Shown one piece after another: positions 1 through 64,000 of a stretch of 64,000 bases of DNA (position 1 is the stretch's first letter; every line of letters starts with the position of its first letter). The notes beneath the pieces were generated by a model, which had not been told where the DNA came from, did not search any database, and worked only from the letters and a program-made list of their open reading frames with translations. Both the position numbers and the translations under genes were made by a program. Source of the stretch: Thermoactinomyces vulgaris (lineage in GTDB: Bacteria > Bacillota > Bacilli > Thermoactinomycetales > Thermoactinomycetaceae); assembly GCF_003688725.1 (NCBI RefSeq), contig NZ_REFP01000008.1, positions 248,001 through 312,000 of the forward strand, written 5' to 3'.

Positions 1-824
1 ACCAACATTCCGCCGATCATCGTGCCCAAAAAGTAACTGCTGTTGATAAACCCCCACCAGGTATGCTGCTCGTGCAACACTTTGTCGACAAAAGTCAGGG
101 TGATGGCGCCGATCCATACCGATGAAGCGGTGTAATCGAGAAAATCGATCGCTGCAAGCCTTTTCAGAACCGGATGATTGAATAACAGCAGCCAACCCTC
201 TTTCATCGCTTTCCGGTGAGATGTTTTTTCAGGCGAAACCCTTTCTTTGTGATGGGGATCATGAATGAAAAACAAAGAAAGGGTGGAAATGAGAAAACAA
301 ACGGCAGTCAGCCAAAGCACCTGATGGGCCCCAAGCAATTCAACCAACAACCCTCCGGCTCCCCAGCCGACCAGCAAGACGGTTTGGTCCGAAGTGGATA
401 AAAGGCCGTTGGCTTTCACCAGTTGCTCTTTGGTGACCAGACGCGGAACCAGTGAATTTCTTGCCGGGTTGGTCTATCCGTCAAAAAAAGCAAGGAGAAT
501 GATAAACAGCCAAATGACGAGCGTCAATGACGCGGAGTCCTTCCACCAATCGATGCTCAAGATCAAAAGTCCCAACAAAAGGGTCTGGCTCCCTTGGGAA
601 GTGATGAGCAAAGGGAGCAGCCGGTAACGTTCCAGTAACAGAGGCGAGATGATGCCGCTGATAAACTTGGCGATGATGCGAATGACCGGGATGAAAGCTG
701 ATATCGCGGCAGATCCCGTCTTTCCGTAAATCAGGGTGACAATGGCCAGCATGTAAAATGAATCCGCCAAATTAGCCAAAGATTGTCCCAACCACAAAAA
801 TTTGAATGAGTATGAATAATTCAT
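1..824 (-). pseudogene. MFS transporter, interrupted by an amber stop and cut by the window edge
   Basis: Reading leftward from ATG 822-824, the first 116 codons encode hydrophobic helices typical of a major facilitator superfamily permease N-terminus. The frame then meets TAG at 471-473 and continues open to base 1. Protein sequence on both sides of the stop is continuous (FFDG-stop-TNPARNSLVPRLV), matching the conserved loop where MFS relatives usually carry Trp, so TGG to TAG is the simplest lesion. A ribosome site (tgaggt) lies about 9 bases upstream of the ATG. The substrate is unknown. It could be a genuine pseudogene, a sequencing error or an amber-suppressed gene. The C-terminal end lies outside the window. 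Confidence 0.75.
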
Positions 825-994
825 CGCCTGAACCTCATGGAATATATTTTTTGTAAAAAGATTTGCTATACAAATAAAATTATAACATTAGCAAGGGCGG
901 TGTACCAGCGATTTATCCGATGATTTGGTTGAATGTGCTTGGGACTCGAAGTAAAATCGAAATGGAAAATCGCAAAAAAATTAGGAGGATCGGT

Positions 995-1183
995 ATGCGT
1001 TCCAGATATGTGATTGAACGGGTCGGTGAACTTTTGGAGGATAAAGGGTATAATGTGATAGATCAAGATGCGGATGAAGTGATTGCATGGTTTCAATATT
1101 TATCCGATGCCGATTTGTTCCTAGCCGTTTTGGAGGAACAAGAGAAAATCGGGAAAGAGCAAGAAGCGAATTTGGACCGGTGA
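995..1183 (+). CDS. small conserved-looking acidic protein, function unknown
   Basis: This is a 62-residue ORF. ATG 995 is chosen because a strong AGGAGG (983-988) sits 6 bases upstream. An in-frame start at 920 lacks a ribosome site. The protein is helical and acidic, has no cysteines, membrane segment or catalytic motif I recognise, and ends in a charged Glu/Lys tail. It is divergent from the MFS pseudogene and precedes yqeG. I do not recognise the family. Codon use looks like the neighbours, so it is probably expressed. Confidence 0.6.
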   Translation: MRSRYVIERVGELLEDKGYNVIDQDADEVIAWFQYLSDADLFLAVLEEQEKIGKEQEANLDR

Positions 1184-1190
1184 GGAGTTT

Positions 1191-1220
1191 TTGAAAACAG
1201 TTTTATGCCTGTGATATATT
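1191..1220 (+). promoter_or_regulatory. candidate sigma-A promoter for the yqeG operon
   Basis: TTGAAA at 1191-1196 and TATATT at 1215-1220 are separated by 18 bases. The site lies just upstream of yqeG and after the small 995 ORF. It was assigned by eye only. Confidence 0.4.
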
Positions 1221-1255
1221 ATTTGCCGATAAGCTTTGAATGGACGGTGTAGCCT

Positions 1256-1780
1256 TTGTTGAAACAAATGATACCTGATTTGTATGTTCAATCGATCTAT
1301 GAGATTGATTTTGCCGCACTGAAAAAGCGCAATATCAAGGCAGTCATTGTGGATTTGGATAACACCTTGGTGGAATCGACACGCCCCGATGCCACCCCGG
1401 AGTTGGTGGAGTGGCTGAAAGAAGTGCAACAAATGGGATTAAAAGTGATGATCGTATCCAATAATACCAAAACCCGGGTTTCCCAATTTGCTGATCCGCT
1501 TGGAATCCCTTATATTCATGCGGCCAAAAAACCGTTTTCTGCTGCGTTTCGCCGCGCGCTCAAAGAGTTGGGGGTTTCCAAACAGGAAACGGTTGTGATC
1601 GGGGATCAGTTGTTGACGGATGTGCTGGGCGGAAACCGGATGGGCTTTTTCACCATCTTGGTGGTGCCGGTTTCCGAAGTCGACGGGTTTTTCACGCGAA
1701 TAAACCGGAGGGTCGAACGGTTTGTCTTTCATTTGTTGGAAAAGAAGGGGTTGATTCCCTGGGATATTCATAAAAGTTGA
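1256..1780 (+). CDS. yqeG: YqeG family HAD IIIA-type phosphatase
   Basis: This 174-residue protein carries the HAD nucleophile motif DLDNTLV near residue 40 (DxDxT), a Ser/Asn-rich motif II (IVSNN) and the GDQLLTD motif with acidic residues, as in the YqeG family. The usual partner is YqeH, which follows 30 bases downstream, and the pair heads the classic yqeG-yqeH-aroE cluster. The true substrate is not established for the family. The TTG start at 1256 fits the family N-terminus (MLK...PD), but the ribosome site is weak, so the start is uncertain by one or two codons. Confidence 0.85.
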   Translation: MLKQMIPDLYVQSIYEIDFAALKKRNIKAVIVDLDNTLVESTRPDATPELVEWLKEVQQMGLKVMIVSNNTKTRVSQFADPLGIPYIHAAKKPFSAAFRRALKELGVSKQETVVIGDQLLTDVLGGNRMGFFTILVVPVSEVDGFFTRINRRVERFVFHLLEKKGLIPWDIHKS

Positions 1781-1810
1781 AAAGAAACGGACAAGAAAGG
1801 AGTCAGATGA

Positions 1811-2917
1811 TTGGATTCAGAAACGAAACATTGTGAAGGATGCGGAATTGCCCTGCAAACCGAAGATCCGGATCAAGCGGGATATATCCCTGAACAAGCG
1901 TTGACGCGGGAAGTGGTTTTGTGCAAACGTTGTTTCCGGATTCGCCATTACGGGGAAATGGCCAAAGTGGAACAAGATCCGGATGCGTATCTTCATCGCC
2001 TGGACGAAATTGCCCGCAGTGAGGGCTTTGTGGTATGGGTGGTGGATCTGTTTGATTTCGCCGGAAGTTGGATTCCGGGATTGGCTCGCCGGATCGGAAA
2101 TCTTCCGGTTTTGATTGCGGCCAATAAAGTGGATTTATTCCCGCCCAGCGTGAAACGGGAACGGCTTAGGGGATGGATTTTTCAGTCGGCAAAAAAGTTG
2201 GGGATTCGTCCGGTGGATGTGGTGTTGATCAGTGCAGAAGTTGGGATTGGCATCCGGCAGGTGATGGAAGCGATTGAATTTTACAGAGATCACCGGGATG
2301 TCTACATGATCGGAACGACCAACGTGGGAAAATCGACCCTGATCAATCAAATTCTGAAAAAAGCCAAGCTCACGGAAAAAGAGATCATCACCACTTCTCC
2401 TTACCCGGGAACGACTTTGGACGCCATCCGGATCCCGTTGGAAGACAGGAAATTTTTGGTCGACACACCGGGGATTGTCCGGGAGGACCGGGTGAGCGAA
2501 TGGGTGGAGCCCGGGGAATTGAAATCGGTGATTCCCCACAAAACGATCAAGCCGCGGGTGTATCAGTTGAATGATCAACAAACGTTGTTTTTCGGAGGAT
2601 TGGTCCGCTTTGACTTTGTCCGGGGAAACAGACAGTCGTTTGTTTGTTATTTATCCAATCAGTTATACATTCACCGGACGAAATTGGAAAAAGCGGATGA
2701 AGTGTGGGACAAACACCGCGGAAAATTGTTGTCCCCGCCCAAACGTCCGGACAATTTGCCGCCTTTGAAAAAGCACGTGATCCATTTAAAAGGGGAGAAG
2801 AAGACGGACATTGTCATTCCCGGCTTGGGATGGGTGGCGTGTGGTAAGAATGCGGTGTGGGTTGAAGTTTATGCTCCGGAGGGGACCGGAGTGAGCACCC
2901 GTCCGTCCATTATATAA
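1811..2917 (+). CDS. yqeH: ribosome biogenesis GTPase YqeH
   Basis: This 368-residue GTPase is circularly permuted. An N-terminal zinc finger (CEGCG...CKRC) is followed by G4 (NKVD), G5 (SA), then G1 (GTTNVGKST) near residue 170, G2 (PGTT) and G3 (DTPG). YqeH-type GTPases are needed for 30S subunit maturation. The TTG start at 1811 follows AAAGGAG by about 9 bases. The nearby ATG at 1807 is out of frame and stops quickly. It lies between yqeG and aroE as in Bacillus. Confidence 0.93.
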   Translation: MDSETKHCEGCGIALQTEDPDQAGYIPEQALTREVVLCKRCFRIRHYGEMAKVEQDPDAYLHRLDEIARSEGFVVWVVDLFDFAGSWIPGLARRIGNLPVLIAANKVDLFPPSVKRERLRGWIFQSAKKLGIRPVDVVLISAEVGIGIRQVMEAIEFYRDHRDVYMIGTTNVGKSTLINQILKKAKLTEKEIITTSPYPGTTLDAIRIPLEDRKFLVDTPGIVREDRVSEWVEPGELKSVIPHKTIKPRVYQLNDQQTLFFGGLVRFDFVRGNRQSFVCYLSNQLYIHRTKLEKADEVWDKHRGKLLSPPKRPDNLPPLKKHVIHLKGEKKTDIVIPGLGWVACGKNAVWVEVYAPEGTGVSTRPSII

Positions 2918-2944
2918 ATAAAGAAAAAAGAGGGGGGAGCCCAA

Positions 2945-3790
2945 GTGGACAGTCAAACAGGACTTCTGGCGCTGATCGGGGATCCGGTCGGCCACTCCAA
3001 GTCACCGGAGATGATGAACCGGGCGTTAGAGAGCCATGGATTGCCTTATGTATACCTGGCTTTTCAAGTGGCACCGGAACGGTTGAAGGAAGCGGTGGAT
3101 GGATTTCGGGCCCTCGGGGTGAAAGGATGGAATGTGACCATCCCTCACAAAGTGGCGATCATGAAACATTTGGACGCGATCGATGAATCGGCCCGGGCGA
3201 TCGGCGCGGTCAACACCGTCGTGTGTGAAGAAGGAAAATGGGTGGGATATAATACCGACGGGCCCGGTTATTTAAGGTCGCTGAAAGAAGAGTGGGATCT
3301 TCCCTTTTCCGGGCTGAAAGCCGTGATATTGGGAGCCGGCGGGGCCGCCCGGGCGGTCGGGTATGCTTTGGCAACCGCAGGTGTTCCTGAAATTTCCATC
3401 GCAAACCGGACGGTGGAAAAAGCAGAAGCCCTGGCAAACCACTTGTCTTCGTTTACCCAAACCCGGGCTGTTTCTTTAAAAGAAGGAAAAGATGTGATTG
3501 AAAAAGCCGATTTGGTGATCAATACCACATCGGTGGGCATGCACCCCGACCGGGATGCAACACCGGTACCGGCAGAATGGTTCCACGAAGGCCAATATGT
3601 GAGCGATTTGATTTATCATCCGCGGGAGACCGCGCTGTTAAAAGGGGCCAAACAACAGGGAGCCAAGGTGCATGAAGGATTGGGCATGCTGGTTTATCAG
3701 GCGGCGATCGCCTTTGAAAAATGGACGGGCGTCCCCGCACCCGTTTCCTTGATGAAGCAAGCATTGGCCAATTCCTTAAAAGATGATTAA
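2945..3790 (+). CDS. aroE: shikimate dehydrogenase
   Basis: This 281-residue protein reduces 3-dehydroshikimate to shikimate with NADPH in aromatic amino acid biosynthesis. The substrate-binding motif (SKSPEMMN) is near residue 20, the catalytic Lys lies in NVTIPHK near residue 65, and NTDG is near residue 100. A glycine-rich NADP loop (GAGGAARA) follows near residue 130. The GTG start at 2945 follows a GAGGGGGGA ribosome site. The stop is only 3 bases before an ATG in frame with nadD. The RNA-binding gene yqeI, which separates aroE and nadD in Bacillus subtilis, is absent here. Confidence 0.95.
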   Translation: MDSQTGLLALIGDPVGHSKSPEMMNRALESHGLPYVYLAFQVAPERLKEAVDGFRALGVKGWNVTIPHKVAIMKHLDAIDESARAIGAVNTVVCEEGKWVGYNTDGPGYLRSLKEEWDLPFSGLKAVILGAGGAARAVGYALATAGVPEISIANRTVEKAEALANHLSSFTQTRAVSLKEGKDVIEKADLVINTTSVGMHPDRDATPVPAEWFHEGQYVSDLIYHPRETALLKGAKQQGAKVHEGLGMLVYQAAIAFEKWTGVPAPVSLMKQALANSLKDD

Positions 3791-3805
3791 AGGATGAATG
3801 ATGGT

Positions 3806-4390
3806 ATGAAGGTAGGGATTTTTGGAGGCACTTTTGATCCCATCCATTTCGGGCACTTGTTGCTCGCCGAACAAGCACGGGAAGCAGCATCCCTCCATGA
3901 GATTTGGTTTATCCCTGCGGGCGAGCCCCCGCACAAGCAAGGAAAACCGGTCACCCCGGCCATGGAGCGAAAAAAAATGGTGGAGCTGGCAATCGAGGGG
4001 CATCCGCAATTTAAAGTCAATCCGATCGAGTTGATGCGCTCCGGCCCCTCCTATACGGTGGACACGATCATGGAGCTGAAAAAACAAAATCCTCATGTTG
4101 AGTTTTTTCTGCTAGTGGGGGCGGACATGGTGAAAAATTTACCAAAATGGTATAAAATAAAGGAAATCATACAAAATGTTCAAGTGATCGGTCTTGGACG
4201 CCCCGGGTTTGATCACGATGCGTTGCCGGAATATATTGAAGAACGTTTGATGTGGATTCCGGACGCCGTGGAAACCAATATTTCCTCAAGCATCATACGC
4301 GAGCGCCTCATGCTGAACCGGTCGGTTCGTTATCTTGTCCCCGATTCCGTATACAAATATATAAAGGAGCAAGGGTTGTATGGATCTTGA
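3806..4390 (+). CDS. nadD: nicotinate-nucleotide adenylyltransferase
   Basis: This 194-residue enzyme adenylates nicotinate mononucleotide to deamido-NAD. The nucleotidyltransferase signature GGTFDPIHFGH is at the extreme N-terminus and the second signature (SSSIIRER) near residue 160. An in-frame ATG at 3794 would add MNDG, but the AAAGG ribosome site abuts it. ATG 3806 gives the family-typical N-terminus and a usable, rather long spacing. It overlaps yqeK by 11 bases, which suggests translational coupling. Confidence 0.93.
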   Translation: MKVGIFGGTFDPIHFGHLLLAEQAREAASLHEIWFIPAGEPPHKQGKPVTPAMERKKMVELAIEGHPQFKVNPIELMRSGPSYTVDTIMELKKQNPHVEFFLLVGADMVKNLPKWYKIKEIIQNVQVIGLGRPGFDHDALPEYIEERLMWIPDAVETNISSSIIRERLMLNRSVRYLVPDSVYKYIKEQGLYGS

Positions 4391-4970
4391 GTATTTAAAG
4401 CAAGCTACAAAGAAAGAGTTGCCTCAAAAAAGATGGGAGCATACCCTTCGTGTTGCAGAAACGGCCGTTCAACTGGCCAGGCGGGAGGGAGTGGATCCGC
4501 ACAAAACGGAAGTGGCTGCCATTTTGCATGATTTTTGCAAGTTTTGGCCCGGGGAAGTACTGACCGAGTGGATTTTACAAGAAAACGAGCGGCAGGACTT
4601 GCTCCTGTACAACAAAGAATTGTGGCATGGCCCCGTTGGCGCGGCCGTGGCCCGGAAACGGTTCGGGATTGAGGATGAGACGGTCTTGAATGCGATCCGG
4701 TACCATACCTCCGGCCGCCCTGACATGTCGAAAATGGAAAAGATCATTTTTCTGGCCGATTATATTGAGCCGGGCCGACAATTTCCCGGGGTGGAGGAAG
4801 TCCGGAGGATTGCGGAAAAAAGCCTGAATCTGGCCGTGCTTCAATCATTGGACAACACCATTGTCTTTTTGATCGAAAAAGGCCGGAAGGTTTATCCGCT
4901 TACACTCGATGCACGCAATCACATGCTGGATCAGATTGCCCAAAAGGATTCAAGGGAGGAATCTGTTTGA
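4380..4970 (+). CDS. yqeK: YqeK, HD-domain Ap4A hydrolase
   Basis: This 196-residue HD phosphohydrolase belongs to the family that cleaves diadenosine tetraphosphate symmetrically into two ADP. The HD doublet is in ILHDFCKF near residue 50, with a later YHTSGRP and the LADYIEPGR signature near residue 120 that marks YqeK. It starts inside nadD and overlaps rsfS by 4 bases, so nadD-yqeK-rsfS appears translationally coupled. Confidence 0.92.
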   Translation: MDLEYLKQATKKELPQKRWEHTLRVAETAVQLARREGVDPHKTEVAAILHDFCKFWPGEVLTEWILQENERQDLLLYNKELWHGPVGAAVARKRFGIEDETVLNAIRYHTSGRPDMSKMEKIIFLADYIEPGRQFPGVEEVRRIAEKSLNLAVLQSLDNTIVFLIEKGRKVYPLTLDARNHMLDQIAQKDSREESV

Positions 4971-5308
4971 AAGTCGTGGAAATCGCTCAGTTAGCAGCCA
5001 CCGCTGCCGAGGAGAAAAAAGCACAAGATGTCACGGTTCTGGATATTCGCGGATTATCCGTCTTTGCGGATTATTTTGTGATCTGTCACGGAAATTCGCA
5101 AACACAAGTTCAAGCAATCGCCACCGCAATCAAAGAAAAATTATTGGAAAACAACGTGGAACTCAAAGGGATGGAAGGTTATCAGGATGCCCGTTGGGTT
5201 CTGATGGATCTCGGTGATGTGGTTGTCCATGTTTTCCACAAAGATGATCGTGAATTTTACGGCTTGGAGCGCTTGTGGGGCGACGCCAGGCAGGTCCATG
5301 TCCAATAG
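4967..5308 (+). CDS. rsfS: ribosomal silencing factor RsfS
   Basis: This 113-residue member of the RsfS/YqeL (DUF143, Iojap-like) family binds ribosomal protein L14 and blocks subunit joining when nutrients are scarce. DYFVICHG near residue 30 and the D-WVLMDLGDVVVHVF segment near residue 80 are diagnostic. The TTG start at 4967 overlaps the yqeK TGA stop (TTGA). AGGGAGGA lies just upstream. The methyltransferase yqeM and comER, which follow in B. subtilis, are absent here, and leuS comes next. Confidence 0.93.
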   Translation: MKVVEIAQLAATAAEEKKAQDVTVLDIRGLSVFADYFVICHGNSQTQVQAIATAIKEKLLENNVELKGMEGYQDARWVLMDLGDVVVHVFHKDDREFYGLERLWGDARQVHVQ

Positions 5309-5363
5309 GTCGGGTTTGTATGAAAAACAGGCGGTCCGTCCGCGTTGAAATTGGAGAAAAATG

Positions 5364-5393
5364 TTGACACGGATCTGTTTGTTTTCATATAAT
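5364..5393 (+). promoter_or_regulatory. sigma-A promoter of the leuS leader
   Basis: A perfect TTGACA (5364-5369) and a perfect TATAAT (5388-5393) are separated by 18 bases. The predicted transcription start near 5400 gives a leader of about 300 nt that contains the T-box. Confidence 0.8.
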
Positions 5394-5399
5394 CTTAAA

Positions 5400-5676
5400 A
5401 AACAACTTTTGAATGCGACAGCGATGATGAGGAGTAGTAATTTGCCCTCTCCCGGCTCAGAGAATTGACGGATGGTGCGAGTCAATCCGGGAAGCAAATG
5501 AACTCGCCTCATTGCTCCAAAGAGGAACGCGGTCACGTCAGTACTTTTTGGCGGTTCATCCCCGTTACCGGATCCATGAGGGAGTGTTTTTTGAAACACT
5601 AATTAGGGTGGTACCGCGGGAATTTGGAAACAACCTCTCGTCCCTAGCCGAAGATGCTGGGGGTGGGAGGTTTTTT
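5400..5676 (+). promoter_or_regulatory. T-box leader, leucine specific
   Basis: This is a tRNA-sensing transcription attenuator. Stem I carries the GGATGGTGCGA distal loop flanked by TTGAC/GTCAA near 5465-5485. The specifier is CTC (Leu) at 5503-5505 in the context tgaaCTCgcc. The T-box sequence AGGGTGGTACCGCGGG is at 5605-5620. The terminator arm AACCTCTCGTCCC (5632-5644) pairs with the GGGGGTGGGAGG arm and is followed by TTTTTT ending near 5676. Uncharged tRNA-Leu is expected to stabilise the antiterminator and allow leuS expression. Confidence 0.93.
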
Positions 5677-5716
5677 AATTGATCGCATGAAATCAGATTG
5701 ATGGAGGTTTACAGGC

Positions 5717-8179
5717 ATGAAGGAGTACTCTCCAAGGGAAATTGAAGCCAAATGGCAAGAACATTGGAGAAAAACAGAGCTTTATCAAACGGGTGAGGAT
5801 ACAAACAAACCGAAATATTATGTGCTGGAACAGTTCCCTTATCCTTCCGGGGAAGGGTTGCACATGGGACACACACGGGTCTATTCGATTGGCGATGTGG
5901 TGGCACGGTTCAGGCGGATGAACGGTTATAACGTGTTGCACCCAATGGGGGCGGATGCCTTCGGATTGCCGGCTGAAAACGCAGCGATCCAGCGTGGCGT
6001 GAATCCGCGGGAATGGACACTGAACAACATGGAACGCATTCGCCGCGAACAATCGCTTTTGGGTGCTTCTTACGATTGGGACCGTTATGTGGGAACTTGT
6101 CTCCCGGATTATTACAAGTTCAACCAATGGTTGTTTTTGCTTTTCTATGAGCGTGGACTGGCTTACCGGAAAAAAGCGATGGTCAACTGGTGCCCGTCCT
6201 GCGGTACGGTTTTGGCCAATGAACAAGTGGAAGAAGGAAAATGCTGGCGCTGTGATTCGGAAGTGATCAAAAAAGAGCTGGAACAATGGTTTTTCAAGAT
6301 TACCGATTATGCAGACCGTTTGCTGGAGGGACTGGACCGTTTGCCGAAATGGCCGGAACGGGTCAAAGCCATGCAACGCAACTGGATAGGCCGCAGCGAA
6401 GGGGCGCACGTCACGTTTACGGTGCCGGAGCTGTCCGATGAAAAAATCACGGTCTTCACCACCCGTCCGGATACGTTGTACGGTGTCAGTTACTTGGTGT
6501 TGGCTCCGGAGCATCCGCTGGTTCCCCGGCTGATCAAAGGAAAAGAAAACGAAGCCGGGATTCTTGAGTTTATCAACCAAACCCAAAAACAATCCGAAAT
6601 TGAACGGACCAGCAACGATGCCGAAAAAGTGGGCCATCCGACAGGAGCGTATGCCCAACATCCATTGACGGGAGAGGCCATCCCGATCTGGGTGGGCAAC
6701 TATGTGTTGATGGATTACGGAACGGGCGCTGTCATGGGGGTACCGGCTCATGACGAGCGGGATTTCGCGTTTGCGTCCAAATACCAATTGCCGGTGAAAC
6801 CGGTCATCCGTCCGGAAAATGAGAGACTCAGCGAACCGTTGCGTGAAGCATACACCGGAGACGGCGTGTTGGTTTCTTCGGGCCAATTTGACGGCATGAA
6901 AAACCGGGAAGCCATCCATGCGATTGCGAAGTTCCTGGAAGAACGGGGACAAGGGAAATGGACGGTGAATTACCGGTTGCGGGATTGGTTGATTTCGCGG
7001 CAACGCTACTGGGGAACGCCAATCCCGGTGGTTTACTGCGATGATTGCCATATCGTGCCGGTTCCCAAGGATCAATTACCGGTTCTGCTGCCGGAAGATG
7101 TTGTTTTTGACGGGAAAAACAATCCGCTTGCCACTTCGGAAAGTTTTGTGCACACCACTTGCCCGAAGTGCGGAAAACCGGCCCGCCGCGAGACGGACAC
7201 GATGGACACCTTTGTGGACTCTTCGTGGTATTTCTTGCGGTATACTGATCCGCATAATGAAGAAATCCCGTTTGCAAAAGAGAAAGCAGACCGCTTTATG
7301 CCGGTTGACGAATATATCGGCGGCATCGAGCATGCGGTGTTGCACCTGCTTTATTCCCGGTTCTTTACCAAAGTGTTTTATGATGCCGGCATGGTTTCGT
7401 TCGATGAGCCGTTTGAAAGCTTGTTGACACAGGGAATGGTGTTGAAAGACGGGCTTAAAATGTCCAAATCCAAAGGAAATGTGGTCAGTCCTTTGGAAAT
7501 TGTGGAGAAATACGGTGCGGATACCGCCCGCCTCTTCATCCTGTTTGCGGCGCCCCCTGACCGCGATCTGGATTGGAGTGAATCCGGTGTGGAAGGGGTT
7601 CACCGTTTCTTGAACCGGGTATGGCGTCTGGTCGTACAGAACGAAGAGCTGTTCAAGCAACCGGTCCCGTCTGGTGCGAAAGCGGATGGCAAAACCAAAG
7701 AGTTGCGCCGTCTCTTGCATCAAACCATCAAAAAAGTGACCATTGAAATCGGGGAAAGAAACCACTTCAATACCGCGGTGAGCGCGATTATGGAGCTGGT
7801 CAACGGATTGTACCAACATGCGGGCGAAACGGATCCCGCCTTGTACAAAGAAGCGTTGGAGACGCTCGTGGTCTTGCTCGCTCCGTTTGTGCCCCATATA
7901 TCGGAAGAATTGTGGTCCGTGATGGGGAAAGAAGGAAGTGTCCACCAGACAGCGTGGCCGTCTTATGATGAATCGGCGCTGGTCTTGGATGAAGTGGAAT
8001 TGGCTGTTCAGATCAACGGGAAAGTGCGGGATAAAATCGTGGTGCCAACCCAGGCTTCCCGGGAAGAGATTGAAAAACAAGCGCTCGACAATGAACGGAT
8101 TAAACATTGGACGGAAGGAAAAACGGTGCGTAAAGTGATCGTTGTGCCCGGAAAATTGGTGAATATTGTGGTGAAATAG
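5717..8179 (+). CDS. leuS: leucyl-tRNA synthetase
   Basis: This 820-residue class Ia aminoacyl-tRNA synthetase charges tRNA-Leu. The HIGH-type motif (HMGH) is near residue 50. The inserted CP1 editing domain includes TTRPDTLYG near residue 250, with Cys-rich zinc-type segments (CPSCG, CPKCG). KMSKS lies near residue 582, followed by the anticodon-binding and C-terminal domains. Length is normal for a bacterial LeuRS. Expression is controlled by the leucine T-box directly upstream, and a terminator follows the stop. Confidence 0.98.
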
Positions 8180-8190
8180 ATGACCACAGA

Positions 8191-8226
8191 AAAAACGGTT
8201 CGCCCATTTTGGCGGACCGTTTTTTA
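8191..8226 (+). terminator. rho-independent terminator of leuS
   Basis: The stem AAAACGGTTCGCC/GGCGGACCGTTTT (with a G-T wobble) has a short loop and is followed by a T tract. Confidence 0.85.
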
Positions 8227-8312
8227 TTTGCTTTGGAAGAAGGTTTTTTTGTGGAATCATGGAATAATTTGTAAAAGCATGTCCTTTGGCGAAAACGGAA
8301 AGGGGAAGGCCG

Positions 8313-8945
8313 ATGGTGCAATGGGAGTGGGATTTTACTTCCCGGGAAAAGAAATGGATGATCTTGTCGGGCGGTTTGGCATTGGCGTTGATCGTTTGCC
8401 TTGTTTTTATCTGGCAACAGGATGAAAACCCAAATGAATCAGCGTCTCCGCTAACTCCTTATCAGCCTGTGGAAGCGGACGCACCCGATTCGCCGGACAC
8501 GGCTGAAGAAAAAAATCCATGGGTGATGATCGATGTGAAAGGAGCCGTCAAAAAACCGGGGATTTACCGTCTGGATCCGGAGTCCAGAGTGCATGACGCC
8601 ATATTGAAAGCAGGCGGTGCCCGGTCCGATGCTGATTTGGACCAAGTCAATCTGGCCGAACGCCTGACAGACGGAAAAGTGGTTTACATTCCCAAAAAAG
8701 GAGAAACGCAGCAAGGGATGGCATGGATGAATCCGTCCGCAGACGGAACGGGCGGAAAAATTAACATCAATTCGGCGACGGCTGAAGAACTGCAACAATT
8801 AAACGGTGTGGGAGCCAAAAAAGCGCAAGCGATTGTGAGCTATCGTGAGGAAAACGGGCCCTTTCAAAGCATTGAAGAGATCTCCAACGTCCCCGGAATC
8901 GGAGAAAAAACACTGGAGCAGTTTCGTGAGCAAATCACTTTGTAG
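8313..8945 (+). CDS. comEA: ComEA, DNA-uptake receptor
   Basis: This 210-residue membrane-anchored DNA-binding protein acts in natural transformation. A single transmembrane helix lies near residues 15-35, then a Pro/Asp-rich linker, a SLBB domain (VDVKGAV...PGIYRL...ILKAGG), and a C-terminal helix-hairpin-helix pair (INSATAEELQQLNGVGAKKA, then VPGIGEKTL). ATG 8313 is preferred because AAAGGGGAA precedes it at good spacing. A TTG at 8286 in the same frame lacks a site. comEC, normally close by, lies 3.7 kb downstream beyond inserted genes. Confidence 0.93.
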   Translation: MVQWEWDFTSREKKWMILSGGLALALIVCLVFIWQQDENPNESASPLTPYQPVEADAPDSPDTAEEKNPWVMIDVKGAVKKPGIYRLDPESRVHDAILKAGGARSDADLDQVNLAERLTDGKVVYIPKKGETQQGMAWMNPSADGTGGKININSATAEELQQLNGVGAKKAQAIVSYREENGPFQSIEEISNVPGIGEKTLEQFREQITL

Positions 8946-8949
8946 CTCC

Positions 8950-8979
8950 TTGACTTTTTATTTTGTGAATCGGTATAAT
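8950..8979 (+). promoter_or_regulatory. sigma-A promoter of the metI-metC S-box leader
   Basis: TTGACT (8950-8955) and a perfect TATAAT (8974-8979) are separated by 18 bases, about 45 bases before the riboswitch aptamer. Confidence 0.8.
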
Positions 8980-9022
8980 GTTCATATCACTTACGGCAAC
9001 AACTTCATATGGATCAGGAACG

Positions 9023-9143
9023 ATTCTCTTATCCAGAGTGGCGGAGGGACTGGCCCGATGAAGCCCGGCAACCTCGGTGCAGATCAGTGTACCGGATGGT
9101 GCCAATTCCTGCAGAAACCCCGGTTTCTGAAAGATAAGAGAAG
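9023..9143 (+). promoter_or_regulatory. SAM-I (S-box) riboswitch aptamer
   Basis: The P1 arms TCTCTTATC (9025-9033) and GATAAGAGA (9133-9141) enclose the conserved core: AGAG...GGAGGGACTGGCCC, GATGAAGCCCGGCAACC and the later GGTGCCAATTCC strand. The family binds S-adenosylmethionine and terminates transcription of methionine genes when SAM is abundant. The 3' P1 strand can alternatively pair with the terminator 5' strand. Confidence 0.95.
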
Positions 9144-9176
9144 AAGCTTGAATTTGCGTGCGATTGTGTTCAGCAT

Positions 9177-9210
9177 AAAAGCCTCTTCTCTTATGGGAAG
9201 AGGCTTTTTT
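9177..9210 (+). terminator. regulated terminator of the SAM riboswitch
   Basis: The stem AAGCCTCTTC/GAAGAGGCTT is followed by TTTTTT. The CTTCTCTTAT part is complementary to the ATAAGAGAAG 3' strand of aptamer P1, giving the usual antiterminator/terminator switch. Confidence 0.9.
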
Positions 9211-9241
9211 CATGATTGTCAACATCAAGGGAGGGGCAGCC

Positions 9242-10391
9242 ATGAGATTGGAAACCAGGTTGGCGCAGATCGGCAATAAAAAAGAAAGGACCACCGGCGC
9301 TGTCAGTTTTCCGGTCTATTTTTCAACCGCCTATGAGCATATCTCCGGAAAAAGTACAGGCTATGATTATTCGAGAACCGCCAATCCCACCCGTGAGGTG
9401 GTGGAAGCCAGCATCGCCGAATTGGAAGAAGGAGATGAAGGATATGCCTGTAGTTCCGGCATGGCTGCGATTCACACCGTGATGGGATTGTTTGAAAAAG
9501 GCGACCATTTCATAGTGTCGCTGGATTTATACGGCGGAACGTACCGGTTGTTTGAACAAGTTTTGTCACAATACGGGTTGACGTTTTCTTATGTGGATTT
9601 ACGCAATCCGGAAGAAATCGCGGAAGCGCTCCAGCCGAACACCAAAGGCCTTTTTATCGAATCCCCCACCAATCCGCTCATGCAGGTGGTCGATATCCGG
9701 TCGTTGTGCCGATGGGCCCGGCAAAAAAATTTGTGTGTCATTGTGGACAATACGTTTATGACTCCCTTTTTCCAAAAGCCGCTGACGTTAGGAGCCGACA
9801 TTGTGATTCACAGTGCCACGAAATACTTGGGCGGGCATAATGATGTGCTGGCCGGATTGATTGTGGCCAAAGGAGAAGAATGGACCGAACGCCTGCGGTT
9901 TGTCCACAATTCCATCGGGGCGGTGTTGGGCCCTTTGGATGCCTGGTTGTTGATGCGGGGAATGAAAACAATTGGCGCTCCGGATGCAAAAACACCAGGA
10001 AAATGCACACAAGCTGGCCAAATTTTTGGCCGCACATCCCCAAGTGGAACAGGTTTTTCATCCGGCCTTCGATCCGGCCGGGCGAAAAATCCTGGATGAA
10101 CAGGCGGAGGGATACGGAGGCATGATTTCATTCCATGTGAAAGATCCGGATCAAATCCCCTTTATCCTTAATCATTTGAAGATTATTACTTTTGCGGAGA
10201 GTTTGGGCGGAGTGGAAAGCCTGATGACTTATCCGGTCACCCAAACGCATGCCGATATTCCCGAAGAGGTGCGGAAAAAGGCAGGCGTGACCGACCGGTT
10301 GCTTCGTTTGTCGGTGGGGATCGAACATGCTGACGATTTGATGGATGATTTGGTTCAAGCTTTCCGACAAGCCGCTTCAAAGACGAAATAA
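9242..10391 (+). pseudogene. metI: metI (cystathionine gamma-synthase / O-acetylhomoserine thiolyase), frameshifted
   Basis: This PLP-dependent enzyme of the Cys/Met family joins O-acyl-homoserine with cysteine or sulfide. ATG 9242 follows GGGAGGGG. The N-terminal part carries SSGMAA, the PLP-lysine motif HSATKYLGGHND near residue 195 and LLMRGMKT near 240. One extra A near 9970-9971 (aaaacaattgg where aaaacattgg would keep the frame) shifts reading. The rest of the protein, from LALRMQKHQENA to the C-terminal LLRLSVGIEHADDLMDDL, continues in the +1 frame to 10391. The original read as one would be about 382 residues. It is a real frameshift mutation or a base-call error. The leader riboswitch is intact. 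Confidence 0.88.
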
Positions 10392-10404
10392 AGAGAGGAG
10401 ATAG

Positions 10405-11568
10405 ATGATGAACTTTGAAACGCAACTGCTTCATAACGGAAATGAAGTCGATCCTGTAACCGGGGCAGTGGGGATTCCTCTTTATCAGTCATCCACCTTT
10501 CATCAAAATGTGGACCGGCCCGGGGAATTTGATTACACCCGTTCGGGAAATCCCACAAGAAAAGCGCTGGAGGACACCATTGCCAACTTGGAAGGCGGTG
10601 AACGGGGATTTGCCTTTTCCTCCGGGATGGCTGCCATCTCCACGGTGCTGTTGCTCTTCTCGCGCGGGGATCATCTGATTGTTTCCCGGGATGTTTACGG
10701 GGGAACGTTTCGTGTCCTGACACAAGTTTTCCGGCGGCTGGGCATTGAAACGACGTTTGTCGATACCACCCGGACCGGGGAAGTCGAACAAGCCATCCGG
10801 CCCCAAACCAAAGCGATCTATGTGGAAACCCCGTCCAATCCCCTGCTTAAGGTGAGCGATTTAAAAGAAATTATCTGGTTGGCAAAAAAACACCGATGTT
10901 TGACCATTGTGGACAACACCTTTTTAACGCCTTATTACCAACAGCCGCTGAAGTTGGGAGCCGATATCGTCATTCACAGTGCGACGAAATTTATCAGCGG
11001 ACACAGTGATGTGCTGGCCGGGTTGGTGGTGGCCAAAGACAAAGAGATGGCGGAACGGCTGGAACTGTTGCAAAATGCGTTTGGTGCCGTATTGGGCGTC
11101 CATGATTCCTGGTTGGTGTTAAGGGGTCTGAAGACATTGAAAGTGCGGTTGGAACAATCCACGCAAAGCGCGGAAAAAATCGCGTTGTGGCTGAATCAGC
11201 ATCCATTGGTGGAAAAAGTTTATTATCCCGGCCTCCCGTCAAATGAATGGCATGATTTGCAATGCCGGCAGGCGACTGGGCACGGAGCGGTTCTCTCTTT
11301 TGATGTGGGCAGCAAAGAAAAAGCCCGGCAAGTGTTGAAACGGGTCCAACTGCCGGTCGTTGCCGTCAGCCTCGGAGCGGTTGAAAGCATCTTGTCCTAT
11401 CCCGCGGTGATGTCGCATGCTTCCATGCCGCCGGAAGCAAGGCAAAAGCGCGGCATCACCGACGGTTTGTTGCGGCTTTCGGTCGGATTGGAAAATGCGG
11501 AGGACCTGATTGGCGATTTGGCCGCTGCCCTTCAAGAAGAAACGGTTGTTTCTTTTTCTGGAAAATAA
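10405..11568 (+). CDS. metC: MetC, cystathionine beta-lyase type PLP enzyme
   Basis: This intact 387-residue Cys/Met-metabolism PLP enzyme begins 14 bases after metI, so both fall under the SAM riboswitch. It has SSGMAA near residue 75, PSNPLLKV near 145 and the Schiff-base Lys in HSATKFISGHSDV near 195. The C-terminal GLENAEDLIGDL is family-typical. By gene order (metI-metC as in B. subtilis) it is called cystathionine beta-lyase (cystathionine to homocysteine, pyruvate and ammonia), though gamma-synthase and beta-lyase are hard to separate by sequence alone. AGAGAGGAG precedes ATG 10405/10408. Confidence 0.85.
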   Translation: MMNFETQLLHNGNEVDPVTGAVGIPLYQSSTFHQNVDRPGEFDYTRSGNPTRKALEDTIANLEGGERGFAFSSGMAAISTVLLLFSRGDHLIVSRDVYGGTFRVLTQVFRRLGIETTFVDTTRTGEVEQAIRPQTKAIYVETPSNPLLKVSDLKEIIWLAKKHRCLTIVDNTFLTPYYQQPLKLGADIVIHSATKFISGHSDVLAGLVVAKDKEMAERLELLQNAFGAVLGVHDSWLVLRGLKTLKVRLEQSTQSAEKIALWLNQHPLVEKVYYPGLPSNEWHDLQCRQATGHGAVLSFDVGSKEKARQVLKRVQLPVVAVSLGAVESILSYPAVMSHASMPPEARQKRGITDGLLRLSVGLENAEDLIGDLAAALQEETVVSFSGK

Positions 11569-11597
11569 TACGTCTTTTTCGGGAGACGTTTTTCTTT
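11569..11597 (+). terminator. candidate terminator after metC
   Basis: The 6-bp stem ACGTCT/AGACGT (11570-11575 and 11584-11589) is followed by TTTTTCTTT. The stem is short but well placed, at the end of the metI-metC unit. Confidence 0.5.
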
Positions 11598-11656
11598 CAG
11601 CCGTCATCATGTAAAATGAGAAAGGAAAATTGATGTTAGAAGGGGTACGTAAAACG

Positions 11657-12214
11657 ATGGCGATCAAATCAGACAAATGGATTCGGAAAATGGCAGAGCA
11701 ATACAAAATGATTGAACCATTTATTGACCGGAATGTCGGGAAAGGAGAAGCGGTCAGTTACGGATTGAGCAGTTACGGATATGACCTCCGGGTCGCTGAT
11801 GAGTATAAGATCTTTCACAATGCCTTAAACCCGGTGATTGATCCCAAAGCAATCGATTCGGATTCTTTTCTGGATTATAAAGGGGATGTGTGCATTATTC
11901 CGCCCAATTCATTTGCTTTGGCCCGGTCCGTGGAATATTTCCGCATTCCGGAGAACGTGCTGGCGATTTGTGTGGGTAAATCGACCTATGCCCGTTGCGG
12001 GATCATCACCAATGTGACCCCGCTTGAACCGGGATGGGAAGGATATGTGACCTTGGAGATTTCCAACACCACGCCTCTGCCGGCCAAAATTTACTCCAAT
12101 GAAGGGCTTTGCCAGATTCTTTTCTTGGAAAGTGATGAGGACTGCGAAGTTTCCTACCGGACGAAAAAAGGAAAATATCAGTTCCAATCCGGTATTACAT
12201 TGCCGAAAGTATAG
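11657..12214 (+). CDS. dcd: dCTP deaminase
   Basis: This 185-residue trimeric dUTPase-fold enzyme deaminates dCTP to dUTP on the way to dTMP. The conserved core is visible: [13 protein letters not shown] near residue 33, GKSTYARCG near 108 with the catalytic-type Arg, and [17 protein letters not shown] near 123 with the active-site Glu. A bifunctional dCTP deaminase/dUTPase cannot be excluded from sequence. ATG 11657 follows GAAGGGG. It sits between comEA and comEC, where B. subtilis has comEB, a dCMP deaminase. Confidence 0.88.
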
Positions 12215-12225
12215 CCATGCATAGA

Positions 12226-12253
12226 AAACGTGCGGGAAATCCGCGCGTTTTTT
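12226..12253 (+). terminator. terminator after dcd
   Basis: The stem AACGTGCGG/CCGCGCGTT, with one mismatch or wobble, is followed by TTTTTT. Confidence 0.65.
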
Positions 12254-12277
12254 GCTGAAGGAGGCTGAAGGTTCAAC

Positions 12278-12577
12278 ATGAGCCGGAGAACTTACATCAT
12301 GGTAGATCATGTTCATTGCCACGACGACATGCCCGTGAGAATCTGTTCCGAACTGGACGAAAACCGGTACGAACTGCGAAAAGTGGAAGTGTTCCGGGAC
12401 GGAAGCATTGGATATGCTTATGATGATATCGAGGCAGGTCCGACCGGATTGGGAAAGTTGCCGGTTCCGCCGCTGGAGGAGATCGCGCAAGACCCGTATG
12501 AAATCTTTTTTCCGAAGGAAATCACCCAAGAAGAGTTTGAACAAATTTGGAAGGAGATAGTGGAGGGCGCACGGTGA
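12278..12577 (+). CDS. small DUF6881-like protein
   Basis: This 99-residue acidic soluble protein has no membrane segment or cofactor motif. Its RYELRKVEVFRDGSIGYA segment near residue 30 and PPLEEIAQDP near residue 65 resemble small proteins of the DUF6881 type, whose function is not known. Some members sit in polymorphic-toxin immunity contexts, but no toxin is seen here. AAGGAGG lies about 13 bases upstream. The family match is from memory and moderate in strength. Confidence 0.65.
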   Translation: MSRRTYIMVDHVHCHDDMPVRICSELDENRYELRKVEVFRDGSIGYAYDDIEAGPTGLGKLPVPPLEEIAQDPYEIFFPKEITQEEFEQIWKEIVEGAR

Positions 12578-12670
12578 ATCCGTGCGTTTTTTGGAGTGAA
12601 GATAGGCGGCCAAAAGGAAATCGTCGGAAAATGTCGAAAGGAATGGAAACGGAAGAAAGGAAGATGGGCA

Positions 12671-15094
12671 TTGCAGCGTCCTTTTGTGGTTGCAGGAATT
12701 GCCTGGGGAGCCGGGATTTTGTTGGCGGACCGGATGGGGAACCATGCGGCTTTGTTCCTCGGACTGGCCGTTTCTTTCTTGCTTTCGGGCGTCTGCTATG
12801 ATTACCTCTTTCGCAAGGGGCGGCCGGTTTGGATTTTTTTGTCGGCGCTGTTTTTGGCCGCTGCGCATTTTTCCTGGGTGGACGGGCAGAATCGGAGCCA
12901 AATCCCGTCAACGGTGGAAGGGGAAGAAATGACCGTCGCCGGAACCATCATTTCTTCGCCCGTCGTGGACGGGGATGTGCTCCGCTTTGACCTGAAACTG
13001 GACCGCTTGCAACAAAAGGATCGTGTGATCAACGGAAACCGGGAAAAAATCCGGGTTTTCCTTTCACTCCAATCAAAAGAAGAAGCGGAAAAGGCTGGAC
13101 AATTGCGTCGTTATTCCCGGATTCGGCTTCCGGTCCGGATGGAAAAACCATCTCAACGTTCCAACCCGGGGGGAATGGACTACCGGGCTTATTTATTTCG
13201 GCAAAAAATTCATTGGACGGGAAAAGGAAAGGGTTTGCATTCTTTGGTGATGTTAAAAGAAGCCCCGCCACATCCGGTGGGATGGGTGGATGCATGGCGG
13301 AAGAAGTTGGCCGGACAATTGGAAAAACTGTATGACGAGCCGGTGTCCGGTTATTTGCGCGGCTTGCTGCTGGGGGAGCGCTTGGAAGTGGATCCGGACT
13401 GGGAACGGCAATACACCCGGTTGGGCTTGGTTCATTTGTTGTCGATTTCCGGATTGCATGTTACGGTTCTGACCGGGATCGTATATTATATTTTAAAATG
13501 GATCGGCCTGACCAGAGAAAAGGCGGCATGGGTTGTCCTCGGATTGCTGCCGGTCTATGCGGTTCTCACCGGTCTCGGAGCCCCGGTGGCCCGTGCGGCG
13601 GTCATGGCGGGGTTGACGATGGTTGCCTTGATTTTCCGCAAGCCGGGGGACAGTTTGTCCTTTTGGGGGATTGCTCTTTTGCTTCTGTTGGTGTGGGATC
13701 CCTATCAATTGTTTGAAGCCGGATTTCAGCTCAGTTTTTTGTTGACGGCCGGATTGATTGTCTGGACGGAACCGGTGTCCGGACAGCTCACATGGCTCCC
13801 CTCACCGCTTCGTTATCCGGTCGCAGGGAATCTGGTCGCGGAATGGCTGTCTTTTCCATTGGTGATTGATCACTTTCATGAATACTCTTTCATGTCTTTG
13901 CCCGCTAATCTGCTGTTTGCTCCCATCGTCAGTTTTGTCGTGCTTCCGGTCTCTTTGCTCCTTTTGGGGTTGAGCTGGATCTGGGAGTCCGGGAGCATGG
14001 GGGCGGCCAATGTGATGGAAACGGGGATCCGGATGATGCAGGGAGGGATGGAGTGGCTGAGTACATGGAAGGCATTTTGTCCGGCTTTTCCATCTCCTCC
14101 AGAGTGGTGGATCCTCCTTTACTATCTCTCTTCGGCGATGGCGCTTTGGTCATGGCTTCGGCGCGGAAAACCGGTTTTTCTTGCGGCAAGCGTGGCGGCA
14201 CTCAGCCTGCTGTTGTGGGCGGAGCCGGGAAAAGAAGACGTTTTGGCACGCCTTGCTTTTCTGGATGTGGGCCAAGGGGATGCCACGGTCATTGAGACGG
14301 CAAACGGTCAAACCGTTTTGGTGGATGGAGGCGGCCATGTACGTTACGATAATCATGAAGCATGGCGAAGGCGAAAGCATCCGTTTCGGGTTGGCGAGGA
14401 TGTGATTGTGCCTTACTTAAAATCACAAGGAATCCAAAAAATCGATTGGTTGATCCTGACACACGGCGACCAGGATCATATCAATGGATTATTGGATGTG
14501 ATCCGGCGGTTTCCGGTGCAAAAAGTGGTGCGTAATGCCCGTTTGCCTGCAAATGAGGAGGAACGGCAACTCATGACGGAGCTCCACAGACAAAAAGTTC
14601 CGGTCTATGTGTCCCCTGTGGGCCGCACGTTGGAAATTGAAAGGGGAACGGGGTTTGCGTTTTTGCACCCGGATCCGGTCCGGCATGGAGGCAAAGGGGA
14701 AGCAACCAACGAAGATTCGGTGGTCTGTTTGTTTTCCGTTCACGGCATCAACGTTTTGTTTCCCGGAGACATCGGCACGGAGACAGAAAAAAGGTTGCTT
14801 CAACGCTGGCGTTGGCCGGCAGTGGATATTTTAAAAGTCGCCCATCACGGCAGTGGCTCTTCCACCCATGAAACCTGGCTGGACGTGCTCAAGCCCAAGC
14901 ATGCGGTGATTTCGGCCGGACGTTACAACACCTATGGACATCCTGCCCCGGAAGTGATTTCGCGGTTGGAGAAAAGAGGCATTTCCATTTGGCGGACCGA
15001 TCAACAAGGAGCTGTGATCTTTGAGATCGGGAAGAAGGGAATGACCGTCAGTTCCGTCAGGGATGCAACCCGGAAGATGTTCCATTTAAAATGA
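12671..15094 (+). CDS. comEC: ComEC, competence DNA-transport channel
   Basis: This roughly 807-residue polytopic membrane protein moves single-stranded DNA across the membrane during transformation. It has an N-terminal DUF4131-like soluble domain, a central Competence domain with many helices (GLVHLLSISGLHVT near residue 255), and a C-terminal metallo-beta-lactamase domain with LTHGDQDH and VAHHGSGSST metal ligands. TTG 12671 is favoured by AGAAAGGAAG upstream. An in-frame GTG at 12596 would add a very basic 25-residue tail, but its ribosome site abuts the codon. The start remains uncertain. Confidence 0.9.
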   Translation: MQRPFVVAGIAWGAGILLADRMGNHAALFLGLAVSFLLSGVCYDYLFRKGRPVWIFLSALFLAAAHFSWVDGQNRSQIPSTVEGEEMTVAGTIISSPVVDGDVLRFDLKLDRLQQKDRVINGNREKIRVFLSLQSKEEAEKAGQLRRYSRIRLPVRMEKPSQRSNPGGMDYRAYLFRQKIHWTGKGKGLHSLVMLKEAPPHPVGWVDAWRKKLAGQLEKLYDEPVSGYLRGLLLGERLEVDPDWERQYTRLGLVHLLSISGLHVTVLTGIVYYILKWIGLTREKAAWVVLGLLPVYAVLTGLGAPVARAAVMAGLTMVALIFRKPGDSLSFWGIALLLLLVWDPYQLFEAGFQLSFLLTAGLIVWTEPVSGQLTWLPSPLRYPVAGNLVAEWLSFPLVIDHFHEYSFMSLPANLLFAPIVSFVVLPVSLLLLGLSWIWESGSMGAANVMETGIRMMQGGMEWLSTWKAFCPAFPSPPEWWILLYYLSSAMALWSWLRRGKPVFLAASVAALSLLLWAEPGKEDVLARLAFLDVGQGDATVIETANGQTVLVDGGGHVRYDNHEAWRRRKHPFRVGEDVIVPYLKSQGIQKIDWLILTHGDQDHINGLLDVIRRFPVQKVVRNARLPANEEERQLMTELHRQKVPVYVSPVGRTLEIERGTGFAFLHPDPVRHGGKGEATNEDSVVCLFSVHGINVLFPGDIGTETEKRLLQRWRWPAVDILKVAHHGSGSSTHETWLDVLKPKHAVISAGRYNTYGHPAPEVISRLEKRGISIWRTDQQGAVIFEIGKKGMTVSSVRDATRKMFHLK

Positions 15095-15140
15095 ATCCGT
15101 TTTTTCTTTATACTACTTTTGTATACATAAATCTCCTGTT

Positions 15141-15167
15141 TGCAACTAACATGTGGGAAAATAGGTC
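15141..15167 (+). promoter_or_regulatory. possible ECF-type autoregulated promoter
   Basis: TGCAAC (15141-15146) and GGTC (15164-15167), 17 bases apart, resemble the AAC...CGTC pattern of extracytoplasmic-function sigma promoters. The pair lies 24 bases before the ECF sigma gene. The match is imperfect and the call rests on expected autoregulation. Confidence 0.3.
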
Positions 15168-15190
15168 AATAAATATGGGGGGTTATTTTT

Positions 15191-15748
15191 TTGCTTGACT
15201 CGGAATTGATTCAGCGGGCACAGGCAGGGGAGCGAAAAGCACTGGTTGAGATTTTGCGACAGTTGGAAACGCCGCTCTATCGCACTGCTTACTACATCAT
15301 GGGGAATGAACAGGATGCGCTGGATGCAACCCAGGAAGCATTGCTGAAAGTGTATCGGTATTTGCCTTCGTATAAAGGGGATGCCATGATTTACACGTGG
15401 GCGCAACGCATTGTCACTAATGTGTGTATGGATATGTTTCGCAAACGGAAGAAGGTGGTGTTCATGGAGGAGGATTTTGTTCAGGAAGATTACCATGCAG
15501 GCAAAGAGATAGAAAAGGGCGCCATCATCTCCGATTTAAAGCAAGCGATCCGGCGTCTTCCGATGCCCCAGCAAACAGCGATTATTCTACGGTATGTCCA
15601 GGACTATAATTACAAGGAAATTTCAGAAGCCATGAATTTGCCGTTAAATACGGTGAAATCTCATTTGTTCCGGGGACGGAAACAATTGCAAAAGTGGTTG
15701 TCCGAATATCAGGAAGGAGGGGATTACCTGTGGCGGATGAAAAAATAA
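15191..15748 (+). CDS. ECF-family RNA polymerase sigma factor
   Basis: This 185-residue sigma-70 family protein has region 2 (DALDATQEALLKVYRYL, YTWAQRIVTNVCMD) and region 4 (LPMPQQTAIILRYVQDYNYKEIS with helix-turn-helix LPLNTVKSHLFRGR) but no regions 1 or 3, the ECF layout. The TTG start at 15191 follows GGGGGG. The next gene overlaps it and encodes a membrane protein of anti-sigma shape, so activity is probably controlled by membrane sequestration. It resembles the SigW/YlaC-like groups, but I cannot assign an exact orthologue. Confidence 0.9.
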   Translation: MLDSELIQRAQAGERKALVEILRQLETPLYRTAYYIMGNEQDALDATQEALLKVYRYLPSYKGDAMIYTWAQRIVTNVCMDMFRKRKKVVFMEEDFVQEDYHAGKEIEKGAIISDLKQAIRRLPMPQQTAIILRYVQDYNYKEISEAMNLPLNTVKSHLFRGRKQLQKWLSEYQEGGDYLWRMKK

Positions 15749-16419
15749 ACGAATGGGTGCAACGTGATCTGGATGATGATTTGTCAGAAGCGGAAAAAAA
15801 GATGCTAAACAAACATCTGGCAGAATCAGTGAAAGATCGCGAGAACGCTGAGAAGCTGATGGAGGTTTCGCGTCAGCTGTCCCTTCTTCCCAAAGTGGAT
15901 CCACCCCGCGATATTGTGGGCGATGTCTTGGCTCAAATCGATCAAGAGGAGGCTTCCCGTCTGAAGAGAGAAGCTTCCGTCCGGCGCCGGTTTGGATGGC
16001 CGCTGGCGGCAAAGGCATTGGCGGCAGTGGTGGTGATCGGTTTCATTGGCTTTTATGCGTGGATGAATTTTCAACCGGCGGAGAAAGAAAACGGAACCTT
16101 CATGGGAGATTCCACCCCGAAGGAAGAAGTGAATGTCCTGATGGAGAAAACGGATGGTCCGGCACCGGACGGGGAATCCGGTGCACAAGTTTGGTCGCCG
16201 GATGAAACCTATCAGGCGGAATGGAGACAAGGAACGCTGGTTGTCACCAAAGCGGACGGGACCATTCAATTTGAGCGTTCTTTTGCGGGAACGGGTGCGC
16301 GTTTGCAAAAAATCGAGTGGTTGACCGATCAAACCCTGAAAATGACCATTCAGGAAGACCAAAAAGCTCCTCAATCGATCACCATTGATGTGGAGAAAAA
16401 GGAAGAAGTTCATCATTAG
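15730..16419 (+). CDS. putative membrane anti-sigma factor
   Basis: This 229-residue protein is read from GTG 15730, chosen because AAGGAGGGG sits 8 bases upstream. The start lies inside the sigma gene (19-base overlap). The N-terminal 90 residues are charged and helical and begin like anti-sigma domains (INEWVQRDLDDDLS...KHLAES). One transmembrane helix lies near residues 93-112, followed by an external domain with WSPDETYQAEW and a beta-rich end. The zinc-binding HxxxCxxC motif of many such proteins is absent, and there are no cysteines at all. Confidence 0.75.
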   Translation: MADEKINEWVQRDLDDDLSEAEKKMLNKHLAESVKDRENAEKLMEVSRQLSLLPKVDPPRDIVGDVLAQIDQEEASRLKREASVRRRFGWPLAAKALAAVVVIGFIGFYAWMNFQPAEKENGTFMGDSTPKEEVNVLMEKTDGPAPDGESGAQVWSPDETYQAEWRQGTLVVTKADGTIQFERSFAGTGARLQKIEWLTDQTLKMTIQEDQKAPQSITIDVEKKEEVHH

Positions 16420-16436
16420 GGCAAGAGGTGGAACAA

Positions 16437-17462
16437 GTGGATCATTCCCGTTTGGAAGAATTGAAAAGAAAAGGGCCGCATCCGGTATATTTGCTTTACG
16501 GAACCGAGTCTTTTTTGATCGAGGAAACGGTTCGGTGGATGAAAACCAATTGGATGCCTGCCGATGATCCGTTTGGCAACATGATCGCTTTTGATCTGGA
16601 GGAAACGCCGGTTCAAATGGTGGTCCAAGAGGCGGAAACACTCCCTTTTTTTGGTGACCGGCGGTTTATTGTCGGGCATCATGCCCATTTCCTCACAAGC
16701 GAAAAAAAGGCTGCGGGGATTCAGCATGATGCGGATGCCTTGCTGAAGTACCTGGAAGATCCTCTTCCATCCAGCATTCTTGTGCTGACGGTTTATTCCG
16801 AGCAACTGGACAAGCGAAAAAAAGTGGTAAAGGCCTTGCAGAAAAAAGCCTTTACCCTTTCGTTTCCCCCTCTGAAAGGGAAGGAATTGACGGATTGGGT
16901 AAAAGGGCGGTTTGCAGCACATCAAGTTGCCATCGATCCTTCCGCATTGAAAGAGTTGGTTCTTTTGGTCGGAGAGAACTTGCAATTGTTGAATCAAGAA
17001 TGTATGAAGCTGGTCACTTACGCGGGAAGGGGAGGAACGGTGACGCGGCAAACGGTGTCAGAGCTTGTCCCGCGGACACTGGAGCATAATATATTTAAAC
17101 TGACGGAAAAGATGGCCGAGCGGAAAATTGATCAGGCGCTCATGGTTTGGCAGGATTTGTTGTTTCAAAAAGAAGAGCCGATCCGGATTCTTGCCTTGAT
17201 GATCCGGCAAATCCGGTTGATGTTGCAAGTCAAAGCCCTGGCAAAGAAAGGGATGCCCGAAAAAGAGATGGCGGGTTTCTTGAAAGTCCACCCTTATCCG
17301 GTGAAACTGGCCTTGAAAAACGGTGCCAAATTTACAGAGGACCAACTGCGGCAATTTTTGATTTCCGCCATCGCCACCGACCAAGATATCAAATCCGGAA
17401 AAGCGGATAAGGAACTGGCGGTTGAACGGTTACTGTTCGCCATTCATCATTCCTTTGCTTGA
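16437..17462 (+). CDS. holA: DNA polymerase III delta subunit
   Basis: This clamp-loader subunit of about 341 residues opens the beta sliding clamp. The N-terminal HPVYLLYGTESFLIEE is the HolA/YqeN signature, followed by an AAA+-like fold without a functional Walker A and a C-terminal helical collar (LLFQKEEPIRILALMIRQIRLM). GTG 16437 has GAGGTGG 5 bases upstream. A GTG at 16428 is also in frame. The gene follows comEC and precedes rpsT in Bacillus, and here the sigma pair is inserted before it. Confidence 0.93.
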   Translation: MDHSRLEELKRKGPHPVYLLYGTESFLIEETVRWMKTNWMPADDPFGNMIAFDLEETPVQMVVQEAETLPFFGDRRFIVGHHAHFLTSEKKAAGIQHDADALLKYLEDPLPSSILVLTVYSEQLDKRKKVVKALQKKAFTLSFPPLKGKELTDWVKGRFAAHQVAIDPSALKELVLLVGENLQLLNQECMKLVTYAGRGGTVTRQTVSELVPRTLEHNIFKLTEKMAERKIDQALMVWQDLLFQKEEPIRILALMIRQIRLMLQVKALAKKGMPEKEMAGFLKVHPYPVKLALKNGAKFTEDQLRQFLISAIATDQDIKSGKADKELAVERLLFAIHHSFA

Positions 17463-17549
17463 AGAAGATGTGCCGATCCTGTTTCCTTCATCAACACAGC
17501 AATGCTAAGATACTAAAGAGAAGGGAAGCTGTGGAAGGAGTTGATCAAA

Positions 17550-18119
17550 ATGGATCCGGCAAAACGGAATGAACTGCGTAAAAAGCAGCGGATTTATACC
17601 AATGTGCTCATTCTCGTCTATCTGGGGATTCTTGCTTTGCTGTCTCTGGCACAACTGTCATCGCTTGTGATCTACACGCTTTTGGGCATTTTGTGTTTTC
17701 TTGTTGCACTCAGCAGCTTTTGGCTGAAAACCTTTCACCCGACCTTGCTGCTTTTTCCGGGGATGAAAGAATTGATCCGGTACGAGAAAGAAAAGCTGGG
17801 TGAAACTTGGAAGAAATATCATCTGTCATCGGTGATTTTGGCCGTTGTGTTGGGGATCTTTTTCTTGGGGCAGGCTCGGTTTCGCCAGGATTTGTACTTT
17901 TTGGAAGGGATCCCGGTTTGGTATATCGCGGTTTTCATCGTGGGAGTGTTTCTGATCGGGAATTTGAGTTTGATTGCCCATGCCCGCCGCTTTGACCGGT
18001 TGTCGGCGGAACAAATCCGTGTACATGCGTCAGAGCGGAGTTTGTTTACCGTTATTTTTGCTTGTGTTGTATTAGGCATGACGTTGTTGGGATCCGTTTT
18101 TATCCTGCTCATTTCTTGA
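17550..18119 (+). CDS. multi-pass membrane protein, function unknown
   Basis: This 189-residue protein is read from ATG 17550, 9 bases after GGAAGGAG. A TTG at 17541 directly abuts the site and is less likely. Five hydrophobic helices are visible, near residues 18-37, 40-62, 92-112, 124-146 and 162-188. A charged loop (ELIRYEKEKLGETWKKYH) lies between the second and third. No transporter or enzyme motif is recognised. It ends before a strong terminator shared with the convergent oxidoreductase gene. Confidence 0.75.
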   Translation: MDPAKRNELRKKQRIYTNVLILVYLGILALLSLAQLSSLVIYTLLGILCFLVALSSFWLKTFHPTLLLFPGMKELIRYEKEKLGETWKKYHLSSVILAVVLGIFFLGQARFRQDLYFLEGIPVWYIAVFIVGVFLIGNLSLIAHARRFDRLSAEQIRVHASERSLFTVIFACVVLGMTLLGSVFILLIS

Positions 18120-18127
18120 ACCGGGTG

Positions 18128-18160
18128 AAAAAGGCCGGCGATGAAGGCGCCGGCCTTTTT
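18128..18160. terminator. bidirectional terminator between convergent genes
   Basis: The GC-rich stem AAAAAGGCCGGCG/GCGCCGGCCTTTTT is flanked by A and T tracts, so it can terminate both the membrane-protein gene and the convergent oxidoreductase gene. Confidence 0.88.
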
Positions 18161-18162
18161 GT

Positions 18163-19452
18163 TTATGATGCGGTGGTTTTATTCATGATCCGGTTGGTGA
18201 CTTCATAGGCCGAGGAGAAGGAAAGTTCGGAGAGTTGGCCTTCACCCTGGCACCAGTCTCCGGCGAAATACACATTATCCAAACTGTACAGTTTCACCGG
18301 CAGCAGTTTTTGGTCATGAATACATTTAATTTCCTGAACAACCGCTTTTTTCGAAATTCGTTTGGCGACGAGTTGATCCCGCCAGCCGGGGAAGTGTTTA
18401 TCGTAAACGGATTCAATGTCCGCCACTTTCTCGTTGGCCTTGTTGGCAGCCGCTTCTTCATCATTGAGATAAGCGATGGCTTGCATCAACTGACCGCCTT
18501 CCGGGATGCAGGTCGTATCATAGTAGGAAATGTCTGTGATAAACACTTTCTTTTCTTTTTGATATACATAGGTATACGGGCTGGGGATCCGTTCTTTCAA
18601 TCCCACATCATAGACGACCACTTGGGTGGGCGAGTAGTTGCGATAAATTTCGAATGTCGATTCATACGGGGTGTCGGCAAAAAGCTGGTGTAACTCTTTC
18701 GGCGGAATGCACAAAATGAACTCATCGGCTGTGTAAGTGGTTTCTTTCCCGATGATTTTGGAAATTCGGTTGCCGTCCAGTTCGATGCCGCTGACTTTTT
18801 CTTTGGTGATGATTTTTCCCCCGTGATCTTCAATGATTTTGGAGAAGGATTCCACAATCGCCTGCCAGCCTCCCCCGATGTAACTGACGGCACGTTGTGT
18901 GGAGAATAAGCGTTTGTAATATTGGAAAAACAGCGGGGAAGGAATTTTTTCAGGCTCATTGGTAAAGAAGTTGGATGATGCAATGGTCAACAGCAAATCC
19001 CTGACTTTTGGGGGCTCTTTCTCCAAATATTGCCCGATGGGAATGCCTTCTTCCCCTTTTTCGATGGAAGCCATGGTTTTGAACACTTCATAGGCGAAAC
19101 GCCATTTGTTTTGGGAATCCAAAATTTTTGTGCGGTAAAGCCCTTCCAATGTGGCAGGCATTAAGGTTGTATAAGACCCCAGATCGTAATAAGCTTTGGA
19201 TGGGGAAAAATTTTTCCAGTCCACTTCCAATCCGATTTCGCTTTCATAACGCCGCAAAACGGATTTGTCCCGGGCATAAATGGCATGGGCGCCAAAGTTA
19301 AAGTTAAACCCTTTCAAAGGGATGGTGATGGCGCGTCCGCCCAGTTTCGGTGCTTTTTCCAGCAAAGTCACATCATATCCATTGTAAGCGAGTCGGGCTG
19401 CTGCGCTTAAACCGGCCAAACCTCCACCCGCTACAATCACTTTTTTAGACAC
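18163..19452 (-). CDS. FAD-dependent phytoene-desaturase-like oxidoreductase
   Basis: This 429-residue protein is read from GTG 19450-19452, which follows AAGGGAG by 8 bases. A longer frame to 19533 lacks a ribosome site. The N-terminus is a dinucleotide-binding fold (VIVAGGGLAGLSAAARL, then an acidic end of strand 2, LLEK, and LGGRA) as in the amine oxidase / carotenoid desaturase family. A C-terminal NVYFAGDW supplies the second FAD contact. The substrate is unknown. No carotenoid synthase genes are adjacent, so a carotenoid role is not supported by context. Confidence 0.85.
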   Translation of the reverse strand: MSKKVIVAGGGLAGLSAAARLAYNGYDVTLLEKAPKLGGRAITIPLKGFNFNFGAHAIYARDKSVLRRYESEIGLEVDWKNFSPSKAYYDLGSYTTLMPATLEGLYRTKILDSQNKWRFAYEVFKTMASIEKGEEGIPIGQYLEKEPPKVRDLLLTIASSNFFTNEPEKIPSPLFFQYYKRLFSTQRAVSYIGGGWQAIVESFSKIIEDHGGKIITKEKVSGIELDGNRISKIIGKETTYTADEFILCIPPKELHQLFADTPYESTFEIYRNYSPTQVVVYDVGLKERIPSPYTYVYQKEKKVFITDISYYDTTCIPEGGQLMQAIAYLNDEEAAANKANEKVADIESVYDKHFPGWRDQLVAKRISKKAVVQEIKCIHDQKLLPVKLYSLDNVYFAGDWCQGEGQLSELSFSSAYEVTNRIMNKTTAS

Positions 19453-19579
19453 AAGACACACTCCCTTGAGATCGTTTGCAATTTTTATAAAGAAATATCG
19501 ATCTACTTGTAATATTGTAGCAAGTTTAATCACAAGAGGATAGTTTTTTTAGATATTCGAAAATTTCAATCGAATGAAA

Positions 19580-19611
19580 CAAAAAAATCTCCCGCGATCA
19601 GGGAGATTTTT
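19580..19611 (-). terminator. terminator overlapping the ccdC stop codon
   Basis: Read on the minus strand, the stem AAAATCTCCC/GGGAGATTTT is followed by a T tract. The ccdC TGA (19598-19600) lies in the loop, so the hairpin includes the last codons. Confidence 0.8.
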
Positions 19612-20119
19612 GGGGCATGGGTTTTCGGGATGCATCTTTTTCTGTGGACAAAAGTTTTTTATATTGGATATACATGGCGATCCGCCAGGGCAGCAGCATG
19701 CCGAAAGCCAGAATAAAAAACAAACTGGCCGTTTGGTAATAGCTGATGAAATGTTCGATGTATGTGTGCAGTGACATGCGGATGACAAACAAGATCAACA
19801 GAATGTAAATGAACGCCCGGGAACGTTTCAGGTAAACTTGTCCGTCGATGATTTCATATTTGGACGTTTGAATCAAAGGAATGGACAAAAAAAGAGCCCC
19901 GACCAAGAAAGATGCGATGGCCCAAGACCAAGGGATATGCACAGGCGGGTACAGGAACATTAAAAAACCTGTGCTCATTCCAAGCGGTGGAATGAGTATT
20001 TTTTTGGCGTTGGTCGGTTTGTCAGCCGCTTTGATTCGAACGAAAATCACGGTCAGTGCCATGATGAAGGCAAAAATGGGTGCAATGACTTTGACATTCA
20101 CGGGGATAGAATGCATCAT
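19598..20119 (-). CDS. ccdC: CcdC family membrane protein
   Basis: This roughly 173-residue integral membrane protein has about four helices and the CcdC/DUF1453 signature: IFVRIKAADKPTNAKKILIPPLGMSTGFLMF near residues 20-50. In Bacillus ccdC accompanies cytochrome c maturation gene ccdA, but its biochemical role is unclear and ccdA is not here. ATG 20117-20119 follows AAGGAGGG. The upstream extension to 20221 is rejected because it lacks a site. The gene lies downstream of the trpS leader on the opposite strand. Confidence 0.85.
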   Translation of the reverse strand: MMHSIPVNVKVIAPIFAFIMALTVIFVRIKAADKPTNAKKILIPPLGMSTGFLMFLYPPVHIPWSWAIASFLVGALFLSIPLIQTSKYEIIDGQVYLKRSRAFIYILLILFVIRMSLHTYIEHFISYYQTASLFFILAFGMLLPWRIAMYIQYKKLLSTEKDASRKPMPQKSP

Positions 20120-20239
20120 GCCCGTCCCTCCTTGTATGATAAAAAAACTAGCACAATTTAAGAAGCTTGTAAATAATATATACTTGACTTTTCCGGATCG
20201 TTCTAGGAAAATATTCTTCAATCGTCAGGTACAAATGGA

Positions 20240-20484
20240 TAAGGACAGAAAGTGTTGAAAAAGAGGAGTAGCACAGGGGAACTGTTCAGAGAGTTGGCGG
20301 GTGGTGCAAGCCAATCAGGGACCTGTGTGAATGGACTTTGGAGCTTTTTTTCCGAACGGGGCATGAGTCCTCAGTAGGGAAAAACGGGAAGACCGTTATC
20401 TGTTGAGTGCACCTTGATTTCTCAGGTGAACGAGGGTGGTATCGCGGGCAAAAACCCGTCCCTTTTGGGGGGCGGGTTTTTTAT
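20240..20484 (+). promoter_or_regulatory. T-box leader, tryptophan specific
   Basis: The leader has a stem I with AGAGAGTTGG...GGTGGTGCAAG...CCAATC, a TGG specifier at 20332-20334 in the context tgaaTGGact, and the T-box AGGGTGGTATCGCGGG at 20433-20448. The terminator ACCCGTCCC/GGGGGCGGGT plus T tract ends near 20484. It controls trpS by sensing uncharged tRNA-Trp. A TTGACT at 20184-20189 is a plausible -35, but no well-spaced -10 was found. Confidence 0.93.
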
Positions 20485-20514
20485 ATGAATATTTTTTGCA
20501 TGGCAAAGGAGTGA

Positions 20515-21498
<984 letters not shown>

Positions 21499-21500
21499 GG

Positions 21501-21540
21501 CAAAAAAAGATGCCCCGGAATCTCCGGCGGCATCTTTTTT
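21501..21540 (+). terminator. terminator of trpS
   Basis: The stem AAAAAAGATGCC.../...GGCATCTTTTTT contains an inner CCGGA/TCCGG hairpin and is followed by a T tract. Confidence 0.85.
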
Positions 21541-21545
21541 GTATA

Positions 21546-21574
21546 AAAAAGCGACCCGGTCAAAGGGGTCGTTT
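21546..21574 (-). terminator. terminator of rpsT
   Basis: On the minus strand the stem ACGACCCC/GGGTCGCT is followed by TTTTTT. It lies 15 bases past the rpsT stop. Confidence 0.75.
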
Positions 21575-21588
21575 TATGGAACCGTGCA

Positions 21589-21852
21589 TCAGGCCAAAGC
21601 GTTCAACTTTTTGGCAAGACGGGATTTTTTGCGGGCAGCTGCGTTTTTATGGATTAAACCCTTGGTTACAGCTTTGTCCAAGCTGCGGGTTGCTTGACCG
21701 AAAAGAACTTGTGCTTGTTCTTTGTCCTGATTTTCCACAGCGGTCAAAAACTTTTTCACAGCCGTACGCATTGCCGATTTTTGGGAAGCATTGCGTTTGC
21801 GGCGCTCTTCGTTGGTTTTCGCACGTTTAATTGCCGATTTGATGTTTGCCAA
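21589..21852 (-). CDS. rpsT: 30S ribosomal protein S20
   Basis: This 87-residue basic protein has the S20 N-terminus ([11 protein letters not shown]) and an alanine/lysine-rich helical body ending in [18 protein letters not shown] 21850-21852 is chosen. GGGAGGT is 7 bases upstream and the first residues then match the family. The GTG at 21861 overlaps the ribosome site. It is convergent with trpS and divergent from gpr, as in Bacillus (rpsT-gpr). Confidence 0.95.
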
Positions 21853-22009
21853 TGAATTCACCTCCCGTACAAGGATTCCGCATCCCTAAAATGCAACATG
21901 CAATATTCTAGCATGGGAAGGGGCAAAAAGCAACAATCCCCCAAGAATAAATCCAATGACATCAAGCAAACTAAAAACAGGAGGAAGTGAATGGAAGGAG
22001 AAAAGAAAC

Positions 22010-23122
22010 ATGAATCAGGATCCATCGCAAGGTCATCAGGTTGATTTGAGCCGGTATAACATCCGGACCGATTTGGCGCGTGAATCGCATGAATTGGCAA
22101 CCAAAAGAAACAGGAGCGGGAACGGTTCCATTCCGGGAGTGCGGATCGAGGAAAAGACGGAGGACGGGATCACAACCAGCTGGATTTGGATTGAAAATGA
22201 CCGGGGTGCGGAAGAGATGGGAAAAGTGCCAGGCACTTATTTAACCATTGAAGCTCCGGAACTGAGATCGAGAGATTCCGTCTTCAGCCAGAAAGTGGCG
22301 GGCCATTTTGCAGAACAGTTTGCCCGGTTTTTAGATGAAGCCGGAATTGGGAAAGATGATTCCTGCCTGATTGTCGGGTTGGGTAACTGGAATGTCACGG
22401 CCGATGCATTGGGGCCCCTGGTGGTGAAGCACACCATGATTACTAGGCATTTGTTTGAGCTGGAACCGGAATCCGTTGAGGAAGGATACCGGTCGGTCAG
22501 TGCGTTGTCCCCGGGCGTGTTGGGGTTGACCGGACTGGAGACGAGCGATATTGTACGGGGAGTGGTTGACAAAGCCAAACCGGATTTTGTCATTGCTTTT
22601 GATTCGTTGGCTTCCCGGGCTTTGACCCGTGTGAATACGACCATTCAGGTGGCGGATACCGGCATCAATCCGGGATCCGGGGTGGGAAACAACCGGAAAG
22701 CGTTAACCCGGGAAACGTTGGGGGTTCCCGTGATTGCCATCGGTGTTCCCACCGTGGTGGATGCGGTGACCATTGCCTATGACACGATTGATTTTGTCAT
22801 CTCCCATCTGGGAAGAGAAATTCATGGCGAAAGAAACAACCCGCTGGATCCTTACAACCGCCCGACAGTGAAGGATTTGAAAAATTATCAGCTTCCTTCC
22901 GGCACCGCGCGGGAAGTGTTGGGAATGTTCGGTCGTCTGAATGAACAGGAAAAACGCCAGCTCATTCATGAAGTTCTTTCCCCGCTGGGACAGAACCTGA
23001 TCGTGACCCCAAAAGAAGTGGACTCCTTTATTGCCAATGTGGCCAAAATGATCGCCAACGGTGTCAATTGTGCCTTGCATGATGCGGTGACGATGGATAA
23101 TGTGGCTTCGCACGTCAATTGA
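22010..23122 (+). CDS. gpr: germination protease GPR
   Basis: This 370-residue aspartic-type protease is made as a zymogen in the forespore and degrades alpha/beta SASPs at germination. The segment around residue 15 (SRYNIRTDLARE) matches the GPR autoprocessing region. The conserved core includes VGLGNWNVTADALGP near residue 120 and DSLASRAL near 205. ATG 22010 follows AAGGAGAAAAG. A likely substrate, an alpha/beta SASP, is encoded at 42944 in this window. Confidence 0.95.
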   Translation: MNQDPSQGHQVDLSRYNIRTDLARESHELATKRNRSGNGSIPGVRIEEKTEDGITTSWIWIENDRGAEEMGKVPGTYLTIEAPELRSRDSVFSQKVAGHFAEQFARFLDEAGIGKDDSCLIVGLGNWNVTADALGPLVVKHTMITRHLFELEPESVEEGYRSVSALSPGVLGLTGLETSDIVRGVVDKAKPDFVIAFDSLASRALTRVNTTIQVADTGINPGSGVGNNRKALTRETLGVPVIAIGVPTVVDAVTIAYDTIDFVISHLGREIHGERNNPLDPYNRPTVKDLKNYQLPSGTAREVLGMFGRLNEQEKRQLIHEVLSPLGQNLIVTPKEVDSFIANVAKMIANGVNCALHDAVTMDNVASHVN

Positions 23123-23140
23123 AGACGGCGTACGGGATCA

Positions 23141-23178
23141 AAAACGGAAGCTTGTGAGCGGAACAGGCTTCCGTTTTT
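23141..23178 (+). terminator. terminator of gpr
   Basis: The stem AAAACGGAAGC/GCTTCCGTTTTT has a 15-base loop and is followed by a T tract. Confidence 0.8.
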
Positions 23179-23324
23179 ATGTCCGCCTGTTTGTTGAAGG
23201 GGCGGGGTTTTGTTCCGGATTTCTATCAACCCTTCTCCTGTATTTTTTAAGTCTCATAGGTTCTACTTTTGCCGGTTTTTTCATAGCTTAGGGATGAGAG
23301 ACAAGCTGGCAAAGGGTGAACCGG

Positions 23325-24464
23325 ATGAATCATCGGTATCGAAGGTTTATGACGTTAAACTTGGCACGTCCGCGGACCAGAAGAATCTTGGTTTTTTTAT
23401 TTTTGGCCATCGCGGTGTTGTTTTCATTTGCGGGAGCCTGGGTCATGGTTCAGGCTGAAAACAGCATGCAGGGTTCGGATTTTAGCCGGGTGACTTCCCG
23501 CATTTCGGCCAAAACCCTGGCCATGGTGATGGGGGAGAACATCCCGTATTTTCAGGAAGAAATCGGTTCGGCCGGATTGGACGGGATTGTGTCCCGGATG
23601 ACTTTTGAACTTTTAACCAGCATGAATTTACAAGATCCCCGTACCTTTCTGGGCCGGGAATTGCCGATGTACGCACTTTTTGACAGCGAAATTGACGTGG
23701 CGAGCGCCGATGTCGATTACACATCGATTCCCATTGAATCGGCTCCTCCTCCCGAATTGGAAAAAGAGATCATCAAAGCGATGGAAAAGCCGGATCAGGA
23801 CCGCGCCAGCACAACCCAAAGCGGGATCAAACAGAAAAAAGTATTGATTTACTCGACGCATTTTTGGGAGTCTTATCTTCCGGAGTTGGGAGAAAAAAAT
23901 CCGCAGAAAGCATCGCATATCGAAAAAAACATCACCCTCGTTTCTCAACATCTGGCCCAAGTGCTCGAGAAGATGGGCATCGGGGCGGTCACGGCGGAAC
24001 GGAAATACACTTGGGATTCGGGAGCGTACAAGCAATCGAGGAAAATGGTGCAATCCGTGATGGGGCAGCATGAAGGGATCACTTATCTGATCGATTTGCA
24101 CAGGGATGCGCAACGAAGGGACAAAACCACCAAAACTTACAACGGGAAAAGCTATGCCCGGTTAGCTTTTGTCGTGGGAAAATCGAGCAAGCATTTTGAG
24201 CAAAATCTGAAGCTGGCCCGTGAGTTGCACAAAGAAATCAACAAACAATATCCCGGATTGTCACGGGCGGTGATTATTAAAGAACGGACAAATGGGAACA
24301 ACGGTGAATATAACCAGTCTTTATCCCCCAATAGCATGCTTGTGGAAGTGGGAGGGGTGGATAACACCTTCGAAGAAGCATACCGGTCGGTCGAAGTGTT
24401 GGCGGAAGTGCTGGCGCAACGGATTCATGATGCCACGCCGGTGATGCGGCAAGAAGGATCTTAA
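23325..24464 (+). CDS. spoIIP: stage II sporulation protein P
   Basis: This roughly 379-residue amidase/endopeptidase works with SpoIID and SpoIIM in peptidoglycan digestion during engulfment. One N-terminal membrane helix lies near residues 18-40. The SpoIIP domain follows, with LIYSTHFWESYLPEL near residue 170 (His and Glu of the metal site kept), YLIDLHRDA near 245, and SMLVEVGGVDNTFEEA near 340. ATG 23325 is preferred to GTG 23316 because AAAGGG is then at normal distance. The mother-cell promoter could not be placed with confidence. Confidence 0.93.
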   Translation: MNHRYRRFMTLNLARPRTRRILVFLFLAIAVLFSFAGAWVMVQAENSMQGSDFSRVTSRISAKTLAMVMGENIPYFQEEIGSAGLDGIVSRMTFELLTSMNLQDPRTFLGRELPMYALFDSEIDVASADVDYTSIPIESAPPPELEKEIIKAMEKPDQDRASTTQSGIKQKKVLIYSTHFWESYLPELGEKNPQKASHIEKNITLVSQHLAQVLEKMGIGAVTAERKYTWDSGAYKQSRKMVQSVMGQHEGITYLIDLHRDAQRRDKTTKTYNGKSYARLAFVVGKSSKHFEQNLKLARELHKEINKQYPGLSRAVIIKERTNGNNGEYNQSLSPNSMLVEVGGVDNTFEEAYRSVEVLAEVLAQRIHDATPVMRQEGS

Positions 24465-24486
24465 AACAGTTTTGAGGTGGAGAAAC

Positions 24487-24840
24487 ATGCGGGTTTGGGT
24501 GCAGATAATCGGGCTTTTGGCCATGTTGGTTTTCGGTATTTTTATCGGGATGGATGTTGCGGAACGGAATATGCAAAAAATGCAAGGGATCGAAGGGGCG
24601 CCACGGGCCATTCAAATTACTCCACAGGAAGGGAAAATCGAAATCTCCGTCTTCGGACAAACCATCGGATCCGAAGAAGCGTCGGCGAAAGCCGGTTTAA
24701 AGAATCCGGAAAAAAGCGCTGGTCAGGAAATGAGGGAAGGAACCAATTATCTGGCTGAAACCGGAAATCAGGTCGGCACGATGATCCGTGAACTGTTGCG
24801 CGAGTTGGCCGACCGGTTGTTTGCCTGGACAAGATCATAG
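24487..24840 (+). CDS. yqxA: YqxA family small membrane protein
   Basis: This 117-residue protein has a single N-terminal membrane helix (residues 4-24) and a polar domain containing TPQEGKIEISVFGQTI. It resembles the DUF3679/YqxA family found after spoIIP in Bacillus, and it sits exactly there, 22 bases after spoIIP and before lepA. GAGGTGG precedes ATG 24487. The function is unknown. Co-transcription with spoIIP suggests a sporulation role. Confidence 0.8.
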   Translation: MRVWVQIIGLLAMLVFGIFIGMDVAERNMQKMQGIEGAPRAIQITPQEGKIEISVFGQTIGSEEASAKAGLKNPEKSAGQEMREGTNYLAETGNQVGTMIRELLRELADRLFAWTRS

Positions 24841-24865
24841 TTTTTTCCATCTCAAATCCGGCGGA

Positions 24866-24896
24866 TGCATGGGGGTCGCGGTCCCATGCTTTTTTT
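24866..24896 (+). terminator. terminator after yqxA
   Basis: The stem GCATGGG/CCCATGC is followed by seven T residues. Confidence 0.85.
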
Positions 24897-24902
24897 ATGT
24901 CG

Positions 24903-24931
24903 TTGAAACCTCCTGTGTCTGCTGATATAAT
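24903..24931 (+). promoter_or_regulatory. sigma-A promoter of lepA
   Basis: TTGAAA (24903-24908) and a perfect TATAAT (24926-24931) have the ideal 17-base spacing, just after a terminator. Confidence 0.75.
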
Positions 24932-24975
24932 TTAGGAATGCAGTCTTGCATTTTGCAGGAGGGAAAAGAACGGGA

Positions 24976-26793
24976 ATGGAAAACAAGAATCATCAGAAAC
25001 AAATACGTAATTTTTCTATCATCGCCCATATTGACCATGGAAAATCGACGTTGGCAGATCGGATTTTGGAGAAAACGGGTGCTTTGTCCGAAAGGGAAAT
25101 GCAAGATCAATTCCTGGATCAGATGGATTTGGAAAGAGAACGGGGAATTACCATCAAGTTGCAGACCGTGCGTATCCCCTACAAAGCCAAGGATGGGAAA
25201 GAGTATGTGTTAAACCTGATTGATACGCCGGGACATGTTGACTTTTCCTATGAAGTTTCCCGTTCTTTGCAAGCATGTGAAGGAGCGTTGTTGGTGGTGG
25301 ATGCTTCCCAGGGGGTGGAAGCGCAGACGCTGGCCAACGTTTATTTGGCTTTGGAAAACGATCTTGAAATCATTCCCGTTATCAATAAAATCGATCTACC
25401 CAGCGCGGACCCGGAGCGCGTGAAGCAGGAAATTGAAGACGTGATTGGTTTGGATGCCAGTGATGCAGTCTTGGCATCGGCGAAAGCCGGCATCGGGATT
25501 GAAGAGATTCTGGAGCAGATTGTGGAAAAGGTTCCCCCGCCGGAAGCGGATGAATCCAGTCCGCTTAGGGCGCTCATTTTTGATTCGGTTTATGATTCCT
25601 ATAAAGGCGTCATTATTTATACCCGTGTTTTTGAGGGGACGATCAAAAAGGGCATGGGCATCCGGATGATGGCATCGGGAAAAACCTTTGAAGTGACCGA
25701 AGTCGGCGTTTTCACACCGCGCCCCGTGATCACCAATGAGTTGAAGGCCGGTGAAGTGGGATTTGTCTGTGCCAACATCAAAAACGTGCGCGACACCCGG
25801 GTGGGGGACACGATCACCGACCGGGACCGTCCGGCTGCAGAGCCGTTGGCCGGTTACCGGCGCATCAATCCGATGGTCTTTTGCGGGTTGTATCCGGTGG
25901 ATTCGTCCGACTACGACAATTTGCGGGAAGCCCTTGAAAAGCTGGAATTGAATGATGCTTCCTTGTCTTTTGAGCCTGAGACCTCACAAGCGCTCGGATT
26001 CGGTTTCCGTTGCGGTTTTCTGGGGCTTTTGCACATGGAAATTGTCCAGGAACGGATTGAACGGGAATTTGGAATTGAATTGATCACCACCGCTCCCAGT
26101 GTGGTATACCGGATTCACAAAACCGATGGCACGATGTTGGAAATCGAAAATCCGACCTTGATGCCGCCGGTGCAGGAGATTGACCGGGTGGAAGAGCCGT
26201 ATGTGAAAGCCAGCATCATGGTTCCCAATGACTATGTCGGTGCGGTGATGGAAATATGTCAAAATAAAAGAGGACAATACGTCAATATGGATTACCTGGA
26301 TCAAAACCGGGTCAACCTGGTTTATGAGTTGCCTTTGGCCGAGATTGTATACGACTTTTTCGACCAATTGAAATCCAACACCAAAGGGTATGCCTCCTTT
26401 GATTATGAATTGATCGGTTACAAGGAAGCGAATCTGGTGAAACTGGACATTCTCCTCAATGGAGAGATTGTGGATGCCTTGTCGTTTATCGTCCACCGGG
26501 ATCGTGCCTATCAGCGCGGCCGGGCGTTGGTGGAAAAGCTGAAAAGCCTGATTCCGCGGCAAATGTTTGAAGTGCCCGTACAGGCGGCCATCGGCAACAA
26601 GGTGATCGCAAGGGAAACCATCCGTGCCGTACGGAAAAATGTTTTGGCCAAATGCTACGGCGGCGACGTCAGCCGCAAAAGAAAGCTGCTTGAAAAGCAA
26701 AAAGAAGGAAAGAAAAGAATGAAGTCTGTGGGAAGCGTGGACGTTCCCCAGGAAGCATTCATGGCCGTGCTGAAGATTGACGAACAGAAATAA
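24976..26793 (+). CDS. lepA: elongation factor 4 (LepA)
   Basis: This 605-residue translational GTPase is related to EF-G. G1 is AHIDHGKST near residue 17, G3 DTPGHVDF near 80, and G4 NKID near 135. The LepA-specific C-terminal domain ([24 protein letters not shown]) ends the protein. ATG 24976 gives the standard N-terminus. Upstream in-frame TTG 24946 precedes the GGAGG and is not used. It has its own sigma-A promoter. Confidence 0.97.
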
Positions 26794-26800
26794 AGAGGAA

Positions 26801-26836
26801 AAGCCGCAGGCGGGTGCAACGCTTGCGGCTTTTATC
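26801..26836 (+). terminator. weak hairpin between lepA and hemW
   Basis: The stem AAGCCGCA/TGCGGCTT has only TTTATC after it, so termination would be partial. hemW may be read through from lepA. Confidence 0.45.
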
Positions 26837-26851
26837 AAGGAGGTGGGGGTT

Positions 26852-28003
26852 TTGCCGCCCAAATCGGTTTATGTTCATATTCCTTTTTGTACAAATAAAT
26901 GTTATTACTGTGACTTTACGGCTTATGTCGTGGGCGGACAGCCGGTGGATGATTATTTGGATGCGCTGAAGCGGGAAATGGAGATGGTGACGGAAGCAGC
27001 CAAGCCGCAAGAAATTGAAACCATTTTTATCGGAGGCGGCACCCCGACCGTGTTGACTCCAAAGCAAATGGAAAAACTCCTTCGGGATTTGCGTCTTCAT
27101 TTTCCGGATTGGTCCGACCAGCTTGAATTCACCGTTGAAGCCAATCCCGGCACCACCAGTCCCGAACTGCTTTCCGTCATGCGCGAAGGCGGCGTGAACC
27201 GGATCAGTTTTGGGGCGCAAACCTTCCGGCCGGATCTGTTAAAGCGAATCGGGCGCATTCACAGCGCCGGGGAAATCCGGGAAAGTGTCGACGCCGCCCG
27301 CATGGCCGGTTTTGACAACATCTCACTGGATCTGATGTTCGGCCTCCCGACGCAAACCGTCGACGATCTGAAACATACATTAAATGAAGCCATGTCACTC
27401 GATCCGGGTCATTTTTCCTGTTACAGTCTGAAAATTGAAGAGGGTACGGTGTTTTATCACTTGCACCAACGGAAGGAATTGCCGCTTCCGACGGAGGACG
27501 AAGAGTTTGAGATGTACCAATGCATCCGTTCGTTTATGCGGGAAAAGGGGTATATCCAATATGAAGTGAGCAATTTTGCCAAACCCGGAAGGGAGAGCAG
27601 GCACAATACCACGTATTGGCTGAATGAGGAATACTATGGTTTGGGAACCGGGGCGCACGGCTATGTCGGTTCCACCCGCTACGCGAACGTGACGGGGGTT
27701 CGGGCCTATATCGATCAAATCCGGCAGGGGCATTTGCCGGTGAAAGAATCGTATCAGGTCAGTCCGGAAGAAGATATGGAAAACTTCATGATCCTGGGGC
27801 TTCGCCTGTTAAAAGGGGTGAAACGATCCCGTTTTGACCGCCGGTACGGTTGCCGGCCGGAAGAAGTGTTTGATACGGTTTTGAGGAATTTGCAAAGTCA
27901 AAAATTCATCAAAATGGAGGGAGACTGGATCTCCTTGACGGAAAAAGGGCTTTTGTTTGGAAATGAGGTGTTCGCCTCATTTCTCAACGGCGTGGAATTA
28001 TAG
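26852..28003 (+). CDS. hemW: HemW, heme chaperone (radical SAM family)
   Basis: This 383-residue radical SAM protein carries CTNKCYYCDF (CX3CX2C with the following Phe) near residue 14, then GGGTPTVL near 58 and ANPGT near 97. HemW-type proteins bind heme and help deliver it. They are often misnamed coproporphyrinogen oxidase, and the fourth cysteine pattern of HemN is absent. TTG 26852 follows AAGGAGGTG at good spacing. It lies between lepA and hrcA as in Bacillus. Confidence 0.92.
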   Translation: MPPKSVYVHIPFCTNKCYYCDFTAYVVGGQPVDDYLDALKREMEMVTEAAKPQEIETIFIGGGTPTVLTPKQMEKLLRDLRLHFPDWSDQLEFTVEANPGTTSPELLSVMREGGVNRISFGAQTFRPDLLKRIGRIHSAGEIRESVDAARMAGFDNISLDLMFGLPTQTVDDLKHTLNEAMSLDPGHFSCYSLKIEEGTVFYHLHQRKELPLPTEDEEFEMYQCIRSFMREKGYIQYEVSNFAKPGRESRHNTTYWLNEEYYGLGTGAHGYVGSTRYANVTGVRAYIDQIRQGHLPVKESYQVSPEEDMENFMILGLRLLKGVKRSRFDRRYGCRPEEVFDTVLRNLQSQKFIKMEGDWISLTEKGLLFGNEVFASFLNGVEL

Positions 28004-28012
28004 AGGCATCCG

Positions 28013-28041
28013 TTGACATCATTTCAGCCGTTTGGTAATTT
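28013..28041 (+). promoter_or_regulatory. sigma-A promoter of the hrcA heat-shock operon
   Basis: TTGACA (28013-28018) and TAATTT (28036-28041) are spaced 17 bases apart, immediately before CIRCE, as in other HrcA-controlled operons. Confidence 0.65.
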
Positions 28042-28054
28042 AAAAATAGTATTT

Positions 28055-28081
28055 TTAGCACTCGTCCTTCAGGAGTGCTAA
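28055..28081 (+). promoter_or_regulatory. CIRCE operator (HrcA binding site)
   Basis: The inverted repeat TTAGCACTC / GAGTGCTAA is perfect, with a 9-base spacer, the exact CIRCE consensus. HrcA bound here should repress the operon that starts at 28098. Confidence 0.98.
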
Positions 28082-28097
28082 CAAGGAGGGAAGGCAG

Positions 28098-29120
28098 ATG
28101 TTAAGCGAGCGGCAGAAGATGATCCTTTGGGCAGTCATTGATGATTACATCTTATCGGCTGAACCGGTTGGTTCACGCACGGTTTCCAAAAAGGAAGGAA
28201 TTCATTTTAGTGCCGCAACGGTTCGCAACGTCATGGCTGATCTGGAAGAGATGGGATTTTTGGAACAACCGCACACATCTGCCGGAAGAGTACCTTCACA
28301 AAAAGGGTATCGTTTTTATGTCGATCATTTGTTGAAGCCGTATATGTGGTCAAAGAAGGATTTAATGGCTTTGCATGATTATTACGTCACACGGATGGAT
28401 CATGTCGAGCAAGCAATCAAACATACCAACTCGATTTTGTCACAACTGACCAATTATATGACCTTTATCTTGGGGCCGAAAATTTCGGAAAGCAGATTGA
28501 AACACCTGCAAATCGTTCCGCTGAATGACCGGACCGCAGTTTCCATATTGGTTACGGATACGGGCCATGTCTATCAACAGCACATCACCGTTCCTGAAGG
28601 GGTATCATTGTCGGAGATTGAGCGGTTGACGAATTTCCTCCGTTTCCGTTTGACCGGTTCTCCCATTTCCAAATTAAAGCGGATTGTCGTCAAAGAGCTG
28701 GCTGACGAATTGCAGAGACATGTGGACCATTTTGAAAAACTGACAGACTTGCTGGACCAAATTCTGCTGGCCCGGCCGGACGAACGCTTGTATACCAGCG
28801 GGACGACGAAGATTTTGGAACAACCTGAATTCCGCGATGTGGATAAAATGAAATCCCTGCTCGACTTCCTTGAAAATGACGATGAGATCATATCCCTTCT
28901 CCAAACTTCTTCCGAAGGGGTGCAGGTCCGCATTGGGTATGAAAACCATTTGGAAGCAGTGAGGGATTGTAGTATCATTTCCGCATCGTATATGATTAAT
29001 GGGGAACCTGTTGGCACAATCGGCGTGTTGGGCCCGACCCGGATGGATTACGGGCGGGTGATCGGAATCATTCAGTTGTTGGCAAAAGATTTCTCAAGGC
29101 GTTTGGATTCGTTTTTTTGA
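28098..29120 (+). CDS. hrcA: heat-inducible transcriptional repressor HrcA
   Basis: This 340-residue repressor has an N-terminal winged helix (AEPVGSRTVSK...SAATVRNVMADLEE) and a GAF-like dimerisation domain ending in GVLGPTRMDYGRVI. It represses CIRCE-bearing promoters and is kept active by the GroE chaperonin in Bacillus. AAGGAGGGAAGG precedes ATG 28098. The CIRCE upstream means autoregulation. It is followed directly by a group II-type chaperonin gene instead of grpE. Confidence 0.97.
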   Translation: MLSERQKMILWAVIDDYILSAEPVGSRTVSKKEGIHFSAATVRNVMADLEEMGFLEQPHTSAGRVPSQKGYRFYVDHLLKPYMWSKKDLMALHDYYVTRMDHVEQAIKHTNSILSQLTNYMTFILGPKISESRLKHLQIVPLNDRTAVSILVTDTGHVYQQHITVPEGVSLSEIERLTNFLRFRLTGSPISKLKRIVVKELADELQRHVDHFEKLTDLLDQILLARPDERLYTSGTTKILEQPEFRDVDKMKSLLDFLENDDEIISLLQTSSEGVQVRIGYENHLEAVRDCSIISASYMINGEPVGTIGVLGPTRMDYGRVIGIIQLLAKDFSRRLDSFF

Positions 29121-29207
29121 AAATGGAGATTAATGGATTATCATGGTTTTGAGAGGGAGGGGGATCTGAATCCCCCGTCCCTGTGTATAGAAAGGGGGGA
29201 ATACCCG

Positions 29208-30752
29208 TTGCCCGAAAACGAGTCTTTTGTCCGTAATCCGGATGCGCGGATTTCGGCGTTGGAGAGTAATGCCAAAGCCGTAAAAGAGGTGGCTTCAGCC
29301 GTATCTTCCACCCTGGGGCCCAAGGGGCTGGATACGATGCTGGTCAACTCCAAAAACGAAGTGGTGGTCACCAATGACGGCGTTACCATCCTCGAATTGA
29401 TGAAGACGGAGCATCCGGCTGCGAAAATGATTGTCAACGTTGCCAAAGCACAGCAGGAGGAAATGGGGGATGGAACGACCACCGCCACGTTGCTGGCCTC
29501 CGCGCTGGTGGATGAAGGGGTTAAACAAGTGGCGCACGGGGTTCCTGTAACCAAAGTCATTGACGGGATACAAAAGGGAATCCGGTTTGCATTGCACAAA
29601 ATGCAGGAAAAAGCACGTCCCATTTACGAATTAGATGATGAATGGCTGCAGCGGATTGCCTTCACCGCCTGCCGCGAGGATGAAGACATCACAATGGCGG
29701 TGACGGAAGCCGCGTATATATTGGGACGGGAAAAGTTGTTGGATAAAGGATTTAAGTTTTCATCCTGTGTAATGGCCCATCCCCGTAGCGAGACACGGGT
29801 GGTTCCGGGGGTCCTTCTCAAGCAGCCTCATATGGACAGTGAGGTGCAGCGGAAAAAAGGAGAGACGCTTGTGCTCGTTTTGGCGGATTCTCTGGAGCCG
29901 GATCAAGATCCGAAAGATTTCGCGTCGGATGATGAGAACAACAAACAAGAAAGATTAAAAGAAGAGTTTTATGTGATGTTGGAACACATCATCCATTTAA
30001 ATGTGGGGCTGATTGTGGCAGGAGGTTCTGTTGATCCGTATGCAGAGAGTGTTTTTGCGGATGCAGGGATTGTCGTGGTGGAAAACGTGGCAGAGGATGA
30101 TCTGAGAAAAGTCGCGGAACACACCCGCGCGAGGATTGTGAAGCGGAGTGCTTTGCGCCGCAGCTTGCCGGACGGCATGAAGCCGTTTTTGGGTGTGTGC
30201 AAAGAGGTTGCCGGCGACAACGAGCTTCAATGTGTGAGCGTGACCGGCGGTCAAGGAAAGCCGTATGCCACCATTGTTGTCGGAGCGACCACGGAAGATG
30301 TGATTAAAGAGCAGGAACGCATTGCCAAAGATGCGGCATCGGCGGTGCAGGCTGCCATCCGGGGCGGTTTTGTGCCGGGAGGAGGCGCCGTTGAGTTGTT
30401 TATTGCCCGCCATGTGGAACATTACCGGGAAACCATCCAGGGAACGGAACGGTTTGGCGTGTCTGCCGTGGCGGAAGCTCTCCAAAAGCCGATGAAACAA
30501 GTTGTGGCCAATGCAGGCTTTAATCCGTTGGAAAAGATCGAGTCCGTCAAGGTTTTTCAAGCCAAACGTCAATCCGACTCCTTGGGGGTGGATTGCGATC
30601 GTGGCACAATTGTCGATATGATTGAAATGGGTGTGGTCGATCCGTTGTTGGTGAAAGCACATGCACTGAAAACAGCCGGTGAGGTTGCGATCGCCATCTT
30701 GCGAATTCATGCCATTGTGAAAATGAAGGAAAACCCCGTTTCAAAAACTTAG
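29208..30752 (+). CDS. archaeal-like group II (bacterial 'group III') chaperonin
   Basis: This 514-residue protein is of the thermosome/CCT type, not GroEL. LGPKGLDTMLV is near residue 36, TNDGVTIL near 58, the nucleotide motif GDGTTTATLLA near 88, and PGGGAVELFIARH near 390. The C-terminal KTAGEVAIAILRI matches the thermosome equatorial domain. Length is close to archaeal thermosome subunits. TTG 29208 follows AAAGGGGGG by about 8 bases, and an in-frame start at 29133 has no site. It lies between hrcA and grpE under CIRCE control. Such genes were described in a few Firmicutes dnaK operons as group III chaperonins with a built-in lid. The sequence ends ILRIHAIVKMK, lacking a Gly-Met tail. Confidence 0.93.
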   Translation: MPENESFVRNPDARISALESNAKAVKEVASAVSSTLGPKGLDTMLVNSKNEVVVTNDGVTILELMKTEHPAAKMIVNVAKAQQEEMGDGTTTATLLASALVDEGVKQVAHGVPVTKVIDGIQKGIRFALHKMQEKARPIYELDDEWLQRIAFTACREDEDITMAVTEAAYILGREKLLDKGFKFSSCVMAHPRSETRVVPGVLLKQPHMDSEVQRKKGETLVLVLADSLEPDQDPKDFASDDENNKQERLKEEFYVMLEHIIHLNVGLIVAGGSVDPYAESVFADAGIVVVENVAEDDLRKVAEHTRARIVKRSALRRSLPDGMKPFLGVCKEVAGDNELQCVSVTGGQGKPYATIVVGATTEDVIKEQERIAKDAASAVQAAIRGGFVPGGGAVELFIARHVEHYRETIQGTERFGVSAVAEALQKPMKQVVANAGFNPLEKIESVKVFQAKRQSDSLGVDCDRGTIVDMIEMGVVDPLLVKAHALKTAGEVAIAILRIHAIVKMKENPVSKT

Positions 30753-30765
30753 GAGGATTTTTAAG

Positions 30766-31398
30766 ATGAATCAAGAAAAAGATGAGCTCCAGCATCAACC
30801 GGAAGAAGCCCGTTTAGAGCAGGAGCAAAATCGGGAAGAAAAAGAATTACATATCCAAAAGGAACCACCGAAGGAAGAGGCAGTTTCCGAAGAAGAAAAA
30901 GACGGCGGGAAAGTGCTTGAAAAGTTGGAGGCAGAGTTGGAAGAAGCGAGACAATCTGCAGATCATTGGAAAAAACAAGCAGAAGAAAACAAAGAATTGT
31001 ATTTGCGGGCGTTGGCCGATTACGAGAACTACCGCCGGCGTGCCCGCAAGGAAAAAGAGGAAGCGTTGAAATACAGTGTGGTTCCTTTTTTGGAAAATCT
31101 GTTGCCGGTCCTTGACAATTTCGAGAGGGCGCTTGATGCCGCTGACGCCAATCAGGATGTCCAGGCGCTTCAAGAAGGCATAGAAATGGTGTACCGGCAA
31201 TTTTTAAATGTGTTGTCCCAAGCGGGACTCACTTTGATTGAAACTGAAGGGAAACCATTCAATCCTCATGAACACAATGCGGTGATGCAGGTTGAAGCGG
31301 ATGATGTGGAATCCGGAATGGTGGTTGAGGAATTGCAACCGGGGTACCGGTATTTGGATCGCGTCATTCGTCCTTCAATCGTGAAAGTCAGTAAATAG
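30766..31398 (+). CDS. grpE: GrpE nucleotide exchange factor
   Basis: This 210-residue protein releases ADP from DnaK. A long acidic, Glu-rich low-complexity N-terminus (about 50 residues) precedes the coiled coil (ADHWKKQAEENKELYLRALAD) and the beta domain with the signature NPHEHNAVMQVE near residue 167. AGGAGG lies upstream of ATG 30766. It is 13 bases after the chaperonin gene, so they are co-transcribed. Confidence 0.97.
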   Translation: MNQEKDELQHQPEEARLEQEQNREEKELHIQKEPPKEEAVSEEEKDGGKVLEKLEAELEEARQSADHWKKQAEENKELYLRALADYENYRRRARKEKEEALKYSVVPFLENLLPVLDNFERALDAADANQDVQALQEGIEMVYRQFLNVLSQAGLTLIETEGKPFNPHEHNAVMQVEADDVESGMVVEELQPGYRYLDRVIRPSIVKVSK

Positions 31399-31439
31399 AT
31401 AACATCTATCTTCATATTTGTCACTGAAGTGGGAGGTAG

Positions 31440-33296
<1,857 letters not shown>

Positions 33297-33323
33297 GGAG
33301 GAGCAGGAAGAGTTCTCCTCGAC

Positions 33324-33373
33324 TGGAAAGTCAGCGTCGGGGCTCTGCCTTGAGTTGACTTTCCCTTTTTTTG
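33324..33373 (+). terminator. hairpin with T tract between dnaK and dnaJ
   Basis: GGAAAGTCA (33325-33333) pairs with TGACTTTCC (33356-33364) and is followed by TTTTTTT. It probably attenuates transcription so that dnaJ and downstream genes are made at a lower level than dnaK. Confidence 0.75.
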
Positions 33374-33421
33374 TGAAAGGTCAAAACCAAATCGTTTCAT
33401 CAATGAAGGGGAGGTGACCCG

Positions 33422-34543
33422 GTGAGCAAGCGCGATTATTATGAGGTGCTTGGCGTGAGTCGTGATGCCTCGGAAAGCGAGATACGGAAAGCCTATCGGA
33501 AATTGGCGCGTAAATACCACCCGGATGTAAACAAAGAAAAAGATGCGGAACAGAAATTTAAAGAGATTAAAGAAGCTTATGAAGTCTTGAGCGATCCGCA
33601 GAAAAAGGCACAATATGACCGCTTTGGACATGCCGATCCCAACCAGGGGTTCGGGGGGGCTGGCGGTTTTGAAGCCGATTTTGGTTTTGGAGACATTTTT
33701 GACATGTTTTTCGGCGGCGGCCGCCGCAGCACCAATCCGCATGCTCCCCGCAAAGGGGCTGATTTGGAATACCGTTTGACAGTGGAGTTTAAAGATGCGG
33801 TTTTTGGGAAAAATGTGGAAGTGGCGATTCCGCGAACCGAAACGTGTGAAAAATGTCATGGTTCCGGGGCCAAACCCGGAACCCAACCGGAAACCTGTTC
33901 CACCTGTCAAGGAACCGGTCAATCCGAAGTGGTGCAAAATACGCCTTTCGGCCGCATTGTGAACCGGCGGATTTGTCAGGTATGTAACGGATCGGGTAAA
34001 ATCATCCGTGAAAAATGCAGCGGATGTTCCGGAACCGGCCAAGTGAAACGGAAAAAGAAAATCAACGTCAAAATTCCTGCCGGGATTCATGAAGGTGCCC
34101 AACTGCGCGTGAGCGGGGAGGGAGAACCCGGCCAAAACGGCGGACCGGCAGGGGACTTATACATTACCGTTTATATCAAACCGCATGAATTCTTCAAAAG
34201 AGAAGGTGACGATTTGGTCTGTGAACTGCCGATCACCTTTGGACAGGCTGCATTGGGAGATGAAGTGATCGTCCCCACCTTAAACGGCCGTGCCAAACTG
34301 AAAGTTCCTGCCGGCACACAGACCGGAACCGAGTTTCGCCTTCGCGGAAAAGGTGTTCCCCGTTTACGCGGATACGGGGAAGGGGATTTGCGCGTGAAAG
34401 TCCGTGTGGTCACACCAACCAAATTGACGGAGGAACAAAAAGAAGCCTTGCGCCATTTCAGCCATTTATGCGGCGAATATATCAAACAAGAACAAAGCAC
34501 GAACTTTTTCGATAAGATGAAACAGGCATTTCGAGGCGAGTAA
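33422..34543 (+). CDS. dnaJ: co-chaperone DnaJ (Hsp40)
   Basis: This 373-residue protein has a J domain with the HPD motif (YHPDVNK near residue 33), a Gly/Phe-rich stretch, four CxxCxGxG zinc repeats ([32 protein letters not shown], residues about 140-215), and C-terminal substrate domains. GTG 33422 follows GGGGAGGTG. It stimulates DnaK ATPase. A terminator follows the stop. Confidence 0.98.
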
Positions 34544-34549
34544 AGAGGG

Positions 34550-34576
34550 AAACGGGCAATTTCGCCCGTTTTTTCT
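34550..34576 (+). terminator. terminator between dnaJ and prmA
   Basis: The stem AAACGGGC/GCCCGTTT has a 6-base loop and is followed by TTTTTTC. Confidence 0.75.
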
Positions 34577-34601
34577 TTGAGGTGAAGGGAGCAATGAGCG
34601 G

Positions 34602-35546
34602 ATGGATTGGCTGGAAGTGAGTGTCCGTACAAGCCACGAGTCGGCAGAAGCCATCAGTGAATTCTTACAGGAGATGGGGGCCGACGGGGTTGCCATAGAA
34701 GATTCGAACGTCTTGAATCAGGATTTTGAAAAGCGTTATGGGGAAATCATCGAATTGACCCCGGAGGATTATCCGGAAGAGGGCGTGGTCATCAAAGCTT
34801 ATTTGTCTGATTTGCAATCGGTCGATCCGGAAATCCTGAAAAAAAGAATCAAGGAGAAATTGGAATCGCTGAAGCAATACGGATTGTCCCCCGGGCAAGG
34901 GTTGGTGGGGATCCGAAGCGTGAGTGAACAGTCTTGGGAAAATGAATGGAAAACATACTACAAGCCGGTCCGGGTGACGGATACGATCACCATCAAGCCG
35001 GTGTGGGAGGATTATCAGCCGGAAAGCCCGGATGAAAAAATCGTCCGGCTGGATCCCGGAATGGCCTTTGGAACCGGGACGCATCCGACAACCAAACTGT
35101 GTATCCAGTGTTTGGAAAAATATTTGCCGCGCGATGCCAAGGTGATAGATGTGGGATGCGGAAGCGGCATTTTAAGCATTGTATCCGCCATGCTCGGTGC
35201 GAAAAACGTTTTGGCGTTGGATTATGATCCCCTGGCCGTGGAAAAGGCAAAAGAAAACATTGGTCTCAATCCAATCGAAAGCGGGATCCGGGTGGAAAAA
35301 GGCGATTTGTTAAAAGGGGTGTCCCAAACGGCGGATGTTGTCGTCGGCAATCTGTTGGCCGAATTGATTCTGCCGATGGTTCCGGATTTGCCGCGTGTCT
35401 TGGTGCCCGGCGGCATTTTTATCGGCTCGGGGATTATTGAAGAAAAAGCCGATGCAGTGGAACAGTCTCTGGTTTCGTGCGGGCTTCAAGTGCTGGAAAA
35501 GATTCATATGGATGGCTGGGTAGCCATTGTGGCAAAAAAATGGTAA
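34602..35546 (+). CDS. prmA: ribosomal protein L11 methyltransferase
   Basis: This 314-residue SAM methyltransferase has an N-terminal L11-recognition domain and a Rossmann domain with VIDVGCGSGILSI near residue 180 and the amino-methyl motif GNLLAEL near 248. PrmA trimethylates lysines and the N-terminus of L11. ATG 34602 is preceded by GAAGGGA. It is at the usual place between dnaJ and rsmE. Confidence 0.95.
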   Translation: MDWLEVSVRTSHESAEAISEFLQEMGADGVAIEDSNVLNQDFEKRYGEIIELTPEDYPEEGVVIKAYLSDLQSVDPEILKKRIKEKLESLKQYGLSPGQGLVGIRSVSEQSWENEWKTYYKPVRVTDTITIKPVWEDYQPESPDEKIVRLDPGMAFGTGTHPTTKLCIQCLEKYLPRDAKVIDVGCGSGILSIVSAMLGAKNVLALDYDPLAVEKAKENIGLNPIESGIRVEKGDLLKGVSQTADVVVGNLLAELILPMVPDLPRVLVPGGIFIGSGIIEEKADAVEQSLVSCGLQVLEKIHMDGWVAIVAKKW

Positions 35547-35563
35547 AATGGCAGGAGTGTCAA

Positions 35564-36310
35564 ATGCAAAGATATTTTGTATCCGAAGACGCATTTCAAG
35601 GTGAATTCGTTTGGTTAACAGGGGAAGAAGTGCACCACATTCGCAACGTGATGCGGTTTCAGCCCAATGATCAAATCATTGTCTGTAAAGAAGATGGAAT
35701 GGATTATCTGTGCTCCATTTCGGAAATCAACCGCAACGAAATCCTTTGCGAAGTGGTGGAAAAACGGCCTTCGAAAGGAGAGCCGAAAACTAGGATTACT
35801 GTTGCCCCTTCTTTGGTGAGAAGCAATAAACTCGAATGGATCATACAAAAGGGGACCGAAATCGGTGCTGTTTCCTTTCAGCCCTTTTGTTCTGAACGTT
35901 CATTGATCCATATAGATGATAAAAAGGAAAGAAAGAAGCGGGAGCGTTGGCAACGGATTGCAAAGGAAGCGGCCGAACAGTCGCATCGCGGCAAAGTGCC
36001 GGCTGTCTTGCCTGCTTTGTCATGGAAAGAATTTCTCGCTGAGATGGAAAGGTTTCCGCTTGTTCTCATCGCGTATGAAAAAGGGGGAGTCCCCATCCGT
36101 CAAGCGATGGCCGGCTCGCAAGCGGATGAAATCATGCTTGTGACCGGACCGGAAGGCGGGTTTACTGAAGCCGAAATCGATGAGGCCAAAGCAAGGGGAG
36201 CCGTGCCGGTCACATTGGGAAACCGGATTCTCAGAGCCGAGACAGCACCGCTGGTTGCTCTTTCTTGCATATTGTTTGCAAGACATGAATTGGGAGGTGA
36301 AACACAGTGA
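35564..36310 (+). CDS. rsmE: 16S rRNA (U1498-N3) methyltransferase
   Basis: This 248-residue SPOUT-class methyltransferase has an N-terminal PUA-like domain (HHIRNVMR) and a C-terminal knot with LVTGPEGGFTEAE near residue 196 and LGNRILRAETA near 224. ATG 35564 gives the family start (MQRYFV), with GCAGGAG upstream. In-frame ORF sequence before it overlaps prmA and is not used. It overlaps mtaB by 4 bases. Confidence 0.95.
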   Translation: MQRYFVSEDAFQGEFVWLTGEEVHHIRNVMRFQPNDQIIVCKEDGMDYLCSISEINRNEILCEVVEKRPSKGEPKTRITVAPSLVRSNKLEWIIQKGTEIGAVSFQPFCSERSLIHIDDKKERKKRERWQRIAKEAAEQSHRGKVPAVLPALSWKEFLAEMERFPLVLIAYEKGGVPIRQAMAGSQADEIMLVTGPEGGFTEAEIDEAKARGAVPVTLGNRILRAETAPLVALSCILFARHELGGETQ

Positions 36311-37653
36311 AAACGGTGGCTTTTCATACGTTGGGTTGTAAAGTGAATGCCTATGAAACCGAAGCCATCTGGCAAATGTTTAAAAAAGCGGATTACAAAC
36401 GGGTGGAATTTGAAGAGGAAGCCGATGTTTATGTGATCAACACTTGTACGGTCACCAATACGGGAGACCGGAAAAGCCGGCAAATGATCCGCCGGGCGAT
36501 CCGGCGCAATCCTGACGCGGTCATCGCGGTGACCGGTTGCTATGCCCAAACCTCCCCTGCCGAAGTGGCTGCGATTCCCGGGGTGGATGTCGTGGTCGGG
36601 ACACAAGGGCGCGAAAAGCTGATCGATTATGTGGAACAATACATGCGGGAACGTGAACCGATCAACGCTGTGGGGAACATCATGAAGCAACGCAAGTTTG
36701 AAGAATTGGATGTGCCCACGTTTTCGGACCAAACCCGGGCATATCTCAAAATCCAGGAAGGATGCAACAACTTTTGCACGTTCTGCATTATTCCCTGGGC
36801 GAAAGGGTTGTCCCGCAGCCGTCAGCCTGAAAATGTCCTGAAACAAGCGCGCCAGTTGGTGGATGCCGGTTATAAAGAGATTGTCCTGACCGGTATTCAC
36901 ACAGGTGGTTACGGGGATGACTTTGAAGATTACAAGCTGGCTGACTTGTTGTGGGATTTGGATAAAATTGAAGGGTTGAAAAGAATCCGGATCAGTTCCA
37001 TTGAAGCCAGCCAGATCGATGACCGGGTGATCGAGGTGTTGAACGCATCCGAAAAAATGTGCCGCCACCTGCATATTCCGTTGCAGGCGGGAGATGACGC
37101 CGTGTTAAAACGGATGCGCCGCAAATATACGACAGAAGAATACAGGGAAAAAATCATGAAGTTGCATGAAGCCATGCCGGATGTGGCGATCACCACCGAC
37201 GTGATTGTCGGCTTCCCGGGAGAAACGGAAGAACAATTTGAGCGCGGATACCGTTTTATTGAAGACTTGAAAATGTATCAGCTGCATGTCTTCCCATACT
37301 CCAAAAGAACCGGAACCCCCGCCGCCCGCATGCCGGACCAAGTGCCGGAAGAAGTGAAACACGAACGGGTCCGCAAGCTTATTGAACTGTCCAAACGGTT
37401 GACGGTGGAGTATGCCCGGCGTTTTGTGGGCGAAGTGGTGGAAGTGATTCCGGAACAACCGTTTAAAGAGGACCCGGACAGCGGGCTTTATATGGGTTAT
37501 TCGGATAACTACCTGCAAGTGGTTTTCCCGGCTGATCCCGAATGGGTTGGAAAAGTTTGCCGGGTGAAAATTGATCGTGTTGATCCGGAGTATTGTTACG
37601 GCACTTTCGTGCGTGTGGTGGATGAAGTGCCCCGTCCGGCCAGGGTTGGTTGA
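36307..37653 (+). CDS. mtaB: tRNA t6A37 methylthiotransferase MtaB
   Basis: This 448-residue radical SAM enzyme converts t6A37 to ms2t6A37 in tRNA. The N-terminal UPF0004 domain has three cysteines (LGCKVNAYE, NTCTVT, TGCYAQ). The radical SAM motif is CNNFCTFC near residue 153, and a C-terminal TRAM-type domain follows. GTG 36307 overlaps the rsmE stop. Family assignment to MtaB (YqeV) rather than MiaB follows the context and the N-terminal pattern. Confidence 0.93.
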   Translation: MKTVAFHTLGCKVNAYETEAIWQMFKKADYKRVEFEEEADVYVINTCTVTNTGDRKSRQMIRRAIRRNPDAVIAVTGCYAQTSPAEVAAIPGVDVVVGTQGREKLIDYVEQYMREREPINAVGNIMKQRKFEELDVPTFSDQTRAYLKIQEGCNNFCTFCIIPWAKGLSRSRQPENVLKQARQLVDAGYKEIVLTGIHTGGYGDDFEDYKLADLLWDLDKIEGLKRIRISSIEASQIDDRVIEVLNASEKMCRHLHIPLQAGDDAVLKRMRRKYTTEEYREKIMKLHEAMPDVAITTDVIVGFPGETEEQFERGYRFIEDLKMYQLHVFPYSKRTGTPAARMPDQVPEEVKHERVRKLIELSKRLTVEYARRFVGEVVEVIPEQPFKEDPDSGLYMGYSDNYLQVVFPADPEWVGKVCRVKIDRVDPEYCYGTFVRVVDEVPRPARVG

Positions 37654-37663
37654 GGTCGGGATG

Positions 37664-37703
37664 GAAAAAGGTTGTTAACCGGTCGGGGTTGACAACCTTT
37701 TTT
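37664..37703 (+). terminator. terminator of the hrcA-mtaB gene cluster
   Basis: The stem AAAAAGGTTGT/ACAACCTTTTTT has an AT-rich flank and T tract. Confidence 0.85.
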
Positions 37704-37731
37704 CTTACCTTTTTTTAAAGGAGGAAGGAAG

Positions 37732-38160
37732 TTGAAAGAGATTTCTGCAGGCGGTGTTGTGTTTCGGGAAAAGCACGGAAGATACGAGATTTTGATGATT
37801 AAAGACCGTTTTGAACATTGGACGTTGCCGAAAGGAAAACAAGAGCCGGGCGAAACCGTTGAGGAAACAGCCTTGAGGGAAATCGAAGAGGAAACGGGGA
37901 TCAAAGGGGAAATTCTGCGTCCCCTGGTGACCGTGCAGTATACATATGAACATCTGCAGCACGGGGAAACGGACAAGGTTGTGCACTATTTTTTGGTGAA
38001 AGCGATGGACGGAACAGAATCCCCTCAGTTGGAAGAGATAGATGATGTCACATGGCTCACGGTGAAAGAAGCGTTGTCAAGACAAGCGCTTCACGGCTAT
38101 TCGAATAATCAGGAGGTCATGGATCAGGCAGTTGATTTCCTGACCAATGAGTGCGGTTAA
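37732..38160 (+). CDS. NUDIX hydrolase
   Basis: This 142-residue protein carries a complete Nudix box (GX5EX7REUXEEXGU) from GKQEPGE to EEETGI near residues 38-60, which binds divalent metal for hydrolysis of nucleoside diphosphate-linked compounds. The N-terminal SAGGVVFRE and WTLPKGK are typical of (di)adenosine-polyphosphate or MutT-like members. The substrate is not predictable. TTG 37732 follows AAAGGAGGAAGG. The stop shares TTAA with the convergent transporter gene. Confidence 0.9.
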   Translation: MKEISAGGVVFREKHGRYEILMIKDRFEHWTLPKGKQEPGETVEETALREIEEETGIKGEILRPLVTVQYTYEHLQHGETDKVVHYFLVKAMDGTESPQLEEIDDVTWLTVKEALSRQALHGYSNNQEVMDQAVDFLTNECG

Positions 38161-39095
38161 AAGCTTGCTTTTTCGGGAACCAGACGGGTGATAAAGCGGG
38201 CGAATTGGTCGCAAAACGGAAGCACCGCGATGGAACAAATGAGATTGAACAAGGTCTGAATGTGGGCGATTTGCGTTGCCGGATCTCCGGACAAATACGG
38301 AGCCAGCCGGGCGATGACCGGTATGAACGGGGTGAACAAGATGGCGCCTGCCACATTTAAGATCAGATGGGAAAGGGCGACTTGTTTGGCGGCAGGGATG
38401 GTGCGGATGGACGCCATGAGTGCTGTGACGCAGGTGCCGATGTTGCTTCCGAACACAACGGCAATGGCAAAAGGAAGCGGAATCACCTGGGCGGCATAAA
38501 ATCCCATGGCCATGGCGATGCAGGCGCTGCTGCTGTGAATCAGCGCCGTAACCAGGATGCCTGCGGCAAGACCCGAAACAATGGGGTTTCCGCCGTGATG
38601 GATGAGCCAGGAAACCCATCCTTGTTCCTTCAGGGATTCCGTGATGCTTTGCATCCATTCGATTCCCCAAAAGATGGCTCCAAATCCGAGACAGACCGAG
38701 CCGGTGTTTTTGAGGAACGGATTGGAAAGCAAAGTGAGGCCGCCGCCGATGACCAACAGCGGAATGGCAAAATCTTCGATTTTCAAGGCCAGGATTTGGG
38801 TGGTGATGGTGGTTCCCACATTGCTTCCCAGGATGATTCCCAACGATTGGGAAAAAGTGAGCATACCGGCATTGACGAAACCGATGGTCAACACCGTCAC
38901 GGCACTGCTGGACTGCAAAAAAGCGGTGGTGACCGTTCCGGTCCAAAAACTGCGCACCGGTGTTTTCGTGAATCGCAGCAACACGGACTGCAAGCGGTCA
39001 CGGGCCAGGTTTTCCAAGCCTGTCCGCATCTTGGAAAGTCCCCATAAAAAAATAAAAAGACCAAACCCGAACGGAACCAACAATTGAATCGGCAT
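38157..39095 (-). CDS. Na/Pi cotransporter family protein (NptA/YqeW-like)
   Basis: This 312-residue membrane protein has two inverted repeats of the Na/Pi symporter family, each with a QSSSA/HSSSA signature (TAFLQSSSAVT near residue 60 and ALIHSSSACI near 190) and a GSNVGTT/GSNIGT motif. It likely moves phosphate or another anion with sodium. There is no C-terminal PhoU domain, so it is the short form. It is convergent with the NUDIX gene, and the stops overlap in TTAA (38157-38160). Confidence 0.9.
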   Translation of the reverse strand: MPIQLLVPFGFGLFIFLWGLSKMRTGLENLARDRLQSVLLRFTKTPVRSFWTGTVTTAFLQSSSAVTVLTIGFVNAGMLTFSQSLGIILGSNVGTTITTQILALKIEDFAIPLLVIGGGLTLLSNPFLKNTGSVCLGFGAIFWGIEWMQSITESLKEQGWVSWLIHHGGNPIVSGLAAGILVTALIHSSSACIAMAMGFYAAQVIPLPFAIAVVFGSNIGTCVTALMASIRTIPAAKQVALSHLILNVAGAILFTPFIPVIARLAPYLSGDPATQIAHIQTLFNLICSIAVLPFCDQFARFITRLVPEKASF

Positions 39096-39160
39096 CGGCT
39101 TGTTTCCCTCCTTGATTTGATTTATATGTGGACATGCGGAGGGAATGACCGATAAAATAA

Positions 39161-39183
39161 ATAAAAGCCCTGCAACAGGGCTG
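39161..39183 (-). terminator. terminator of the 39189 gene
   Basis: On the minus strand the stem AGCCCTG/CAGGGCT has a 4-base loop and is followed by TTTATTTATTTT. It lies 5 bases past the stop of the preceding minus-strand gene. Confidence 0.75.
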
Positions 39184-39188
39184 GCGCA

Positions 39189-39572
39189 TTATGCTTTTCT
39201 TTCTTCCGGTGCTGTTTCAACGGACAGGTCGCCCGGCTTTTCCCGGGGATGTTTCGGGATGAACGGGGGAGCGTCAAACCCGGTGAAGTCTGGGCGGTAC
39301 AATTCCGGAAAGCCGGGCAAAGCACGTGCATGTTCTGAGCGGGTTTGGACCGGTGCCAGTTCCGGTGTCCCGAAAATGGCCCAAGTGCCCGTATGGGGAT
39401 CTTCCGCCATGCGCGGCGGTTTGATGGACGGCCCGTCTTCCATTTGTTCCGGCAGCGAAGCGGAATTGTTTTCCTTTTTTGACTCCGCAAAGAATTGGCT
39501 CAGTTCTTCCCGGACGATTTTCCGGATCAGTTTCCGCAGTTGCGATGCCGATGGATGATTGCGTTGTGTCAT
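39189..39572 (-). CDS. proline-rich, probably disordered protein, function unknown
   Basis: This 127-residue protein is read from ATG 39570-39572, with AAAGGGG 9 bases upstream. The first 35 residues are basic and helical (LRKLIRKIVREELSQFF), and the rest is rich in Pro, Glu, Ser and Thr without cysteines or membrane segments. I recognise no family. The gene has its own terminator and a good ribosome site, so it is likely real. It might be a coat or spore-associated protein, but nothing in the sequence proves it. Confidence 0.65.
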   Translation of the reverse strand: MTQRNHPSASQLRKLIRKIVREELSQFFAESKKENNSASLPEQMEDGPSIKPPRMAEDPHTGTWAIFGTPELAPVQTRSEHARALPGFPELYRPDFTGFDAPPFIPKHPREKPGDLSVETAPEERKA

Positions 39573-39674
39573 GGTTTTCACCCCTTTTTTCCTTTCAGGC
39601 TGATATAGTGTATGTCAAACGGGAAAAATGGGTGAATACATAGATTGCCCTGAAAAAGTAGGGAGGGAACTTGT

Positions 39675-40019
39675 ATGGCGGATTGCATTTTTTGCCAAAT
39701 CGTGGAAGGGAAAATGCCTTCCAAAAAAGTGTACGAAGATGAATATGTTTACGCTTTTCATGACATTTCCCCGGCTGCTCCGACGCACATTTTGGTCATT
39801 CCGAAAAAACATATTCCGACGATCATGGACTTGAAGGAAGAAGACCAGATGCTGGCAGGGAAAGTGATGGCGGCAATTCAAAAAATTGCAAAAGAGTATC
39901 ATTTGGATGAAAGAGGATTTCGGATTGTAAACAATGTCGGAAAAGAAGGCGGACAAACCGTCTATCACATTCATTTCCATTTGTTGGGTGGACGGACCCT
40001 GACCTGGCCTCCGGGTTGA
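39675..40019 (+). CDS. HIT family nucleotide hydrolase
   Basis: This 114-residue histidine-triad protein has the active-site motif HIHFH near residue 97, an N-terminal zinc-type CIFCQI, and ending WPPG as in Hint. HINT-type proteins hydrolyse AMP-lysine and related phosphoramidates. GGGAGGGAAC precedes ATG 39675. It is separated from rpsU by a strong promoter and leader. Confidence 0.93.
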   Translation: MADCIFCQIVEGKMPSKKVYEDEYVYAFHDISPAAPTHILVIPKKHIPTIMDLKEEDQMLAGKVMAAIQKIAKEYHLDERGFRIVNNVGKEGGQTVYHIHFHLLGGRTLTWPPG

Positions 40020-40021
40020 TT

Positions 40022-40051
40022 TTGACAGGAACCATTCTTATAAGATATAAT
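40022..40051 (+). promoter_or_regulatory. strong sigma-A promoter of the rpsU operon
   Basis: TTGACA (40022-40027) and TATAAT (40046-40051) are both perfect, spaced 18 bases. Transcription would start near 40058 and give a leader of about 215 nt. Confidence 0.85.
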
Positions 40052-40059
40052 ATAAAATG

Positions 40060-40273
40060 ATTATTTGTGTCTCCAACGGTGGTTCTCAGACGACTGTCTT
40101 GGAACCTTATTTTGGGCATCGTTGGCTGATTTTTTGAGCAGGTGTTGTTGTGCTGACCCTCCTCTGGGGGAAGGCCGCTCTCTTGTTTTTTTGCTTGAAA
40201 TGTGTGGGTCTTTTTCCTTTGTTAGGCTGCCGGCCCAAAGCGGTCTAGCTGACCCGTGGAGGGAGGGAATAGC
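40060..40273 (+). promoter_or_regulatory. structured rpsU leader, candidate cis-regulatory RNA
   Basis: The 5' half folds as three nested helices: CCAACG/CGTTGG (40073-40078, 40120-40125), GGTTC/GAACC (40081-40085, 40102-40106) and AGAC/GTCT. In the 3' half CCCTCC (40157-40162) can pair with the ribosome site GGAGGG (40258-40267), enclosing GGCCGCT/AGCGGTC (40173-40179, 40239-40245). GCTGACCC occurs twice (40152-40159, 40248-40255), and the GGGTC at 40206-40210 can pair with either. Autogenous control by S21 or another signal is an inference. Confidence 0.5.
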
Positions 40274-40447
40274 ATGGTTGAAACTCGCGTTCGCAAAAAC
40301 GAATCACTCGATGCCGCTTTGCGTCGTTTCAAGCGTTCTTGCGCCAAAGACGGGATTTTGGCCGAATACAGAAGACGCGAGCGCTATGAAAAGCCGAGTG
40401 TAAAACGCAAAAAGAAGTCGGAAGCGGCACGTAGAAAGCGCCGTTAG
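40274..40447 (+). CDS. rpsU: 30S ribosomal protein S21
   Basis: This 57-residue strongly basic protein is typical of S21 ([19 protein letters not shown] and an Arg/Lys-rich tail). ATG 40274 follows GGAGGG by 6 bases. yqeY begins 14 bases after the stop, and the two genes are adjacent in Bacillus. It is preceded by the structured leader described above. Confidence 0.97.
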
Positions 40448-40461
40448 TGAGGTGGCATTTT

Positions 40462-40905
40462 TTGAGTTTGACGAATCAGTTGGATCAAGAGATGAAAATG
40501 GCACTGAAAAATAAGGATAAACAAAAATTATCCACCATTCGCATGTTGAAATCAGCGATAAAAAAAGAAGAAATCGATAAAAAGCGTCCGTTAAACGACG
40601 ATGAAATCATCAGTGTCATCATGCGTGAAGTAAAACAACGCAAAGATTCATTGGCTGAATACAAAGCTGCCGGACGCGATGATTTGGCAGAGAAAGAGCA
40701 AGCTGAAATTGACATCCTCTCTGCTTATTTGCCGGAACAAATGTCCGAAGAGGAATTGAAAGCCCTTGTGCAACAAGTCATTGATGAAGTGGGGGCCGGT
40801 TCCAAAGCGGACATGGGCAAAGTGATGAGTGCGATCATGCCCAAAGTGAAGGGACGGGCAGAGGGAAGATTGGTCAATCGAATGGTTCAAGAAGCACTTC
40901 AGTAA
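40462..40905 (+). CDS. yqeY: YqeY, GatB/YqeY domain protein
   Basis: This 147-residue protein belongs to the GatB-Yqey family, which shares the C-terminal tRNA-binding domain of GatB. The function of the stand-alone protein is unknown. KNKDKQKLSTIRMLKSAIK is near residue 13 and IMPKVKGRAEGRLVNRMV near 127. TTG 40462 follows GAGGTGG at good spacing. The frame extends further upstream without a site. Confidence 0.92.
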   Translation: MSLTNQLDQEMKMALKNKDKQKLSTIRMLKSAIKKEEIDKKRPLNDDEIISVIMREVKQRKDSLAEYKAAGRDDLAEKEQAEIDILSAYLPEQMSEEELKALVQQVIDEVGAGSKADMGKVMSAIMPKVKGRAEGRLVNRMVQEALQ

Positions 40906-40911
40906 TGATTG

Positions 40912-40941
40912 CAGCGTGTTTATCCAAACACGCTGTTTTTT
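40912..40941 (+). terminator. terminator after yqeY
   Basis: The stem CAGCGTGTTT/AAACACGCTG has a 4-base loop and is followed by TTTTTT. Confidence 0.85.
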
Positions 40942-40967
40942 GTACCGGGAGGGGAGGGCGAACCGGG

Positions 40968-41627
40968 ATGGAACTATCGGAATTTTTGATGAATCCCGCG
41001 GTGATGATGGTTATCCTTACCATCGGGCTCGTGGGTTTGCTGGTGGAGTTGTTTTCCCCGGGAGTCGGGCTTGGAGCGTTCATCGGTTTGGCCAGTTTTG
41101 CCGTTTTTTTCGGGACTTATATTCATGCCGGAACGGCCGGTGCAACCGAACCTTTGCTTTTTATCGCCGGAATCATTCTGATCTTGTTGGAAATTTTTTT
41201 GCCGACACTGGGGATTGTTGGAACAATTGGTTTGATTTTGGTGGCGGTTTCCATTTTCAATGCCGTTCCCATATTGAGCGAGGCCATTTGGATCGTGGCC
41301 GGAGCGGTCCTGCTCACGGCGGTGATCGTGTGGATCTTGATCCGTTTTTTGGGATGGGAAGTGAAATGGAACCGAGTGGTGCTCCGATCGTCTCAATCCA
41401 ATGAGGAAGGGTATACGTCTTCAAAAGACCGGAACGAATTGCTCGGGCAAGTCGGAATCACTTTGACTCCGTTGCGCCCGTCCGGTTTTGCCAAGTTTGG
41501 CGATCGGAAGGAAGATGTTGTCAGTGAAGGAGAAATTATATCAAGAGGAGAAGAGGTAAAGGTTATTCATGTTGAAGGAATGCGTGTGGTTGTGAAGCGT
41601 GTGAAGGATTTGGATTCTGACCATTAA
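40968..41627 (+). CDS. short NfeD family membrane protein
   Basis: This 219-residue protein is read from ATG 40968 (GGAGGGGAGGG upstream). It has four hydrophobic helices (residues 10-30, 33-55, 62-82, 90-125) and then an OB-fold domain (GQVGITLTPLRPSGFAKF...ISRGEEVKVI), the NfeD C-terminus. B. subtilis YqeZ carries an extra ClpP-like protease domain, and that domain is absent here. It is followed by floA. NfeD proteins partner with flotillins in membrane microdomains. Confidence 0.85.
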   Translation: MELSEFLMNPAVMMVILTIGLVGLLVELFSPGVGLGAFIGLASFAVFFGTYIHAGTAGATEPLLFIAGIILILLEIFLPTLGIVGTIGLILVAVSIFNAVPILSEAIWIVAGAVLLTAVIVWILIRFLGWEVKWNRVVLRSSQSNEEGYTSSKDRNELLGQVGITLTPLRPSGFAKFGDRKEDVVSEGEIISRGEEVKVIHVEGMRVVVKRVKDLDSDH

Positions 41628-41648
41628 CAACAAAAAGGAGAAATGGGT

Positions 41649-42632
41649 ATGGATTTTGGTTCGTTGTTTTCGGTTATCTTGATTATCATCGCGATTTCCC
41701 TGTTTTTTTCCTTTGTTCCGGTCATGCTGTGGATCACGGCCATGGCCTCGGGGGTTTACATCGGTTTGACCACCCTGATCGGTATGCGGTTGCGCCGGAT
41801 TACTCCTGCCCGCATTGTCAATCCGTTGATCAAGGCGCGTAAAGCCGGATTGAATGTGGATATTTCCCAATTGGAAACGCATTATTTGGCAGGCGGAAAC
41901 GTGGATCGTGTGGTGGATGCTTTGATTGCGGCACAACGTGCCAATATCGACCTGGTGTTTGAACGGGCGGCGGCCATTGATTTGGCTGGACGGGACGTGC
42001 TGGAAGCCGTGCAGATGAGCGTCAACCCCAAAGTGATTGAAACCCCGGAAGTTTCTGCAGTTTGTAAAGACGGAATCGAAGTCAAGGTGATTGCGCGGGT
42101 GACGGTGCGTGCCAACATCGACCGTTTGGTCGGAGGCGCCGGTGAAGAAACCATCATTGCCCGCGTGGGGGAAGGGATTGTCACCACCAACGGATCGGCG
42201 GAAAACCACAAAGAAGTATTGGAAAATCCCGACATGATCTCCAACACTGTTTTAAGCAAAGGTTTGGATGCAGGGACAGCGTTTGAAATCTTGTCCATTG
42301 ACATTGCGGATGTCGATATCGGAAAAAACATCGGCGCTTCTTTGCAAATTGACCAAGCCGAAGCGGACAAGAAGATTGCCCAGGCGAAAGCCGAAGAACG
42401 GAGGGCCATGGCGGTGGCCGCGGAACAGGAAATGAAAGCACGCGTTCAAGAGATGAAAGCCAAAGTGATCGAGGCGGAGTCCCAGGTTCCATTGGCTTTG
42501 GCCGAAGCGTTGCGTTCCGGAAAAATGGGCTTTATGGATTATTACATGTTGCAAAATATTGAAGCCGACACCAAAATGCGCCGTTCCCTGCGCGGAGATG
42601 ACCTCAAGGAGAATGGTGGAGATAAAGAATGA
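41649..42632 (+). CDS. floA: flotillin-like protein FloA
   Basis: This 327-residue protein has an N-terminal membrane helix (residues 5-30), the region LIGMRLRRI...[11 protein letters not shown] near residue 40, an SPFH-like core, and a Glu/Ala-rich coiled coil ([20 protein letters not shown]) near residue 240. FloA scaffolds lipid microdomains in Bacillus. ATG 41649 has AAAAAGGAG upstream at 8 bases. An ATG two codons earlier is too close to it. It overlaps the next small ORF by 4 bases. Confidence 0.93.
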
Positions 42633-42811
42633 TTTTTGAAGAAGTGAAGGAGAAGGTGGAAGGGAATCAGAGAGAGGAGACAAAAAATGATCCGGAGGCA
42701 TCGCTTTGGCTGACCCGTTCCGAGCTTCGCCGGGGATTTTTGATGAGTGAAATTTTGGGAGCGCCCCGGGCCTTGAAACCATTTTCCTGGGTCCGGTATC
42801 GCCGCTTTTAA
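42629..42811 (+). CDS. small basic protein after floA (yqfB position)
   Basis: This 60-residue ORF starts in the floA stop (ATGA). It has an acidic N-terminus followed by a basic tail with [24 protein letters not shown]. Small ORFs with an SEILG-PRA core occur after floA in other Bacillales, in my recollection. It has no membrane segment. It is probably translated by coupling to floA. The function is unknown. Confidence 0.55.
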
Positions 42812-42824
42812 TGCATATCAAACA

Positions 42825-42860
42825 AAAAGTCCGTTCCTTGCGGGGGAACGGACTTTTCTT
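42825..42860 (+). terminator. terminator after the floA cluster
   Basis: The stem AAAAGTCCGTTCC/GGAACGGACTTTT is followed by a T-rich run. Confidence 0.85.
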
Positions 42861-42912
42861 TTTTATCCCAACCAAGGAAATAAATCTCTGTCATGGATTC
42901 AATCCGTACACT

Positions 42913-42919
42913 CATACTA
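42913..42919 (+). promoter_or_regulatory. candidate sigma-G -10 box of the SASP gene
   Basis: CATACTA exactly matches the forespore sigma-G -10 element, about 20 bases before the ribosome site. The -35 is weak (TGTCAT at 42889-42894). Confidence 0.5.
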
Positions 42920-42943
42920 AAAAAAACAAAGGAGGTGAAGAAG

Positions 42944-43132
42944 GTGGCCAACCGTTCCAACCGATTGCTCGTTCCCGGTGCCCGGCAGGTCTTAAACCAG
43001 TTCAAAGAAGAAATTGCTTCGGAATTCGGAGTGAAGTTGGGTTCTGACACGGCGGCCCGTGCCAATGGTTCCGTCGGCGGTGAGATCACGAAACGGCTCA
43101 TTTCGCAAGCGCAAAAACAATTGAATGAATAA
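42944..43132 (+). CDS. alpha/beta-type small acid-soluble spore protein
   Basis: This 62-residue protein saturates spore DNA and protects it. It contains the GPR cleavage region EEIASEFGV and the conserved [24 protein letters not shown] 42944 follows AAAGGAGGTG. A longer frame to 42893 overlaps the promoter. It is a substrate of the gpr protease encoded at 22010. Flanking terminators make it a single-gene unit. Confidence 0.93.
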
Positions 43133-43143
43133 ACGGGTTGACA

Positions 43144-43176
43144 AGCATGGGTGATTCACGGTTCCCATGCTTTTTT
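43144..43176 (+). terminator. terminator of the SASP gene
   Basis: The stem AGCATGGG/CCCATGCT is followed by TTTTTT. Confidence 0.85.
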
Positions 43177-43193
43177 GGTTGGAAGGAACGAAA

Positions 43194-43221
43194 CATAACG
43201 GAGTACATCGAAGCATAAGGA
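43194..43221 (+). promoter_or_regulatory. possible sigma-E promoter of yqfC-yqfD
   Basis: A CATAAC at 43194 and CATAAGGA at 43214, about 14 bases apart, weakly resemble the sigma-E pattern. They lie before the sporulation gene yqfC. Confidence 0.3.
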
Positions 43222-43263
43222 TGGTACAAAAGAAGGGGCGGGTGGAGAGGAAGGCTGAAAACC

Positions 43264-43521
43264 ATGCGCAAATGGGCTTCGGATTGGTTGGATTTACCGG
43301 TTCATGTGGCAAGTGATGCTCCGCGGATTGAGATCATCGGCTCAATGACCATGCAAGTGGAAAATTATCAGGAGATTGAGAAATTTAACGCCGATGAATT
43401 GTTGCTAAAGACAAAAACCGGAATTTTGAAGATCGAAGGAAAGCAATTAAAAATCAAAGCCATTCAGCCTGAAGTGGTATGGGTTGAAGGAAAAATTCAG
43501 GGCTTTCAATTTCAGGAATAA
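43264..43521 (+). CDS. yqfC: sporulation protein YqfC
   Basis: This 85-residue protein of the YabP/YqfC type has the N-terminal LDLP segment and a beta-rich body (IEIIGSMTMQVENYQEI...LKTKTGILKIEGKQLKIKAI). In Bacillus it is a mother-cell protein linked with yqfD. GAAGG lies upstream of ATG 43264. yqfD begins 15 bases after its stop. Confidence 0.9.
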   Translation: MRKWASDWLDLPVHVASDAPRIEIIGSMTMQVENYQEIEKFNADELLLKTKTGILKIEGKQLKIKAIQPEVVWVEGKIQGFQFQE

Positions 43522-43535
43522 GAGGAGGACCCGGC

Positions 43536-44747
43536 GTGTCATCCAACATCTTACCATCCAATTTCAAAGGAAAAATCGAATGTATTTGCGAAGGGGAGCA
43601 TTTGACTTCTTTGCTAAACCAAGCGGTTCAGCAGGGGATGGAACTGGAAAATATCGAATGGCTGGACGGGCATCGCATCCGGTTAAAAGTGCCACTGTCG
43701 GAGTTTCTCTCTTTCTACCGGATTGCGCGTAAATCACGCAACCGGGTGAGGATTGTGAAAAAAGAAGGACTTCCTTTTTTATTAAAGCGCTTGAAAAGGA
43801 GGAAGTTCTTCGTTGCGGGCTCTGTTTTGTTTTTTGTCTTGATTCTTTTGTTCACCTCGCTGGTGTGGAATGTGAAAGTGGAAGGGACGGAGAAGATTCC
43901 CGTGCAACACGTACAAGCTTTATTAAAAAAAGAAGGCGTGTATCCAGGCCAATGGAAGATGCGTTTGCCGGACCGGGAAGAAGTCCAATACCGTTTGCTG
44001 TCCCAACTGCCGCAGGCTTCCTGGGTCGGCGTCCGCGTTGAAGGGACACGGGTGGTGGTGACCGTGGTGGAAAAAAGGGAGAAGGATCCGTCCGGGGAAC
44101 AAAACGGCGATGCCGGACCCGTGCATTTGGTTGCCACCAAAAACGCATTGATTTACGATCTGAAAGTGGAACGGGGCAATCCGATGGTCGAGGTGAATGA
44201 TGTCGTCAAAGAAGGCCAAATTTTGGTATCGGGAATTTACGGGGACTTAAATGATTCAAAATCGAAAAAAATAGTGGGTGCAAAGGGAAAAGTATGGGGA
44301 GAGGTTTGGTATGAGTCCAGTGTCGAGATTCCGCTCGAACGAAAAAGAAAAGTGTATACGGGACGACGCGAAAAACATGTTTATCCTTATCTGTTTTCCC
44401 ATGTGATGAAAAATCCTTTTCACAGAAAACCGCCGTATAAATCAACCGAGGTAATGGATCATTTTCACTTTCTGAAGTTGGGCCGGTGGGAACTTCCTGT
44501 TGGCTGGGTGGAACGGGAAGAGTTGGAAATGGAGTGGATGAAAGAACGGTTGTCGGTTGATGAAGCCGTTCAGGAAGGACTGGTTCACGCCAAGGAGGAT
44601 TTACTTAAAAAAACCGGATCGGACGGGCGGATTTTGGGGCAAAAAGTTTTGCAGAAGCGCCAAGAGAATGGTAAAGTTTATTTGAAAGTACACTTTGATG
44701 TGATTGAAAATATCGCTAAAATCCAACCGATTCTGCAAGGAGAATGA
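43536..44747 (+). CDS. yqfD: sporulation protein YqfD (SpoIV-like)
   Basis: This 403-residue protein has one membrane helix near residues 90-110 (FVAGSVLFFVLILLFTSLVW), an N-terminal cytoplasmic domain and a large external domain. It shares the YqfD/SpoIV family layout, including VWNVKVEGTEKIP after the helix and DLKVERGNPMVEVNDVVKEGQILVSG near residue 210. The family is required for efficient sporulation, with unclear mechanism. GTG 43536 follows AGAGGAGGA. Confidence 0.9.
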   Translation: MSSNILPSNFKGKIECICEGEHLTSLLNQAVQQGMELENIEWLDGHRIRLKVPLSEFLSFYRIARKSRNRVRIVKKEGLPFLLKRLKRRKFFVAGSVLFFVLILLFTSLVWNVKVEGTEKIPVQHVQALLKKEGVYPGQWKMRLPDREEVQYRLLSQLPQASWVGVRVEGTRVVVTVVEKREKDPSGEQNGDAGPVHLVATKNALIYDLKVERGNPMVEVNDVVKEGQILVSGIYGDLNDSKSKKIVGAKGKVWGEVWYESSVEIPLERKRKVYTGRREKHVYPYLFSHVMKNPFHRKPPYKSTEVMDHFHFLKLGRWELPVGWVEREELEMEWMKERLSVDEAVQEGLVHAKEDLLKKTGSDGRILGQKVLQKRQENGKVYLKVHFDVIENIAKIQPILQGE

Positions 44748-44751
44748 GCCA

Positions 44752-45738
44752 TTGCAAAATCCACGTGAAGAGAACAAAACCGTAAAAATTCATTTGCGCA
44801 ACGGGGCGGAAGCCCTGAGCCTTTTTGGCCCCCATGATGCTTATTTGAAACAAATTGAAAGAAACACCAATGCCCAAATCATTTCGCGCGGGGGAGAGGT
44901 GCTGATCCAAGGTCGGCCCGGGGATGTTGAAATATTGGAGGAATTGTTCCGGGTACTGATCACCCTCATTCGCCGCGGGATGCAAGTGACCGAAAGGGAT
45001 GTGGTGTATGCTCACCGCCTGGCGGAACAGGGGATGGCCGATGAATTGCTGGAATTGTACCAGGAAGAAATCGGTGTGACCCAAAAAGGGAAAGCCATCC
45101 GGGTCAAAACGTTGGGACAGCGCCATTACGTGACGGCCATTCAAAAATCGGACATTGTTTTTGGTGTGGGTCCGGCCGGAACCGGTAAAACGTTCTTGGC
45201 GGTGGTGATGGCCGTGTCGGCACTGAAAGCCCATCGGGTGAAACGGATTGTTTTAACCCGCCCGGCTGTCGAAGCTGGAGAAAATCTGGGCTTTTTGCCC
45301 GGGGATCTGCAGGAGAAAGTGGATCCTTATTTGCGTCCGCTTTATGACAGCTTATATACGATGCTGGGCACCGAGCAAATGAATAAAATGATGGAACGGG
45401 GGTTGATTGAAGTTGCCCCGTTGGCTTACATGAGGGGCCGGACCTTGGAGGATTCGTTTGTGATTTTGGATGAAGCGCAAAACACGACCCCTGAACAGAT
45501 GAAAATGTTTTTGACCCGTCTAGGTTTTGGTTCCAAAATGGTGGTCACGGGAGATGTGACGCAGATTGATTTGCCGAGAGGCAAAAAGTCCGGTTTGAAA
45601 GAAGCCGAACGGATTTTGAAATCGATTCCGGAAATCAGCTTTGTTTATTTGGGACAAGCCGATGTTGTCCGCAATACCTTGGTACAGAAAATCATTGATG
45701 CTTATGAAGCCGATTCAAAAGAAGAGGAGAACAGATAA
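44752..45738 (+). CDS. phoH: PhoH family ATPase
   Basis: This 328-residue protein has a P-loop near residue 142 (GVGPAGTGKTFLA), Walker B (FVILDEAQN) and LTRPAVEAGENLGFLPG, the PhoH core. It binds and probably hydrolyses ATP. The family is tied to RNA processing and often lies beside ybeY, as here. TTG 44752 is chosen because AAGGAGAA precedes it at proper spacing. An in-frame extension overlaps yqfD. Confidence 0.95.
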   Translation: MQNPREENKTVKIHLRNGAEALSLFGPHDAYLKQIERNTNAQIISRGGEVLIQGRPGDVEILEELFRVLITLIRRGMQVTERDVVYAHRLAEQGMADELLELYQEEIGVTQKGKAIRVKTLGQRHYVTAIQKSDIVFGVGPAGTGKTFLAVVMAVSALKAHRVKRIVLTRPAVEAGENLGFLPGDLQEKVDPYLRPLYDSLYTMLGTEQMNKMMERGLIEVAPLAYMRGRTLEDSFVILDEAQNTTPEQMKMFLTRLGFGSKMVVTGDVTQIDLPRGKKSGLKEAERILKSIPEISFVYLGQADVVRNTLVQKIIDAYEADSKEEENR

Positions 45739-45751
45739 GGAGCCGGTTTCG

Positions 45752-47896
45752 ATGAAAGAGAGCAAAGAACCGACCTCTGGTGTGAGCCATTGGTTTCTTT
45801 TAAAGGATTGGAAAACAAGCTGGCGTGTTAAGATTCTGATGTACGCGATCTTCGGGATCGCGTTCTATTTATTGCTGATCCATCATGTGTTGCCCGACCA
45901 ATATGATATCACCCTCGGGGAGCCCAGTCCGGCTACGGTGGTGTCCCCCGTTACCAAAGTGGATGAATATGCGACCAATCAGGCAAGGAAAAAAGCGGCT
46001 GCATCCGTGGAGCCGGTGTACATCAAAGATGATCATTTAACCATGCAGCAAATCGGAAAGATTGATTCCATTTTTGTGATGGCCAAAGAAATTTTGGAGA
46101 AGCCGGTCGATGCGGATGAAAAGCGGGAGAAATTAAAAAATGATTTTGAAGCCACTTTTTCCTTGGGGTTTTCAGACGGGTTTTACCAAAAACTGTTGAA
46201 TGTTTCGCTGAACCGCCTGCAAGTGATTCGTTTGACCGCCCGCCAAATTGTGTCTGAAATCTTACAAGAAGGGGTTCGGGAAGACGAACTGAAAAAAATG
46301 CAGGAAAAAGTGGATCAGACCTTATATCTCAGCGTTAACACCCTGAACAATGAAGAGCAGGCCCTGGTGAGTGAACTGGCGAAAAAAAGCCTGGTTGTCA
46401 ATGAATTTTATGACAAGAATCAGACCGAACAGCAAAAACAGGCTGTACAGGAGGCGGTCAAGCCGATTCCCATCAACAAAGGGCAAATCATCGTCGCTTA
46501 CGGAGAAGTGGTGACGGATGACCAGTATCGAAAATTGCAAGAATTGGGCCTGCTGAAAAAAGATACCCAATTGCAGACACATCTGGGAATCCTTTTGTTT
46601 GTCTTTACCATCATGGGTCTTTTATATTATTACATTTACCGCTTTGATCAGGAAAATCACCATAATAACCGGAACTTGTTGTTGCTGTTTTGCATCTTGC
46701 TGCTCACGCTGATCGGGATGAAAGTGGTGTCTTACGGCCAAAATCTCGAATGGAGCAAAATCGGATATCTGGTTCCGGTCGGATTGGGATCCATGCTGAT
46801 CACTTTATTGCTCAACATACGCTTGTCTTTGATCTGCACGGTCTTTTTGTCGATCTTCTGCAGTGTGTTGTTTAACGGGGATAATCATTTGCTGTTTGAT
46901 TACCGATACGGTCTGGTTTCACTGGTGAGCGGGATGACGGCGGCGTTTGCGTTGGGCGATGTGCGAAAAAGAAGCGCCATTTTGAAGGCGGGGCTTATTT
47001 CTTCGCTGGCTTCCGTGATTCCGGTGATGGCCATCTGGTTTATGATGCCGGTGGAGGGAACCTTGAATGAATTGTTGCAGTCGATCGGTTTTGCCATGTT
47101 GGGCGGGATCTTTTCGGCTGTTTTGACCATGGGTTTTCTCCCCTATTTGGAAACGCTTTTTGGCATTTTGTCCCCGATGCGTCTCATTGAACTCGGAAAT
47201 CCGAACCATCCGTTGTTGCGAAAGTTGCTGATTCAAAGTCCGGGGACTTACCACCATTCGGTGATGGTCGGAAACTTGTCGGAAGCGGCGGCCGAAGCGA
47301 TCGGCGCCAACGGATTGCTGGCGAGGGTGGGGGCTTATTATCATGATGTGGGCAAAACCAAACGTCCGCAATTTTTTATCGAAAATCAATTGTCCAAGGA
47401 AAATCCCCATGACAAAATATCGCCCAATTTAAGCAAAAGCATTATCATTTCCCATGCCAAAGACGGGGTGGAGTTATTAAAGTCCCACAATATCCCCAAA
47501 CCGATTCAGGATATCGCCGCCCAACATCACGGAACCACCTTGATCAAATATTTTTATTTTAAAGCCAAAGAACAAATGGAGAATGTGCGTGAAGAAGATT
47601 ACCGTTACCCCGGGCCCAAAGCACAATTTAAAGAGGCCGCGATTGTCGGAATCTGTGATTGTGTGGAAGCAGCTGTCCGGTCGCTGTCCAGACCGACTCC
47701 GTCCCGCATCGAAAACATGGTCAAAAAGATCATTCGGGAGCGGTTGGAGGACGGACAGTTCAATGAATGTGACCTGACCCTGAGGGAGCTTGATTTGATT
47801 GAAAAATCGGTTTGCGAAACCTTGCAGGGAATCTTTCATTCGCGCATCGAATATCCGGATGAAACAGGAAATGCCAAAGGAGTCAAGAAAGAATGA
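45752..47896 (+). CDS. pgpH: cyclic-di-AMP phosphodiesterase PgpH
   Basis: This 714-residue membrane HD-hydrolase has one N-terminal helix (residues 30-50), a large external domain (7TMR-HDED), seven predicted helices between about residues 280 and 490, and a cytoplasmic HD domain with [28 protein letters not shown] and AAQHHGTT. The orthologue degrades c-di-AMP. ATG 45752 follows ATAAGGAG. An in-frame sequence to 45641 overlaps phoH. It is coupled to ybeY (4-base overlap). Confidence 0.96.
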
Positions 47897-48363
47897 GTTT
47901 AGTCATCGATTTGCAAGTGGAAACTCCCTTAAACGAAGCCGAACAAGAGTCACTTTCGGTGATATTAAAAGCGCTCCGGGCCGCCGCCCGGGCTGAAAAC
48001 CTGCCTCCGGCGGATGTGGCGGTCACGGTGGTGGACAATGAACAGATTCATGCGTTGAACAAGGAGTATCGCCAGGTGGACCGTCCCACCGATGTCTTGT
48101 CGTTTCCCCTGTGGGAACCGGGGGAGGAATGGGTGATCTCGGAAGAAGAAGAAACCGTGCCGCTCGGGGATATTGTGATTTCTTACCCCAAAGCGAAGGA
48201 GCAGGCGGAAGAATACGGCCATTCCCTCGAACGGGAACTGGGCTTTCTGGCCGTACACGGTTTTTTGCATTTGTTGGGATATGATCATGAAACGGCGGAA
48301 GAAGAAAAGGAAATGTTCCAAAGACAGGAGGAGATCTTACAGCAAGCAGGTTTGCACCGGTAA
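47893..48363 (+). CDS. ybeY: rRNA maturation RNase YbeY
   Basis: This 156-residue zinc protein has the motif [13 protein letters not shown] (H-x3-H-x5-H) near residue 120. It takes part in 16S rRNA 3' end maturation and ribosome quality control. [20 protein letters not shown] near residue 55 is family-typical. ATG 47893 overlaps the pgpH stop. It is in the conserved phoH-pgpH-ybeY-dgkA-era order. Confidence 0.96.
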
Positions 48364-48380
48364 AAGGGAGGATGTCTTTC

Positions 48381-49070
48381 ATGAAAGTGACCAAACTGTT
48401 ACGCAGTTTTGTCTACGCTTTGGAAGGATTAAAATACACGATTGTGACGCAACGGAACATGCGGTTTCATTTTTTGGTGGCATTGGGGGTTCTTTTGCTG
48501 AGCCTCACGCTCCCGATGAACAAAGTGGAAGTTCTGGTCTTGTTTGTCGCAATCGTCCTCGTCCTGTTTGCTGAATTGATTAATACGGCCATTGAAGCCG
48601 TCGTCGATATGGTCACCGGTGAGTATCATCCGCTTGCCAAAGTGGCCAAAGATGTCGCAGCCGGTGCGGTGCTTCTTACCGCCGGATTTGCCGTGATCAT
48701 CGGAATCAGTGTTTTTTATCCGCATCTGGATGCTTTGTTTACCCTGGCCATCAACCAAAAGACGATTCCGGCCAATATCAGTCTTGCAATCATCATTGTG
48801 TTTGACTTTTTCCTCACGCTTTTCATAAAGGGCTGGTTGCAACGTATGGATCGTGGAAGTTGGGAGCCCAGTATGGTTGCATCCATTGCCGGTTGTGTTT
48901 CGGTATTACTGATCGGTGTCATCGGTCATTTTTTGATCACCTTATTGGTCCTTGTGCTTTTTGCCATGTTGATCGGCACCCGCCTCCGCTTCCGTTCTTC
49001 GCGGAAACCGGTGTTTTTTGGCGTCTGCCTGGGGATTTTGGTGGCCCTGATTGGCGCGCAGTTCTTGTAA
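48381..49070 (+). CDS. dgkA: undecaprenol/diacylglycerol kinase with extra C-terminal membrane domain
   Basis: This 229-residue protein has the DgkA kinase signature ELINTAIEAVVDMV...HPLAKVAKDVAAGAVLL near residue 60 and typical N-terminal RSFVYALEGLKYTI. B. subtilis DgkA is about 120 residues. Here another ~110 residues follow, with about four hydrophobic segments (near residues 132-150, 162-180, 183-200 and 208-226) and no recognised catalytic motif. ATG 48381 is preferred to 48372 on spacing to AAAGGGAGG. The cdd gene found between dgkA and era in Bacillus is absent. Confidence 0.88.
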   Translation: MKVTKLLRSFVYALEGLKYTIVTQRNMRFHFLVALGVLLLSLTLPMNKVEVLVLFVAIVLVLFAELINTAIEAVVDMVTGEYHPLAKVAKDVAAGAVLLTAGFAVIIGISVFYPHLDALFTLAINQKTIPANISLAIIIVFDFFLTLFIKGWLQRMDRGSWEPSMVASIAGCVSVLLIGVIGHFLITLLVLVLFAMLIGTRLRFRSSRKPVFFGVCLGILVALIGAQFL

Positions 49071-49112
49071 GAACCGGCCGTTTCCGGTGAAAATAGATAA
49101 AGAAAAAGACCA

Positions 49113-49155
49113 TTGCTTGGCAACCATTCTTTACAAGAAGGGCCAAGCAATTTTT
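49113..49155 (+). terminator. terminator after dgkA
   Basis: The stem TTGCTTGGC/GCCAAGCAA has a 20-base loop and is followed by TTTTTG. Readthrough into era remains possible. Confidence 0.65.
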
Positions 49156-49171
49156 GAAAGGGGATATTGAC

Positions 49172-50077
49172 TTGGGAAGTGAATTTCGTTCAGGATTTGT
49201 AGCCTTGATCGGGCGACCGAATGTGGGAAAATCGACTTTGATGAATCATGTGATCGGGCAAAAGATCGCCATTATGTCCGACAAACCGCAAACCACCCGC
49301 AACAAGATCCGGGGGGTTTACACCGAAGAAAACGGACAAATTGTTTTCCTGGATACACCGGGGATTCACAAGCCGCAATCCAAATTGGGGGAAATGCTGG
49401 TCAGGGCATCGCACAATGCCTTGGAAGAAGTGGATTTGATCCTGTTTCTGGTGGATGCGGTCGCAGGAAAAGGTCCCGGGGATGAATTTATCATGAACCA
49501 TTTAAAGGATGTCAAAACACCTGTTTTTTTGGTTGTCAATAAAATCGACCAGGTGCATCCGGATGATCTGTTGCCGCTCATTGACAAATACCGCAAAGAT
49601 TTTTCGTTTGCGGAAGTGGTGCCGATTTCGGCGCTGAACGGAAATAATACGGGAACGCTGATCCAACAGGTTTTTCAGTATTTGCCGCAAGGGCCGAAAT
49701 ATTATCCGTCCGACCAGGTGACCGATCATCCCGAACGGTTTATCGTCAGTGAATTAATCCGGGAAAAAGTCCTCGAACTGACCCGGGAAGAGATTCCGCA
49801 TTCGGTGGCGGTCGTTGTCGAGGAAATGAAGCGGAGACCCGGGAAGGACATCGTGGATGTGTTGGCAACGATATATGCTGAGCGGCCTTCACAAAAAGGC
49901 ATCCTGATCGGAAAAAAAGGAGCCTTGCTGAAAGAAGTCGGCACGCGTGCCCGGGTTGAAATCGAGCGTTTGCTGGGTGTGAAGATTTTCCTTGATTTGT
50001 GGGTCAAAGTGAAAAAAGACTGGACCAATGAAGATATCATGTTGCGTCAACTGGGTTACACGGAAGAAGAGATCTGA
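49172..50077 (+). CDS. era: ribosome-associated GTPase Era
   Basis: This 301-residue GTPase has G1 GRPNVGKST near residue 14, G3 DTPGIHK near 60, G4 NKID near 124 and a C-terminal KH domain ([20 protein letters not shown]) that binds the 16S rRNA 3' end. TTG 49172 follows AAAGGGGATA. A TTG at 49154 is before the site. It is followed by yqzL and recO as in Bacillus. Confidence 0.96.
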
Positions 50078-50159
50078 AAAAATGACAAATTTTCCTTCTT
50101 ATACTCTCCCGCTCAAAAGGTCATCCTAAAGTTGTAAAATACGGAAAGGGTGATACTGG

Positions 50160-50294
50160 TTGCGCAATTTCTTATGGAGTTGCTTTGAAGTGACTGGCAG
50201 TATCGATGCATATCTCTTGCTCAAAAGCCTCGAAAACATAAAAGAGAATGAAGAAAAAGCGCAAAAAGAGCGGGATGAGGAGGAAAGCGGCTGA
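50160..50294 (+). CDS. yqzL: YqzL-like small protein
   Basis: This 44-residue protein, shorter than most gene callers accept, begins at TTG 50160 with AAAGGGTG about 8 bases upstream. It carries the YqzL pattern NFLWSCFEVTGSIDAYLLLKSLE followed by a charged Glu/Lys/Arg tail. The family lies between era and recO in Bacillales, exactly as here. The function is unknown. The position and the match make it likely real. Confidence 0.8.
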   Translation: MRNFLWSCFEVTGSIDAYLLLKSLENIKENEEKAQKERDEEESG

Positions 50295-50316
50295 CACGGG
50301 AAAGGGCGGTTAACCG

Positions 50317-51063
50317 GTGTTAAACAAATATGAGGGGATTGTCCTGAAAGCTCGCGATTACGGAGAGAGCCATCAAATTCTAACCGTTTATACGAAAAAC
50401 CAGGGGAAAGTTTCTTTTATGGCCAGAGGCTCCAAGAAAACGAAAAGCCGTTTTGGAGCCGTGACCGAGCCGTTTACCCGGGCTCATTTTGTCAGTTTTG
50501 GAAACGGGAACATCGCGACGTTGTCGCAAGCTGATCTCATTTCTTCTCATCATTTATTGCGTTCTGATCTCTTGTTGACGTCATATGGCGCCTACTGGCT
50601 GGAGTTGATCGACAAAACGACGGAAGAAAAAGAAGCGGATCCTTCTATGTACGATTTGTTGACCAGCTTGTTGGAGCATTTGGAACAAAAAAAGGACCCT
50701 GACATCTTAACCTTTATTTTGGAACTCAGAGTGTTGAGGACGGCGGGATACACTCCGGAGACGGACCGGTGTGTTTCTTGTTGTTCCGGACGGCGTCCTG
50801 TCCGTTTCAGTATCCGTCAGGGCGGTTGGTTATGCGAAAGTTGTCAGGATCAGGATCGAGACGGGATTTTGGTATCGGAGGCAAGCATCCGGATTTTGCG
50901 GATCCTGCAACAAGTCGATCCGCACCGGCTCGGTAAAATCGATGTGAAACCGGAGACCAAAGAGCAGTTGGAAAAAATGATCCGGGGATTTGTTGAAGAG
51001 TATTTGCCGGTCCGGCTGAAATCCTTGCAACTGCTGGAGCAGTTCAAAAAAATCTGGACGTGA
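50317..51063 (+). CDS. recO: DNA repair protein RecO
   Basis: This 248-residue protein has an N-terminal OB domain (YEGIVLKARDYGESHQILTVYT) and a zinc-binding motif (CVSCCSG...CESCQ) near residues 150-180. It helps RecR load RecA on SSB-coated DNA. GTG 50317 follows GAAAGGGCGG. The next feature is the glycine T-box. Confidence 0.95.
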   Translation: MLNKYEGIVLKARDYGESHQILTVYTKNQGKVSFMARGSKKTKSRFGAVTEPFTRAHFVSFGNGNIATLSQADLISSHHLLRSDLLLTSYGAYWLELIDKTTEEKEADPSMYDLLTSLLEHLEQKKDPDILTFILELRVLRTAGYTPETDRCVSCCSGRRPVRFSIRQGGWLCESCQDQDRDGILVSEASIRILRILQQVDPHRLGKIDVKPETKEQLEKMIRGFVEEYLPVRLKSLQLLEQFKKIWT

Positions 51064-51087
51064 GACTTCCGGATTTTTTCATGGATA

Positions 51088-51116
51088 TTGACATTTGAAA
51101 GGATTTTTGCTATACC
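51088..51116 (+). promoter_or_regulatory. sigma-A promoter of the glyQS leader
   Basis: TTGACA (51088-51093) and TATACC (51111-51116) have 17-base spacing. Confidence 0.7.
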
Positions 51117-51124
51117 ATTATTAA

Positions 51125-51354
51125 AATTTGAAGATCGGCGCGATGAGAGAAAAGGAGTAGCCAAATCTGTCTGTGTGAACAGCGAGCCGGGGATGGTGGG
51201 AGCCCGGTCCGGGCAATTGGTGAAGGCAGTTCTTAAGCGCTGTATGATAAAAAGCGGGCCTGGACCAAGTCCGGGTCAAATAGGGTGGAACCGCGGGAAA
51301 ACCTCTCGTCCCTATGAGAAAACCATGGGTTTTGTCAGGGATGAGAGGTTTTTT
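51125..51354 (+). promoter_or_regulatory. T-box leader, glycine specific
   Basis: Stem I has GCGAGCCGGGGATGGTGGGAG...CCGG, specifier GGC (Gly) at 51225-51227 in the context tgaaGGCagt, and the T-box AGGGTGGAACCGCGGG at 51282-51297. The terminator AACCTCTCGTCCCT/AGGGATGAGAGGTT ends in TTTTTT near 51354. The distance from specifier to T-box is about 55 nt (near 100 nt in the leu and trp leaders), consistent with the known absence of stem II in glyQS T-boxes. Confidence 0.93.
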
Positions 51355-51383
51355 AGGTGGAAATTTGACGGAGGTGGAAAGCT

Positions 51384-52271
51384 GTGAACATGCAGGAGAT
51401 GATCAAACGATTGCAAGATTATTGGGCTTCGCATGGTTGTATCCTCGCCCAGCCCTACGATACGGAAAAAGGGGCCGGAACCTTAAATCCAATGACTTTT
51501 TTAAGGGCGTTGGGTCCGGAACCGTGGAACGTGGCGTATGTGGAACCTTCCCGGCGTCCGGCGGATGGCCGTTACGGGGAAAATCCCAACCGCCTTTACC
51601 AGCACCATCAATTTCAAGTGCTGTTAAAGCCGGCACCGGACAACATTCAGGAAATCTATTTAAAAAGCTTGGAAGCGTTGGAGATTGACCCGTCCAAGCA
51701 TGATATCCGGTTTGTGGAAGACAACTGGGAAAACCCGACATTCGGCGCGGCCGGACTGGGATGGGAAGTATGGCTGGACGGGATGGAAGTGACCCAATTT
51801 ACATATTTCCAACAAGTGGGCAGTCTGGATGTGGATCCGGTTTCCGTGGAATTGACTTACGGATTGGAACGCTTGGCCTCTTACATTCAGGAAAAGGAAA
51901 ATGTCTTTGACCTTGAATGGGTGGATGGCGTAAAGTATGGCGATGTGTTTGGCCAGCCGGAATATGAGCATTCCAAATATACCTTTGAAGTCTCCAATAA
52001 AGAGTGGCTCTTCCGCCAGTTTGACGACTTTGAGAAAGAAGCGATGAGGGCTTTGGAGGACCAATTGGTTTTCCCGGCATATGACTATGCGCTGAAATGC
52101 TCGCATGTCTTCAATCTGCTGGAAGCCCGGGGAGCGATCAGTGTGACGGAGCGGACCGGTTATATCGGACGGGTGCGAAACCTGGCCCGGAAAATCGCCA
52201 AAGCTTTCGTCGAGCAAAGGGAGAAATTGGGTTATCCCTTATTAAAACAAGAAGGGGGAAGAAGCAAATGA
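51384..52271 (+). CDS. glyQ: glycyl-tRNA synthetase alpha subunit
   Basis: This 295-residue class II synthetase catalytic subunit carries [24 protein letters not shown] near residue 25 and [19 protein letters not shown] near residue 53. It forms the alpha2beta2 GlyRS with glyS. GTG 51384 follows GGAGGTGG by 6 bases, and ATG 51390 is also possible. Its stop overlaps the glyS ATG. Confidence 0.97.
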
Positions 52272-54346
52272 GCAAGGATTTGTTGCTGGAAATCGGTTGC
52301 GAGGAAATTCCGGCCCGGTTTGTGGATGATGCGGCGGCCCAGCTGAAAGACAAGTTGACCGGTTGGCTGGAAGAAAACCGGGTTCAATACAGCCATTGCA
52401 AAACCTATGCAACCCCGCGCCGGTTGGCCGTTTGTGTCACAGGCGTTTTGGAACGGCAAGAAGACGTGTATAAAGAAGTGAGAGGGCCTGCGGAAAAAAT
52501 CGCCAAGCTGGAGGATGGCACCTGGAGCAAAGCGGCTCAGGGATTTGCCAAAAAACAAGGGGTGGATCCCGAACAACTTGTTCTCAAAGAGGTGAAAGGG
52601 GAAAACTACGTTTTTGCCAAAATTCACCAACCTGGAAAACGGACGGCGGAGTTGTTGCCGGAAGGGATTCCGTCTTTGCTGAACCAATTCCATTTTCCAA
52701 AGACCATGCGCTGGAATTCGCGGGTCAGGTTTATCCGTCCGGTGCGCTGGCTGGTTTGTCTGTTGGGAGACGAAATCATTCCCGTCCGGTGGGCGGGGCT
52801 GACGGCAGGCAATCAAACCAGGGGGCATCGCTTTTTGGGAAGCGAAGCGGTGATTCCGGAAGCCGGTGCTTATGAAGAGGTGATGAATCAGCAATATGTT
52901 TTGGCCGACGTGGAGACGAGAAGAAATGCCATTTTGAACCAGCTGAGAAGGTTGGAGGAAGAAAAGGGTTGGGTGATTCCGACAGAGGAAGGCTTGTTGA
53001 AGGAGATTACCCATCTGGTGGAATACCCGACGGTGTTGTACGGGCAATACGATGAAGAGTTTCTGATTCTGCCGCGTGAAGTGTTGGTCACCACCATGCG
53101 GGAACATCAACGTTATTTTCCGGTGGAAGATCAAAACGGCCGGTTATTGCCTTATTTTGTGACGGTCCGCAACGGAGATGACCAATATTTGGAAACGGTG
53201 GCCAAAGGAAATGAGAAGGTGCTCCGTGCCCGCTTGTCTGATGCCCGCTTCTTCTATGAAGAAGATTTAAAGCTTGCGTTGGATGATGCCGTACAAAAAT
53301 TGGATCAGATTGTGTATCAAGATGAATTGGGAAGCCTGGGAGATCGGGTGCGCCGGCTCGTAGCACTTGCCGCACAACTGGCTGACGGGATCGGCCTTTC
53401 GGAAAAAGAGCGGTCTCAATTAAAACGGGCGGCGCACATTTGCAAGTTTGACGCCGTGACCCAGATGGTCGGGGAATTTCCCGAACTGGAAGGAATCATG
53501 GGGCGCACTTATGCACTGAATGCCGGAGAGGAAACGGAAGTGGCCGAAACCGTGTATGAGCACCATTTGCCCCGTTTTTCCGGAGATGCCCTCCCAAGCC
53601 GGAGAATTGCCGGATTGCTCTCGCTTGCTGATAAAATCGATGCAATTGTGTCCAGCTTTGGAATCGGGATTCAGCCGACCGGATCACAAGACCCCTACGG
53701 CTTGCGCAGAAAAGCGCAGGGGATCATCCAGATTTTGTTGGCCGGGGATTACCACAAGCTTTCTTTAAAGCAATTGTGGCAACTTTCCTTGGCGCAACTG
53801 GACGATGCCGGATTGCTTCAAAAGCATCCCGGCGAACTGGAAAAAGAACTGCATGAATTCTTTGCGCTCCGCCTGCGTACGGTATTGCAGGAGCAGCAAA
53901 TCCGGTATGATGTGATGGATGCGGTATTGGCCTCCGATCTTTCCCATCCCGTGCAAGTCGTGGAAAAAGCCCGGGTATTGATGGGGCAAGTCGGACGGGA
54001 AGCGTTTAAAGAAGAAGTTGAAGGGTTTACGCGTGTTGCGCGATTGGCGAAAAATGCCGAAGATTCCACGCCGGATCCGTCCCTTTTCCGGGAGGATGCT
54101 GAAAAGGCGCTTTACCGCCGGTTGGAAGAAGTGAAAGCCGGTTATGAGGAAGCGGAAAAGCAACAAGATTTCCTTGGCATGTATCAAGCCCTGGCGCAAA
54201 TGGCACCCGATATTCATCACTTCTTTGACCGGGTGATGGTGATGGTGGAAGAAGAGGAAATCAAAAGTAACCGCCTTGCATTGCTTAGTGACGTCACCCG
54301 ATTGATTCACCGGTTTGCTGATTTTAACCAGATCGTTTTCGCTTAA
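52268..54346 (+). CDS. glyS: glycyl-tRNA synthetase beta subunit
   Basis: This 692-residue tRNA-binding subunit begins [17 protein letters not shown] and includes [17 protein letters not shown] near residue 320 and an HD-like region. It ends with a DALR anticodon domain ([14 protein letters not shown]). ATG 52268 overlaps the glyQ stop by 4 bases, so the subunits are coupled. Earlier in-frame sequence belongs to glyQ. Confidence 0.97.
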
Positions 54347-54380
54347 AAAAGAAACAGCTTCAAAGCTGTTTCTTTTTTTG
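54347..54380. terminator. terminator of glyS, perhaps bidirectional
   Basis: The stem AAAAAGAAACAGCTT/AAGCTGTTTCTTTTT is symmetric. It can also serve the convergent gene that ends at 54382. Confidence 0.88.
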
Positions 54381-54381
54381 C

Positions 54382-55290
54382 TCAGCTTTTTTTCAATTGA
54401 TGGAGGGTTTGGATCATTTCCTCCAAATGTTCCCCCGGGAGAATGACGGGGGTTTGCTCCCGGATCAGCTCGGCAAATTGAATCAATTCCCCGTAAGCAG
54501 ACGGAGGGAACGGGATGTGGTGAGTGGTTTTGGTGTCCCCCCAGCTGTGGGCATAAGAAAGGCGGACCAATCCCACATGGTTTTGAATCTGTTGATAAAA
54601 ATCCACCCAGTTGTTGGTTCTGTGGGTGATTTCTTGTTCGGTTGCCCCAGCAAACAAACTCCGGGATCGGTGCATGTAGGTGAGCACATTGGACGTGATG
54701 CAGGCGTTGGCAGTGTCAAAACAAAGGCGCACACCCGTGTTTTCGGCGATTTCCAGTAAATGTCGGGGGGTTCGCAGAGCCGGATACAAATCGGCGCGTC
54801 CCGGTTCAAAGTAGTGTTCTCCCCCCATCGGGGCATTTTCCAAATACAGTTCAAACCCAAGGGGCCGGCAAAGTTTTTGAATCTCTTCCAGTTGGGATGC
54901 GATGGTTTTCACATATTGATCTTTAAAGTCCTGCAATGCGGAAAAGTCCGTGGGATGACGGTCCAGGTATTCAAATATAATGCCGAGCGGAACTTTCCGG
55001 CCGCTGCAGATGAGGCGGCGGCCTTTTTCATCGGTGGATTGATGCAAAAGATGAAGCCATTTTTCCCAGTCTTCAGGGTTGAATGCCCCGGTTCCAAGCC
55101 CCGCGGAAGGCGGCATCCGAAAAGCGACGGGCCGGAGCCGGCCGGTGTTGATCATGTCCCGGAATTGGCCGGGATCAAAGGGCTTTTCAGGAAGTTGAAC
55201 TTCAATATACTGCACATCATGGGCTTTGGCATGATGAAAACAAGAATAATCACACGAACAACTGACTGCAATCGGATGGTTGAATAACAT
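54382..55290 (-). CDS. TIM-barrel protein, AP-endonuclease-2/sugar-isomerase type
   Basis: This 302-residue protein resembles xylose-isomerase-like TIM barrels (AP endonuclease family 2). ELYLENAPM near residue 150 supplies a metal-type Glu, RLCFDTANA near 195 an Asp, and LVRLSYAHSWGD near 245 a His/Asp. VILPGEH supplies the final Glu/His. These could bind two or three metals. Substrate and role are unknown. ATG 55288-55290 follows TGGAGGA. The gene is convergent with glyS and is an insertion before ccpN. Confidence 0.78.
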   Translation of the reverse strand: MLFNHPIAVSCSCDYSCFHHAKAHDVQYIEVQLPEKPFDPGQFRDMINTGRLRPVAFRMPPSAGLGTGAFNPEDWEKWLHLLHQSTDEKGRRLICSGRKVPLGIIFEYLDRHPTDFSALQDFKDQYVKTIASQLEEIQKLCRPLGFELYLENAPMGGEHYFEPGRADLYPALRTPRHLLEIAENTGVRLCFDTANACITSNVLTYMHRSRSLFAGATEQEITHRTNNWVDFYQQIQNHVGLVRLSYAHSWGDTKTTHHIPFPPSAYGELIQFAELIREQTPVILPGEHLEEMIQTLHQLKKS

Positions 55291-55458
55291 GGTGTGTCCT
55301 CCATCATCGGGATTCAAATCTACCCTTATGTTAACTCAAAAAGCGATAAAAATTACACTGGTAAGAAGGATGAAAAATGTTATATACTAAACATGGATTT
55401 TTGATCAAAAGTATGTCACAATTAATAAAAGCAAGGCTTTCGTGGGAGGTGTGAAAAA

Positions 55459-56088
55459 ATCGAGCTCACAAAGCGTCAAGAGAAAATCCTGGAGATTGTC
55501 AAGGAAGAGGGTCCGATTACAGGAGAACATATTGCCGACAAACTTCACTTAACCAGAGCCACGTTGCGGCCTGATCTGGCAATCTTGACCATGGCCGGTT
55601 TTCTTGAAGCCAGACCGCGTGTCGGCTATTTTTACTCGGGAAAGACCGCGAACCAACTGATGGGGGAACATATCCGTCATTTGCTGGTGAAAGATTACAA
55701 ATCCCGCCCGGTGGTCGTACAGGAACACACATCGGTTTATGACGGGATTTGCACCATGTTTTTGGAAGATGTCGGTTCGCTCTACGTGATAAAAAAAGAA
55801 GGCAATCTGGTCGGTGTTGTGTCACGGAAAGACTTATTGCAGGCGGCGATGGGAAAACAAGAATTGCAATCGATGCCCATCGGGGTCGTGATGACCCGGA
55901 TGCCGAACATCATCACTTGCAAGCCGGAAGATACCCTTTACTATGCGGCGAAACAGATGATGCGCCATGAAGTGGATTCTTTGCCGGTGGTTCGCCCGGT
56001 CGACGGGGATGAACAGCAACTCGAAGTGATCGGCCGGATCAGCAAAACGACGCTGGTCAAAGTATTTGTCGAGCTTGGACAACCTTGA
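55459..56088 (+). CDS. ccpN: CcpN catabolite repressor (start anomalous)
   Basis: This repressor of about 209 residues has an N-terminal winged helix (RQEKILEIVKEEGPITGEHIADKLHLTRATLRPDLAIL) and two C-terminal CBS domains (VYDGICTMFLEDVGSLYV, later EDTLYYAAKQMMRHEVDSLPVV). CcpN represses gluconeogenic genes in Bacillus. No in-frame ATG, GTG or TTG precedes the conserved N-terminus. The frame opens after a stop at 55426 and could begin at ATC 55459, which has GGGAGGTG 7 bases upstream. GTG 55451 is in the +1 frame, and one more A in the run after it would join it, giving MKKIELTKRQ. See the finding on this region. The short ORF beginning at TTG 55564 is only part of the gene. Confidence 0.85.
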   Translation: MELTKRQEKILEIVKEEGPITGEHIADKLHLTRATLRPDLAILTMAGFLEARPRVGYFYSGKTANQLMGEHIRHLLVKDYKSRPVVVQEHTSVYDGICTMFLEDVGSLYVIKKEGNLVGVVSRKDLLQAAMGKQELQSMPIGVVMTRMPNIITCKPEDTLYYAAKQMMRHEVDSLPVVRPVDGDEQQLEVIGRISKTTLVKVFVELGQP

Positions 56089-56117
56089 AGAAATTAAGGG
56101 AGGGAGTATGACCTTAT

Positions 56118-56933
56118 ATGTCAGAAAAGCAACGAGTCGTATATGTCGTTTCCGATTCCGTGGGAGAGACAGCAGAACTGGTGGTCAAAGCTGCTTCCAG
56201 CCAGTTTAACGGGGGAGAAATCGAAATCCGCCGCATCCCTTATGTGAACGATGCGGATACCGTCATTGAGACGGTACAAGCCGCCAAAGAGGAAAAAGCG
56301 CTGATCGCTTTTACTTTGGTGGTTCCGGAATTGCAAGAGCTCCTGATCACAGAGGCCGGACGCAAGCAAGTCCCTTATGTGGATATCATGGGGCCGATGA
56401 TTCAAGGCATGTCTGAGCTGTTTCAGCATGAACCCAAATACAAGCCGGGGCTGATCCACCAGTTGGATGAAGATTATTTCCGCAAAGTGGAAGCGATCGA
56501 ATTTGCCGTGAAATATGATGACGGCAAAGATCCGCGGGGCCTTTTGAAAGCCGATGTCATATTGGTGGGGGTTTCCCGGACTTCGAAAACACCGCTGTCC
56601 ATGTATTTGGCCCACAAGCGCTTTAAAGTGGCCAACGTCCCGCTTGTTCCGGAAGTGGAACCGCCGGAAGAGTTGCTGCAAGTTCCCTCACATCGCATTA
56701 TCGGCCTGACCATTGATCCGGAACAATTAAATCACATCCGGACGGAAAGGCTGAAAGCATTGGGGCTGGCTTCCGGTGCCAACTATGCGAGCATGGAGCG
56801 GATCCTGGAAGAGCTGGATTATGCAGAACGGGTGATTCGCCGCCTGGGATGCCCGGTGATCAACGTATCCAACAAAGCCGTGGAAGAAACAGCAAATCTC
56901 ATACTGGATATCATTCAAAAAGGGGGACAATAG
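56118..56933 (+). CDS. yqfL: YqfL, PPDK/PEP-synthase regulatory protein family
   Basis: This 271-residue protein of the DUF299 family has a P-loop-like [14 protein letters not shown] near residue 152 and the N-terminal [10 protein letters not shown]. Members act as bifunctional ADP-dependent kinase and phosphorylase on PPDK, turning it off and on via a threonine beside the catalytic His. The adjacent ppdK supports that role. GGGAGGGAG precedes ATG 56118. In Bacillus subtilis, without ppdK, YqfL instead affects CcpN. Confidence 0.92.
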
Positions 56934-56935
56934 CA

Positions 56936-59581
56936 GTGGGTTTGAAACAGGTTTACCGTTTTCATGAAGGAAACAGGGACATGAAAGATTTGTTGGGAGG
57001 CAAAGGGGCGAATCTGGCAGACATGACCCGTGTCGGTCTGCCCGTTCCGCCGGGATTTACCATCACCACCGAAGCGTGCAATGACTTTCTGAAAAGCGGG
57101 GAAGGGTTAAAAGAAGAATTATTGGAGCAGGTGAAAGAAGCGATATCCGGTCTGGAAAAAGAAACCGGAAAAAAACTGGGCCATCCCAAGCGCCCGTTGC
57201 TGGTCTCGGTCCGTTCAGGCGCCAAATTTTCCATGCCGGGCATGATGGATACGATTTTGAATCTGGGGCTCAATGACCAAACGGCGGCCGGCCTGGCCGG
57301 GCAAACCGGCAATCCCCGCTTTGCCTATGATTGTTACCGACGGTTTATCCAAATGTTCGGGGATGTCGTGTTGGGCGTGGATCATTACAAATTCGAACAA
57401 GTCATCCAAAAGGTGAAAGAGAAAAAAGGCGTTGAACTGGATACCGAACTGGATGCAGAGGATTGGCAGGAAGTGATTCGCGCGTTTAAAGAACTGATTT
57501 GGAAGGAAACCAAAAACCCTTTCCCCCAGGAGCCGATGGAGCAATTGAAACAAGCCATTGTAGCCGTGTTCTCTTCATGGAATAACAACCGGGCCAAAAT
57601 TTACCGGAAAATGAACGGAATTCCGGATGATTTGGGAACGGCCGTCAATGTGCAAACCATGGTTTTCGGGAACATGGGGAATGAATCAGGGACGGGGGTT
57701 TGCTTCACACGAAACCCTTCCAGCGGGGAGAAAGAGTTATACGGGGAGTTTTTGTTTAACGCGCAAGGGGAAGATGTGGTGGCCGGCATTCGCACTCCCA
57801 AACCGATCGCCGATCTGGAAAAAGAGATGCCGGATGTTTATGAGGAGTTGGTCCGCATCTGCAACCAATTGGAAAGCGCTTACCGGGATATGCAGGATAT
57901 TGAATTTACCATTGAAAATAAAAAATTATACATTCTGCAAACGAGAGTTGGCAAAAGAACTTCGCAAGCTGCGGTGAAGATTGCCGTTCAGATGGCCGGG
58001 GAAGGAATCATCTCGCGCGAAGAGGCCCTGATGCGGGTCGAACCGGAGCAATTGGAACAGATGTTACACCGCCGGATCGACCATAACGCCAAGCTGACCG
58101 CATGGGCCAAAGGATTGCCCGCATCGCCTGGAGCGGCTTCCGGACAAATTGTTTTTGACGCGGACACGGCGGAAGCCTGGGCCAAAGAGGGCAAACGGGT
58201 GTTGTTGGTCCGGCCGGAAACGACGCCGGAAGATATTCACGGTGTTTTGGCGGCACAAGGGATTTTGACAAGCCGCGGCGGAATGACAAGCCATGCTGCC
58301 GTGGTCGCCAGGGGAATGGGAAAAGCATGCGTATGCGGATGTGAACAGTTGAAAATCGATTTGCGCCAAAAAACGGTGACCGTAGAGGATGTGACCCTCC
58401 GGGAAGGGGACGTTTTGTCCATCGACGGGGGAACCGGACAAGTGTTTATCGGCGAAGTTCCGATGAAGGATCCCGAATTGACTCCCGAGTTCCGGGAATT
58501 GCTGAAATGGGCGGATGAAATCAGAAGGTTGAAAGTGCGCACCAATGCTGACAATCCGGAAGATGCGGAAAAAGCACGGGAACTGGGGGCGGAAGGAATC
58601 GGATTATGCCGCACGGAGCACATGTTTATGGATCCCAAGCGGATTCCGATCGTGCAACGGATGATTCTGGCCGATGACCAGGAAGAAAGACAACAGGCGC
58701 TCGATGAGCTTTTGCCCATGCAAAAAGAAGACTTCAAAGGAATTTTCCGGGCGATGGACGGATTGCCGGTCAACATCCGGCTGTTGGATCCACCGCTGCA
58801 TGAATTCCTGCCGAATATGGAAGACTTGCTGGTGGAAATCACCAAAATGCAAGTGGCGGGGCAAGAAGGCACCGGGGAGTACCGCCAAAAAGAACATTTG
58901 CTTAAAAAAGTGCGTTCCCTCCATGAGTTTAACCCGATGCTGGGGCACCGGGGATGCCGTCTGGGGATCATTCACCCCGAAATTTACCGAATGCAGGCAG
59001 AAGCGATCTTCCAAGCGGCAGTGGAATGCATCAAAGAAGGCATCCGGGTGGAGCCGGAGATCATGATCCCGCTGGTGGGGCATGTGGAGGAATTGAAACG
59101 GATGCGTGCCTTGGTGGAACAAGTGGCGGCTGAAGTCATGGCGGCTGAAAATGTAAGCGTTTCATATCAGGTGGGAACCATGATCGAGATTCCGAGAGCA
59201 GCCTTGACGGCAGACCAAATTGCAGAAGAAGCCGATTTCTTCTCTTTCGGAACCAATGATTTGACCCAGACGACGTTCGGCTACAGCCGGGATGATGCGG
59301 AAGGCAAATTTTTGCATACCTATGTGGATCAGAAAATCCTGCCGGATAACCCGTTCATCCGCCTTGACCGCGAAGGTGTCGGGGAGCTGGTTCGCATCGG
59401 GACGGAAAAAGGAAGAAACACAAAGCCAGCCTTAAAGACCGGCATTTGCGGGGAGCACGGCGGAGAAAAAGAATCCATCCGATTTTGCCATGAAGTCGGG
59501 ATGAATTATGTCAGCTGCTCTGTCTTCCGGGTTCCGTTGGCAAGGCTTGCCGCCGCACAAGCCGTCATTTTGGAGAAATAA
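56936..59581 (+). CDS. ppdK: pyruvate, phosphate dikinase
   Basis: This 881-residue enzyme interconverts pyruvate, ATP and Pi with PEP, AMP and PPi. An N-terminal ATP-grasp domain begins with GGKGANLADM near residue 20. The phosphohistidine domain has TSRGGMTSHAAVVARG near residue 445, with the catalytic His and the preceding Thr targeted by regulatory proteins. The C-terminal TIM barrel has GLCRTEHMF near 555 and ends GICGEHGG near 840. GTG 56936 follows AAGGGGG. It lies 2 bases after yqfL and is co-transcribed with it, giving a self-contained regulated module. Confidence 0.96.
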   Translation: MGLKQVYRFHEGNRDMKDLLGGKGANLADMTRVGLPVPPGFTITTEACNDFLKSGEGLKEELLEQVKEAISGLEKETGKKLGHPKRPLLVSVRSGAKFSMPGMMDTILNLGLNDQTAAGLAGQTGNPRFAYDCYRRFIQMFGDVVLGVDHYKFEQVIQKVKEKKGVELDTELDAEDWQEVIRAFKELIWKETKNPFPQEPMEQLKQAIVAVFSSWNNNRAKIYRKMNGIPDDLGTAVNVQTMVFGNMGNESGTGVCFTRNPSSGEKELYGEFLFNAQGEDVVAGIRTPKPIADLEKEMPDVYEELVRICNQLESAYRDMQDIEFTIENKKLYILQTRVGKRTSQAAVKIAVQMAGEGIISREEALMRVEPEQLEQMLHRRIDHNAKLTAWAKGLPASPGAASGQIVFDADTAEAWAKEGKRVLLVRPETTPEDIHGVLAAQGILTSRGGMTSHAAVVARGMGKACVCGCEQLKIDLRQKTVTVEDVTLREGDVLSIDGGTGQVFIGEVPMKDPELTPEFRELLKWADEIRRLKVRTNADNPEDAEKARELGAEGIGLCRTEHMFMDPKRIPIVQRMILADDQEERQQALDELLPMQKEDFKGIFRAMDGLPVNIRLLDPPLHEFLPNMEDLLVEITKMQVAGQEGTGEYRQKEHLLKKVRSLHEFNPMLGHRGCRLGIIHPEIYRMQAEAIFQAAVECIKEGIRVEPEIMIPLVGHVEELKRMRALVEQVAAEVMAAENVSVSYQVGTMIEIPRAALTADQIAEEADFFSFGTNDLTQTTFGYSRDDAEGKFLHTYVDQKILPDNPFIRLDREGVGELVRIGTEKGRNTKPALKTGICGEHGGEKESIRFCHEVGMNYVSCSVFRVPLARLAAAQAVILEK

Positions 59582-59622
59582 GCTTGCAAGAATATGAAAG
59601 TAGTACTAGAATAAATTTATTT

Positions 59623-59652
59623 AAAAAAATACCCACGCGTTGGGTATTTTTT
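59623..59652 (+). terminator. terminator of ppdK
   Basis: The stem AAATACCCA/TGGGTATTT has a 5-base CGCGT-like loop and is followed by TTTTTTC. Confidence 0.85.
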
Positions 59653-59756
59653 CTTTAAAAAGATTTCTTTACAAAATTAAAATAAAATGCAATGATATGA
59701 TGATGAATTCATTCCCCTGGTTTTTTATCCTCCTGATTTTTAAAAGAAGGCACCTA

Positions 59757-59784
59757 GAAGGAGAAGCGATTTTTAATGTAGAAT
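59757..59784 (+). promoter_or_regulatory. candidate sigma-H promoter of dnaG-rpoD
   Basis: GAAGGAGAA (59757-59765) and GTAGAAT (59778-59784) are 12 bases apart, close to the sigma-H consensus (RnAGGAWWW...RnnGAAT) with one mismatch. The dnaG-sigA operon of B. subtilis has a sigma-H promoter, so this is plausible. Confidence 0.5.
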
Positions 59785-59847
59785 AAGGGGATAGGGAAAG
59801 GTCAAAGCACTTTTTGCAGATATTGCCATTTTATAAAAAAAGGATTG

Positions 59848-59888
59848 AAGGAGGAGTTTGCCGAATGTTGGCGAATAGTTAACATTCG
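59848..59888 (+). other. mini-ORF with hairpin upstream of dnaG
   Basis: AAGGAGGAG (59848-59856) precedes ATG 59865, which opens a five-codon frame ending at TAA 59880-59882. The inverted repeat CGAATGTT (59862-59869)/AACATTCG (59881-59888) spans the frame. The rest of 59653-59940 is AT-rich with no other gene. The dnaG start itself has a poor ribosome site. Confidence 0.4.
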
Positions 59889-59940
59889 TGCAGGGGAATC
59901 AATCCATCCATACCTTTTATTAGGAATTCTTTAGAAAGCA

Positions 59941-61785
59941 GTGATGGATATGAAAGGAAGGATTCCTGATGAAGTCATTGACCAAGTCAGAAAAGAGTAT
60001 GATATTGTCGATGTGATTGAACAGACCGTTTCCCTGAAAAAAAGCGGTAAGAATTATTTTGGATTGTGCCCTTTTCATTCAGAGAAAACTCCTTCCTTTT
60101 CGGTCGCGCCTGATAAACAGATTTTTTATTGTTTCGGTTGCGGGAAAGGCGGAGATGTGATCAAATTTGTCATGGAGCTGGAGCAGTACACGTTTGTCGA
60201 AGCCGTGACGCATTTAGCTGAACAAGCCGGCATTCCCGTTCCCAAGCCGGTTGCGGAAGATCTTTCCGATGAAGAGGAACAAATGCGCCGGCAAATGAGA
60301 AAAGCTCTCGATCTGACTGCAAAGTTGTATCATTATGTGCTCCTTTCCACAAAGTACGGCCGTGTTGCAAGACAATATCTCAAGCAACGGGAAATCCTGC
60401 CGGAGGCCGTCAAAGAGTTTCAACTTGGCTATGCACCTTCATCTTTTCAATTTCTACTGTCATTCCTTAAAAAAAGAGGGTTTTCCGAAGAGATCCTCGA
60501 AAAAGTTGGATTAATCACATCGCGTGAACAAGGATACACTAAAAAATATTATGACCGTTTTCGACATCGCCTGATGTTTCCGATTCATGACGCCCAGGGA
60601 AAAGTGATCGGCTTTGGCGGACGGGCATTGGGAGACGGACAACCGAAGTATTTGAACAGTCCTGATACAATATTATTTCATAAACGGAATCATTTATATA
60701 ATCTTCATCGTGCACGTTCTCACATACGTAAACATTCCAAAGCCGTTCTGTTTGAAGGATACATGGATGTGATCTCTGCCTGGCAGGCAGGGGTTCCCAA
60801 TGGTGTTGCGACGTTGGGAACGGCTCTGAGCGAAACCCAAGCACGAATCCTGAAGAGAAATTCAGACCATGTCATTTTGAGTTACGATTCCGATGAAGCC
60901 GGGCAGAATGCGGCTTTCAGAGGAATTGAATTGTTAAAAAATGAAGGATGCACGGTCAAAGTCGCGCAAATGCCCTTGGGATTGGATCCGGACGATTACA
61001 TCCGGCGGTTCGGAAAGACGGCGTTTAAAGAAGAAATTTTGGCGGCGGCCATGCCATTAACGGCATTTAAATTGGAAATCCTAAAGAAAAAATATGATTT
61101 GCAGGATGAAGACGAACGCATGAAATATCTGGCCGAAGCGGTCGGTGTCATTGCCAGGTTGCCTCAAGCCATTGAACAAGATCACTATCTTCGCCGGTTG
61201 GCCGGAGAGTTTCATCTTTCATTGGATGCCCTGAAAGATGAACTGCGGAAAGCAAAGCGGATAAAGCAGAAAAGCAAAAGGGATAAAGATGGCTCCAAGT
61301 GGAATAATGGGTATCAAGAGATTGGCAAACATTTGATCGGAGGTGCTCAACCCCGGTCGATTGCCGAGAAATCGGAGATGTATCTGATTGCCCATATGAT
61401 GAGAAGCAGATCAGTGACGGAATGGGTGAAAACCCATTTGGGAGCTGATTTCAATACAGAAATTTATGCCGTGTTGGCAGCTTATCTTTATTCTTACTAT
61501 GACCGGGACAGCCCGGAAGATCCCGGAGCCTTTATCCGTACATTGACCGACCCCGATCTGGAATCAGTGGCCGCAAAACTTGCTTTCATGGAGTTGCCCG
61601 ATGAGATTTCGGAAAAGGAATTGAGGGATTGTGTTCACCATATACGAGATGTTCCTCTCCTGAAACAGATTGAAGAAAAGGAGAGACAGATTGAACAACT
61701 ATCGCGTGCTGATGAACCCGTCAAAGCCGCAAAGTTGTTAAAGGAAGTTACGCAGTTGCGTAATCAGTTGCATATGCGGATTTAG
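59941..61785 (+). CDS. dnaG: DNA primase
   Basis: This 614-residue primase makes RNA primers at the fork. The N-terminal zinc domain ([13 protein letters not shown]...[10 protein letters not shown]) spans residues about 40-70, and the TOPRIM region includes [29 protein letters not shown] and [13 protein letters not shown] near residues 270-320. The C-terminal helicase-interaction part follows. Start candidates GTG 59941, ATG 59944 and ATG 59950 have no clear ribosome site. The family N-terminus (GRIPDEVID) favours 59950. Confidence 0.95.
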
Positions 61786-61820
61786 GAAACGAGTTCATCA
61801 GAAAGGAGGAGGAAAGGAAC

Positions 61821-62924
61821 TTGGCGAACAAACAAAATGAAATGGAACTAACTTTGGATCAAGCCAAAGAACAATTGGTGGAAAAAGGCAAAAAGCAAGG
61901 TGTTTTATCTTATAAAATGATCATGGAAAAAATGTCTCCTTTCGACCAAAGTTCCCAACAAATGGACGAGTTTTTTGAACACTTGCATGATCAGGGAATC
62001 GAAGTGGTCAATGAAGAAGACGATTCGGATTTTGATGAAACCGAGGTCGATGACGAGGAGTTTGTGGATGATGATTTAAATGTTCCGCCGGGAGTTAAAA
62101 TCAATGACCCTGTCCGGATGTATCTCAAAGAGATTGGCCGTGTTCCTTTGCTGACTGCGGAAGAAGAAGTCGAATTGGCTAAACGGATTGAACAGGGGGA
62201 TGAAGAAGCCAAGCAGCGGCTGGCTGAAGCCAACTTGCGCCTGGTGGTCAGTATCGCCAAGCGGTATGTCGGACGGGGAATGTTGTTCTTGGATTTGATT
62301 CAGGAAGGAAATATGGGGCTGATTAAAGCCGTTGAAAAGTTTGATTTCCGTAAAGGATTTAAATTCAGCACGTACGCAACCTGGTGGATCCGGCAAGCCA
62401 TCACCCGCGCCATTGCCGATCAGGCCCGCACCATTCGAATCCCGGTTCATATGGTGGAAACCATTAATAAATTGATTCGCGTGTCCCGTCAATTGTTGCA
62501 AGAACTCGGCCGGGAGCCGACACCGGAAGAAATTGCCGAAGAAATGGGTTTAAGCCCTGAAAAGGTACGGGAAATCATGAAAATTGCCCAAGAACCCGTT
62601 TCGTTGGAAACGCCGATCGGAGAAGAAGATGACTCCCATCTGGGCGATTTCATTCCGGATGATGATGCACAAGCACCAGCGGATGCCGCGGCTTATGAAT
62701 TGTTGAAAGAACAGTTGAAAGATGTGTTGGATACCTTGTCGGAACGGGAAGAAAATGTTTTGCGTTTACGTTTTGGATTGGATGATGGACGCACCCGCAC
62801 TTTGGAAGAAGTCGGGAAAGTCTTTGGCGTGACACGGGAACGGATTCGTCAGATTGAAGCCAAAGCACTTCGCAAATTGCGTCATCCAAGCCGCAGCAAA
62901 CGTTTAAAAGATTTCCTCGAATAA
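61821..62924 (+). CDS. rpoD: major sigma factor RpoD (SigA)
   Basis: This 367-residue primary sigma factor has a shortened region 1.1 with an Asp/Glu-rich stretch, region 2 ([28 protein letters not shown]...[16 protein letters not shown]) and region 4 ([33 protein letters not shown]). TTG 61821 follows AAAGGAGGAGG. It follows dnaG by 35 bases. Confidence 0.97.
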
Positions 62925-62938
62925 AATTTGGCGGTTTG

Positions 62939-62968
62939 ACGCACCCAACCGGGTGCGTTTCTTTTTTG
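62939..62968 (+). terminator. terminator of the dnaG-rpoD operon
   Basis: The stem ACGCACCC/GGGTGCGT has an AACC loop and is followed by TTCTTTTTT. Confidence 0.88.
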
Positions 62969-63055
62969 TTGATTCAATTTTATCCCTTTTCAACCCTCAT
63001 TGCAAATAAGTTTCGGACAATTTTGGGCCCGTTTGGGGCGAATAACCGAAAATTA

Positions 63056-63085
63056 TTGAATAAATAGAATAAAAAAATTTATAAT
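63056..63085 (+). promoter_or_regulatory. sigma-A promoter of the acyl-CoA dehydrogenase operon
   Basis: TTGAAT (63056-63061) and TATAAT (63080-63085) are spaced 18 bases, in an AT-rich region. Confidence 0.7.
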
Positions 63086-63090
63086 AAAAA

Positions 63091-63104
63091 TGAAAACGCT
63101 GTCA
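63091..63104 (+). promoter_or_regulatory. cre site (CcpA catabolite-response element)
   Basis: TGAAAACGCTGTCA fits the cre consensus TGWAANCGNTNWCA at every position. It overlaps the predicted transcription start, so CcpA binding would repress the gene on rich carbon sources. Confidence 0.8.
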
Positions 63105-63128
63105 TTCGGACCGAAGGAGTGGGGAAAC

Positions 63129-64000
63129 ATGAACTACGAATTGACATCCGAGCAACAAATGATCCGATCTTTGATGCGTGATTTTGCCGAAGGAGAGGTG
63201 GCTCCGGGAGCGGATGAAAGGGATCGAAGCAAGCAATTTCCCAAGGATATTTTTCAGAAAATGTCCAATCTTAAATTAATGGGGTTGCCCTTTCCGGAAG
63301 AATACGGAGGAGCGGGTGCAGATACGATCAGCTTTGCCATTGCCGTGGAGGAATTGAGCCGGGTTTGTGCTTCCACCGGAATCACTTATTCTGCTCACAT
63401 CTCATTGGGGTGTGCTCCACTCTATCTCTTTGGAACCAAAGAACAAAAAGAAAAATATCTGGTTCCGTTGTGTGAAGGAAAGACCTTGGGGGCTTTTGGG
63501 CTCACCGAACCCAATGCCGGTTCCGATGCCGGAGGAACCAAAACCCGCGCTGTCAAAAAAGGGGACGAGTGGGTCATAAATGGCAGCAAATGTTTCATCA
63601 CTAATGCCAGTTATGCAAAGTATTTGGCTTTGACCGCCGTGACCGGCCAATCCGGAGACCGCAAAGAAATCACCGCGTTTATCGTTCCGACGGATGCGCC
63701 CGGGTTCCAAGTGCTGGATCATTATGTGAAGCTGGGGTTAAACAGTTCCAATACCACCGAATTGGTGTTGGAAGATGTGCACGTTCCGGAAGAAAATATT
63801 TTGGGGGAAAGGGGAAAAGGGTTTAAACAGTTTTTGATCACCCTGGACGGGGGCCGGATCGGGATCGGGGCCATGGCGGTCGGAATAGCGCAGGGAGCCT
63901 ATGAATTGGCTTTGAAGTATGCGAAAGAACGGAAACAATTTGGCCAATCTCTGTCCAAGTTTCAGGCGATTCAGCATAAATTGGCGGATATGCACATGAA
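63129..64000 (+). CDS. acyl-CoA dehydrogenase, 3' end outside window
   Basis: The first 290 codons of an FAD-dependent acyl-CoA dehydrogenase (fatty acid beta-oxidation) run to the window end. It begins NYELTSEQQMIRSLMRDFAE. FAD and substrate motifs are GAFGLTEPNAGSDAGG near residue 120, NGSKCFITNA near 150 and VKLGLNSSNTTELVLEDVHVP near 200. The catalytic Glu lies beyond the window. ATG 63129 follows GAAGGAGTGGGG. Control by a cre site suggests catabolite repression. It may head an operon downstream. Confidence 0.93.
   Translation, partial: MNYELTSEQQMIRSLMRDFAEGEVAPGADERDRSKQFPKDIFQKMSNLKLMGLPFPEEYGGAGADTISFAIAVEELSRVCASTGITYSAHISLGCAPLYLFGTKEQKEKYLVPLCEGKTLGAFGLTEPNAGSDAGGTKTRAVKKGDEWVINGSKCFITNASYAKYLALTAVTGQSGDRKEITAFIVPTDAPGFQVLDHYVKLGLNSSNTTELVLEDVHVPEENILGERGKGFKQFLITLDGGRIGIGAMAVGIAQGAYELALKYAKERKQFGQSLSKFQAIQHKLADMHM

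What the first reader, a model, noticed from the sequence alone, without database searches (positions are those of the whole stretch)
29208..30752. Archaeal-like chaperonin inside the CIRCE/dnaK operon
A 514-residue thermosome-type protein (LGPKGLDTMLV, GDGTTTATLLA, PGGGAVELF) sits between hrcA and grpE under a perfect CIRCE. Most bacteria have GroEL only. Related bacterial group II ('group III') chaperonins are known from a few Firmicutes dnaK operons. Its presence in a Bacillales-type background, its pairing with DnaK-DnaJ-GrpE, and the division of labour with GroEL are little studied.
Basis: partly seen in the sequence, partly recalled or inferred. Interest (0 to 1): 0.72.

Follow-up and report, generated by a model that had tools for sequence, protein, structure and literature searches.

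The report
Archaeal-type chaperonin with an eroded lid
A heat-shock operon of a spore-forming bacterium carries a known kind of archaeal-like protein-folding chamber (a Group III chaperonin), but in this bacterium's lineage the built-in lid, which is strikingly constant elsewhere, has been rewritten and shortened, and in two relatives its tip is gone.

Summary
ORF 29208 (TTG)-30752 encodes a thermosome-type chaperonin between hrcA and grpE, behind a perfect CIRCE. Trees place it in the bacterial Group III clade, not with GroEL or the archaeal thermosomes sampled. Sequence and fold point to the solved Group III chaperonin of Carboxydothermus. The genome also has CIRCE-controlled groESL. This is a known kind of system and not rare: 127 of 398 sampled phylum genomes have the gene, in this operon slot in 114 of 124 loci read.

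The unexpected part is the lid. Outside the window's order its aligned length is 29 in 147 of 147 sequences, 65 of them a later check set; inside, 8 of 31 deviate, two lacking 13 and 15 residues, tip included. The hydrophobic tip that An et al. 2017 call strictly conserved is complete in 0 of 31 order members and 74 of 82 others. The window protein departs at 10 of 13 lid positions conserved elsewhere, against 23 of 145 other conserved positions. ATPase residues are intact. I read it as a working HrcA-controlled ATPase ring whose built-in closure is weakened. Against this: within genera the lid is still under purifying selection.

The parts
28013..28041 (+). sigma-A-like promoter in front of CIRCE: TTGACA, 17 nt, TAATTT (second hexamer only 3 of 6)
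   Evidence: read directly from the sequence; not listed by the consensus scan, which asks 4 of 6 in each hexamer
28055..28081 (.). perfect CIRCE operator (HrcA site)
28098..29120 (+). hrcA, repressor of the operon
   Evidence: Pfam PF01628 2e-68; TIGR00331 344 bits over its cut-off 197
29208..30752 (+). Group III chaperonin, 514 aa, TTG start
   Evidence: Pfam, PDB sequence match, tree, fold match
29880..29999 (+). lid segment of the apical domain (residues 225-264 = Ch-CPN 223-263), one residue shorter than the standard length and with changed tip residues (F238, N244, Q247)
30766..31398 (+). grpE
31446..33296 (+). dnaK
33422..34543 (+). dnaJ

Best explanation
The gene encodes a Group III chaperonin subunit, expected to form a homo-oligomeric double ring that hydrolyses ATP (inferred from Ch-CPN). 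HrcA bound to CIRCE shuts the hrcA-cpn-grpE-dnaK-dnaJ operon (and, at its own CIRCE, groESL) in normal growth; heat relieves the repression (inferred from the site and from known HrcA biology). The ring then works downstream of or beside DnaK-DnaJ-GrpE (inferred from operon membership alone). What is special here: the set of hydrophobic lid-tip residues, through which neighbouring lids touch in the closed Ch-CPN ring, is no longer complete in any of 31 members of the window's order (shown in sequence). In the window's own lineage the lid has been further rewritten and shortened by one residue (shown). So this ring probably closes more loosely, or with a wider aperture set by a more hydrophobic base of the lid helix (F254-Y255-V256-M257), and acts more as an open-topped client-binding ATPase than as a sealed cage (inferred).
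For: Group III clade: SH-aLRT 95 and 96; window sister to its congener 100; order clade 100. PDB best hits: 9rwq (ancestral Group III) 496 bits and 5x9u (Ch-CPN) 379 bits, against 266 for the best Group II chain, itself an ancestral reconstruction. Best fold matches 5x9v and 5x9u. D56/D87/R155/D373/L439 equivalents present in the window protein. Operon order hrcA-cpn-grpE in 114 of 124 loci, perfect CIRCE in 120 of 124. Lid length 29 in 147 of 147 outside against 23 of 31 in the order, Fisher p 3.7e-7, kinship not corrected. Tip triad (237/243/246) all hydrophobic in 0 of 31 against 74 of 82 and 58 of 65 of the later set. On a tree built without the lid columns, loss of the aromatic at 246 needs 1 change, lid-length change 5, tip deletion 2. 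Window: 10 of 13 conserved lid positions changed against 23 of 145 elsewhere in the protein, one-sided p 8.4e-6. Window against congener: lid pN/pS 0.59, equatorial 0.10. Position 254 hydrophobic in 22 of 31 against 17 of 147 (6 of 82 and 11 of 65).
Against: In six close pairs within the order the lid is still under purifying selection (dN/dS 0.043, against 0.049 in 18 outside pairs), so the lid is not simply free to drift in the order as a whole. At order level, loss of conserved positions is not significantly richer in the lid (3 of 13 against 13 of 145, p 0.13). The window-congener comparison is near saturation (pS 0.59-0.77). Most order members keep two of the three tip hydrophobics (18 of 31), and the window keeps a hydrophobic residue at 237 (Phe) and Phe at 253. 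The AlphaFold model has low confidence in parts of the apical domain and no control was run. No assembly, closure or client data exist here.
Confidence: 0.55

Rival explanations
1. An ordinary Group III chaperonin that closes normally; the lid changes are tolerated drift or compensated by other contacts, without functional meaning.
For: ATPase residues conserved; the second lid helix is predicted (241-263); purifying selection on the lid within genera of the order; 18 of 31 order members keep two of the three tip hydrophobics; same operon slot.
Against: The lid tip is more conserved than the rest of the apical domain elsewhere (mean identity 0.60 against 0.46), and at matched equatorial divergence tip identity is 0.76 outside against 0.40 in the order; lid length never changes in 147 of 147 outside sequences; two relatives lost the tip.
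Confidence: 0.33
2. The gene is decaying: GroEL has taken over, and the chaperonin is on the way to loss in this order.
For: No match in 11 of 42 order genomes (one of the 11 is only 67% complete), and in 10 of 10 of them with a findable hrcA the next operon frame found is grpE. Two relatives in the order lost the catalytic Asp56 equivalent.
Against: Open frames of normal length in all 31 order members read; equatorial pN/pS 0.10 for window against congener and dN/dS 0.036 in close pairs; D87 and D373 in 113 of 113.
Confidence: 0.1
3. With its own lid eroded, the ring is capped by GroES, which the same HrcA regulon supplies.
For: groES-groEL with a perfect CIRCE in the same genome; the residue that I align with GroEL Leu234 is hydrophobic in 22 of 31 order members against 17 of 147 others (the match to GroEL and the role of Leu234 are recalled and read by eye).
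Against: The positions that I align with GroEL Leu259, Val263 and Val264 are mostly Glu, Thr and Asp, so the recalled GroES-binding groove is not formed; eightfold against sevenfold ring symmetry (An et al. for Ch-CPN; GroES sevenfold recalled).
Confidence: 0.05
4. The lid differences are sequencing, assembly or alignment artefacts.
For: One genome per species; each of the two tip deletions rests on one genome; gap placement by MAFFT is uncertain by a residue or so.
Against: Open frames throughout; the congener and several genera share altered lids; in-frame changes only.
Confidence: 0.02

Closest known systems
Ch-CPN, Group III chaperonin of Carboxydothermus hydrogenoformans (PDB 5x9u, 5x9v; An et al. 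2017, PMC5635000, parts 1-4 of 6 read)
   Same: Sequence (379 bits), best fold match, no nucleotide-sensing loop, D56/D87/R155/D373 and L439 equivalents; Group III operon slot
   Different: Lid tip: L237->F, F243->N, Y246->Q, with F253 kept; lid one residue shorter; N256->M
Archaeal thermosome (Group II)
   Same: Fold, built-in lid instead of GroES, NDG and GDGTTT motifs
   Different: Separate clade in the trees; far below the thermosome cut-off (TIGR02339 262 against 671 bits); several residues shorter where Group II has the nucleotide-sensing loop (alignment; An et al. give six)
GroEL (Group I) of the same genome
   Same: Cpn60 superfamily, CIRCE control
   Different: No groES next to the window gene; GroEL model TIGR02348 166 against cut-off 582 bits; GroEL clade separate
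Engineered lidless Mm-cpn (PDB 3izk, 3izn, 3j02; titles)
   Same: Removal of lid residues, as in two relatives of the window protein (13 and 15 residues missing)
   Different: Those are laboratory constructs of a Group II protein; here the tip loss is natural, partial and in Group III

Membership tests
Group III chaperonin | Falls in the Group III clade, apart from Group I and II | tested here: met
   47 Group III rows form one side of a branch, SH-aLRT 95 and 96; Group II was represented by only 5 haloarchaeal thermosomes, plus Mm-cpn in the second tree
Group III chaperonin | Encoded in the hrcA/dnaK operon | tested here: met
Group III chaperonin | No nucleotide-sensing loop between alpha6 and alpha7; Arg155 in its place | tested here: met
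   segment 146-164 is 19 residues, as in Ch-CPN, in all 113 sequences aligned; window R156
Group III chaperonin | ATPase residues D56, D87 and D373, GDGTTT | tested here: met
   window D57, D88, D375; GDGTTT in the translation
Group III chaperonin | Ball-and-socket inter-ring joint (L439 with K109/V111/M411/Y414) | tested here: inconclusive
   L and V kept, Y->F, but K109->H and M411->T in the window protein
Group III chaperonin | Four lid-tip residues L237, F243, Y246, F253, stated as strictly conserved by An et al. 2017 | tested here: not met
   window F, N, Q, F; 0 of 31 order members keep all of 237/243/246 hydrophobic. I treat this as a conserved trait, not as the definition of the group, hence 'variant'
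Group III chaperonin | Hexadecamer, ATP-driven closure without co-chaperonin, refolding activity | not testable with these tools
   needs protein
Group II thermosome | Over the curated thermosome cut-offs; nucleotide-sensing loop | tested here: not met
   (262 against 671; 266 against 450; 253 against 400)
Group I GroEL | Over the GroEL cut-off; groES beside it; GroEL clade | tested here: not met

The most novel reading that the evidence does not exclude
In this order of spore-formers the Group III chaperonin is losing its built-in lid by natural evolution: the ring-closing tip contact was weakened once at the base of the order, and the tip was then polarised, shortened or deleted several times. 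Hence extant proteins, the window's among them, span lidded, eroded and tipless rings and work increasingly as open-topped ATPases. This would be a natural series for testing what the lid is for, and whether lidded and lidless chaperonins can interconvert.
Probability: 0.3. Interest if true: 0.7.

Novelty: new variant of a known kind. Interest (0 to 1): 0.42.

Why it matters
The chaperonin itself is a known kind. The lid result matters because the built-in lid is the feature that separates Group II and III chaperonins from GroEL, and the lid-tip residues are reported as strictly conserved in Group III. A bacterial order in which that set is incomplete in every member read, and the tip twice deleted, while the ATPase core is kept, gives a natural test of whether tight closure is needed. 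It also bears on An et al.'s proposal (as cited in PMC12696368, passages) that GroES may have come from an excised Group III lid.

Tried and rejected
Taking the gene as a rarity: rejected by the sampling. A hrcA-chaperonin fusion suspected in L293, L167 and L288 (long open frames): Pfam shows only Cpn60 in them, so I read the extra length as unstopped upstream frame. Order-wide relaxed selection on the lid: not supported by close pairs. GroES capping through a GroEL-like groove: disfavoured by the helix-I equivalents. AU test of 'window with GroEL' gave p 0.224, so it does not reject that grouping; I treat it as uninformative, because an unrooted test can be met by moving the long GroEL branch onto the window's tip while the window stays beside its congener (my inference; the constrained tree was not printed). 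Second AlphaFold job with 3 rows: useless (mean pLDDT 40). The viral-contig scan kept 80 hits of 22-37% identity, not classified further. The organism could not be named; a guess of Thermoactinomycetales is recalled, untested. Rfam at gathering threshold: no match in 22000-40000.

Rows dropped: of 126 deduplicated Group III ORFs, 13 of unusual length were left out of the 113-row alignment; 11 of these 13 carry the lid stretch, all of length 29, and the other 2 are fragments without it. The 65 phylum hits not fetched at first were fetched later, not deduplicated, and used as a check set.

Full report
WHAT IS THERE. The ORF at 29208-30752 (TTG start, 514 aa) is a Cpn60/TCP-1 chaperonin (Pfam 9.4e-108), between hrcA (28098-29120) and grpE (30766-31398), followed by dnaK and dnaJ. 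A perfect CIRCE lies at 28055-28081 and none arose in 100 shuffles. A TTGACA-17-TAATTT promoter-like pair sits just upstream of it (read; its second hexamer is weak). Flanking genes are a germination protease, SpoIIP, a DUF3679 protein, LepA, HemW, PrmA and an RNA methyltransferase, an ordinary spore-former neighbourhood. The genome (2.56 Mb, 15 contigs) holds one further Cpn60 gene: a groEL, preceded by groES (Pfam Cpn10 1e-38), with a perfect CIRCE of its own.

WHAT IT IS. By sequence the nearest solved proteins are an ancestral Group III chaperonin (9rwq; labelled ACII in the sequence list, named ACIII in the paper, and in the fold list) at 496 bits and Ch-CPN (5x9u) at 379 bits; the best Group II chain, an ancestral reconstruction, has 266 bits and the best natural one 200. 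The AlphaFold model (mean pLDDT 73, poor in parts of the apical domain) matches 5x9v and 5x9u best. In trees of 70 and 61 rows, 47 Group III rows form one clade (SH-aLRT 95 and 96), apart from GroEL and from five haloarchaeal thermosomes (plus Mm-cpn in the second tree). The window's order is a clade (100), and the window is sister to its congener (100). Both trees carry a warning that long branches meet (archaea with GroEL). An AU test holding the window with GroEL gave p 0.224, so it does not reject that grouping; in an unrooted test the long GroEL branch can be moved onto the window tip, so I do not count it either way.

HOW COMMON. The gene was found at strict E-values in 31 of 42 genomes of the order, 60 of 398 of the class and 127 of 398 of the phylum, the window's own genome counted. 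In 114 of 124 loci the neighbours are hrcA and grpE; the other ten are contig ends, three loci where the search saw dnaK and no grpE, and two cases where my frame rule hid hrcA. A perfect CIRCE was found in 120 of 124. In 10 of 10 order genomes without the gene (of 11; hrcA was not found in the eleventh, which is 67% complete) grpE is the next operon frame after hrcA, at most about 300 bases on, so absence is clean. An et al. 2017 (PMC5635000; parts 1-4 of 6 read) describe 195 Group III members, encoded with one exception in the DnaK operon, and PMC5904260 (passages) states that both chaperonin types of Firmicutes are under HrcA, citing Techtmann and Robb 2010 (not held). So the finding as given is an already known kind.

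THE LID. An et al. name Leu237, Phe243, Tyr246 and Phe253 as strictly conserved at the lid tip and describe hydrophobic lid-to-lid contact through the tips in the closed ring. I aligned 113 Group III proteins with Ch-CPN (31 from the window's order, 82 from elsewhere in the phylum). The lid (Ch 228-256) is 29 residues in 82 of 82 outside sequences. In the order it is 29 in 23, 28 in 3, and 30, 27, 26, 16 and 14 in one each. All of 237/243/246 are hydrophobic in 74 of 82 outside and 0 of 31 inside; inside, 18 keep two, 8 one and 5 none. At matched equatorial identity (0.70-0.78), tip identity is 0.76 outside and 0.40 inside; the rest of the apical domain is 0.61 and 0.44. As a check I then fetched all 65 remaining phylum hits: lid length 29 in 65 of 65, tip triad complete in 58 of 65, and at most 2 of 13 conserved lid positions changed. 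Over both sets, lid length departs in 8 of 31 against 0 of 147 (Fisher p 3.7e-7; sequences are related, so the p-value overstates).

ON THE TREE. With the lid columns left out, the aromatic at 246 is lost once, at the base of the order; lid length changes 5 times, the tip is deleted twice (L031 in family f3 lacks Ch 237-251; L034 in family f1 lacks 236-248), hydrophobicity at 243 changes 5 times and at 237 7 times (quick tree of 46 rows, 12 open forks). Position 254 is hydrophobic in 22 of 31 inside, against 6 of 82 and 11 of 65 outside.

THE WINDOW PROTEIN. Of 158 positions conserved in at least 85% of the 82 outside sequences, the window departs at 10 of 13 in the lid, 7 of 19 in the rest of the apical domain, 7 of 30 in the intermediate and 9 of 96 in the equatorial domain (lid against rest, one-sided p 8.4e-6). 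Among the 31 order members only the two tip-deleted relatives score higher (11 of 13); the highest of the 82 outside is 4 (partly by construction) and of the 65 check sequences 2. Against its congener (L004), pN/pS is 0.59 in the lid, 0.34 in the rest of the apical domain and 0.10 in the equatorial domain, near synonymous saturation. The ATPase residues (D57, D88, R156, D375) and the inter-ring Leu (L441) are kept.

WHAT SPEAKS AGAINST. In six close pairs of the order the lid has dN/dS 0.043, no higher than in 18 outside pairs (0.049), so the genera sampled keep their altered lid under selection. At the level of the whole order the loss of conserved positions is not significantly concentrated in the lid (3 of 13 against 13 of 145, p 0.13). 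So the fair statement is: one order-wide change of the tip contact, then strong further erosion in several lineages, the window's among them.

HOW IT MOST LIKELY WORKS. Shown: operon, CIRCE, intact catalytic residues, altered lid. Inferred: HrcA releases the operon on heat; the protein forms an ATP-driven double ring like Ch-CPN; without the full hydrophobic tip contact, closure is looser or has its contact moved to the more hydrophobic base of the lid helix; DnaK is the likely client donor, as others have proposed from the operon (PMC5220055 passages; An et al.). The two tip-deleted relatives still have open frames and the D87 and D373 residues, though one of them (L034), like its neighbour L032, has lost Asp56.

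IN PRINT? Searches on Group III and archaeal-like chaperonins, thermosome with Thermoactinomyces, lidless chaperonin and dnaK operon with Bacillota showed, in the titles and abstract starts listed, no paper on lid loss in Group III. The library holds only open-licence papers and the listings were capped, so this is weak evidence of novelty.

Noticed in passing
window 33325-33372: A strong hairpin (18 pairs) followed by CTTTTTTT lies between dnaK and dnaJ (z -3.0 for 33296-33400, 2 of 200 shuffles as good), like an intrinsic terminator or attenuator inside the operon; the simple scan found no excess of terminator-like sites in the region.
   Followed up: partly
L032, L034, L153, L173, L302 and 8 of the 65 later loci: The catalytic Asp56 equivalent (Asp52 of GroEL, recalled) is Ala in 13 of 178 Group III chaperonins; natural variants that might hydrolyse ATP slowly.
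   Followed up: no
L026 (G040): Arg155 equivalent, described by An et al. as completely conserved in Group III, is Gly in one sequence of 178.
   Followed up: no
L285 (G342), L289 (G567), L290 (G416): Seemingly broken copies: a 334-aa fragment and two genes split into two frames, which suggests loss in progress or sequence errors.
   Followed up: no
L318-L327: Ten order genomes without the chaperonin have grpE as the next operon frame after hrcA; whether this is loss or never gained was not reconstructed.
   Followed up: partly
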